Positions 1-35,322 of a stretch of DNA of 35,322 nt are shown piece by piece. Under the pieces are notes generated by a model, which made no database searches, was not told where the DNA came from, and worked only from the letters and a program-made list of their open reading frames with translations. The DNA is from an uncultured Bacteroidota bacterium (GTDB lineage: Bacteria; Bacteroidota; Bacteroidia; Chitinophagales; Chitinophagaceae): NCBI GenBank assembly GCA_903926605.1, contig CAIYJV010000381.1, positions 1 through 35,322 on the forward strand, in the 5' to 3' direction. Position 1 is the stretch's first letter; each line of letters starts with the position of its first letter. A program made the position numbers and the translations under genes.

Positions 1-551
1 GCCTGGATAAAGCCCTGTAATGAATCATACTGTTCGTCTACCAGATTATTGGGCATTTCTACAGCCTCGTACTTGGTGGTGATAAAAACGGTCTGCATAT
101 TGAGCCTTTTGCCAAACTCCATATCCGACATGGAGTTGCCCACCATAATGCTCTTTCTGAAATCTATTGCCGGAAAATCTTCCTGTGCCTGCAGACCCAT
201 GCCTGTATTGGGTTTGCGGTTTCGGTCGTCATCGTTTACAGCGGTACAGTTATAAATTTTGTCTATTCTGCCGTTGCTGCTCACTACAGTCTCGCGTAGA
301 TTTGTATTTATGTCTTTTAAGGCCTCAAGGGTCATGATGCCACGACCTACACCACGCTGGTTGCTCACTACTATAATATTGCCAAAAATGCCAGCGGCTG
401 CCCGCAGCGCATCTATGGCACCATCGTGGAAGTTGAACTCTTCCCAATTGGTGATGTAAGAGCCTACCGACTCCACATTTATCACGCCGTCCCGGTCCAG
501 GAACAGCGTCCAGTTTTTATCTACTTCAAATTTACTTTCCAGGAAGTCCAT
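1..551 (-). CDS. gmhB: HAD-family sugar phosphatase, GmhB-like (3' end cut by window edge)
   Basis: The start codon is at 549-551 and the frame stays open to base 1, giving 183 codons without a stop, so the C-terminus lies outside the window. The protein opens with the HAD nucleophile motif FLDRDGVIN (Asp19 and Asp21). It continues with VVSNQRGVGRG, the loop RKPNTGM and a motif IV of the form VGNSMSDMEFG. This layout is that of D-glycero-D-manno-heptose-1,7-bisphosphate 7-phosphatase and the related histidinol phosphatases. The gene starts 4 nt after the gmhA stop, which favours a role in ADP-heptose synthesis for LPS core. An oddity is that the zinc-loop cysteines of classical GmhB are missing: only one Cys is seen in that loop. 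The first Asp of motif IV is Asn. Assignment to the family is firm; the exact substrate is inferred from context. Confidence 0.8.
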   Translation of the reverse strand, partial: MDFLESKFEVDKNWTLFLDRDGVINVESVGSYITNWEEFNFHDGAIDALRAAAGIFGNIIVVSNQRGVGRGIMTLEALKDINTNLRETVVSSNGRIDKIYNCTAVNDDDRNRKPNTGMGLQAQEDFPAIDFRKSIMVGNSMSDMEFGKRLNMQTVFITTKYEAVEMPNNLVDEQYDSLQGFIQ

Positions 552-555
552 GAAA

Positions 556-1134
556 TCAGTTTGTAAATAAGTTCTTTTCTACCAATTCGCAGACAATATG
601 TCCTACCATAATGTGCGATTCCTGAATGCGGGGTGTATCTGTACTGGGTACATTAATAAGATAGTCGGATAATTCCTTGAGTTTTCCACCCGTGGCTCCG
701 GTAAACGAAATTGTGATCATTCCCTTGCTGCGGGCTACTTCCATGGCTTTGATGATGTTTTTGGAATTTCCCGAAGTACTGAGGCCGATCAGCACATCAC
801 CGGCTTTTCCCGTACCCTGAACAATGCGGCTGTAAATAACGTCATAACTGTAGTCGTTTGCTACCGCCGTAATATAGGACGTGTTGCAGTGCAGTGCCTC
901 AGACGGGAGTGCGTCCCTGTCGGTATAAAACCGTCCACTGAATTCTGCGGCCAGATGCTGCGCATCGGCTGCGCTGCCACCATTGCCACAGAACAATACC
1001 TTGTTTCCGTTGCGGAATGATTGAGTCACGGCTTCTGTAATTTTTTCAATTTCATTCACCAGATTTCCGTTTTCCAGTATCTGTTGTTTCACATCCACCG
1101 AAGCGCGGATTATTTGTTTGATCTTTTCCTGCAT
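556..1134 (-). CDS. gmhA: Sedoheptulose 7-phosphate isomerase (phosphoheptose isomerase)
   Basis: This 192-residue protein has the usual GmhA length and a single SIS domain. It carries the family segments LFCGNGGSAADAQHLAAEF near residue 48, the Ser/Thr-rich phosphate loop GLSTSGNSKN near residue 117 and a C-terminal helix with ESHIMVGHIVCELVE. GmhA converts sedoheptulose 7-phosphate to D-glycero-D-manno-heptose 7-phosphate in the cytoplasm, the first committed step toward ADP-heptose for LPS inner core. The gmhB-like gene follows 4 nt downstream, so the two are probably co-transcribed. A Bacteroidota-type promoter lies 26-57 nt upstream of the start codon. No hldE/rfaE is visible; it may lie beyond the left edge. 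Confidence 0.93.
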   Translation of the reverse strand: MQEKIKQIIRASVDVKQQILENGNLVNEIEKITEAVTQSFRNGNKVLFCGNGGSAADAQHLAAEFSGRFYTDRDALPSEALHCNTSYITAVANDYSYDVIYSRIVQGTGKAGDVLIGLSTSGNSKNIIKAMEVARSKGMITISFTGATGGKLKELSDYLINVPSTDTPRIQESHIMVGHIVCELVEKNLFTN

Positions 1135-1159
1135 GATTTGGTTTAAAAAACTCTTTATT

Positions 1160-1191
1160 CAAAATTAGTATCTAAAGCCCTGTGAAACAAA
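1160..1191 (-). promoter_or_regulatory. Bacteroidota -33/-7 promoter for gmhA
   Basis: Read on the minus strand, TTTG (plus 1188-1191), a 20-nt spacer and TAATTTTG (plus 1160-1167) match the Bacteroidota sigma consensus TTTG-N19/20-TAnnTTTG. Transcription would begin near 1156, leaving a leader of about 22 nt before the gmhA start codon at 1134. Confidence 0.6.
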
Positions 1192-1249
1192 AAAACGCAA
1201 TTTATATTCACCATTATTTAACAGAAAATTTGGCCCGGTATTGTGTTGC

Positions 1250-1951
1250 TCAGGCACTTTTCAGCGATTGCTGGCCAAACTTGCAGGCGTCAATCAATCC
1301 ACATTTAGTACAGTTTGGGTTTCTGGCTGTACAACAATAGCGGCCATGCAATATCAGCCAATGGTGGGCTATGGGCAGCAACCGTGCAGGGATGTGGCTG
1401 GTAAGCTGTGTTTCTGCCTGGAAAGGGTTTTTAGCATTGCGGGTCAGCCCTATCCGGGCAGAAACACGAAATACATGGGTGTCTACGGCCATGCCGGGTT
1501 TGTTGAACACAACAGATATAATAACGTTTGCTGTTTTTCTGCCAACGCCGGGAAGTTTTACAAGTTCTTCAATATTGTCTGGCACCATATCCTGATACTG
1601 CTCGTGCAGCATCCTTGCCATGCCTATCAGGTGGCGTGTTTTATTGTTGGCAAACGTGACACTGCGTATATACGGCTCCACGTCTTCAAAGGAGGCTGTG
1701 GCCAGTTTTGCGGGCTCCGGAAACGCGGCAAACAATGCCGGCGTGACCATATTGATACGCTTGTCGGTACACTGCGCCGACAATATTACTGCAACCAATA
1801 ACTGGTAGGGGTTTTCGTATTGCAACTCGGTCTCGGCCACCGGCATATTTTTGCTGAACCAGTCTATCACGAAAGTATACCTTTCCTTCTGCGTCATATC
1901 TGACGACGAATTTAGGTGTTGCAGCGGTATTTTTTGTACTTTGTCGGCCAC
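1250..1951 (-). CDS. nth: Endonuclease III (DNA glycosylase/AP lyase)
   Basis: The predicted protein is 233 residues with the full HhH-GPD architecture. The helix-hairpin-helix LPGVGRKTANV spans residues 133-143 with the catalytic lysine at 139. The catalytic aspartate is in VDTHVFR at residue 157. The C-terminal 4Fe-4S ligands are Cys207-x6-Cys214-x2-Cys217-x5-Cys223. The enzyme removes oxidised pyrimidines and nicks the abasic site in base excision repair. The first 18 residues are poorly conserved-looking, so translation may start at Met19 (TQKERY) instead; E. coli Nth is 211 residues. It stands alone, 20 nt from the divergent lipoprotein gene. No terminator is evident before gmhA. Confidence 0.94.
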   Translation of the reverse strand: MADKVQKIPLQHLNSSSDMTQKERYTFVIDWFSKNMPVAETELQYENPYQLLVAVILSAQCTDKRINMVTPALFAAFPEPAKLATASFEDVEPYIRSVTFANNKTRHLIGMARMLHEQYQDMVPDNIEELVKLPGVGRKTANVIISVVFNKPGMAVDTHVFRVSARIGLTRNAKNPFQAETQLTSHIPARLLPIAHHWLILHGRYCCTARNPNCTKCGLIDACKFGQQSLKSA

Positions 1952-1971
1952 AATTATTTTAAATCCGTTTT

Positions 1972-2394
1972 ATGAAAAAATACCTCTTCCCCGGCGTTGC
2001 AATATGTTTGTTTCTATGCGCTTGTGGTAACAATAAGAAAGATGAAGCCACGGCTGCAAAACCGGGTACGGTACTGGCGAACGACGAGATGCCGGTGGTG
2101 GGTGATACACTCAATAAATTTAAGTTTTCAGTTACAGTTAAAGCCGACAGCGATGTGGCTAAGGGCGTATATGATGTGAGCGCCACCTGGGGCAATAATA
2201 CAGCCGATAGCAAATTTACCATGCCCAAGGGTGGGGAAAGCCTTACGCCAATGATGCGCAGGGCATCCAAACCCAACGCGTTCATCATCGGGTTTAAAGC
2301 AGGCAAGGATACCACTTTCAACGAATATTTTGAGGTAAGTGGCGACAAGGGAACGATTAAAATGATGTATGTGAAGTCGTACAGTTTTGAGTGA
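1972..2394 (+). CDS. Small lipoprotein of unknown function
   Basis: A 140-residue protein begins with a lipoprotein signal peptide: a short basic start (MKKY), a hydrophobic core and a lipobox ending FLCAC, with Cys18 as the lipidation site. The mature part is acidic and Thr/Asp/Lys rich and continues to residue 140 with no transmembrane segment and no motif I recognise. It would be anchored in the inner or outer membrane facing the periplasm. The gene is divergent from nth with only 20 nt between the start codons, so its promoter must overlap the start of nth. I see no link to the efflux operon downstream. Several antisense frames here are shadows. Confidence 0.75.
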   Translation: MKKYLFPGVAICLFLCACGNNKKDEATAAKPGTVLANDEMPVVGDTLNKFKFSVTVKADSDVAKGVYDVSATWGNNTADSKFTMPKGGESLTPMMRRASKPNAFIIGFKAGKDTTFNEYFEVSGDKGTIKMMYVKSYSFE

Positions 2395-2421
2395 TCTGTA
2401 ACCACACTATTACGAAGGCTG

Positions 2422-2458
2422 GACCATACTGCCGGAGACGGGACTCGCCGCTCTGGTC
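2422..2458. other. Stem-loop containing an 18-nt match to a tRNA 3' end (possible integration scar)
   Basis: Bases 2432-2456 fold as CCGGAG-A-CGG / CCG-CTCTGG around a GACTCG loop. The segment 2430-2447, read on the minus strand, gives CGAGTCCCGTCTCCGGCA, which resembles the T-arm and acceptor 3' end of many bacterial tRNAs. The rest of a tRNA is absent, so this is not a tRNA gene. No T-run follows on either strand, so it is not a standard terminator. Confidence 0.3.
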
Positions 2459-2525
2459 AACCCACAAGAAAAAATATTTAAGAAAAATTTACGTTATTAA
2501 AAGAGTTCATTATTGGTTCTTTTTT

Positions 2526-2533
2526 TAACTTTG
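2526..2533 (+). promoter_or_regulatory. -7 promoter element of the efflux operon
   Basis: TAACTTTG is a full match to the Bacteroidota -7 consensus TAnnTTTG. It lies just 5 nt before the GTG at 2539, so a transcript would be nearly leaderless. I do not find a good TTTG -33 element at 19-20 nt spacing. Confidence 0.4.
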
Positions 2534-2538
2534 AAGCA

Positions 2539-2922
2539 GTGCACACCCTGAAATTATATCTGCTCACCATTTTTGGTCTGCTTGTTTCGCTGCAAACAGG
2601 TTTGTGGACAGGGGTGTCGGCTTCTGCGTCCGGACCCAACAATACTCAGGGATACAGGTTTGTTGAGCAGAGATTACAGATTCGGGAAAATCGTTTTCAG
2701 CAGCATAGCGAAAGCCAGCTGAATGATCATTTTCGTTCCAAGAATGCGATCAGAACTAAGGGTAATTCTCACTACGCGCCATTTGACTTGCCTCCGGTTT
2801 TTTCGCTGGTTTTACCTTTTCATCCTCCGGTCATTGCGGCTTATTGCCATTTCAGGCAGCTAACAAAATACGTCGCCTATTGCGGGGCATCGTCACCGCG
2901 CGGCCCTCCTTCTATCTGTTGA
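2539..2922 (+). CDS. Small exported Cys/His-containing protein heading the efflux operon
   Basis: This 127-residue ORF starts at GTG 2539, directly at a hydrophobic N-terminal segment (residues 3-29) that looks like a signal peptide or membrane anchor. The mature part has a polar middle with five histidines in total in the protein (His55, 64, 78, 95, 104, besides His2) and a C-terminal stretch with Cys103, Cys115 and Cys127, ending CGASSPRGPPSIC. I do not recognise a named family. Small exported proteins of this kind, some with terminal Pro-rich motifs, occur at the head of metal-efflux operons, so a sensing or metal-binding role is possible but only inferred. The TolC-type gene begins 93 nt further on. 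The reading frame is believable from its signal-like start and operon position, not from homology. Confidence 0.6.
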   Translation: MHTLKLYLLTIFGLLVSLQTGLWTGVSASASGPNNTQGYRFVEQRLQIRENRFQQHSESQLNDHFRSKNAIRTKGNSHYAPFDLPPVFSLVLPFHPPVIAAYCHFRQLTKYVAYCGASSPRGPPSIC

Positions 2923-3015
2923 TCTTTTTATGAATCAAGATTTCGCCTGTCCGTTATGCGGATGAGCGCATTCTTTCCTGCGAAACAAAAATTTTCATCC
3001 AACAGGTATTTTCCT

Positions 3016-4422
3016 ATGAATAGTTTTTTGGGGTATTGTTGGCGCTGGCTTTTGGCCGGTGTCGTAGTATCGAGTATGGGTGCCGTAGCTCAGGCCCAGA
3101 CCCAAGCGATAAATCTGTATAGTTTGATGGGGCAGGCCGAGGCAAATTACCCACAACTGCGGCAACGGCAGGCTGAATTAGCATTTTTCAAAGCCCATGA
3201 AATCACAACCAGGTCCCTGGCATTACCCAGGTTGGGAATTGCCGATCAGCCCGATTGGGGCACGGTCAATTCGTTAAGCGGCGCCTATTTCCCGCTTGGT
3301 ATCATTCCGTCGGTGTCGGGTGGCAGTTCCGGAAGCAACAAGTCGATACAAAGTCAGGGCAATATAGCCATAGCCAATGTGGCATGCGATATTTATGGCT
3401 TCGGATATTACAAGGCCTTGCAGAATCAGGCGCGAATGGGCACAGAAATTTCAAATAGTCTGCTCTCTGCCGATCGCTACGAACTGCGTCAGGAGGTAGT
3501 TCTGTTTTACATAGACTGGCTGCGCAAATACAGGCTTTTGCAGATAAGGCTGGAAGATATGCAGCGCGACAGTATAGTATTTTCACTTATACGGGCCAAT
3601 GTGCTGAGTGGACTGCGCCCAGGTGCCGACAGCAGTACCGCTCTGGCCACTTATGCGGGCGCCCGCATATCCTATATGAGCGCAGGCAATGATTATGATC
3701 TGGTAATGGATCAGCTGGCCGGTATCGCAGGTATTACATTAGGTGCAGGACCGGACACCACCATGACCGGCAAGAACACCCTCGTGAAACTGGCCGCACT
3801 GGCCACTTTTAACGGCATTGCGTCAAACCACCCTGTACTTGATGTTTTTGTAAAAAAAGCAGAGGCACAGCGCGTCGCAAACCTGGCCGATGAAAAACGA
3901 TTTTTACCAAAATTGCAATTGAGTGCCGCGTATTGGGCACGGAACACTGGTGTGTCGCCAACTGGTCAAATTGCCGACGCCGGTAGTCTGAGCATGCCCT
4001 ATAGCGCAACCAACTACCTAATCGGCCTTACCGCAGCGGTGAACATTACCGATTTGAAATTGCGACAGGACCATAAGAGGGAAAATAAATTTTTGGCAGA
4101 TGCCGGAGATGAGGCCTTGAAAAGTGCACAATTGCAGCTCAATACACTCTATGTGCAATCACAGACCTCTATGCAGTCCACTGCCCGCCAGCTGGAAGAA
4201 TTGCCTGTGCTGCAGCATGCGGCCAGTATGGCATTTCAGCAACAACTGGCCCTGTACCGCGCCGGTCTGAATACACTGACCGATGTGACCAATGCAGAAT
4301 ATACACTACTGCAGGCGGAAACCAATATGGTCGTGACCCAAACCGAAATGCTGAAACTTGCCTATTTGGTAGCAGCATTGGATGGCAATCAGGATTTATT
4401 TATCGAACAATTTAAACACTGA
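3016..4422 (+). CDS. TolC/CzcC-type outer-membrane efflux protein
   Basis: The frame is open from 2956, but the start at 3016 gives a normal signal peptide: MNSFLGYCWRW, a hydrophobic core and a cleavage-like AVAQAQ. The resulting 468-residue protein has two similar halves of long helices, with heptad-like stretches such as YPQLRQRQAELAFFKAHE near residue 35 and the C-terminal helix near residue 420 containing LYRAGLNTLTDVTNAEYTLLQAE. This is the pattern of outer-membrane efflux proteins that form the trimeric exit duct. It ends 3 nt before the RND gene, so the two are co-transcribed. In the operon it comes before the permease, and the adaptor comes last. The substrate cannot be read from this gene. 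Confidence 0.85.
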   Translation: MNSFLGYCWRWLLAGVVVSSMGAVAQAQTQAINLYSLMGQAEANYPQLRQRQAELAFFKAHEITTRSLALPRLGIADQPDWGTVNSLSGAYFPLGIIPSVSGGSSGSNKSIQSQGNIAIANVACDIYGFGYYKALQNQARMGTEISNSLLSADRYELRQEVVLFYIDWLRKYRLLQIRLEDMQRDSIVFSLIRANVLSGLRPGADSSTALATYAGARISYMSAGNDYDLVMDQLAGIAGITLGAGPDTTMTGKNTLVKLAALATFNGIASNHPVLDVFVKKAEAQRVANLADEKRFLPKLQLSAAYWARNTGVSPTGQIADAGSLSMPYSATNYLIGLTAAVNITDLKLRQDHKRENKFLADAGDEALKSAQLQLNTLYVQSQTSMQSTARQLEELPVLQHAASMAFQQQLALYRAGLNTLTDVTNAEYTLLQAETNMVVTQTEMLKLAYLVAALDGNQDLFIEQFKH

Positions 4423-4425
4423 TCT

Positions 4426-6036
4426 ATGAGCATGATATCGGCTTCCCTGAAGCGCCCGGTTTCTGTGATAGTGCTTGTGTCGGCTGTAGTGATCAGTTCG
4501 GTACTCGCTATAAATAATATACCCATAGACATTTTCCCGAAGCTAAACCTTCCGGTGATCTATGTGATTGAGCCCTATGGAGGAATGACACCGCAACAAA
4601 TGGAGGGCTTTTTCGCAACCCGTTTGCAGGACCAGTTTCTGTACATAAACGGGATAAAGAACATCAGCAGCAAGAACCTGCAAGGTGTGAGCATTTTGAA
4701 ACTCACTTTTTTCGAGCGTACCAATATGGCTGAAGCCTCGGCTCAGGTAGCGCTGCAACTCAACAGGGCTATGCAGTTCTTTCCTCCCGGAGCTTTGCCG
4801 CCGCAGGTCATAAGATTCGATGCGTCGTCGCTTCCGGTTGGCACGCTCGTCTTTAGCAGCGCAAGCCGGAAACTGGAGGAGATAAGCGACCTGGCTGCGA
4901 CCCGGATTCGGCCCATGTTTTCTTCAATTCCGGGTGTATCCACACCGCCGCCCGTGGGGTCTAACCAGCGCACCGTGGTAATCAATATGGACCCCAACAG
5001 GCTGAGAAGCTATAATCTGACAGCCGACGAGGTTGTGAAGGCCATAGCAGGCAACAATGTGACAGCGCCATCGGGAGACATCCGTATCGGTAATGTGATG
5101 TACATGGCCACCACCAATGCACTGGAGTCCCGGGTAAAGGATTTTGAGGATATACCCGTGAAAACAGACAACCTGAATACCGTATTCGTGCGCGACATAG
5201 GTAGGGTAGAGGATGCCGCCGACATTACCACCGGTTATGCGCTTATAGACGGCAAGCGCTCTATTTACATGCCGGTAGTGAAAACTCCCGATGCATCTAC
5301 CTGGGAAGTGGTGCAACAATTGAAAGCGAAAATTCCAGACATGCAAAGCCTGCTGCCAGATGATGTGCATATCGAGTATGTGTTCGATCAGTCGGTGTTT
5401 GTAATGAATTCTGTGAAGAGCCTGGTCACAGAAGGCGTTCTGGGGGCGATACTCACGGGTATGATGGTGATCTTGTTTCTCCGCGACTGGAGAAGTTGCA
5501 TAGTGGTGATCTTAACTATTCCACTGTCTGTACTGAGTGCAGTATTGTGCCTGCTTCTTGCCGGCCAGACCATAAACATTATGACGTTGAGTGGCCTTGC
5601 CCTGGCTATCGGTGTATTGGTGGACCAGGCTACAGTAACCATAGAAAATATACACCAGCATCTGGAGGCCGGGAAAAGTAAAAAGCAAGCGATTTTCGAT
5701 GCCTGTGAAGAAGTATCATTTCCCCTGTTGCTGATTCTGTTGTGTATCCTGGCTGTTTTTGCTCCTTCGTTTGTCATGCAGGGCATACCACGGGCGCTGT
5801 TTCTTCCGCTCTCCATGTCGATTGGGTTTGCCATGATTGCCAGCTTTCTGTTTTCTCAGAGCATTGTGCCAATTGTAGCCAACTATCTGCTCAGCGAAAA
5901 TCATTTTGTTTACCAGCACGGCATGCCGCATGCACACGCCGGACTGGGTCTCGATGAGACGGAAATAAAGCAAATAGAAGAACATACAAAAGCGGAAATA
6001 GCCGAGCCCCGAAAAAATGATTTTTTGAACGCGTGA
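4426..6036 (+). CDS. RND efflux permease, N-terminal half (TM1-6)
   Basis: The 536-residue protein corresponds to the first half of a normal RND permease of about 1040 residues. It contains TM1 (residues 11-30), a periplasmic porter region with VSTPPPVGSNQRTVVINMDP, then TM2-TM6 from about residue 335 to 490. TM4 carries LAIGVLVDQATVTIENI: Asp400 aligns with AcrB Asp407, while Gln401 stands where AcrB has Asp408. A soluble, acidic tail of about 45 residues follows TM6. The stop codon overlaps the next start by 4 nt (GTGA), which indicates translational coupling to the C-terminal half. The pump would work in the inner membrane together with the TolC-type protein and the adaptor. The family is HAE1-like by sequence; the substrate is unknown. 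Confidence 0.88.
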   Translation: MSMISASLKRPVSVIVLVSAVVISSVLAINNIPIDIFPKLNLPVIYVIEPYGGMTPQQMEGFFATRLQDQFLYINGIKNISSKNLQGVSILKLTFFERTNMAEASAQVALQLNRAMQFFPPGALPPQVIRFDASSLPVGTLVFSSASRKLEEISDLAATRIRPMFSSIPGVSTPPPVGSNQRTVVINMDPNRLRSYNLTADEVVKAIAGNNVTAPSGDIRIGNVMYMATTNALESRVKDFEDIPVKTDNLNTVFVRDIGRVEDAADITTGYALIDGKRSIYMPVVKTPDASTWEVVQQLKAKIPDMQSLLPDDVHIEYVFDQSVFVMNSVKSLVTEGVLGAILTGMMVILFLRDWRSCIVVILTIPLSVLSAVLCLLLAGQTINIMTLSGLALAIGVLVDQATVTIENIHQHLEAGKSKKQAIFDACEEVSFPLLLILLCILAVFAPSFVMQGIPRALFLPLSMSIGFAMIASFLFSQSIVPIVANYLLSENHFVYQHGMPHAHAGLGLDETEIKQIEEHTKAEIAEPRKNDFLNA

Positions 6037-7658
6037 AAATGGTGTTTCTGAAAATGCTGGAGCGTGTTATGCGGCGCAAAAAAGTCTATGTATTTTTTTA
6101 CCTCGTCTGTACGTTAGCGCTCTCTGCGCTCTGCTTTGTGCATATAGGTAAGGATATGCTGCCACGCACCAACAGCGGCCAATATCAGGTACGGTTATCG
6201 CTGCCAGAAGGTACGCGACTGGAGCGCACAGAGAACATGGTATTGGATGTGCTGCACTCGTTGGACAGTATTTCCCACAATCATATCCGCATCACATCTG
6301 CTTACGTGGGCACTATTCCCGGAAACAACGCCACGGCCAATTTGTTTGTTTTTAACCGCGGGTCTCATGAAGCTTCATTGCAGTTGCAGTTTGATGGCGA
6401 GCACAAAATGGATAAAGAGGAATTCCAGGAGCTTTTCAGGCAGACCATGCGCCATCTTTTCCCTGGATTACGTGTGTCGTTTGAGCCAATGGAGCTTACC
6501 GAAAAAATCATGAGTCAGGGGGCCTTCAATCCAATAGAAGTGCAAGTGGCCGGCAAGGATATGAACGATATCACGAGTGTAGCCAACAGTCTAACTGTAG
6601 GTCTTGGAAAGGTTGGATTTCTGCGTGACGTGGGTATTGCGCAACCCCTTAGATATCCCACTGTAAGCATCCTGCTGGACCGCTATAAAATAGCGCAGAT
6701 GGGGTTGAAGCTGGAAGATGTATCCCGATCTGTTTCTGCATTTACTTCTTCATCCCGGTTTACGCAGAAAAATCTCTGGCTCGATACCCGTAGCGCCTAT
6801 TCATTTCAGGTGCAGGCGCAGGTGCAGGAATATATCATGAACAGCCTGGACGACATCAGAGAAATTCCGATACAAGCAGGACACAACAGTCTGGTATTGC
6901 AGGACGTGGCATCTATTGTGGTCGATACTTCTGCAGGGGAGTACGACCGAAGCGGGCCGCGGCGGTACCTAACTGTGAGCGCAAACCTGTGCGATAAAGA
7001 CCTGCAGTCTGGTACAGATGCGGTCACGAAAGTCATTAAGGGTCTGGGTGCATTGCCCAAGGGCGTAGTTGTAGAGGTGCAGGGTGTATCCGACTTGCTG
7101 AGCCAGACGCTTTCCAGTTTGCAGACTGGTTTGTTGTTCGCAATAGTGGTGATCTTTCTGCTGCTGGCAGCGAATTACGAATCATTTAGGGTGTCATTGG
7201 CAGTGCTAAGTACCGTGCCTGCCGTTGTACTCGGAGCGCTTGTGGTTCTGCTCGTTACAGGAGCTACGTTGAATTTACAGTCTTACATGGGCATCATCAT
7301 GTCAACCGGCGTGAGCGTGGCAAATTCCATCCTCATCATCACCAATGCGGAGAAAATGCGCATGGACAAACAGTATAGCCCCATGCACGCAGTATTGCTA
7401 AGCGCAGGTGCACGCTTGCGTCCCATTTTGATGACCACCTTGGCTATGGTGGCTGGTATGATACCCATGGCCAGCGGTCTGGGTGAATCGGGCGATCAGT
7501 CTGCACCCTTGGGCAGAGCTGTCATCGGCGGCCTTATTGCCAGTACGTTTGCCGCTTTGTTTATTGTACCACAGTGTTATGCCTGGATTCAGCAAAACGC
7601 AACTTTAAAATCAACTTCATTATTACCACAAATCGAAACTGACACACATGAAATATAG
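6033..7658 (+). CDS. RND efflux permease, C-terminal half (TM7-12)
   Basis: This 541-residue protein supplies the second half of the permease: TM7 (about residues 18-38), a second porter region including FEPMELTEKIMSQGAFNPIEV, and TM8-TM12 from about residue 362. TM10 reads GVSVANSILIITNAE. Ala430 lies where AcrB has Lys940, so this proton-relay lysine is missing. Translation can start at GTG 6033, overlapping the previous stop, or at ATG 6039 in the same frame; the overlap favours coupled reinitiation. The split falls in the cytoplasmic linker between TM6 and TM7, exactly between the two ancestral halves. The adaptor gene overlaps the 3' end by 11 nt. Confidence 0.88.
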   Translation: MKMVFLKMLERVMRRKKVYVFFYLVCTLALSALCFVHIGKDMLPRTNSGQYQVRLSLPEGTRLERTENMVLDVLHSLDSISHNHIRITSAYVGTIPGNNATANLFVFNRGSHEASLQLQFDGEHKMDKEEFQELFRQTMRHLFPGLRVSFEPMELTEKIMSQGAFNPIEVQVAGKDMNDITSVANSLTVGLGKVGFLRDVGIAQPLRYPTVSILLDRYKIAQMGLKLEDVSRSVSAFTSSSRFTQKNLWLDTRSAYSFQVQAQVQEYIMNSLDDIREIPIQAGHNSLVLQDVASIVVDTSAGEYDRSGPRRYLTVSANLCDKDLQSGTDAVTKVIKGLGALPKGVVVEVQGVSDLLSQTLSSLQTGLLFAIVVIFLLLAANYESFRVSLAVLSTVPAVVLGALVVLLVTGATLNLQSYMGIIMSTGVSVANSILIITNAEKMRMDKQYSPMHAVLLSAGARLRPILMTTLAMVAGMIPMASGLGESGDQSAPLGRAVIGGLIASTFAALFIVPQCYAWIQQNATLKSTSLLPQIETDTHEI

Positions 7659-8733
7659 AACATTTGGACCGCTCTTGCTGGTCCCGGTATTGCTGATAAG
7701 CGCATGCCACGAAAACAATGAAAAAGACAAAGTGAGAAAGGTAATGCCGAAGTCTGAGATAAGCATTATGAAACTGAGTAATGGCAGTATCAGCAGCAGT
7801 GTGCAGCTGCCAGGTGTGATGCAGCCATTTGAGTTTGTGCCGTTGTTTCCGCGTGTAAACGGGTTTGTGAAAAAGGTGTTGGCAGACAGGGGTTCGAGCG
7901 TGACAGCGGGACAAGTGCTCGTGGTTCTGGACGCGCCGGAAATAGAAGAACAGGCAGCCGCAGCGAGGTTGAAGTACGCCCAGGCGAGATCTGGTTTTTT
8001 GACCAGTAAGGATCATTTTCTTCGGTTGGTGGAGACGAGCGCCACACCGGGTGCAGTATCGGCTTTCGATTTGTCTTCAGCTAAAGATAAAATGGATGCC
8101 GATAGCGCTATGGTTGCCGGTGAGTATGCCGCCTATATGGCGCAGCAAACCATACGTGGGTACCTTACGGTAAGTGCTCCGTTTGCAGGTATTATCACAG
8201 AGCGCAATGTGCATCCTGGTGCGCTTGTGGGCCCATCCATCCGCGATGCAAAGCCTATGCTTGTACTACAGCAGATGTCGAAACTAAGGCTTACGGTAGA
8301 TGTGCCTGAGCAATACGCCCCACAGGTGAATGACGGAGATTCTGTGCATTACTGGGTAAACTCAATGCCGGGGCAGGTCTTTGCCGGAACAATTTCCAGG
8401 TCATCTCAAAGCCTGAACAACAACTACCGTTCAGAAACCATTGAAGTAGATATTGCCAATGCAAGAGAGGTGTTTAAGCCGGGTATGTATGCCGAAGTGG
8501 TGCTGCGGGTCAAGGGTAGCCAAAACGCATTTGTCGTTCCGAAGAAAGCAGTGGTGACCAGCACCGAACGCAAGTACGTGATTCTTGCCAATGACAGGAT
8601 AGCTCATTGGTGCAATGTGTCTGAAGGCAATGAGAAAGGCGATTCGGTCGAGGTGTTCGGAGATATTAAGAAAGGTGACGAAATACTAACCAGCGCCAAT
8701 CATGAAGTCAGAGATGGTCAGGTGCTGAGGTAG
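7648..8733 (+). CDS. RND periplasmic adaptor subunit (membrane fusion lipoprotein)
   Basis: The 361-residue protein begins with a lipoprotein signal peptide ending LLISAC, with Cys20 as the lipidation site. After a charged linker come the lipoyl/barrel-sandwich half-motif (VKKVLADRGSSVTAGQVLVVLDAPEIEEQ), a short alpha-hairpin, the second half-motif (LTVSAPFAGIITERNVHPGALV) and beta-barrel and membrane-proximal domains to the C-terminus. This is the standard order for HlyD/AcrA-type adaptors. It bridges the split RND permease and the TolC-type duct in the periplasm. The start ATG lies inside the end of the permease gene (11-nt overlap), so it is the last gene of the operon. Two hairpins follow the stop codon. 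Confidence 0.9.
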   Translation: MKYRTFGPLLLVPVLLISACHENNEKDKVRKVMPKSEISIMKLSNGSISSSVQLPGVMQPFEFVPLFPRVNGFVKKVLADRGSSVTAGQVLVVLDAPEIEEQAAAARLKYAQARSGFLTSKDHFLRLVETSATPGAVSAFDLSSAKDKMDADSAMVAGEYAAYMAQQTIRGYLTVSAPFAGIITERNVHPGALVGPSIRDAKPMLVLQQMSKLRLTVDVPEQYAPQVNDGDSVHYWVNSMPGQVFAGTISRSSQSLNNNYRSETIEVDIANAREVFKPGMYAEVVLRVKGSQNAFVVPKKAVVTSTERKYVILANDRIAHWCNVSEGNEKGDSVEVFGDIKKGDEILTSANHEVRDGQVLR

Positions 8734-8734
8734 G

Positions 8735-8757
8735 GTGCAGGTTCTTGATTCCTGCAC
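8735..8757. other. Short hairpin just after the adaptor stop codon
   Basis: GTGCAGG (8735-8741) pairs with CCTGCAC (8751-8757) around a 9-nt loop. There is no T-run after it on the plus strand, so it is more likely an mRNA 3'-end stabilising structure than a terminator by itself. Confidence 0.4.
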
Positions 8758-8771
8758 TCCCTAAAAACCAG

Positions 8772-8810
8772 AAAGCCCCACTGTTAAAAACAGGGAGCTT
8801 CCGGGCTTTT
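8772..8810. terminator. Bidirectional terminator between efflux operon and ftsZ
   Basis: AAAGCCC (8772-8778) pairs with GGGCTTT (8803-8809), with an inner CTGTT/AACAG hairpin between the arms. T-rich ends on both strands suit a shared terminator between the convergent adaptor gene and ftsZ. Confidence 0.65.
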
Positions 8811-8828
8811 CTAAACCAACAATCTTTA

Positions 8829-10490
8829 TTAGTCAACAATATTTCCGTCGAGGAAGGTATTCAGGGTGCCGATCGGACCATTGTTGTTTTCTGAGTCCGG
8901 GCCTACGGTATACCCACTGTAATAGCTGTCTTTCGATGGTGTTTTTTCGTCAATTTTTTTGTTCTTACGCAGGTACGCAGGCACGGTTTCCATTTCATCC
9001 GAGCCTTCTGCGCCTTTAATATTAAAGCTCAGGCGGCGCAATCTTTCCGCACGATCTTCAAGTGCTTTTTTCTGTTCTTCAAACCTTCTTTTTTCTTCCA
9101 GTTCGTCGGAGGTTACAACCCTTTCGGTGGTAGCGCGCCATGGATTTGGCTCCTCCCGTGCTTCTTCACGAAAAGTCATTTTCATGGACGAGTCTTCCGT
9201 CAACGGCTCCATTCTGGTGAAAAGTTCCTGCTGTGTTTGCATCACAGGAGTAGGCTCAGGCACCGGTGCCGGGGCGGGCTCGGGGGTTGAGAAGTTTATT
9301 TTTATTTCGTTTGTAGTGGGTTCCGAAGGCTTTGCTTCGGGTTCCGGCCATTTGAACGGTTGGTGGGTCTCTGCAAGGAATGGGTTGAGGTTAGACACCA
9401 CCTTTGGTGCAGCGAAAGTTTCGCCAGCGGGCTTGGATGCATCCAGTGCAGGATTCTTATCACCCAGAGTTACCAGTATTTTTTCCGGTTCGTTGTTCTT
9501 TGCTGGAAAATCCAGTGTGATTTCTTTGTGGTTGAAGCCTGTTGCGATAACGGTAACAGCGATCCTGTCATTGAGGTTGGGGTCGTGGCCCATACCCAGT
9601 ATCACGTCGCAGTTGTCACCAGCCTGCTGCTGCACATAAGCCTGAATTGCTTCAGCTTCGTCCATGGTATGTTCAAATTCACCTGCCGATGAGGTGATGT
9701 TGAGCAGTATCCATTTTGCGCCCCTTATGTCGCTATCGTTGAGCAATGGTGAATTCAGCGCATGCTCTACAGCGTGCAGTGCGCGGTTTTCGCCAGCCAT
9801 GTTGGCGCTTCCCAGTATGGCTACGCCGCCGTTTTTCATTACGGTGCATACGTCTGCAAAGTCCACGTTTATCTGTCCTGTGGTCGTGATCACATCTGTG
9901 ATACACTTGGCCGCAGTAGACAGAATATCATCTGCTTTTGCGAATGCCTGCGTAAACGGCAGGTTTCCGAATTGTTGCCTTAATTTGTCGTTAGAGATCA
10001 CCAGAATAGTGTCTACATATTCACGCATGCGGGCTATGCCTTCTTCGGCCTGCTTCATACGTTTGCGGCCCTCGTATGTAAAGGGAAGCGTTACAATACC
10101 CACGGTAAGTATGCCAAGCTCTTTGCAGATCTTGGATACTACGGGTGCGCCACCGGTACCGGTGCCACCACCCATGCCGGCGGTAATGAACGCCATGCGG
10201 GTGTTTACTTTCAGTATTTTAGAAATGTCGTCCAGACTCTCTTCACTGGCTTGTTTGCCGATTTCAGGATTGGCCCCGGCTCCCAGCCCTTGGGTGAGGT
10301 GTGGTCCCAGTTGGATTTTGTTGGCTACAGGACTCAAAGCAAGCGCCTGAGAGTCTGTGTTGCAAACTACGAAATCCACTCCGTCGAGGCCGAGGCTGTG
10401 CATATAATTCACAGCATTGCTACCGCCCCCGCCTACTCCAATCACCTTGAGAATGGAGGATTGATTTTTGGGAATTTCAAAATGAATCAT
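8829..10490 (-). CDS. ftsZ: Cell division GTPase FtsZ with long linker and extended tail
   Basis: FtsZ polymerises into the cytokinetic ring. The 553-residue protein has a conserved GTPase core in residues 1-330: the GGGGSNAVN loop at 20-28, the tubulin signature GGGTGTGG at 107-114, and the T7 synergy loop NVDFAD at 208-213, which completes the GTPase site of the next subunit. A Pro/Glu-rich disordered linker of about 170 residues follows. VPAYLRKNKK near 503-512 matches the C-terminal peptide that binds FtsA. Unlike E. coli FtsZ, where this peptide is almost terminal, about 41 more residues follow. It is the last gene of the dcw cluster, 104 nt after ftsA; I see no clear promoter in that gap. 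Confidence 0.97.
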   Translation of the reverse strand: MIHFEIPKNQSSILKVIGVGGGGSNAVNYMHSLGLDGVDFVVCNTDSQALALSPVANKIQLGPHLTQGLGAGANPEIGKQASEESLDDISKILKVNTRMAFITAGMGGGTGTGGAPVVSKICKELGILTVGIVTLPFTYEGRKRMKQAEEGIARMREYVDTILVISNDKLRQQFGNLPFTQAFAKADDILSTAAKCITDVITTTGQINVDFADVCTVMKNGGVAILGSANMAGENRALHAVEHALNSPLLNDSDIRGAKWILLNITSSAGEFEHTMDEAEAIQAYVQQQAGDNCDVILGMGHDPNLNDRIAVTVIATGFNHKEITLDFPAKNNEPEKILVTLGDKNPALDASKPAGETFAAPKVVSNLNPFLAETHQPFKWPEPEAKPSEPTTNEIKINFSTPEPAPAPVPEPTPVMQTQQELFTRMEPLTEDSSMKMTFREEAREEPNPWRATTERVVTSDELEEKRRFEEQKKALEDRAERLRRLSFNIKGAEGSDEMETVPAYLRKNKKIDEKTPSKDSYYSGYTVGPDSENNNGPIGTLNTFLDGNIVD

Positions 10491-10594
10491 GTTAATTGAA
10501 TTGTTGGTTAGTAAATGAAAATGGTTAGTTGTGAAATGGTCGTTGAAAGTAATTAAAATTTAATATTCTTTGCGTGTTTTGTCCGATTTTTTTT

Positions 10595-12004
10595 CTATTG
10601 TTTAATATCGTCCAGTTTGGGGTTCTGATCTTCTACTTCTCCGAAGAACTCCAGGAAGTGTTTTTTGAACACATTTGCCATCGTAGAAAGGGGCCCGCCC
10701 TTGCCATGAGTGTCTGGTATTTCCTGTTCTGTTTCTTCCGTTTGTGCTACCGGAGCCTCTGATGTGTTGCTTTCTTTTTCGGCTCCCTGGCCACGCTCAG
10801 AATTGCTATTTTCCCCAACAAAGCGAAGGTTGCCGTCTTCAAAATCCTTGTAGCCACGCAATATGAGTCCGATACAAGTAGCGTAGGCTGGATTCATCAG
10901 TTTTTCTGCGTGCTCGCCACCTGCCAGATGCTCGTTGGGGTAGCCTATACGTGCGCCGATACCGGTCACGAATTCAGTAAGCTGTTTTACATGCTTCAGT
11001 TGCGCGCCGCCACCGGTCAGGATGATTCCGCCGTAGAGGTGACGGTCCAATCCAATTTGTTTCAGCTGGTGCAGTACGTGCTCCAGTATTTCTACCATGC
11101 GTGCTTCAATGATATGACTCAGGTTGGTCACCGAAATTTCTTTTGGTGGCATTCCGCGAAGGCCCGGTATGGTGATGTAGGCGTTAGGATTGGCTTCACC
11201 TGCGATAGCCGTGCCATAGTTCACCTTCATTTGTTCTGCCTGCGCGCGCAATACGCCCAGTCCCATCTTGATGTCTTCGGTTATGTTCACGCCGCCATAG
11301 GGTATCACGGAGGTGTGTTTCAGAATGCCATCGTAGAATACCGCCATGTCTGTAGTGCCACCGCCAATATCCACGATAGCCACACCTGCTTCCAGGTCTT
11401 CGTCGTTGATGACCGCTGCTGCAGAAGCCAGTGGCTGCAGCATCAGGTCGCGGGTTTTAAGTCCGGCCTTGTCCACACAACGAATGATATTCTTGATCGC
11501 ATTACGGTCTGCGGTGATGATGTGAAAATTGGCCCCGATCTTTATACCGCTCATGCCGATCGGATTTACGATATTGGCGTTGCTGTCTACCGTATAGTCC
11601 TGAGGTATGATGTCAATGATCTTGTCTCCCGCAGGGATGTAGGTTTGCTGCTGATCCTTGATAAGCAATTCAATATCGTCTTTGCATATTTCCAGTTCCG
11701 CATTCACCCTTACGCGGTCGCCCCGGCCGGGCAGGCTTTTAATGTGTTTGCCGGCTATGCCAACATACACTTCGCGTATGTCAAGATTCGGATTCGATTT
11801 AAGGCAGTTTGCTATTGCCAGTTCTATAGAGCGTATGCATTGCTCTATGTTCAGTACAATGCCGTGGCTTACGCCAGCGGAATCAGACAGTCCAAATCCC
11901 AGGATCTCCAGTTTGCCGAATTCGTTCTTACGGCCGGCAATGGCTACTACTTTTGTGGTTCCTATGTCCAGACCTACAATAATCGGTTGTTCATTCCTGC
12001 TCAT
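10595..12004 (-). CDS. ftsA: Cell division protein FtsA (actin-like membrane tether)
   Basis: The 469-residue protein has the actin/Hsp70 fold: phosphate-1 loop GLDIGTTKVVAIAG at residues 11-24, phosphate-2 region VAIVDIGGGTTDMAVF, and the adenosine motif ILTGGGAQLKHV. The FtsA-specific 1C domain lies in the first third. Near the C-terminus, a polar linker leads to ANVFKKHFLEFFGE, an amphipathic segment that fits the membrane-targeting sequence, followed by an acidic tail. FtsA binds the FtsZ C-terminal peptide and anchors the ring to the inner membrane. It is 64 nt downstream of ftsQ and upstream of ftsZ in the usual order. Long antisense frames across this gene are shadows. Confidence 0.97.
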   Translation of the reverse strand: MSRNEQPIIVGLDIGTTKVVAIAGRKNEFGKLEILGFGLSDSAGVSHGIVLNIEQCIRSIELAIANCLKSNPNLDIREVYVGIAGKHIKSLPGRGDRVRVNAELEICKDDIELLIKDQQQTYIPAGDKIIDIIPQDYTVDSNANIVNPIGMSGIKIGANFHIITADRNAIKNIIRCVDKAGLKTRDLMLQPLASAAAVINDEDLEAGVAIVDIGGGTTDMAVFYDGILKHTSVIPYGGVNITEDIKMGLGVLRAQAEQMKVNYGTAIAGEANPNAYITIPGLRGMPPKEISVTNLSHIIEARMVEILEHVLHQLKQIGLDRHLYGGIILTGGGAQLKHVKQLTEFVTGIGARIGYPNEHLAGGEHAEKLMNPAYATCIGLILRGYKDFEDGNLRFVGENSNSERGQGAEKESNTSEAPVAQTEETEQEIPDTHGKGGPLSTMANVFKKHFLEFFGEVEDQNPKLDDIKQ

Positions 12005-12068
12005 TGTGATTTTGTATTTTTATTATTATTAAATTTTGTTTTCCAGTTGTTCGGGTTTCGGGTGGGTG

Positions 12069-13163
12069 CTATCCCGGTGGTTTTTTTCCTTTGTAAGTGG
12101 CTTTGGGTTTTTCTTTTTTGTCGGGTTTTTTCTTCTCCTTGTTGTGCTCAGACTTTTTAGCTGCTTTGTCTTTGTGTTCTGTTTTCTTTTCGTCCTTATG
12201 TATGTCTTTCGCTTTGTTTTCAGGCACTTTGGCGTGGTCTGCCGCTGGTGGTGCAGTTGCTTGGGCCAGTGGTGTGTCGTCTGCGTTGTGGGTCGTGTCT
12301 ATGTCTTCGTTTTTGGCCTCTGTCTCTACTATACTGGTTATCCAGTTCATATTTGCCACGGCATGGTCTGTGGGTCCATGGTAGGGAAGAGATGGTTTGC
12401 ATATTACCTGATTACGATACCGGAGGTCCAGAACCTCGTATTTATCCCAGCCTATTCTGTTCAGCACGTTTCTGTAAAAAGCGAACAGATTGTCCAGTTT
12501 TTCTTTCAGCAAAGCGGTGTCTCCCAATACAATGCGCTGATTACCCAATACCGGAATCATCTCGTAATGTCCCGGAGAGTCTACGACCAGTTGTGTTACC
12601 TGTGTGTTCCAGAATGTATCTCGCTGAATGGTATTAATCAGTTTACGTAATTGTGTTTTGAGTGCCAGTGTGGCGCTGTCTTCCTTCAGGGTTGGTACGT
12701 TGGTCACCACGGTGGTGTAGTACACGAAGTTGGGCGACAATGGCATTAGGTGCAGTGTGTTGTCCATATAACAACTCTCGCCGGTCACGGAAAACAGACG
12801 TGCTATGGGCAGCCGTTGTGTGATGTTGATATTGAGGTTGTTGTTGTTGTCCATGTACACCTGAGCCTCAGCTATCCATGGGTCGGCACACAGAGCCTGT
12901 TCAATACCATGGATATCGAGCCGGCCTATGGGTGTGTGCATGATGTCCAGGTTACGCTTGGTAATAGCCTCGTCAATTACTTCTTTTTCCTCAATGAAAT
13001 GGTACTTCTTACTGTTTCGGATGTTCACCGAAATCTTACCAAGGCATTTTTTGTCTTCGATACGCGAAGCGCTTACCATTGCCACAATGCAACCGGTAGT
13101 AACCACGAGTGTGGTTAGTGCCTGAAACACCTTGCGGTACGATATTTTGCGCTTCTCTTCCAT
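12069..13163 (-). CDS. ftsQ: Cell division protein FtsQ with a lysine-rich periplasmic tail
   Basis: FtsQ links FtsL and partners to the divisome. The 364-residue protein has a short basic cytoplasmic start, one transmembrane segment (about residues 14-32) and a POTRA-like region from about residue 42, including ALCADPWIAEAQVYMDNN and ITQRLPIARL, followed by the beta domain to about residue 260. Residues 281-364 form a tail not seen in E. coli FtsQ. It is low in complexity, and roughly 20 of the last 53 residues are lysine, with His and Glu. The start overlaps the murC stop by one base (TAATG). Identity rests on the POTRA motifs and gene order, since FtsQ diverges quickly. Confidence 0.9.
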   Translation of the reverse strand: MEEKRKISYRKVFQALTTLVVTTGCIVAMVSASRIEDKKCLGKISVNIRNSKKYHFIEEKEVIDEAITKRNLDIMHTPIGRLDIHGIEQALCADPWIAEAQVYMDNNNNLNINITQRLPIARLFSVTGESCYMDNTLHLMPLSPNFVYYTTVVTNVPTLKEDSATLALKTQLRKLINTIQRDTFWNTQVTQLVVDSPGHYEMIPVLGNQRIVLGDTALLKEKLDNLFAFYRNVLNRIGWDKYEVLDLRYRNQVICKPSLPYHGPTDHAVANMNWITSIVETEAKNEDIDTTHNADDTPLAQATAPPAADHAKVPENKAKDIHKDEKKTEHKDKAAKKSEHNKEKKKPDKKEKPKATYKGKKPPG

Positions 13164-14521
13164 TACTTTCTGTTCATTATTTCCTTAAGTGGCAAAACCA
13201 TTTTGTCTATATCTCCGGCGCCCGCAGTGATGAACAGTTCGGGGACAGAGTTTTCAATTGTGTGCAGCAGTTCGTCCTTTGTTACAATTCTTACACTGGC
13301 TTTCCGCATCCGGTCTGCAATCATTTTTGATGTTACACCTTCTATGGGTAGTTCGCGCGCCGGGTAAATGTCCAGTAGCAGCACTTCGTCGGCAAGGTCC
13401 AGACTTGCGGCAAATCCATCGGCCAGGTCGCGTGTGCGGGTGAAGAGGTGTGGCTGAAAGCAAACCATACACTTGCGCCCCGGGAATAACGCTTTTGCAC
13501 TGCGGATCAGTGCTGCCAGTTCTTCGGGGTGATGCGCGTAATCGTCTATAAACACACATTTCCCCGTGCGCAATACATATTCGAATCTCCGGTGTACGCC
13601 ACGGAATCGTTTCAGGGCTTCAATCAGTTTTTCGGCGGGTATGCCCAGCATCAGTCCTACCGACATTGCCGCAATGGCGTTTTCTACATTGTGCTGCCCG
13701 CCTATGGGCAGGTGGCAGCCACCAATATCCGTGCCTTTGTAACTAAAGCTAAAGTCATAACCACCATCGTTGTTTGTTAGTTTAGTGCCATGTATATCGG
13801 CACCCGGGTCGTTAAGGCTGTAGGTGAGCGTAGCAGGTCCGTAAAGTTCGGCACTACGGTGCAAGCCGTGCTTCACGATCAGCGTTCCGGTTGGTTTGAT
13901 GTTGCGTGTATATTGTATGAAGGCCTCTTCCATAGATTCGGGCGTGCCGTAAATATCCAGGTGGTCGGGGTCTATGGCGGTAAGCACGGCCACATCGGGC
14001 TTCAGTTTCAGGAAGCTGCGGTCGTATTCGTCGGCTTCAATTACGGCTACCTGCCGGTCCGAATGCCAGTAGTTGGTTTCATAATTCGACGAAATGCCAC
14101 CCAGGAATGCATTGCAGCCATAGCCTGTTTCGCGCAGCAAATAGGCTATCATGGTAGAGATAGTGGTTTTGCCGTGTGTGCCTGCAACGGTGATCGCATA
14201 GAGTGCTTCAGTGATCCACTGCAGTGCATCACTGCGCTTGAATACCGGGTATGAATTGTCGCGGTACCAGTTTAGTTCTGTGTGGCCAGCGGGAATAGCC
14301 GGGGTATAAATTATCAGTTGTGCATCGTGGTCGCACTGGTTTATATCGTCGTCGAAGTGAATGCGCATACCCTCCTGCTCGAGCATGGCTGTAAGCGCAG
14401 TCGGGGTTTTATCATAGCCGGACACCACGGCGCCGCGCTTCAGAAAGAAACGCGCTATGGCGCTCATTCCAATGCCTCCTATGCCGAGGAAATACACTCT
14501 TTTTATGTTGCTGATGTCCAT
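13163..14521 (-). CDS. murC: UDP-N-acetylmuramate--L-alanine ligase
   Basis: MurC adds L-Ala to UDP-MurNAc with ATP, the first step of stem peptide assembly in the cytoplasm. The 452-residue protein has the Rossmann-type FLGIGGIGMSAIARF at residues 11-25, the ATP-binding AGTHGKTT at 113-120, the GGISSNYETNYW and VIEADEYDRSFL motifs that follow in MurC, and the C-terminal DDYAHHPEEL motif. Length and motif order are normal. It starts immediately after the murG stop codon (no gap) and its stop overlaps the ftsQ start by one base. Confidence 0.97.
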   Translation of the reverse strand: MDISNIKRVYFLGIGGIGMSAIARFFLKRGAVVSGYDKTPTALTAMLEQEGMRIHFDDDINQCDHDAQLIIYTPAIPAGHTELNWYRDNSYPVFKRSDALQWITEALYAITVAGTHGKTTISTMIAYLLRETGYGCNAFLGGISSNYETNYWHSDRQVAVIEADEYDRSFLKLKPDVAVLTAIDPDHLDIYGTPESMEEAFIQYTRNIKPTGTLIVKHGLHRSAELYGPATLTYSLNDPGADIHGTKLTNNDGGYDFSFSYKGTDIGGCHLPIGGQHNVENAIAAMSVGLMLGIPAEKLIEALKRFRGVHRRFEYVLRTGKCVFIDDYAHHPEELAALIRSAKALFPGRKCMVCFQPHLFTRTRDLADGFAASLDLADEVLLLDIYPARELPIEGVTSKMIADRMRKASVRIVTKDELLHTIENSVPELFITAGAGDIDKMVLPLKEIMNRK

Positions 14522-15619
14522 TTATCTTGCGATTTCCAGTATTTTTTCCACTATCCTTTCGTCGGCATCTTTTATAGCCAGCGAAGCCAGGTTTTGTTTC
14601 ATTTCTGCGCGCAGGTCGGCGTTGCCTGCAATTCGTTGTATCTCGGTTATTAGTTTATCTCCTGCTTCGTTGTCTTTGATCATGGTTGCCGCAGCTTTTT
14701 CCACCAGCGACATTGCATTACTTTCCTGGTGGTTCTCTGCTGCGAACGGATAAGGGATGAAAATGACAGGGCGGGCAGCAATGCATATTTCGGCAATGGC
14801 TAAGGCTCCTGCGCGGGATACGATGAGGTCTGCGGCGGCATAGGCTTTATCCATCTCGCGTATGAACTCCAGCGTTTTTACCCGGTCGGCCCAATTGCCT
14901 GCACGCATGGAGGCCTGCGGGAAATAGGGTTTGCCGGTCTGCCAGATGATCTGGTAGCCTAATTCCAAAAGATTTTCCAGACCTGCGTCAATGGTTTGGT
15001 TTATCGTTTTGGCACCCAGGCTTCCACCAGTTACCAGTATTGTAAATTTTTCAGGATCCAACCCGAAGTGCTTTTTCCCTTCCTGAGCAGTTGCACTCAT
15101 CCTGGAAATAATTTTCCGTACCGGGTTGCCCGTGAGTGTTATTTTCCCGGCTGGGAAGAAACGCTCCATACCGGTATATGCCACGCACACAGATTGTGCC
15201 CCTCTGCCCAGTATTTTGTTGCTTTTACCGGCATAGGAGTTTTGCTCCTGTATCAGTGTAGGTATGCCCATGCCCTGTGCTGCGGAAAGCATAGGGAAAC
15301 TGGCGTAGCCGCCAACGCCCATCACCACGGTTGGTCCGAATGAACGGATTATGCGGCGCGCTTTTATCCGGCTGGTGATCAGTTTGTAGGGCAGGGACCA
15401 ATTGCTCAGTAAGTTACTTCTGTTGAAACCAGCTATGTTGAGTCCGATGATCTGGAAACCTTCCTGTGGCACTTTTTCCATTTCCATCCGGCCTAGTGCG
15501 CCAACAAAGAGTATCTCTACGTCCGGTTGTTGGCTGCGAAGTGCATGGGCAACAGCAACCGCGGGGAAAATATGTCCCCCGGTACCACCACCAGCTATGA
15601 TCACTTTCAGCTTTTTCAT
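14522..15619 (-). CDS. murG: Undecaprenyl-PP-MurNAc-pentapeptide GlcNAc transferase
   Basis: MurG transfers GlcNAc from UDP-GlcNAc to lipid I, making lipid II at the inner face of the inner membrane. The 365-residue GT28 enzyme opens with IIAGGGTGGHIFPAVAVAH (G-loop 1 at residues 10-16). It has a second glycine-rich loop in GVGGYASFPML, the LVTGGSLGAKTIN loop starting the C-terminal domain, and the donor-binding region SRAGALAIAEI with PYPFAAENHQESNA. The start overlaps the ftsW stop by 4 nt (ATGA). All family motifs are present and the length is typical. Confidence 0.97.
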   Translation of the reverse strand: MKKLKVIIAGGGTGGHIFPAVAVAHALRSQQPDVEILFVGALGRMEMEKVPQEGFQIIGLNIAGFNRSNLLSNWSLPYKLITSRIKARRIIRSFGPTVVMGVGGYASFPMLSAAQGMGIPTLIQEQNSYAGKSNKILGRGAQSVCVAYTGMERFFPAGKITLTGNPVRKIISRMSATAQEGKKHFGLDPEKFTILVTGGSLGAKTINQTIDAGLENLLELGYQIIWQTGKPYFPQASMRAGNWADRVKTLEFIREMDKAYAAADLIVSRAGALAIAEICIAARPVIFIPYPFAAENHQESNAMSLVEKAAATMIKDNEAGDKLITEIQRIAGNADLRAEMKQNLASLAIKDADERIVEKILEIAR

Positions 15620-16875
15620 GACTCGGATAATTTGTTGCCCTGTCTCCCGGCACCGGTTTTTACAAATATTTTAGACTCGCCCGTAGGTGCAGTTTTTTCA
15701 ACAGTTGCTACCACTTTTTGTGGCGTCGCGGGTTTTTCTCCTTCCATTTCATCCACATAGCGGCTCACACTCAGGATAATTCCAATAGCCACACTGGTGA
15801 ACCAAATAGACGATCCGCCCATGCTCACCATAGGGAGCGTAAGGCCGGTAACGGGCACGAGGTGCACATTTACCGCCATATTGAGCATGGCCTGAAATAC
15901 CAGTGTGATGCTGAGCCCCACCGCAAGGAACGCCCCGAACGCATACGGGCACCGCCGGAAAATGTTGATGCTTCGCCACAGGAATATCAGATACAGAATC
16001 ACCATAGTGGCACCGCCCACGATACCGTATTCTTCAATAATGATGGCGTATATAAAATCTGAGTACGGATGAGGCAGATTGTTGCGCTGGCGGCTGTTGC
16101 CCGGGCCCAGCCCAAATACTCCACCATTGGCGATGGCTATTTTGGCCTGCTGCACCTGGTACACATCTTTATGTGGGGCGTCCTTGTCTTTGTGACCCAT
16201 AAAATCCTCAATACGCTGTTCCCAGGTCTTGGCCCTGCCGAAACCTGTGACTTTAGAAACCACGAACAACGCGGCTATACCCATTATGCCGATGCCGGCC
16301 AACACGAGCAGATGGGCCACCTTGATGCGACCAATATAGAACACAATGGAGCAGGTCACACCCAGCATGAGCGCTGTGGATAGGTTGGCCGGGGCTATGA
16401 GCGCACAGGTGAGCAGCATGGGAAGCAATACGGGGATAAATCCTTTTTTCCAGTCTTTTATTACGCCCTGCTTTGCACTGAGTGTGCGGGCAAGGAACAT
16501 GAAGAGTGCCAGCTTGGCAAGATCAGATGTTTGGAAGGTGAGGTTGATGATGGGCACCCTGATCCAGCGGGAGCCTTCGTTGAGGCTGGTTCCGAAAAAC
16601 AAGGTGTAGAACAGTAATGGCAGGCTGCACGCATAGGCTATCACCGCTATTTTGGCAAAACGGGTGTAGTTAACTTTATGAACCCAATAGGTGATCAGAA
16701 GGCCGAAAGCCAGCACCATGAGTTGCTTGATAAGATAGTAATTGGAATTGCGCGCCATGCGGTATGCAAGCGAACAGGTGGAGCTGTACACTACAAGCAG
16801 GCTTACCAGTGAGAGCAGCAGTACCACCCCCCAGATAACCTTATCTCCTTTTCCTTTTACGATCAGATCTTTCAT
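15616..16875 (-). CDS. ftsW: Septal peptidoglycan glycosyltransferase FtsW (SEDS family)
   Basis: FtsW polymerises lipid II at the division site together with its cognate PBP, here probably the FtsI encoded upstream. The 419-residue protein has about ten hydrophobic segments and SEDS motifs such as NEGSRWIRV, GLGPGNSRQRNNLPHPYSD and PVTGLTLPMVSMGGSS. A hydrophilic C-terminal extension of about 45 residues follows the last membrane segment. Its position between murD and murG, not next to mrdA, supports FtsW over RodA. It begins 5 nt after the murD stop and overlaps murG by 4 nt. Confidence 0.94.
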   Translation of the reverse strand: MKDLIVKGKGDKVIWGVVLLLSLVSLLVVYSSTCSLAYRMARNSNYYLIKQLMVLAFGLLITYWVHKVNYTRFAKIAVIAYACSLPLLFYTLFFGTSLNEGSRWIRVPIINLTFQTSDLAKLALFMFLARTLSAKQGVIKDWKKGFIPVLLPMLLTCALIAPANLSTALMLGVTCSIVFYIGRIKVAHLLVLAGIGIMGIAALFVVSKVTGFGRAKTWEQRIEDFMGHKDKDAPHKDVYQVQQAKIAIANGGVFGLGPGNSRQRNNLPHPYSDFIYAIIIEEYGIVGGATMVILYLIFLWRSINIFRRCPYAFGAFLAVGLSITLVFQAMLNMAVNVHLVPVTGLTLPMVSMGGSSIWFTSVAIGIILSVSRYVDEMEGEKPATPQKVVATVEKTAPTGESKIFVKTGAGRQGNKLSES

Positions 16876-16880
16876 TTCGA

Positions 16881-18236
16881 TTAAAGATTTCTAACAGCTT
16901 CTTTGAACTGATGACCACGGTCTTCAAAATTGTTGAAAAGATCAAAGCTGGCGCAGGCTGGCGAAAGGAGCACCACGTCGCCTTTGTCGGCAAACGCGTA
17001 AGCGGCCAGTACGGCATCATGCGCATTGTTAGTGTCAATTACATTGGGCACTGCGCTGTCGAATGCGGCATGAATGGCGGTGTTGTCCTTGCCCAGACAA
17101 ATAATGGCCTTGACCTTTTCTTTCACCAGGTTCAGGATCTCGCTGTAGTCATTGCCTTTGTCCTGACCACCCATTATCAGTACCACGGGTTTATCCATAC
17201 ACTCCAGCGCATACCATACCGAATTGAGGTTGGTGGCCTTGCTGTCGTTTATAAAGGTCACGCCGCGCACCTTGGCTACGAATTCCAGGCGGTGTTCCAG
17301 CCCCTCGAAGCCGGAGAATACTTCGCGCAATTTTTCCTTCCTAACTCTAACTACCATCGAAGAGATGCCCGCTGCCATACAATTATATTGATTGTGTTTT
17401 CCTTTCAGGGATAGATCATGAATGGACATGTCAAAACGCTCGCCTTCATAATTCAGGTGCATCTGCTCGTCGCGGATATTGCCGCCTTCGTTGTTTACTG
17501 TATTGTCCTCCATTGTGAATTGAATGGTTTTTGCGTTTGTGAAGTGTGTGGTCAGATAATTATTGATTGCCTGATCATCCTTGTTTATCACCAATACGTC
17601 GTTTGATGTCTGGTTCATGGTAACCCGGAATTTTGATGCTACATAGTTGTTGAAATCGTAATTGTACCTGTCCAGATGGTCGGGTGTGATGTTGAGCAGA
17701 ATGGCGACATCGGGTCTGAACTGATGTATATCGTCCAGCTGAAAGCTGCTGATCTCCATCACATACCATGCAGCTGGCTGCTCGGCTATTTTCCGTGCAA
17801 AGCTGTATCCGATATTGCCCACTAGTGCTGCATCCCTTCCGTCGGCTAGCATGATTGCATACATCAGCTTTGTGGTGGTGCTTTTGCCGTTACTGCCTGT
17901 AATGGCAATGATGCGGGAGTCGCCCTTGTAGCGATAGCCGAATTCTATTTCGCTGCAAACTTCTATACCTGCCTTGCGTACTGCCTTTACCATTTCAGCC
18001 TTTTCCGGAATGCCGGGGCTTTTTACAACACACTGTGCATTCAGGATCTTTTCGGGCGTATGACCCATTTCTTCAAACGGGATCTGATATTGCTCCAGGT
18101 CTTTCCTGAATTGTTCCTTGATCCGCCCCGCGTCTGACACAAAAACGTCCCAACCGCGCAGGCTGCCCAGAATGGCTGCGCCTACACCGCTTTCTGCGGC
18201 GCCCATAATTACGAGGCGTGGTTTAGACTGGTTCAT
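16881..18236 (-). CDS. murD: UDP-N-acetylmuramoyl-L-alanine--D-glutamate ligase
   Basis: MurD adds D-Glu to UDP-MurNAc-L-Ala with ATP in the cytoplasm. The 451-residue protein has the N-terminal nucleotide-binding GAAESGVGAA at residues 12-21, SPGIP near residue 73, the ATP loop TGSNGKST at 113-120, MEISSFQLD, LNITPDHLDRY and FINDSKATNLNS, all hallmarks of MurD. Length and motif order are normal. Its start overlaps the mraY stop by one base. Confidence 0.97.
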   Translation of the reverse strand: MNQSKPRLVIMGAAESGVGAAILGSLRGWDVFVSDAGRIKEQFRKDLEQYQIPFEEMGHTPEKILNAQCVVKSPGIPEKAEMVKAVRKAGIEVCSEIEFGYRYKGDSRIIAITGSNGKSTTTKLMYAIMLADGRDAALVGNIGYSFARKIAEQPAAWYVMEISSFQLDDIHQFRPDVAILLNITPDHLDRYNYDFNNYVASKFRVTMNQTSNDVLVINKDDQAINNYLTTHFTNAKTIQFTMEDNTVNNEGGNIRDEQMHLNYEGERFDMSIHDLSLKGKHNQYNCMAAGISSMVVRVRKEKLREVFSGFEGLEHRLEFVAKVRGVTFINDSKATNLNSVWYALECMDKPVVLIMGGQDKGNDYSEILNLVKEKVKAIICLGKDNTAIHAAFDSAVPNVIDTNNAHDAVLAAYAFADKGDVVLLSPACASFDLFNNFEDRGHQFKEAVRNL

Positions 18237-19507
18237 TATTGTATTTTTAGTGTTACGATACTGAGTATGGCCAGCATGATCCCTATGATCCAGAACCGGG
18301 TTACAATTTTTGCTTCATGGTATCCCTTTTTCTGAAAATGGTGGTGCAGTGGCGCCATCAGGAAAATCCTGCGACCTTCTCCGTATTTCTTTTTGGTGCG
18401 TTTAAAATTCCATACCTGTATCATCACCGAGAGGTTCTCGACCAGGAAAATGCCGCAAAAAATAGGTATCAGCCACTCTTTTCTCACGATGATGGCAAGA
18501 GAGGCGATAATTCCGCCCAGGGCCAGGCTGCCCGTGTCGCCCATAAACACCTGTGCGGGATAGGCATTGTACCAGAGAAAACCTACGCAGGCACCAATGA
18601 ATGCGCCGATGAAAATAGATAGTTCTCCCAGATTCGGAATGTCCATGATGTTGAGGTAGCCCGCAAACAAGTAGTTGCCCGACAGATAAGCGAAAAACCA
18701 GAGACAGACGCCTATAATACCAGACACACCGGTGGCTAGCCCGTCTATCCCGTCTGTGATATTGGCTCCGTTCGAGACCGCGACGATTATGATGATCACT
18801 ACCAAAACATACAATATTGGTGTGGTGATCTCCAGGTATTTTTCACCGAATACAGAGGCCAGTTTCGCATAAGCGAACTCATGAGACTTCACAAATGGTA
18901 TGGTGGTAGTAACGGTGCGAACATTTACATAATACTGATCTTTCCCGTTTTCATCTCTTCTTTTCTTAACGCCCGACTCCAGTTTTTCGGCTCTGTTGTG
19001 TATGCCCGTTTGTCCCGGCTGAATTTCCCGGCTTATCGTTACGTGATCGTTATAATAAAGGGTGAGGCCTACGATAATACCAAGTCCAACCTGCCCCATT
19101 ATTTTGAATTTTCCTGCCAGACCTTCTTTGTTCTTCTTGAAAACCTTTATATAGTCGTCCAGAAAACCTACAATACCCAGCCAGATAGTAGAAACCAGCA
19201 TCAGTACGATGTACACATTCAGAATCCGTGCAAACAACAGGGTGGGAATAAGTATAGCTGCGATAATGATAATGCCGCCCATTGTGGGGGTGCCCTTCTT
19301 CTGCGCCTCACCGGCAAGGCCCAGATCACGGATAGTTTCGCCTATCTGTTTCTTGCGCAGATAGTCAATCAGGCGTTTCCCCATCATCAAAGAAATAAAG
19401 AGGGACAACATTATGGCCAGCGCTGTACGGAAGGTGATATAGTTAAACAATCCCGCACCCATAAGGTGGAAATTGTCTCGTAGATATGTGAACAAATAGT
19501 ACAGCAT
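18236..19507 (-). CDS. mraY: Phospho-MurNAc-pentapeptide translocase (lipid I synthase)
   Basis: MraY transfers phospho-MurNAc-pentapeptide from UDP to undecaprenyl phosphate in the inner membrane. The 423-residue protein has many membrane segments, the family start GTPTMGG at residues 72-78, the catalytic aspartates in FLDDYIKV (Asp117, Asp118) and [12 protein letters not shown] (around 252-255), and the C-terminal [12 protein letters not shown] histidine motif. It is about 60 residues longer than E. coli MraY because of a hydrophilic insertion at about residues 155-215. Such an insertion fits the longer MraY proteins of Bacteroidota, to my knowledge. It starts 6 nt after murE. Confidence 0.97.
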
Positions 19508-19513
19508 CTGGTC

Positions 19514-20980
19514 TTACCTGTTTTGGGTTTCGAAAGCTTTTATTAATTCTTCATGGTCGTCAAAATGGTATTTCACTCCCTTTATCTCCTGATAGGTTTC
19601 ATGGCCCTTGCCCGCAACCAGAATAATGTCTGTCGGTTGTGCAAGCATACAGGCTGTTTTTATGGCTTCTTTCCGGTCGGTAATGCGCAGGTATTTGCGT
19701 TTTTGTGCGGCATTCAGCCCTGTCTCCATTTCGTCCAGTATGGCCTCAGGGTCTTCGCTCCTGGGGTTATCTGTAGTCAGGATCACTTTGTCTGAATGTG
19801 CTGCTGCCACTTCGGCCATTATAGGGCGCTTAGTGCGGTCCCGGTCTCCGCCACAACCCACAATGGTTATGAGCTGTTGTTTTCCGGAGCGCAATTGGTT
19901 TATAGTGGCCAATATGTTTATCAACGCATCGGGCGTGTGGGCATAGTCAATGATGCCCAGTATTTTGTCGGTTGGTGAGAAGTAGGTTTCAAATCGTCCC
20001 GCAGCTCCCGACAAACGGCTCAGCCCGGCAAGCGCATCCAGTTTGTCCACACCCAGCAGTACGGCTGTACCGTACACGGCCAGCAGGTTATAGGCATTGA
20101 ATGTACCAATGAGCCTGAAATGTGCTTCGTGATTGTCTACGTTCATAACCAGCCCGGAGAGCCCGTTTTCGAGCACCTTTCCTTTAAAGGTGGCAGGCAT
20201 TTTAAGGCTGTATGTATTTTTAGATGCTGCTGTGTTTTGCATCATTACCATGCCCCGTTTATCGTCGGCATTTACAAGTGCAAAGGCATCAGCGGCAAGG
20301 TGGTCAAAGAAGCATTTTTTTACACGTATGTATTCGTCAAATGTCTTGTGGTAATCCAGGTGGTCATGGGTGATATTTGTAAAGATGCCCCCCGCAAACC
20401 TGATTCCGGCGATCCGGTCCTGATGTATGGCGTGCGAGCTTACCTCCATGAACACATATTCACAACCCGCATCCGCCATCTGCCTGAAGAGTTCCTGTAT
20501 CGATACTGCATCGGGAGTGGTGTGGGTGGCTATTATTTCTTCCTCATCCACCATGTTTTTTACGGTGGATATAAGTCCGCATTTATAACCAAGGTCCTTG
20601 TGTAGTTTGTACAGCAGGGTAGCCGTGGTGGTTTTGCCATTCGTGCCGGTCACACCCACTACCTTCATGTTGCCAGAAGGATTGCCGTAGAAGTTGGCAG
20701 CAAGTATACCGGTAGCCGATGCGCTGTTTGTTACCACCACATAGGTTGTGCCCTCGCTGATGTGGTCGGGCATTTTTTCGCAAATGATGGTGCTGGCACC
20801 CAGCTCTTCTGCTTTTGTAATGAAGTTATGTCCGTCTGACAGGGTGCCCTTTACCGCTACGAAAGCCCATCCGGCTGCCGCTTTGCGGGAGTCAATACAT
20901 ATCCCGGTCACCCGAATATCGGTTGCGCCCTTTATTTTTAAAGGGGTTATTCCGGTCAATATGTCGTTTAGCTTCTTCAT
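19514..20980 (-). CDS. murE: UDP-MurNAc-L-Ala-D-Glu--2,6-diaminopimelate ligase
   Basis: MurE adds the third stem-peptide residue using ATP. The 488-residue protein contains the uridine-site SRKAAAGWAF region near residue 31, the ATP loop TGTNGKTT at 111-118, TTPDAVSIQEL, MEVSSHAIHQDR, NITHDHLDYH and DYAHTPDAL. The motif DNPRSEDP at residues 404-411 is the signature of meso-diaminopimelate-specific enzymes; Lys-adding MurE has a different sequence there. It starts by overlapping the ftsI stop by one base. No murF follows, unlike in E. coli, where murF sits between murE and mraY. Confidence 0.97.
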   Translation of the reverse strand: MKKLNDILTGITPLKIKGATDIRVTGICIDSRKAAAGWAFVAVKGTLSDGHNFITKAEELGASTIICEKMPDHISEGTTYVVVTNSASATGILAANFYGNPSGNMKVVGVTGTNGKTTTATLLYKLHKDLGYKCGLISTVKNMVDEEEIIATHTTPDAVSIQELFRQMADAGCEYVFMEVSSHAIHQDRIAGIRFAGGIFTNITHDHLDYHKTFDEYIRVKKCFFDHLAADAFALVNADDKRGMVMMQNTAASKNTYSLKMPATFKGKVLENGLSGLVMNVDNHEAHFRLIGTFNAYNLLAVYGTAVLLGVDKLDALAGLSRLSGAAGRFETYFSPTDKILGIIDYAHTPDALINILATINQLRSGKQQLITIVGCGGDRDRTKRPIMAEVAAAHSDKVILTTDNPRSEDPEAILDEMETGLNAAQKRKYLRITDRKEAIKTACMLAQPTDIILVAGKGHETYQEIKGVKYHFDDHEELIKAFETQNR

Positions 20981-23070
20981 TAGCTTAACTGTAATATTAT
21001 ATTTTGCCCTTTTACCACGCGCGTACCCGCTTCAATAGACTGGCTCGCTACCTTGCCCTTGCCTTGTACCGTTACCTGCATTCCACTGTTTTCAAGTATA
21101 TACACTGCGTCTTTCAGTCCCATTCCGGTAACGTCCGGTACCAGGTTGCGGAACATCTTAGCCGGTTCTACAGCAAGATGTCGGGTGCTGTCGGTGCGCA
21201 GTTGCATCATCATGTTCATCGCGTCTACGGGAGTAACACTGTGTTTGCGAAGGGCACTGAGTAGTATCTGGTAGCTGTGTGCTGTAGCCAGTTTGGCAGG
21301 TAGCAGGTTGTTTGCGGTGCGTGCCAGACTATCCAGCGGACCATCCCAGGCGCCCATGTTGGCAGAAAATATTTTGTCGGCAACCATTCTGAACACCGGG
21401 GCTGCGATCGCGCCGCCGTAATAGGCTGCAGAATGCGGTTTGGTGCGTATCACCACACAAATCGTGTAGCGGGGTTCCGTAGCTGGTATGAATCCCACGA
21501 ATGAACCCTGATAAACACCGGATGAGTATTTTATGGCGCCATCGGATACCTGCGCTGTTCCCGTTTTGCCCGCCATAGTATAGTAAGGAGATTGTATCCC
21601 TTTGGCCGTACCTTCGGTAACCACAGCGCTTACGCATTTGTTCACCTGCGCCAGCACTGTTGAATCTGCTATCGTGGCCACGACCTCTGGTTGAAAAACC
21701 TTTACATCCTTGCCGTATTCACGGATAGAATTTACGAGGTAGGGTTTTACCATTTTCCCTTTATTGGCAACTGCGTTGTAGAGCATGCAAGTGTGCAATG
21801 GGGTTACTTGTATGCCATATCCTGTGGCCATCCACGGTAGGGAGGTAGCACTCCATATTTTGCTGTCGGGTGTGTTCACCACGGGTGGGCGTTCGCCGGG
21901 CAGGTCAATTCCGGTTTTTACGTTCAGATGAAACTGTTTCAGGTGGTCGGTAAACTGACTCGGATGTTCCCTGTAATACATATAGGCAAGCTTGGCAAAG
22001 GCCGCATTGCTCGACTCTGCGTATGCTTTCCATATCGGTATAGGTCCCAGTCCCAGGTGAGAATCCTTCATTACCCTGTTGCCAAACCGTATTTTCCCGC
22101 CTTCCGGGTCAATGATCTGTTCTACGTTTGTTTTTCGGTCATTGAGTATGGATAGCAATGTCACGAGTTTGAAGGTAGAGCCGGGTTCGGTGGGGCTCAT
22201 GGCGTAGTTAAAGTCTTCAAAGTAAGAACCGTCAGACTGCCGGCCCAAATTTACAAGGGACCTTATCTTGCCGGTGTTCACCTCCATTACGATGCAGGTT
22301 CCATAAGTGCATTCGTATTTCTCCAGAACGCTCATCAGTGCATGTTCGGCTACGTCCTGTATGTTGATGTCTATTGTTGTCACAACGTCCTTCCCGTTTT
22401 GCGGGTCGATCTCTGTACCCTCGATCGCTATCCAGTTATTGCCGGTAGATTTGCGCAACATTCTTCGCCCATTCTCGCCGGTCAGGTATTTGTCGTAAGC
22501 GCGTTCTATACCTGTTTTATTGCTGTCGCGAAACATGCCAATTGTGCGTAGTCCTACCATGGCGTATGGCATGGTTCTTTTTTCCTGCGGGTCTGCGATC
22601 AGACCGCCACGGGCCTTGCCTTTATTAAAGATCGGGAACGACCTGAGTGTTTCATACTGGTTGTACCTCAGCTTTTTCTTTAGCAGGAAGTAGCGGTCTT
22701 CTTCATTGTAAGCCCTTATGAAATCTTCTTTGTATTCTGTGGATGACTTGTCAAGGAAAAGTCCCGCCAGACACAACGACAATGTATCTATATTCTTGTT
22801 GAACAGCGCTGAGTCCATTACTGAAAAGTCGACGTGTACATCAAACTCAGGGATCGACGTGCTCAGCATGGTCCCGTCTTCTGTATAGATATTACCACGT
22901 TCAGCGATCAGCGTGTCGAAGCGGGTCTGTAGTTCCCTTGCTTCGGCGCGCAGCTTCGGTCCTTCCTTTACCTGTATCATTATCGCTTTCATAATGATAG
23001 CGATGCCAAACAGGCAGATGAAAGTAAAAGCCATGTAAACCCTGAATCGTATGTCCTTTTTAACATCCAT
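20980..23070 (-). CDS. ftsI: Division-specific transpeptidase FtsI (PBP3) with PASTA domain
   Basis: This 696-residue class B penicillin-binding protein crosslinks septal peptidoglycan. It has one N-terminal membrane segment (about residues 14-33), a dimerisation domain with AERGNIYTEDG near residue 57, and a transpeptidase domain with the active-site EPGSTFK (Ser298, Lys301), the SSN motif at 353-355 and AGKTGTAQ at 501-508. A single PASTA domain ends the protein (about 640-696, PDVTGMGLKDAVYILENSG). A PASTA tail is absent from E. coli FtsI but is common in Bacteroidota and Gram-positive relatives. It is 22 nt downstream of the ftsL-like gene. Confidence 0.96.
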   Translation of the reverse strand: MDVKKDIRFRVYMAFTFICLFGIAIIMKAIMIQVKEGPKLRAEARELQTRFDTLIAERGNIYTEDGTMLSTSIPEFDVHVDFSVMDSALFNKNIDTLSLCLAGLFLDKSSTEYKEDFIRAYNEEDRYFLLKKKLRYNQYETLRSFPIFNKGKARGGLIADPQEKRTMPYAMVGLRTIGMFRDSNKTGIERAYDKYLTGENGRRMLRKSTGNNWIAIEGTEIDPQNGKDVVTTIDINIQDVAEHALMSVLEKYECTYGTCIVMEVNTGKIRSLVNLGRQSDGSYFEDFNYAMSPTEPGSTFKLVTLLSILNDRKTNVEQIIDPEGGKIRFGNRVMKDSHLGLGPIPIWKAYAESSNAAFAKLAYMYYREHPSQFTDHLKQFHLNVKTGIDLPGERPPVVNTPDSKIWSATSLPWMATGYGIQVTPLHTCMLYNAVANKGKMVKPYLVNSIREYGKDVKVFQPEVVATIADSTVLAQVNKCVSAVVTEGTAKGIQSPYYTMAGKTGTAQVSDGAIKYSSGVYQGSFVGFIPATEPRYTICVVIRTKPHSAAYYGGAIAAPVFRMVADKIFSANMGAWDGPLDSLARTANNLLPAKLATAHSYQILLSALRKHSVTPVDAMNMMMQLRTDSTRHLAVEPAKMFRNLVPDVTGMGLKDAVYILENSGMQVTVQGKGKVASQSIEAGTRVVKGQNIILQLS

Positions 23071-23092
23071 TTTTTATCAGACTGCGCTTGTG

Positions 23093-23458
23093 TTACTGTT
23101 TTTTGCTGGTGTCTACTGTTATTTTATATGCCGGAAGCAATGAGGGTTGAAGTCCCAGTCGTTTCGCGTTGTTTATTACTTGTGTTTCTGTCTTTACATA
23201 CATGAGCTGCGATTTGATGTCCAGGTATTTCCACCTCATTTCTTTCAGCATATTGTTCTGTACATTCAGTTGTCTTTGCAATTCGTTTGCCCTGTGGCTG
23301 TTGCTGATATAAAAAATACAGAGCACGGCCAGGAACATCAGAAAGGGCATATTGCTCACGATCGCTTTGTAAGACAACTTGTCCACGAGTGCCTGCCAGT
23401 CGCTTTTCACCCGTTGCGCGGGTGTCATGGTCTCCTGTATGTTGTTGTCCTGTTCCAT
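23093..23458 (-). CDS. ftsL: FtsL-like bitopic division protein
   Basis: This 121-residue protein has a hydrophilic N-terminus (35 residues), a single membrane segment at about residues 36-53 and a periplasmic helix with coiled-coil character (ANELQRQLNVQNNMLKEM), ending with AKRLGLQPSL. This is the plan of FtsL, which forms a complex with FtsB and FtsQ and activates FtsWI. Primary sequence similarity to FtsL is too low to see by eye, so the call rests on topology and on position between rsmH and ftsI. It starts directly after the rsmH stop. Confidence 0.85.
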   Translation of the reverse strand: MEQDNNIQETMTPAQRVKSDWQALVDKLSYKAIVSNMPFLMFLAVLCIFYISNSHRANELQRQLNVQNNMLKEMRWKYLDIKSQLMYVKTETQVINNAKRLGLQPSLLPAYKITVDTSKKQ

Positions 23459-24367
23459 TTATATTTTTTCAGCCACCCTTAGTTTCGCACTACGCGACCG
23501 TGGGTTTCTTCTCAGTTCTTCTTCCGTAGCTTCTATAGGCTTCGGTGTTATCATTTTTACTAGCGGTGTCACCCGTTGAGCGGTCAGTGGGTTGGTTTCC
23601 GTGCTTACCCCGCCAGACTTCATGAACTGCTTCACGATCCGGTCTTCCAGCGAGTGGAACGAAATGACACAAAGCCTTCCGCCGGGATTCAGATACTTTA
23701 CCGACTGCTCCAGCAGATCATTCAGTGCTCCGAATTCGTCATTCACTGCTATACGCAGCGCTTGAAAAACCTGTGCCAGATACCGGTTTGCCGGACCCTT
23801 CATCACTGGTTCTATCATTGCTTTCAGCGACTCTACAGTATTCAGTTTTACTGATTTTCGCTGAGTGGCGATTTGCTTTGCCAGTTGTTTCGAGTTGCGA
23901 ACCTCGCCGTATTTTTCAAAGAGCAAATGAAGCTGGGCTTCGGTCAATTCTGTTAACACACTGGCAGCCGTCTTCTCATTCCGCTTGTCCATTCTCATGT
24001 CCAGAGGGCCTTCAAACCTTGTGGAGAAGCCTCTTTCAGCTGTGTCGAATTGATAAGAGCTCACTCCCAGGTCTGCAAGTATTCCGTCAATGGCAGTGAT
24101 GCTGTGCAGTCTGAGAAATCGGTTCAGATACCTGAAGTTTTCTTTTACCAGCGTCACGCGGGCGTCGTCGGGTTTGTTTTTCCAGGCATCTTCGTCCTGG
24201 TCAAACACTACCAGCCGCCCTTGTTTGCCCAGTTGGTTCAGAATAGCCCTGCTGTGTCCACCGCCGCCAAAGGTGGCGTCCACATAAGTGCCCGATTCGC
24301 GGATACATAGTCCGTCTATCGCTTCATGCAAAAGAACCGGTTCGTGATAGAAAACTGGATTCGCCAT
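23459..24367 (-). CDS. rsmH: 16S rRNA (cytosine(1402)-N(4))-methyltransferase
   Basis: RsmH (MraW) methylates N4 of C1402 in the 16S rRNA decoding site using S-adenosylmethionine. The 302-residue protein starts YHEPVLLHEAIDGL, has the SAM-binding DATFGGGGHSRAIL near residue 30, VFDQDEDA, ILADLGVSSYQFD, RGFSTRFEGPLDMRMD and the C-terminal ISFHSLEDRIVK followed by NPRSRSAKLRVAEK. All are typical for the family and the length is normal. It starts 5 nt after mraZ. Confidence 0.97.
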   Translation of the reverse strand: MANPVFYHEPVLLHEAIDGLCIRESGTYVDATFGGGGHSRAILNQLGKQGRLVVFDQDEDAWKNKPDDARVTLVKENFRYLNRFLRLHSITAIDGILADLGVSSYQFDTAERGFSTRFEGPLDMRMDKRNEKTAASVLTELTEAQLHLLFEKYGEVRNSKQLAKQIATQRKSVKLNTVESLKAMIEPVMKGPANRYLAQVFQALRIAVNDEFGALNDLLEQSVKYLNPGGRLCVISFHSLEDRIVKQFMKSGGVSTETNPLTAQRVTPLVKMITPKPIEATEEELRRNPRSRSAKLRVAEKI

Positions 24368-24372
24368 ACTGT

Positions 24373-24840
24373 TTAAGATTTAGTCTGGTTATCCGGTTTT
24401 TTACCCATTACTGTTTTCCCAAGTTTGCTATAGTTGTCTGCGTTCTTGTTCAGGAAGTTATAGTAGGTCTCTCTGTCCCACAGTTCCAGTTTGTTGCCCA
24501 TACCTCTCAAAACCGCGTCTTTTTTTATATGGGCGGTTTCCTGCAGGTTTTTCGGGATCAGGATCCTGTCAGCGCTGTCCACCGCTACTTTGGTGGCACC
24601 ACTCAGGAAGAGTCGCTTAAAAGTTACCGCATCTTCGTCGTAGTCATCCAGTTCCAAAACCTCGGCCAGTCTTTTATTCCAGGTCTCGAGTGGAAACACA
24701 TTCAGGCAACCGTTAAATCCGCGGTTCAATACAAAACAATCACCCTCGCCGTTTTCGAACAGCTTCCGCAGATCGGCGGGCAAAAGGCATCTGCCTTTTG
24801 CATCCATGGTGATCTCGTATTCTTCGTAGAGGGGTGTCAT
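24373..24840 (-). CDS. mraZ: Transcriptional regulator MraZ, first gene of the dcw cluster
   Basis: MraZ is a DNA-binding protein of the AbrB-like double-psi fold that represses its own operon in the bacteria studied. The 155-residue protein has two copies of the MraZ repeat, each with the DxxxR motif: DAKGRCLLP at residues 13-21 and DSADRILIP at 88-96. Length is normal. The start is the first gene of the thirteen-gene cluster. G-rich repeats suitable as an MraZ operator lie about 47-68 nt upstream of the start codon. No clean -33/-7 promoter could be seen, although TTATTTTG (plus 24877-24884) is close to a -7 element. Confidence 0.96.
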   Translation of the reverse strand: MTPLYEEYEITMDAKGRCLLPADLRKLFENGEGDCFVLNRGFNGCLNVFPLETWNKRLAEVLELDDYDEDAVTFKRLFLSGATKVAVDSADRILIPKNLQETAHIKKDAVLRGMGNKLELWDRETYYNFLNKNADNYSKLGKTVMGKKPDNQTKS

Positions 24841-24886
24841 TTGTGTTGAACGAGCTGAATCAGCTTATTTATCACACAAAATAACA

Positions 24887-24908
24887 CAATTCCCCCCAAA
24901 TTCCCACC
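24887..24908 (-). promoter_or_regulatory. mraZ: Candidate MraZ operator upstream of mraZ
   Basis: On the minus strand this reads GGTGGGAATTT followed by GGGGGGAATTG: two copies of an 11-nt unit with G-runs one helical turn apart. MraZ is known to bind tandem TGGGN repeats with such spacing upstream of its own gene. Only one copy has a full TGGG in the expected register, so this is tentative. Confidence 0.35.
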
Positions 24909-24926
24909 AAAAACGGGTTAAATTAT

Positions 24927-25049
24927 TTGTCCACATTTCTCTTCACAAAGGGGAAGTCTTTACTATATTGGGTTTACGTTTAAATTTCCAATAAAATTGA
25001 CGAAAATCCGGCATATTGGTGTGGATATCTGTGCACACGATGTGGATAA
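24927..25049. promoter_or_regulatory. Cluster of three DnaA-box-like 9-mers upstream of mraZ
   Basis: TTGTCCACA on the plus strand (24927-24935, 8/9), and on the minus strand ATATCCACA (25020-25028, 8/9) and TTATCCACA (25041-25049, exact consensus). The last two are in the same orientation, 21 bp apart. A/T-rich sequence lies between. The surrounding gap 24841-25230 holds no gene that I can support. Confidence 0.4.
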
Positions 25050-25230
25050 CTTAAAATTTCATCTGCAATGCAAGCCCGGAGATGTTTTCAACATGATGAA
25101 AAAATAGGCATCATCCGGAAATTTCAGAGTGACTGGATGCAAGTTGCAGACCTACGCGGTAAAGAATTATTTTATTTGAACCCCGGAAACGGTTCCGATT
25201 TGTTCGTTTTTAGGTAAATCGCTGCTCCGG

Positions 25231-26610
25231 TCAGTCAATTTTTACAAACGAACGAATCGTGCTGATCCCCGTGTGTTCATCCCTTATTTTCAAAAAGTAT
25301 ATCCCTGATTTCAGGTCTGCCACGGATAGGGCATCGTTTGAATCTGTACTGTTTTTTTCAGTGATCAGGATACCGCAGCTGTTGTACAAAGCGATATGGC
25401 TCAAATTTGGCATTCCTTCTATGTACACTTGGCTGCTCGCCGGATTGGGGCCTATTTTCGGAGTATAGACGGTAATGGGTGGAGCTATTCTTGTGAGGCC
25501 GAAATGACACGAGGTGTCGAAAGAAATCTTGCGAATACGCTGGTTGGACGCATCAGCGAAGTAAAGGCTGCCGCATGTATCCATAGCCAGGTGTGAGGGC
25601 TCGAATATGCAGGCCGCCGATGCCGGACCATTGTCGCCCGAGAAACCAGCGAAGCCATTACCCGCAAAAGTCGAAATAATTTGAAACTCGCCCTCTACTG
25701 CCCTGATACGGTTGTTGCCATAGTCCGATATATAGAGCACTCCATTCGCGCTGAGCATACTAAACGGGCTGATGTTTGCTGAGTCTGCGGTTATGCCGTC
25801 TCCGTTATATAACGATGTTCCCGTGCCGGCCATATTGTATATGATGTGCGATGTAGGGTCTATCAGTCTCACCCGCTTACTGCCACTGCCGATATCTGCC
25901 ACATAGATCCGGTCTACGGCATCTGTAAAGATATCGTACACATAAGCCAGCCCGGTGGCCGTGGCTGGTACGCCGCTTGCTGTACCGACAGCGCTGCCAT
26001 TGCCAACTACTGTACTTATCTGTCCTGTGGCTGCATCTATCATACGCACACGGTGGTTGTTGGCGTCACTCACATAGAGGTTCCCGTGGCTGTCCAATGC
26101 CAGCCCCTGCGGCCCGTCCAGCTCCGCATCGGTTGCCGGGCCATCATCGCCCGAAAAAACACCGGATACACCAGAGAAGCCCGCTCCGGTTCCGTTTCCG
26201 GCATAGGTATAAATGTAGCCAGACGATCGTATAACCCGCACACGCTGGTTTTGCGACTCAGAAAAATAAATGTTGCCTGCGGTATCGGTAGCCACGAAAG
26301 CAGGGCCCCAGACCATAGCGTTGGTGGCAGGTATGCTGTCGCCGTTATACCCGCCCGTACCAGTGCCGGCTATTGTTGTGATGATTCCGGTAATGGCATC
26401 TACACGGCGCAGTCGGTTGCCCCACCAGTCGGCTATAATTATGTTACCCGATCTGTCTACGGCAAAACCGCGCATTGCTCCGCCAAAGGTGGCGTTGGTG
26501 GCTGGCCCGCCGTCACCAGTTCCACCGCTTCCTCCGCCCGCCAGCGTGGTGATGACCTGTGCGCTGCAAAAGGCAGGCATGACCAGCAGAAAAAATAGCA
26601 GAAATCTCAT
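25231..26610 (-). CDS. Secreted NHL-repeat beta-propeller protein with type A T9SS sorting domain
   Basis: The 459-residue protein has a signal peptide (MRFLLFFLLVMPAFCSAQ). About six NHL-type repeats follow, each with the pattern of TIAGTGTGGYNGD, then GPxxLALDSHGNLYVSDANNHRVRMID. These build a six-bladed beta-propeller over residues 19 to about 370. The last 75 residues start with PKIGPNPASSQVYIEG and end GIYFLKIRDE...SFVKID, the type A C-terminal sorting domain of the type IX secretion system. The protein should therefore cross the outer membrane and be released or anchored at the surface. NHL propellers bind proteins, RNA or glycans, or have lyase activity; no catalytic residues can be assigned, so the function is unknown. 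It has no operon partner and is divergent from the operon starting at 26822. Confidence 0.85.
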   Translation of the reverse strand: MRFLLFFLLVMPAFCSAQVITTLAGGGSGGTGDGGPATNATFGGAMRGFAVDRSGNIIIADWWGNRLRRVDAITGIITTIAGTGTGGYNGDSIPATNAMVWGPAFVATDTAGNIYFSESQNQRVRVIRSSGYIYTYAGNGTGAGFSGVSGVFSGDDGPATDAELDGPQGLALDSHGNLYVSDANNHRVRMIDAATGQISTVVGNGSAVGTASGVPATATGLAYVYDIFTDAVDRIYVADIGSGSKRVRLIDPTSHIIYNMAGTGTSLYNGDGITADSANISPFSMLSANGVLYISDYGNNRIRAVEGEFQIISTFAGNGFAGFSGDNGPASAACIFEPSHLAMDTCGSLYFADASNQRIRKISFDTSCHFGLTRIAPPITVYTPKIGPNPASSQVYIEGMPNLSHIALYNSCGILITEKNSTDSNDALSVADLKSGIYFLKIRDEHTGISTIRSFVKID

Positions 26611-26716
26611 CGGTTCGTGTATCTGTAAAGGTATGGAAATATTAAAGGCCAGACATGCAATCAGCCCAATTTGCCAGTTTCGGCGGCAGGGATATAGTGG
26701 TCCTCAAACCGGCCTT

Positions 26717-26747
26717 TTTGGCAACTGGCTAATAAATTGTAGCTTTG
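26717..26747 (+). promoter_or_regulatory. Bacteroidota -33/-7 promoter of the transaldolase-CBS operon
   Basis: TTTG (26717-26720), a 19-nt spacer and TAGCTTTG (26740-26747) match the consensus TTTG-N19-TAnnTTTG at every fixed position. Transcription would begin near 26751, leaving a leader of about 70 nt to the start codon at 26822. Confidence 0.7.
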
Positions 26748-26821
26748 TCCGTTCGTATAAATATTAACGAAAATTTTGTTTTCAAATCGTTTCAAATTAA
26801 TCATAAAGCAACTTACGAAAG

Positions 26822-27835
26822 ATGGAATTATATCTTGATTCAGCCAACCTGAAAGAAATCGAAGAAGGATTTAAATTGGGTTTTCTCAACGGGCTTACCA
26901 CTACGCCTACATTCATGCAGCGCGAGGGTATTACCGATATAGACGGCATGATCGTTAAATTGTCGAAGATGGTGCCGGTGCTGCAGATCGAAGCACTGGG
27001 CAATACGGCTGAAGAAGTGGTAAAGGAAGCGCGCCGCCAACTGGACCTTGGTCTGGACCCGAACCGTACCGTGTTTAAGATACCCGTGTCGCTCGAAGGT
27101 GTTCGTGCCTGTCATCTGCTGCGTAAAGAAGGTTTGCTGGTCAATGTGCACCTGGTGTATACACTTCAGCAGGCATATATGGCTATGCACGCTGGTGCTA
27201 CCTATGTGTGTCCGCTTGTGGGCAGGCTGCAGGATCAGGGTCATGATGCGCTGGCACTGGTGAGCCAGTGTGTGGAGGCAGTGAATTTTTATGGTTACCA
27301 GACCAAGATCATGTTCAGTTCTGTTCGTAACGCAGAGCATGTGCGCAATGCAATTAATCTGGGCGTGCACACCATTACTGTTCCTTTGAAGATATTGAAA
27401 ACGCTTACCGACAATAATTTTACCACACTGGGTACAGAGCAGTTCCTGAGCGATACGCGCCTGATGACAGTGCGTGTACGCGAAGCGATCAACTCCATAA
27501 ACCCCGTTGTGAAATCGTCTGCAAACCTCAAGGATGCAATCGTAAAGATGACGGAATTTGGGTTCGGTTCCATCACCGTGGTTAATGACAACGGCGAAGT
27601 AATGGGCGTGTTCACAGACGGAGATCTGCGCAGATTGTTGCAGGCTGACGGCGAACACATACTGTCTAAAAAACTGGCAGAGCTTACTTATAAGACTCCA
27701 ATTAGTATAGACGGTGGTGTATTGCTGAACGAGGCTGCCCTGTTGTTTAAGAAAACAAACGTGGATACGATCCTGGTAACAGAGAACGGCAAACCTGCCG
27801 GGATGCTGGACATACAGGATTTGAAAAACGACTAG
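26822..27835 (+). CDS. Transaldolase-family barrel fused to a CBS domain pair
   Basis: Residues 1 to about 217 are a TIM barrel of the fructose-6-phosphate aldolase/transaldolase family. MELYLD at the start includes Asp6, and VFKIPVSLEG holds Lys86, which aligns with the Schiff-base Lys85 of E. coli FSA. Other FSA active-site positions differ: TTNPS is TTTPT (Asn28 to Thr), Thr109 is His and Tyr131 is Leu. Residues 218-337 are a tandem CBS pair with GFGSITVVNDNGEVMGVFTDGDLRRLL, very like the CBS pair of arabinose-5-phosphate isomerase KdsD. The gene leads an operon with a KdsC-like phosphatase and kdsB, where KdsD would be expected. I infer a sugar-phosphate aldolase or isomerase-like enzyme feeding Kdo or a related ulosonate, with CBS ligand control. 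The true reaction is unknown. Confidence 0.85.
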   Translation: MELYLDSANLKEIEEGFKLGFLNGLTTTPTFMQREGITDIDGMIVKLSKMVPVLQIEALGNTAEEVVKEARRQLDLGLDPNRTVFKIPVSLEGVRACHLLRKEGLLVNVHLVYTLQQAYMAMHAGATYVCPLVGRLQDQGHDALALVSQCVEAVNFYGYQTKIMFSSVRNAEHVRNAINLGVHTITVPLKILKTLTDNNFTTLGTEQFLSDTRLMTVRVREAINSINPVVKSSANLKDAIVKMTEFGFGSITVVNDNGEVMGVFTDGDLRRLLQADGEHILSKKLAELTYKTPISIDGGVLLNEAALLFKKTNVDTILVTENGKPAGMLDIQDLKND

Positions 27836-27921
27836 GCGTTCGTCTGGTATATTTATTGGCCGGAACAGTAGGAGCTGCGCCCGGAAATGACATAATCCTG
27901 TTCATTGCAATCTACTGGCTA

Positions 27922-28623
27922 ATGGCAAATGACCCTTTACGGATACAAGAACTTTTTAAAGGCGAATTCCTTACCGATGCGGAGGAGATAGCATCGCGTC
28001 TGTCTTCCATTCGTGCATTTTTGTTCGATTGGGATGGCGTATTCAACAATGGGGTCAAGCAGCCCAACAACTCTAGTTCGTTTAGCGAAATAGACTCGAT
28101 GGGCACCAATATGCTGCGGTTCAGTCATTATCTGCGGCATGGTACGGTGCCTTATACCGCCATTATTACCGGCGAGCAAAATGAGGATGCCGTAAAGCTG
28201 GCCGGCAGAGAGTGTTTCGATGCGGTATATACCGGCATCAAGCACAAACAGGATGCGCTTTTGCACCTGCGGCGAGAGCAAGGTCTGGAGGCCAGAGAAA
28301 TCGCATTCATGTTCGACGATGTACTCGATCTTTCGGTTGCAGGAGAGGTGGGGCTTCGTTTTATGGTTGGCAGGCAAAGTAGCCCGATGCTGACGCGTTA
28401 TACCCGTAGCAGGGGCTTGGCCGATTATGTCACAGCCGCTCCGGGGTCCGGGTTCGCAGTTCGGGAGGTTTCCGAGCTTTTGATCTCACTCAATGGCAAT
28501 TTTGACGAAACCATTTCAAATCGGGTGGCCTATTCAGATAATTACAGACAGTACTTGTCGCACAGAAATGCTAACGATGTAAAATTTTATACCCTTACAA
28601 ACGCAACAATTACGCTTCAATGA
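27922..28623 (+). CDS. KdsC-like HAD phosphatase (Kdo-8-phosphate or related ulosonate phosphatase)
   Basis: The frame is open from a TTG at 27856, but ATG 27922 gives a 233-residue protein that begins without a stray hydrophobic stretch, so I chose it. HAD motifs are FLFDWDGVFNNG (Asp36, Asp38), IITGEQ (Thr83), GIKHKQDAL (Lys109) and FMFDDVLDLSVAGEVGL (Asp132, Asp133). The segment ending FAVREVSELLI is typical of the KdsC group. KdsC removes the phosphate from Kdo 8-phosphate; relatives act on nonulosonate 9-phosphates. The protein is about 50 residues longer than E. coli KdsC, with extra residues at both ends. It overlaps kdsB by 4 nt (ATGA), so coupling to CMP-sugar formation is clear. Substrate remains open. 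Confidence 0.85.
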   Translation: MANDPLRIQELFKGEFLTDAEEIASRLSSIRAFLFDWDGVFNNGVKQPNNSSSFSEIDSMGTNMLRFSHYLRHGTVPYTAIITGEQNEDAVKLAGRECFDAVYTGIKHKQDALLHLRREQGLEAREIAFMFDDVLDLSVAGEVGLRFMVGRQSSPMLTRYTRSRGLADYVTAAPGSGFAVREVSELLISLNGNFDETISNRVAYSDNYRQYLSHRNANDVKFYTLTNATITLQ

Positions 28624-29369
28624 TCATCGGTATTATTCCAGCCCGGTACGCTTCCACGCGCTTTCCCGGTAAGGCGCTCGCACCTGTTTTAGGCAAAAGC
28701 ATGATACAACGGGTTTATGAACAGGCTGCCAAAAGCACCAGTTTATCAGCGCTCGTGGTGGCAACAGACGATGCCCGGATCTACGATCATGTACTGGCAT
28801 TTGGGGGCACTGCTGTAATGACGGCCACAGGCCACCCAAGCGGCACTGACCGGTGCTGGGATGCCCTGAAGCAACAGCATGGGAAGTTCGATTATGTCAT
28901 CAATATCCAGGGCGACGAGCCATTTATAGAACCACAGCAAATAGATGAACTTGCGGCAGCGTTGAAAGACGGCACTGTAGAAATTGCCACGCAAATGATA
29001 GCTGTGAACAGTCATGAACTGCTGTTCGATCTGGGCGAGGTAAAGATTGTATTAAATGATAAGAATGAGGCACTTTACTTCAGCAGAATGGTCATTCCCT
29101 ATGTCAAGGGTGTACATGAACGGGAGTGGCACCTGCATCATCGGTATTACAGGCATGTGGGTATGTATGCTTATCGCAGGGATATTCTGGAACAAATAAC
29201 CAGATTGCCTGTTTCAGGCCTGGAGAAGGCCGAGTCACTCGAACAACTCAGGTGGCTCGAAAACGGCTTCCGGATCAAGTGTGCACTTACCGGTTACGAA
29301 AGTCATTGTATTGATACGCCAGAGGATGTAGACAAAGTACTGGCCCTTGTTTTCGCAGGCAAACACTGA
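28620..29369 (+). CDS. kdsB: 3-deoxy-manno-octulosonate cytidylyltransferase (CMP-Kdo synthetase)
   Basis: KdsB activates Kdo with CTP to CMP-Kdo in the cytoplasm, ready for transfer to lipid A. The 249-residue protein has the nucleotide-binding IIPARYASTRFPGKAL at residues 5-20, VVATDD, TGHPSGTDRCWDA, INIQGDEPFIEP, and YFSRMVIPYVKG, then HVGMYAYRRDIL and LEKAESLEQLRWLENG, all matching KdsB at normal length. Closely related CMP-KDN or CMP-Kdo8N synthetases cannot be excluded by eye. It is the last gene of its operon and is followed by a strong terminator. KdsA is not in the window. Confidence 0.93.
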   Translation: MIIGIIPARYASTRFPGKALAPVLGKSMIQRVYEQAAKSTSLSALVVATDDARIYDHVLAFGGTAVMTATGHPSGTDRCWDALKQQHGKFDYVINIQGDEPFIEPQQIDELAAALKDGTVEIATQMIAVNSHELLFDLGEVKIVLNDKNEALYFSRMVIPYVKGVHEREWHLHHRYYRHVGMYAYRRDILEQITRLPVSGLEKAESLEQLRWLENGFRIKCALTGYESHCIDTPEDVDKVLALVFAGKH

Positions 29370-29390
29370 TTTTTTTCTTCTTCGAAATAC

Positions 29391-29430
29391 TAAAAAGGAA
29401 AAAGCCCCGAGCGGGGCTTTTTCCTTTTTA
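29391..29430. terminator. Strong bidirectional terminator between kdsB and the T9SS protein gene
   Basis: An 18-bp perfect inverted repeat, 29391-29408 against 29413-29430, closes on the 4-nt loop GAGC. The GCCCC/GGGGC core is flanked by A and T runs in both directions, so it can stop transcription from kdsB on the plus strand and from the convergent gene on the minus strand. Confidence 0.92.
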
Positions 29431-29444
29431 GGTCCGGTCTTGGA

Positions 29445-32400
29445 TTACCGTACCAGTGTTACTTCGCCCTTTTCAGTTAACGTCTTGCCATCGCAGTCAT
29501 AACTAAGCAGGTAGTAATAGGTGCCAATTTCCTGAGGTACGCCATTGAATGTGCCGTCCCAGCCATTTTTGTTTTTAACAGTTTCAAATACGGTTTGTCC
29601 CCACCTGTTCATTACACGGAAAATGTGAATGCCGTGGGTGCCGATGCCAACAGGTCTGAAAATATCATTCAGGCCATCGTTGTTGGGTGAGAAGGCATTA
29701 GGCATGCTTACCAGGCAGCAGGGTTGTGCGTTCACCATCACGCTGTCAGTGGCCGTACAACCAAACTGATCCCTGACTGTCAGCCACACATAACCCGCTC
29801 TTTCTATTGTACCATATACCGTTCCAATGTTGTTTTGTTCAAAATAATGCACAGGCGACCAATAGTAACTGTAGTTCGGGTCCTGGCTTCCGGCCCGGAG
29901 CATCACGCTGTCTCCGGTACACAATGAAGTACCATTGCCATTCAGGAAAATAGGATCCAGAATGTTGGCAGCCGGATAGTTATGCACCAGGATCGTATCC
30001 TGTGCACTAAGGCTCGGACATAAAACGGTTGCGTTACCGGTTACAGAAATGTAATAAGTGCCGGCCCCTGTCCATGAAACAAAATAGGGTCCGAAGGTGT
30101 TAGAACTTGCCACGATCACGTTTGCGCTGCCCCAGTGCCAGTTATAGCTGGTAATGTTCGGGCTGTTGGCAGTCAGTTCTACTTTTACAGTGTCTCCGAT
30201 ACACACATTGGGGTTTACATAGAACGAAACCTTTGGCGCTGTTTGTATGGTGTCCGATCCTGTAACCAGACATCCGGTTGGCAACGTATAAGTAATATTA
30301 AAAGTACCGAATGCGATACCGGTGAGTATTCCGGTTGATGCGTCAATAGTAGCTGATGTCGGATTGTCGCAATACCAGGTTCCGCCCGCCATTGCATCTG
30401 TAAGGGTCTCCGAAGCTTGCGTACAAAGTGATGTAAGTCCGGTGATGGCGGGAGGGTTAGGGTCAATTGTAACCACTGTGATCGCGTTACAGCCAGCCAC
30501 GGTATAAGTCACATTGCAAGTGCCTGCGACCAGACCGGTAACAAGACCTGTGGTACCATTTATGGTTGCGGTAGACGGTGTGCCGCTTACCCAGGTTCCG
30601 CCTTGTATGGTATCAGTCAGCAATCCGGTAGCGCCTTCGCACATTTCTTTTTTACCTCCGATATTTCCCGGCAGGGCATTGATAAATAGGGTTGCCGTAA
30701 TGTAGCAGCCAAAGGAAGATGTATAAGTAACGACAACCGATCCGTTCGATACGCCTGTAACAAGTCCTGAAGAAGGGTCTATCGTAGCAATAGCAGTGTT
30801 GTTACTACTCCACGAGCCACCGGAAAGTGCATCGTACACATATGCTGTAGATCCGACACAAACAGATGTGGCACCGCTGATTGCAGGTGGTGTAGAGTTT
30901 ACAGTAAAGTTGGCAGTATTCACACAACCTGCACCGGACGTATAGCTTATTTGTACCGTACCACCTGAGTTGCCTGTTACAACTCCAGCGGCATCTACCG
31001 ATGCCACGGCGGGGTTGCTGCTCAGCCATCCGCCTCCTGTTGTAGCGTCGGCAAGCGTGGCCGTATAGCCCTGACACACAGATAATGTACCGGTAATGGG
31101 ATCTGGCAGCGGATTTACCACAACATTGATAGTTGAAACACAGCCTGCAGTAGTGGAATAAGTCATGGTAGCATTGCCGGCAGAGAATCCGGTTACGCTG
31201 CCTGAAGACGCACCTACGCTTGCAATAGTGCTGCTGGTTGTTGACCAGGTTCCGCCGGTTGGTGATGCCGAGAGTGCTACTGTATTTCCCACACATACCG
31301 CAGTGGTACCTCCAAGAGTGGGCAATGCAAGTACGGTGAGCGTCGCTGTTGCAGCGCAGCCTACGGAATTGGTGTAAGTAATAGAAGAGGTACCTGCTGA
31401 CAAACCTGATGCGACACCTGTTGTGGCGCCGATTGTCGCTACAGATGTGTTGCCACTGGACCAGGTTCCTGCACCGCCTGCATCGGCGAGTGTGGTGGTC
31501 GAGGCCACGCAAACAGAGAGCGTACCCGTTATGGGGGCTACAGGGTTAACGTTTACTACCATCGTCTTGTAGCAACCTGCGCCTGTCTGGTAGGTAATAG
31601 TGGTGGTGCCACCGGAAACACCGGTCATAGCACCTGTAGTTGCATCAATGGTGGCAACGCCGGTTGCACTGCTGCTCCATGTGCCACCCGCAGTGGCATC
31701 GGTTAGCGTTGTGGTCTGTCCGGCACAGATCGTAGTCAATCCGGCAATGGCGGCCACATCACTCACTGTAACCGTAGTGGTTGTGGTACAACCTGCCGTT
31801 GTTACGAATGTTATAGTTGTAGTACCCGCTGAAACCCCGGTTACTAGACCGGTTGTAGATATGGTAGCCACGGCTGTATTGCTGCTTGACCATGTTCCTG
31901 CGCCCGCCGCATTGGCGAGTGGGGTGGTGCCGCCAGCGCAAACACTGGTAATGCCCGTAATGGGTTGCAGGTCGTTCACGGTAATTGTGGCAGTGGTCGA
32001 GCAACCTGCTCCGGTTGTAAACGTAATGGTAACTGTGCCTGCGGCTACTCCTGTCACTACACCGGTAGATGTAACCGTCGCAATAGCTGTATTGCTGCTG
32101 GTCCAGGTTCCGGCTCCAGCGGCATCAGCAAGTGTAATGGTAGAACCCGCGCAAACCGCTGTGGGACCTGTAATAGGCGACAATAGGTTTACAGTTACGG
32201 TAATGGTAACCACGCAGGCACCGCCAAGTGAATAAGTGATAGTTGTTGTGCCAGAAGCCACAGCAGTCACTACGCCGGTTGCAGAAATCGTGGCAACTGC
32301 AGTGTTGCTGCTTGTCCAGGTTCCACCGGCTGTAGCATCACTAAGTGTAGACGTAGAGCCTACGCAAAGTGTGGTCGTGCCTGTGATGGCAGACGGGAGC

Positions 32401-34319
32401 GGTGTCACCGTAACCACCATGGTGGCGTAACAGCCTGTTGATGTAGTGGTATAAGTGATTGTAGCCGTACCTGCCGAAACGCCGGTGACTACACCTGCTG
32501 CTGTAACTGTGGCAACGCCGGTGTTACTGCTCGTCCAGGTATGTGCGCCGGCAGTTGCATCTGCAAGCGCCGTGGTGTTACCCACACACACTGTGGGTGT
32601 GCCAGTGATCGGTGCCTCGGTTATTACTGTGATTGTCCTGGTTCCTGTTGCAGTGATACCGCAGGCATCAGTAATTGTAAGTGTATAAGTAGTGGTAGCT
32701 GTAGGCGATACGGTTACTGGTGACCCTGATACAGGACCCGGAGTCCAGCTAAACGTGTAAGGAGGTACACCATAAATACCTGTGCCGGTAAGTGTGGTTG
32801 ATGCGCCCGAACAGATTGAGGTTGCAGAAGCAGTTGCAGACACAAACTCTACTGTATGACCAATAACCGTGATAACCAATGGCGTTGTAGCATAAATATA
32901 CGTTGTGGCACATGCAGCCGCAGGGGCTGTCATTTGGTAAAAGTCCATCGTCAGGTTCAGGTTGTAAGAAGGGCACTGTGGGGGTGGTATACATGCTGCC
33001 AGATCCGCAAGAATAGTATATGCGGCTCCGCCGGTGCCGGTACAGCTGCCGGGGGCAAAAGTGAGGCTGCAACACCAATAGAATCCGGTAGTCCCAGTGG
33101 GGCCTGTGGGGCTGCGGCAGGTTCCTTTACGGAAGTCAACTGCGCCATCCGATACCCAGGCAATACTGTTCGTGGCAAACGAAAATGCCCATTGTATGTC
33201 AGTTATTGTGATGTTCGCAGGTACTGTTGCGGGATTGCTGTACACACAAGGTACAGTCCAGTCAGTACTGTAAGATGATCCGGTAACGGCAGAATTTGTC
33301 GCAAGTGAAACCAGCGGATCAATGATCACGGGGTAGGCACTTGCGCCACGATTCAGAAAATTACCGGGCAATTCAATATCAAGCGTATTCCCGTTAATGC
33401 GGTAGTTAAGCATTTCCACGGTCTCTTTAACGTTTGCTTTTTCGCATGCTGATGCAGCAGACATATCAAAAATTTTCTCACCCGCGCTGTTTCTTACTTC
33501 CATATTCCCGGCAAAAGTGGTCTGGCCAGATGCGTAAAGCGTCATGCCCTTGTCCATTACCAGATGGTCACGTACCAACAACTTGCCATCAGCGTATTCA
33601 GGCAATGCGTGATTAATAAGGAAATTTGTCTTAACAGCACCGCGTATCACATACATTTCTATGTCTACGCCCGGCCATGCATTGGTTACATATATGCCCT
33701 CTTCACCAGCGGTGTAGCTGGTCCAGTTGGCATTGCCCAATGATTGTTCCGTGCCATCTGGTTTTACGTAAATAAGTTCAAGATTATTGTTATAGCGAAA
33801 GCCCATACCTTCTTTGCCTATAGAAACCACACCTTGTCTGGTATCTATACTTATAGGCGCAGGTTGTTCGTATGCGGCGTATACGCCTGGTTTTTTATTG
33901 TCGGGTTCCAGCAGGGTCCGAATTGTGCGCCAGTTACCTTTTTCGTCTTTATAATGAATGGGAGCCGATGCGGTTTGTGTATAGATATCCGTGCCGTTCG
34001 TTCCTTTTTTTACAAAGGTTTTGTTGATCTCGGTACGTTTGCTCAGTATTTCAAAGCAATCGCCTTCTGGCGCTCCTTCCCACTTCATCCCTATTTCCGG
34101 GTGGTTTTCGTAGCCCCTGTTGGCCATCAGCACCTCGTCTGACCGGTCCACTTTTCTTTCGGAAAAAGTTTTATAATTTCTCATTCCCACAGCCGCCGGA
34201 TTGTTCTTTGCCGAAACCATATGCGGCTGTGCGCGCATTGCAGACTGTCCGGAGGCGGAGTTGGTGAAGCACGCCATAAAGGCGGCAGCCAGAAATAAAA
34301 AATGGTAGTAGTGTTTCAT
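29445..34319 (-). CDS. Large surface protein: eleven Ig-like repeats and type B T9SS sorting domain
   Basis: The 1624-residue protein starts with a signal peptide (MKHYYHFLFLAAAFMACFTNSASGQ, given here only as a boundary near residue 25). A unique N-terminal region of about 480 residues follows, including YPVIIDPLVS. A PKD/Ig-like module lies at about 490-567. Residues 568-1360 hold eleven Big_2-like repeats of about 72 residues. Two more Ig-like modules follow, and MPNAFSPNNDGLNDIFRPVG at 1539 opens the gliding-motility-type C-terminal domain of about 86 residues. That last domain is the type B sorting signal of the type IX secretion system. The protein should be exported to the cell surface as an adhesin-like or structural fibre; no enzymatic domain is visible. 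It is monocistronic, ending at the shared terminator. Confidence 0.88.
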   Translation of the reverse strand: MKHYYHFLFLAAAFMACFTNSASGQSAMRAQPHMVSAKNNPAAVGMRNYKTFSERKVDRSDEVLMANRGYENHPEIGMKWEGAPEGDCFEILSKRTEINKTFVKKGTNGTDIYTQTASAPIHYKDEKGNWRTIRTLLEPDNKKPGVYAAYEQPAPISIDTRQGVVSIGKEGMGFRYNNNLELIYVKPDGTEQSLGNANWTSYTAGEEGIYVTNAWPGVDIEMYVIRGAVKTNFLINHALPEYADGKLLVRDHLVMDKGMTLYASGQTTFAGNMEVRNSAGEKIFDMSAASACEKANVKETVEMLNYRINGNTLDIELPGNFLNRGASAYPVIIDPLVSLATNSAVTGSSYSTDWTVPCVYSNPATVPANITITDIQWAFSFATNSIAWVSDGAVDFRKGTCRSPTGPTGTTGFYWCCSLTFAPGSCTGTGGAAYTILADLAACIPPPQCPSYNLNLTMDFYQMTAPAAACATTYIYATTPLVITVIGHTVEFVSATASATSICSGASTTLTGTGIYGVPPYTFSWTPGPVSGSPVTVSPTATTTYTLTITDACGITATGTRTITVITEAPITGTPTVCVGNTTALADATAGAHTWTSSNTGVATVTAAGVVTGVSAGTATITYTTTSTGCYATMVVTVTPLPSAITGTTTLCVGSTSTLSDATAGGTWTSSNTAVATISATGVVTAVASGTTTITYSLGGACVVTITVTVNLLSPITGPTAVCAGSTITLADAAGAGTWTSSNTAIATVTSTGVVTGVAAGTVTITFTTGAGCSTTATITVNDLQPITGITSVCAGGTTPLANAAGAGTWSSSNTAVATISTTGLVTGVSAGTTTITFVTTAGCTTTTTVTVSDVAAIAGLTTICAGQTTTLTDATAGGTWSSSATGVATIDATTGAMTGVSGGTTTITYQTGAGCYKTMVVNVNPVAPITGTLSVCVASTTTLADAGGAGTWSSGNTSVATIGATTGVASGLSAGTSSITYTNSVGCAATATLTVLALPTLGGTTAVCVGNTVALSASPTGGTWSTTSSTIASVGASSGSVTGFSAGNATMTYSTTAGCVSTINVVVNPLPDPITGTLSVCQGYTATLADATTGGGWLSSNPAVASVDAAGVVTGNSGGTVQISYTSGAGCVNTANFTVNSTPPAISGATSVCVGSTAYVYDALSGGSWSSNNTAIATIDPSSGLVTGVSNGSVVVTYTSSFGCYITATLFINALPGNIGGKKEMCEGATGLLTDTIQGGTWVSGTPSTATINGTTGLVTGLVAGTCNVTYTVAGCNAITVVTIDPNPPAITGLTSLCTQASETLTDAMAGGTWYCDNPTSATIDASTGILTGIAFGTFNITYTLPTGCLVTGSDTIQTAPKVSFYVNPNVCIGDTVKVELTANSPNITSYNWHWGSANVIVASSNTFGPYFVSWTGAGTYYISVTGNATVLCPSLSAQDTILVHNYPAANILDPIFLNGNGTSLCTGDSVMLRAGSQDPNYSYYWSPVHYFEQNNIGTVYGTIERAGYVWLTVRDQFGCTATDSVMVNAQPCCLVSMPNAFSPNNDGLNDIFRPVGIGTHGIHIFRVMNRWGQTVFETVKNKNGWDGTFNGVPQEIGTYYYLLSYDCDGKTLTEKGEVTLVR
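30240..32618 (-). repeat. Eleven tandem coding repeats of about 216 bp (Ig-like domains)
   Basis: Each unit encodes about 72 residues on the plan ITG-x5-VCxGxTxTLxDAxAGGTWSSSN, then TATIxxxTGxVTGVSAGTxTITY and a GC near the end. Two cysteines per unit recur at fixed positions. Units two to four are the most alike, for example in TWTSSNTAVATIS, suggesting recent duplication. The repeats are uninterrupted in frame. Confidence 0.9.
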
Positions 34320-34395
34320 ACAAAAATAATTTAAGGTCGCGGGTGCGAACTACTTAATCGGTTTAATTTGCGCAATACTATTCAGCTATACTCTA

Positions 34396-34427
34396 CAAAC
34401 ATACTCAATTGTTCTAAATCATCCAAT
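34396..34427 (-). promoter_or_regulatory. Candidate promoter of the large T9SS surface protein
   Basis: On the minus strand, ATTG (plus 34424-34427), a 20-nt spacer and TATGTTTG (plus 34396-34403) fit TTG-N20-TAnnTTTG. The leader would be about 73 nt. TATTTTTG (plus 34321-34328) also fits a -7 element but touches the start codon and lacks a -33 partner. Confidence 0.4.
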
Positions 34428-34485
34428 TCGATTTATGCCAGTTGATGGGTAATTTTATTGAATTAAAATAAAACAATATAGATAT

Positions 34486-34516
34486 GTATGTTTCTTATCT
34501 GACTTATCAGACATAC
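34486..34516. promoter_or_regulatory. Bulged inverted repeat in the divergent gap before upp
   Basis: GTATG (34486-34490) and TCTGA (34498-34502) pair with TCAGA (34507-34511) and CATAC (34512-34516), with a 7-nt bulge in the left arm. It may be a protein-binding site or RNA structure. Apart from this and the promoter elements, the 370-nt gap 34320-34689 shows nothing I can name. Confidence 0.25.
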
Positions 34517-34674
34517 CGGCGATCTGATTTAGTTGGGGAAAAGGGAAATATTTACCTTGATTTATTGATCGATTTGCAAAAAAATGCATTTGAGCGGTTT
34601 GGTCAAGTTTGTTGTGCTCAAAACGGCAGACATGTTAGTTTTTTAGTTTAAATAGCAACTATGCGATCCTGTAT

Positions 34675-34682
34675 TAACTTTG
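34675..34682 (+). promoter_or_regulatory. upp: -7 promoter element of upp
   Basis: TAACTTTG matches the TAnnTTTG consensus in full and ends 7 nt before the ATG at 34690. The leader would be only a few nucleotides. No TTTG was found at the -33 position. Confidence 0.4.
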
Positions 34683-34689
34683 TCATGCT

Positions 34690-35322
34690 ATGATCACGAA
34701 TTTAAGTGCCACAAACTCGGTAGTATCCGAATGGATTTATCAGCTTCGCGAAGTGTCTATACAGGAAGACCGTTTACGTTTTCGCCGTAACCTGGAACGC
34801 ATAGGTGAAATCGCAGCTTACGAAATTAGTAAGATGCTCCCCTTTAAAGCCCACTTAACACAGACGCCCATGGGCGAAACCGTGAGTTACATCCTGGACG
34901 TACAGCCCGTACTTGCCACAATATTGCGTGCCGGATTGCCCTTACACCAGGGTTTGCTGAATTTTTTCGATCAGGCAGACTGTTCATTCATTGGGGCCTA
35001 TCGCAAACACATTTTGGGAGACGACGGTAGTTTTTCCATTAGCCAGGGTTATATCACTTGTCCGGAACTTACCGGCAGACCGCTGATTCTGGCGGATACT
35101 ATGCTGGCCACTGGTTCGTCTATCAAACTCGCGCTGGATACCTTGCTCGAAACCGAAAAACCGTCTCAGGTTCATGTAGTGGCAGCGATTTCGTGCAACG
35201 AAGGTCTGGAATTCCTTTCCCGGCATTACCCGGATGTCCATATCTGGACTGGAGCCATAGACGAGGAACTAACCGCAAGGGGTTATATCGTTCCGGGACT
35301 CGGCGATGCGGGCGACCTCAGC
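34690..35322 (+). CDS. upp: Uracil phosphoribosyltransferase (3' end cut by window edge)
   Basis: Uracil phosphoribosyltransferase makes UMP from uracil and PRPP in pyrimidine salvage. The 211 codons seen include ILRAGLPLHQGLL in the first half, the PRPP loop LILADTMLATGSSIKLAL near residue 138, VVAAISCNEGLE and, at the end, GYIVPGLGDAGDLS, which in the family is followed by just a few more residues, so nearly the whole gene is present. The start at 34690 is fixed by an in-frame methionine directly before conserved sequence and by the stop (ATGCTATGA) just upstream in another possible start. It is divergent from the large surface protein. Confidence 0.93.
   Translation, partial: MITNLSATNSVVSEWIYQLREVSIQEDRLRFRRNLERIGEIAAYEISKMLPFKAHLTQTPMGETVSYILDVQPVLATILRAGLPLHQGLLNFFDQADCSFIGAYRKHILGDDGSFSISQGYITCPELTGRPLILADTMLATGSSIKLALDTLLETEKPSQVHVVAAISCNEGLEFLSRHYPDVHIWTGAIDEELTARGYIVPGLGDAGDLS

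What the first reader, a model, noticed from the sequence alone, without database searches (positions are those of the whole stretch)
26822..29369. Transaldolase-CBS fusion in place of KdsD, with a KdsC-like phosphatase and KdsB
The sequence shows an FSA/transaldolase barrel fused to a CBS pair that resembles the one in arabinose-5-phosphate isomerase KdsD (normally SIS plus CBS). It is the first gene of an operon that continues with a KdsC-like phosphatase and KdsB. The SIS domain thus seems to have been swapped for an aldolase barrel. The Schiff-base lysine (Lys86) and Asp6 are kept, but positions equal to FSA Asn28, Thr109 and Tyr131 are Thr, His and Leu, so the substrate probably differs. 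One hypothesis is that the barrel makes a five-carbon sugar phosphate (such as arabinose 5-phosphate) by aldol addition to glyceraldehyde 3-phosphate; another is that the operon makes a different ulosonate.
Basis: partly seen in the sequence, partly recalled or inferred. Interest (0 to 1): 0.68.

Follow-up and report, generated by a model that had tools for sequence, protein, structure and literature searches.

The report
Aldolase-regulator fusion replacing KdsD
In some environmental Bacteroidota, the enzyme that normally opens the making of Kdo, the sugar that anchors lipopolysaccharide to the outer membrane, appears to have been replaced by a sugar aldolase that carries the same kind of control domain.

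Summary
ORF 26822-27835 joins a transaldolase/FSA barrel to a CBS pair whose nearest relatives, by sequence and predicted fold, are those of arabinose-5-phosphate (A5P) isomerase KdsD. A KdsC-like phosphatase and a true KdsB follow. The host genome has KdsA but no SIS-type KdsD. Eleven sampled genomes carry the fusion; ten lack KdsD, one has both. In the host's family, 82 of 84 KdsA-bearing genomes have exactly one of the two. In relatives the gene often sits between kdsA and the kdsC-like gene, with 8-amino-Kdo genes (kdnA, kdnB) upstream. The partner KdsA carries Asp and Met at two normally fixed sites, and the KdsC-like phosphatase tracks the fusion in 9 of 298 genomes. A control found on re-checking, G249, has the same variant KdsA and phosphatase with KdsD and without the fusion in that operon: KdsD and fusion look interchangeable, which favours A5P as the product. 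Best reading: a class I aldolase, probably feedback-regulated, that has displaced KdsD and makes A5P, probably from glycolaldehyde and glyceraldehyde 3-phosphate, a reaction reported for E. coli FSA and used in designed pathways. The reaction is inferred, not measured, and the glycolaldehyde source is unknown.

The parts
26822..27835 (+). TAL/FSA barrel (residues about 1-212) fused to a KdsD-type CBS pair (about 218-334); the proposed KdsD replacement
27922..28623 (+). KdsC-like HAD phosphatase (mechanical ORF starts at TTG 27856; likely start ATG 27922)
28620..29369 (+). KdsB, CMP-Kdo synthetase; overlaps the preceding stop by 4 bases
556..1134 (-). GmhA, the only SIS-domain hit in the window; not a KdsD (context, not part of the system)

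Best explanation
The fusion is a non-orthologous replacement of KdsD at the entry of Kdo synthesis. Its barrel forms a Schiff base on Lys86 with a small donor and adds it to a phosphorylated aldehyde, giving the aldose phosphate that KdsA joins to phosphoenolpyruvate. The most likely reaction is glycolaldehyde + D-glyceraldehyde 3-phosphate -> D-arabinose 5-phosphate. The CBS pair probably senses the end product (CMP-Kdo or CMP-8-amino-Kdo) and throttles the enzyme. KdsA, the KdsC-like phosphatase, KdnB/KdnA, KdsB and WaaA then carry the sugar to lipid A. Shown by computation: domain make-up, conserved lysine, absence of KdsD, co-occurrence, operon. Inferred: the reaction, its substrates and the CBS ligand.
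For: No SIS-type KdsD in the host genome; its SIS hits over the cut-off are GlmS, a phosphoglucose/phosphomannose isomerase and GmhA. KdsA is present. In 298 genomes of the order the fusion is in 9, KdsD in 211 at E <= 1e-25, both in 1; all 9 have KdsA. In family f1: 1 both, 7 fusion only, 76 KdsD only, 1 neither, Fisher p 1.3e-8, not corrected for ancestry. Two fusion genomes in other families (G146, G190) lack KdsD while 7 of 7 tested relatives there without the fusion have it. Operon kdnA-kdnB-kdsA-fusion-kdsC-like-kdsB in many relatives. The CBS pair is nearest to KdsD CBS in 10 of 10 fusions compared, in the top 3 solved sequences and the top 5 fold matches, three entries. Lys86, Asp6, Glu57, Ser166, Arg135 and Arg169 are invariant. 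G249 has the same kdnA-kdnB-variant kdsA-kdsC-like-kdsB set with no fusion in it and has KdsD instead, as expected if both supply A5P. E. coli FsaA/FsaB were reported to prefer glycolaldehyde as donor and GAP as acceptor, giving A5P (PMC6298115, passages). FSA Asp6 and Asn28 contact the donor (PMC13259622, passages); Asn28 is Thr here, as a donor without the hydroxymethyl arm would allow.
Against: No assay, and no known source of enough free glycolaldehyde. The partner KdsA has Ala47 to Asp and Arg106 to Met (Aquifex numbers) in 60 of 60 distinct fusion-linked sequences against 0 of 42 compared from loci without the fusion, unexpected if it simply takes A5P; G249 is a later-found exception that has the change without the fusion, and whether G249 has a second KdsA was not searched genome-wide. 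G499 has both fusion and KdsD. Seventeen KdsA-bearing genomes of the order have neither, so other answers to A5P supply exist. Transaldolases accept many substrates.
Confidence: 0.55

Rival explanations
1. The aldolase, the KdsA variant and the KdsC-like phosphatase together make a different aldose and so a different ulosonate, or the phosphatase acts first and KdsA takes an unphosphorylated sugar.
For: Three early enzymes differ from the norm together: within the order sample the KdsC-like phosphatase is in exactly the same 9 of 298 genomes as the fusion at E <= 1e-15, canonical KdsC is missing from 7 of 11 fusion genomes, and KdsA changes Ala47 to Asp and Arg106 to Met in 60 of 60 distinct fusion-linked sequences.
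Against: G249, outside the order, has the variant KdsA and the KdsC-like phosphatase with an ordinary KdsD and no fusion in that operon. KdsB passes Kdo cut-offs. KdnA and KdnB are full-length matches to the solved Kdo8N enzymes. Arg49 of KdsA and the HAD motifs of the phosphatase are kept.
Confidence: 0.15
2. The barrel makes A5P without free glycolaldehyde, by epimerising ribose 5-phosphate at C2 through a lysine imine, or by retro-aldol and re-addition within the site.
For: R5P and A5P differ only at C2. The Schiff-base lysine is kept, and His110 and Leu132 replace FSA Thr109 and Tyr131 of the water and proton-transfer network. It removes the glycolaldehyde supply problem.
Against: No precedent in this family that I know of; no direct evidence.
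Confidence: 0.15
3. The fusion is a transaldolase tuned by CBS, and A5P comes from another enzyme, for example GlmS acting on ribulose 5-phosphate.
For: GFAT genes of trypanosomatids, yeast and human complement an E. coli A5P-isomerase mutant, and human GFAT makes A5P from Ru5P in vitro (PMC11301363, abstract). The host has GlmS. Seventeen KdsA genomes of the order have neither KdsD nor the fusion.
Against: The host has a separate ordinary transaldolase, the changed donor-site residues are invariant, and GlmS explains neither the near-exclusion of KdsD nor the operon.
Confidence: 0.08

Closest known systems
KdsD / KpsF / GutQ arabinose-5-phosphate isomerase
   Same: C-terminal CBS pair (nearest in sequence and predicted fold); occurs with KdsA
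   Different: No SIS domain; an aldolase barrel with a Schiff-base lysine instead; TIGR00393 score 61.5 against a cut-off of 203.7
Transaldolase / fructose-6-phosphate aldolase family (PF00923; T. maritima 1vpx, E. coli FSA)
   Same: Barrel fold, about 36% identity to 1vpx, Asp6 and Lys86
   Different: Carries CBS; FSA Asn28, Thr109 and Tyr131 become Thr, His and Leu in 84 of 84 distinct sequences; below the FSA equivalog cut-off
Designed A5P pathways built on E. coli FSA (PMC6298115, PMC9947464; passages)
   Same: Proposed reaction glycolaldehyde + GAP -> A5P
   Different: Engineered, and paired with KdsD or GutQ to turn A5P into Ru5P; here a natural gene would serve Kdo synthesis
Shewanella Kdo8N pathway (KdnA 5k8b, KdnB 5k8c)
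   Same: The host genome has full-length homologues of both beside kdsA
   Different: I recall Shewanella as using an ordinary KdsD; not tested here

Membership tests
KdsD (KpsF/GutQ) | SIS isomerase domain | tested here: not met
   No SIS match; the kpsF model covers only its CBS part
KdsD (KpsF/GutQ) | C-terminal CBS pair of the A5P isomerase type | tested here: met
KdsD (KpsF/GutQ) | A5P isomerase activity | not testable with these tools
   needs assay or complementation
Transaldolase/FSA (PF00923) | Pfam gathering score and barrel fold | tested here: met
   120.8 bits against 27; the 50 listed Foldseek matches are transaldolases or FSA
Transaldolase/FSA (PF00923) | Schiff-base lysine and Asp6 | tested here: met
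   K86 and D6 in 84 of 84
Fructose-6-phosphate aldolase (TIGR00875 equivalog) | curated cut-off, and residues Asn28, Thr109, Tyr131 | tested here: not met
   161.3 bits against 245.95; T28, H110, L132
KdsC (TIGR01670) | curated cut-off | tested here: not met
   40.2 bits against 106.95
KdsC (TIGR01670) | HAD catalytic aspartates (motif roles recalled) | tested here: met
   DWDGV and FDD in 9 of 9 sequences aligned
KdsA (TIGR01362), host copy on contig C359 | curated cut-off | tested here: met
   325 bits against 314
KdsA (TIGR01362), host copy on contig C359 | Ala of the KANRS motif and Arg106 (Aquifex numbers; roles recalled) | tested here: not met
   KDNRSN in the host; Asp and Met in 60 of 60 distinct fusion-linked sequences
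KdsB | curated cut-off | tested here: met
   303.7 bits against 193 (NF003952), 198.8 against 155.2 (TIGR00466)
KdnA/KdnB, host copies on contig C359 | best full-length match to the solved Kdo8N enzymes | tested here: met
   5k8b 434.8 bits, next 171.1; 5k8c 417.7 bits, next an iron alcohol dehydrogenase 3rf7 388.4, then 80.2
WaaA in relative L152 | Kdo transferase domain and NCBIfam equivalog cut-off | tested here: inconclusive
   PF04413 160.5 bits; best equivalog 176.8 bits against 438

The most novel reading that the evidence does not exclude
A natural, feedback-controlled carbon-carbon bond-forming entry to Kdo-type sugars: an aldolase builds A5P from two small aldehydes instead of isomerising ribulose 5-phosphate, working with a KdsA whose sugar site is remodelled and a variant phosphatase on the way to 8-amino-Kdo.
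Probability: 0.33. Interest if true: 0.9.

Novelty: new variant of a known kind. Interest (0 to 1): 0.75.

Why it matters
A5P isomerase is, as far as I know, treated as the committed route into Kdo in bacteria. A natural bypass by an aldolase would break that rule, would be nature's version of a reaction so far used in designed pathways, and would be a clear case of a regulatory domain being kept while the catalytic domain is exchanged. G249 offers a natural comparison: the same downstream operon with KdsD in place of the fusion.

Tried and rejected
Rejected: chance or a broken reading frame (84 distinct full-length relatives). Rejected: that the SIS protein in the window is KdsD; it is GmhA. 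Rejected: hidden KdsD in the host; the four SIS hits over the Pfam cut-off lie in three proteins, GlmS, a phosphoglucose/phosphomannose isomerase and GmhA; two weaker hits (12.5 and 11.5 bits) were not pursued. The genome is 97% complete, so a missed gene is possible, but G531, a single contig whose length equals that of CP075895.1 (strain LGM1), also has the fusion and no KdsD. Rejected: that KdsA genomes without KdsD generally have a diverged fusion; 17 of 17 'neither' genomes gave barrel matches of 36% identity or less, with no CBS joined to the barrel. Rejected: the fusion being a Kdo synthase itself; each of the 9 fusion genomes of the order sample has one KdsA match.

Mended on re-checking: I had concluded that the KdsC-like phosphatase and the variant KdsA occur only with the fusion. 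That holds within the order sample for the phosphatase and for the KdsA sequences compared, but one search had shown a 37-bit, 238-residue hit in G249; fetched and read, it is a KdsC-like phosphatase in a kdnA-kdnB-kdsA (KDNRSS, LCMQ)-kdsC-like-kdsB operon without the fusion, in a genome with KdsD. I therefore lowered the different-ulosonate rival from 0.22 to 0.15, raised the best explanation from 0.5 to 0.55, and the novel case, now stated for A5P, from 0.3 to 0.33.

Led nowhere: a tree of the fusion proteins did not settle how the gene moved between families; residue roles in KdsA were not found in held papers, so they are recalled; no source of glycolaldehyde was found; Gattis 2013 is not held and is known here only as a reference in PMC5125639.

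Literature on the fusion: searches (11 of 11 papers listed; 7 of 7; 20 of 36; 15 of 129; 15 of 15), open-access PMC only, listed no title or abstract start on a transaldolase-CBS protein or on an aldolase in Kdo synthesis. Beyond listings I saw passages of PMC9478572, PMC5854111, PMC6298115, PMC9947464, PMC13259622, PMC6650799, PMC3052366, PMC5125639, and the outline and abstract of PMC11301363.

Rows dropped or not seen: one search used 92 loci with a strong match and kept 84 distinct sequences, the window's included. One search showed the best 80 of 254; of 80 fusion-linked KdsA matches, 76 covered the motif. The KdsA sequences without fusion come from the 30 best-scoring hits, 13 chosen loci and one other, so weakly scoring KdsA (for example in G436, G315, G412 and in 17 'neither' genomes) were not read. 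KdsD was not searched across the whole phylum sample, only in 24 chosen genomes. Long match lists were cut by the tool.
Full report
What is there. Three genes on the + strand form a tight set: 26822-27835, 27922-28623 (the mechanical ORF opens at TTG 27856) and 28620-29369. The first encodes 337 residues: a transaldolase/FSA barrel (PF00923, E 9.5e-35) and two CBS stretches. The second matches KdsC models but far below their cut-offs; its nearest solved sequence is a KdsC (E 5.5e-11). The third is KdsB. An AlphaFold2 model from 35 family members has mean pLDDT 87 and pTM 0.58; the 50 Foldseek matches listed are transaldolases or FSA. A model of the CBS pair alone (pLDDT 87, pTM 0.72) has as its five best matches CBS pairs of A5P isomerases from Klebsiella, Methylococcus and E. 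coli, three entries. The printed title of 4o9k is cut after 'in com'; I recall its ligand as CMP-Kdo.

The barrel. Lys86 and Asp6 are kept. Where FSA has Asn28, Thr109 and Tyr131 the fusion has Thr28, His110 and Leu132; these five positions are invariant in 84 distinct fusion proteins, as are Glu57, Arg135, Ser166, Ser167 and Arg169. In FSA, Asp6 and Asn28 contact the donor, and Gln59, Thr109 and Tyr131 hold the catalytic water, with Tyr131 as the main proton shuttle (PMC13259622, passages). So Schiff-base chemistry is probably retained with a changed donor pocket and proton relay. The host has a separate ordinary transaldolase with the usual residues.

The CBS pair. Among the CBS proteins at hand, the nearest to the fusion CBS was a KpsF/KdsD in 10 of 10 fusions compared. 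A motif G-x-x-TDGDLRR occurs in 53 of 84 distinct fusions and 9 of 11 KpsF proteins; of 97 frames with it among 10,487 frames in all loci then held (overlapping loci counted twice), 68 are fusions, 16 carry the SIS pattern I used and 13 lie in loci fetched for KpsF.

KdsD is absent where the fusion is present. The host genome (97% complete) has no kpsF-type SIS protein; SIS hits over the cut-off are GlmS, a phosphoglucose/phosphomannose isomerase and GmhA. KdsA is present (325 bits, cut-off 314). In 296 genomes of the phylum the full fusion is in 5; the next listed matches drop from 70% to 38% identity or less and to the barrel. In 298 genomes of the order it is in 9 at E <= 1e-60. KdsD is in 211 of the same 298 at E <= 1e-25 and KdsA in 227 at E <= 1e-40. 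Among the 227: 201 KdsD only, 8 fusion only, 1 both, 17 neither. In the host's family, 85 genomes: 76 KdsD only, 7 fusion only, 1 both (G499), 1 neither; 82 of the 84 with KdsA have exactly one (Fisher p 1.3e-8 for the family, not corrected for shared ancestry). In two other families, fusion genomes G146 and G190 lack KdsD while 7 of 7 tested relatives without the fusion have it. Against: G499 has both. Its single KdsA has the KDNRSS motif and it lacks canonical KdsC, so its KdsD contig may be foreign, but this is not proven. The 17 'neither' genomes, 10 of them in one family, must solve the problem another way.

The operon. In the 62 of 80 loci with at least 3 kb on both sides, same-strand neighbours within 8 kb were: KdsC-like 49, KdsB 45, KdsA 41, KdnA-like and KdnB-like 37 each, WaaA-like 18, a reductase (SDR) 5. 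The fullest order is waaA, kdnA, kdnB, kdsA, fusion, kdsC-like, kdsB (L152). In 8 of 11 KdsD context loci kdsD lies between recQ and a mannose-1-phosphate guanylyltransferase gene, with no kds gene recognised nearby; elsewhere, in G299 and G546, kdsD and kdsA lie within 3.5 kb of each other. The SDR beside native kdsA in 9 of 13 KdsD-genome loci is also beside the fusion cluster in 4 of 10 context loci, a hint of replacement in place. In the host itself kdnA, kdnB and kdsA lie on another contig. KdnA matches 5k8b at 434.8 bits (next 171.1), KdnB 5k8c at 417.7 bits (next 3rf7, 388.4, an iron alcohol dehydrogenase, then 80.2), so these bacteria probably carry 8-amino-Kdo.

Coupled changes. (1) The KdsC-like phosphatase was found in 9 of 298 genomes of the order at E <= 1e-15, exactly the 9 with the fusion. 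Canonical KdsC at 84 bits or more is missing from 7 of 11 fusion genomes, present in the other 4 (G515, G146, G190, G430), and present at 97 bits or more in all 17 tested genomes without the fusion. (2) KdsA: of 80 fusion-linked matches, 76 cover the KANRS motif and all 76 read KDNR; 45 of 45 from loci without the fusion read KANR. In 60 and 42 distinct sequences, Ala47 to Asp, Ser54 to Tyr, Arg106 to Met, Lys125 to His, Gln188 to Arg and Pro190 to Tyr (Aquifex numbers) are among the complete differences; Lys46, Asn48 and Arg49 are kept. A solved chain aligned has Gly at position 106, so this residue has been studied by mutation; its role and that of the motif are recalled.

The counter-example, found on re-checking. 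G249, a 7.03 Mb single contig in another family, has KdsD (320 bits) and no fusion above the reporting level with CBS (its best match is a 36% barrel). It nevertheless has kdnA, kdnB, a KdsA 75% identical to the fusion type with KDNRSS and LCMQ, the KdsC-like phosphatase and KdsB in one operon, with 116 bases and no fusion between kdsA and kdsC-like. So the variant KdsA and phosphatase are not exclusive to fusion genomes. They look like parts of an 8-amino-Kdo operon in which either KdsD or the fusion feeds KdsA. That favours A5P as the fusion's product. Caveat: no second KdsA lies near KdsD or canonical KdsC in G249, but the rest of that genome was not searched.

How it most likely works. Aldolases of this family join a donor to an aldehyde with the D-threo pattern of fructose. 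A5P is fructose 6-phosphate without C1, so glycolaldehyde as donor and D-glyceraldehyde 3-phosphate as acceptor give exactly A5P (reasoning from known stereochemistry). E. [quoted passage not shown] passages). The conserved arginines that I recall as phosphate-binding in this family fit GAP, and a lost Asn28 fits a donor without the hydroxymethyl arm. A KdsD-type CBS pair fits control of the committed step. Weak points are the unknown source of glycolaldehyde and the remodelled KdsA. A C2 epimerase that turns R5P into A5P through the lysine imine would avoid free glycolaldehyde. GlmS as a hidden A5P source has a precedent in eukaryotes (PMC11301363, abstract) but explains neither the near-exclusion of KdsD nor the operon.

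Verdict. The replacement of KdsD by the fusion in this lineage is well supported (my estimate 0.85). The specific reaction is inferred; the explanation as a whole stands at 0.55. It is a new variant of a known pathway, with no description seen in the open-access listings searched.

Noticed in passing
window 4426-6036 + and 6033-7658 +: An RND efflux permease is split into two ORFs that overlap by 4 bases and match the two parts of one model (RND_permease_2 positions 3-491 and 512-1008). Natural split or frameshift is not known.
   Followed up: partly
window 8829-24840 -: A division and cell wall cluster from mraZ to ftsZ lies beside the Kdo genes.
   Followed up: no
window 29445-34319 -: A 1624-residue protein with a type 9 secretion type B sorting domain and, by eye, repeated stretches, converging on kdsB.
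   Followed up: no
order sample, family f67 (10 genomes) and 7 others: KdsA without KdsD (E <= 1e-25) and without the fusion: another source of the KdsA substrate is to be found.
   Followed up: partly
L252 6165-11103 (G249): The kdnA-kdnB-variant kdsA-kdsC-like-kdsB operon without the fusion, in a genome with KdsD.
   Followed up: partly
L037 and L084: Fusion-bearing contigs filed under Azovibrio restrictus and Saccharibacteria, probably misbinned Bacteroidota.
   Followed up: no
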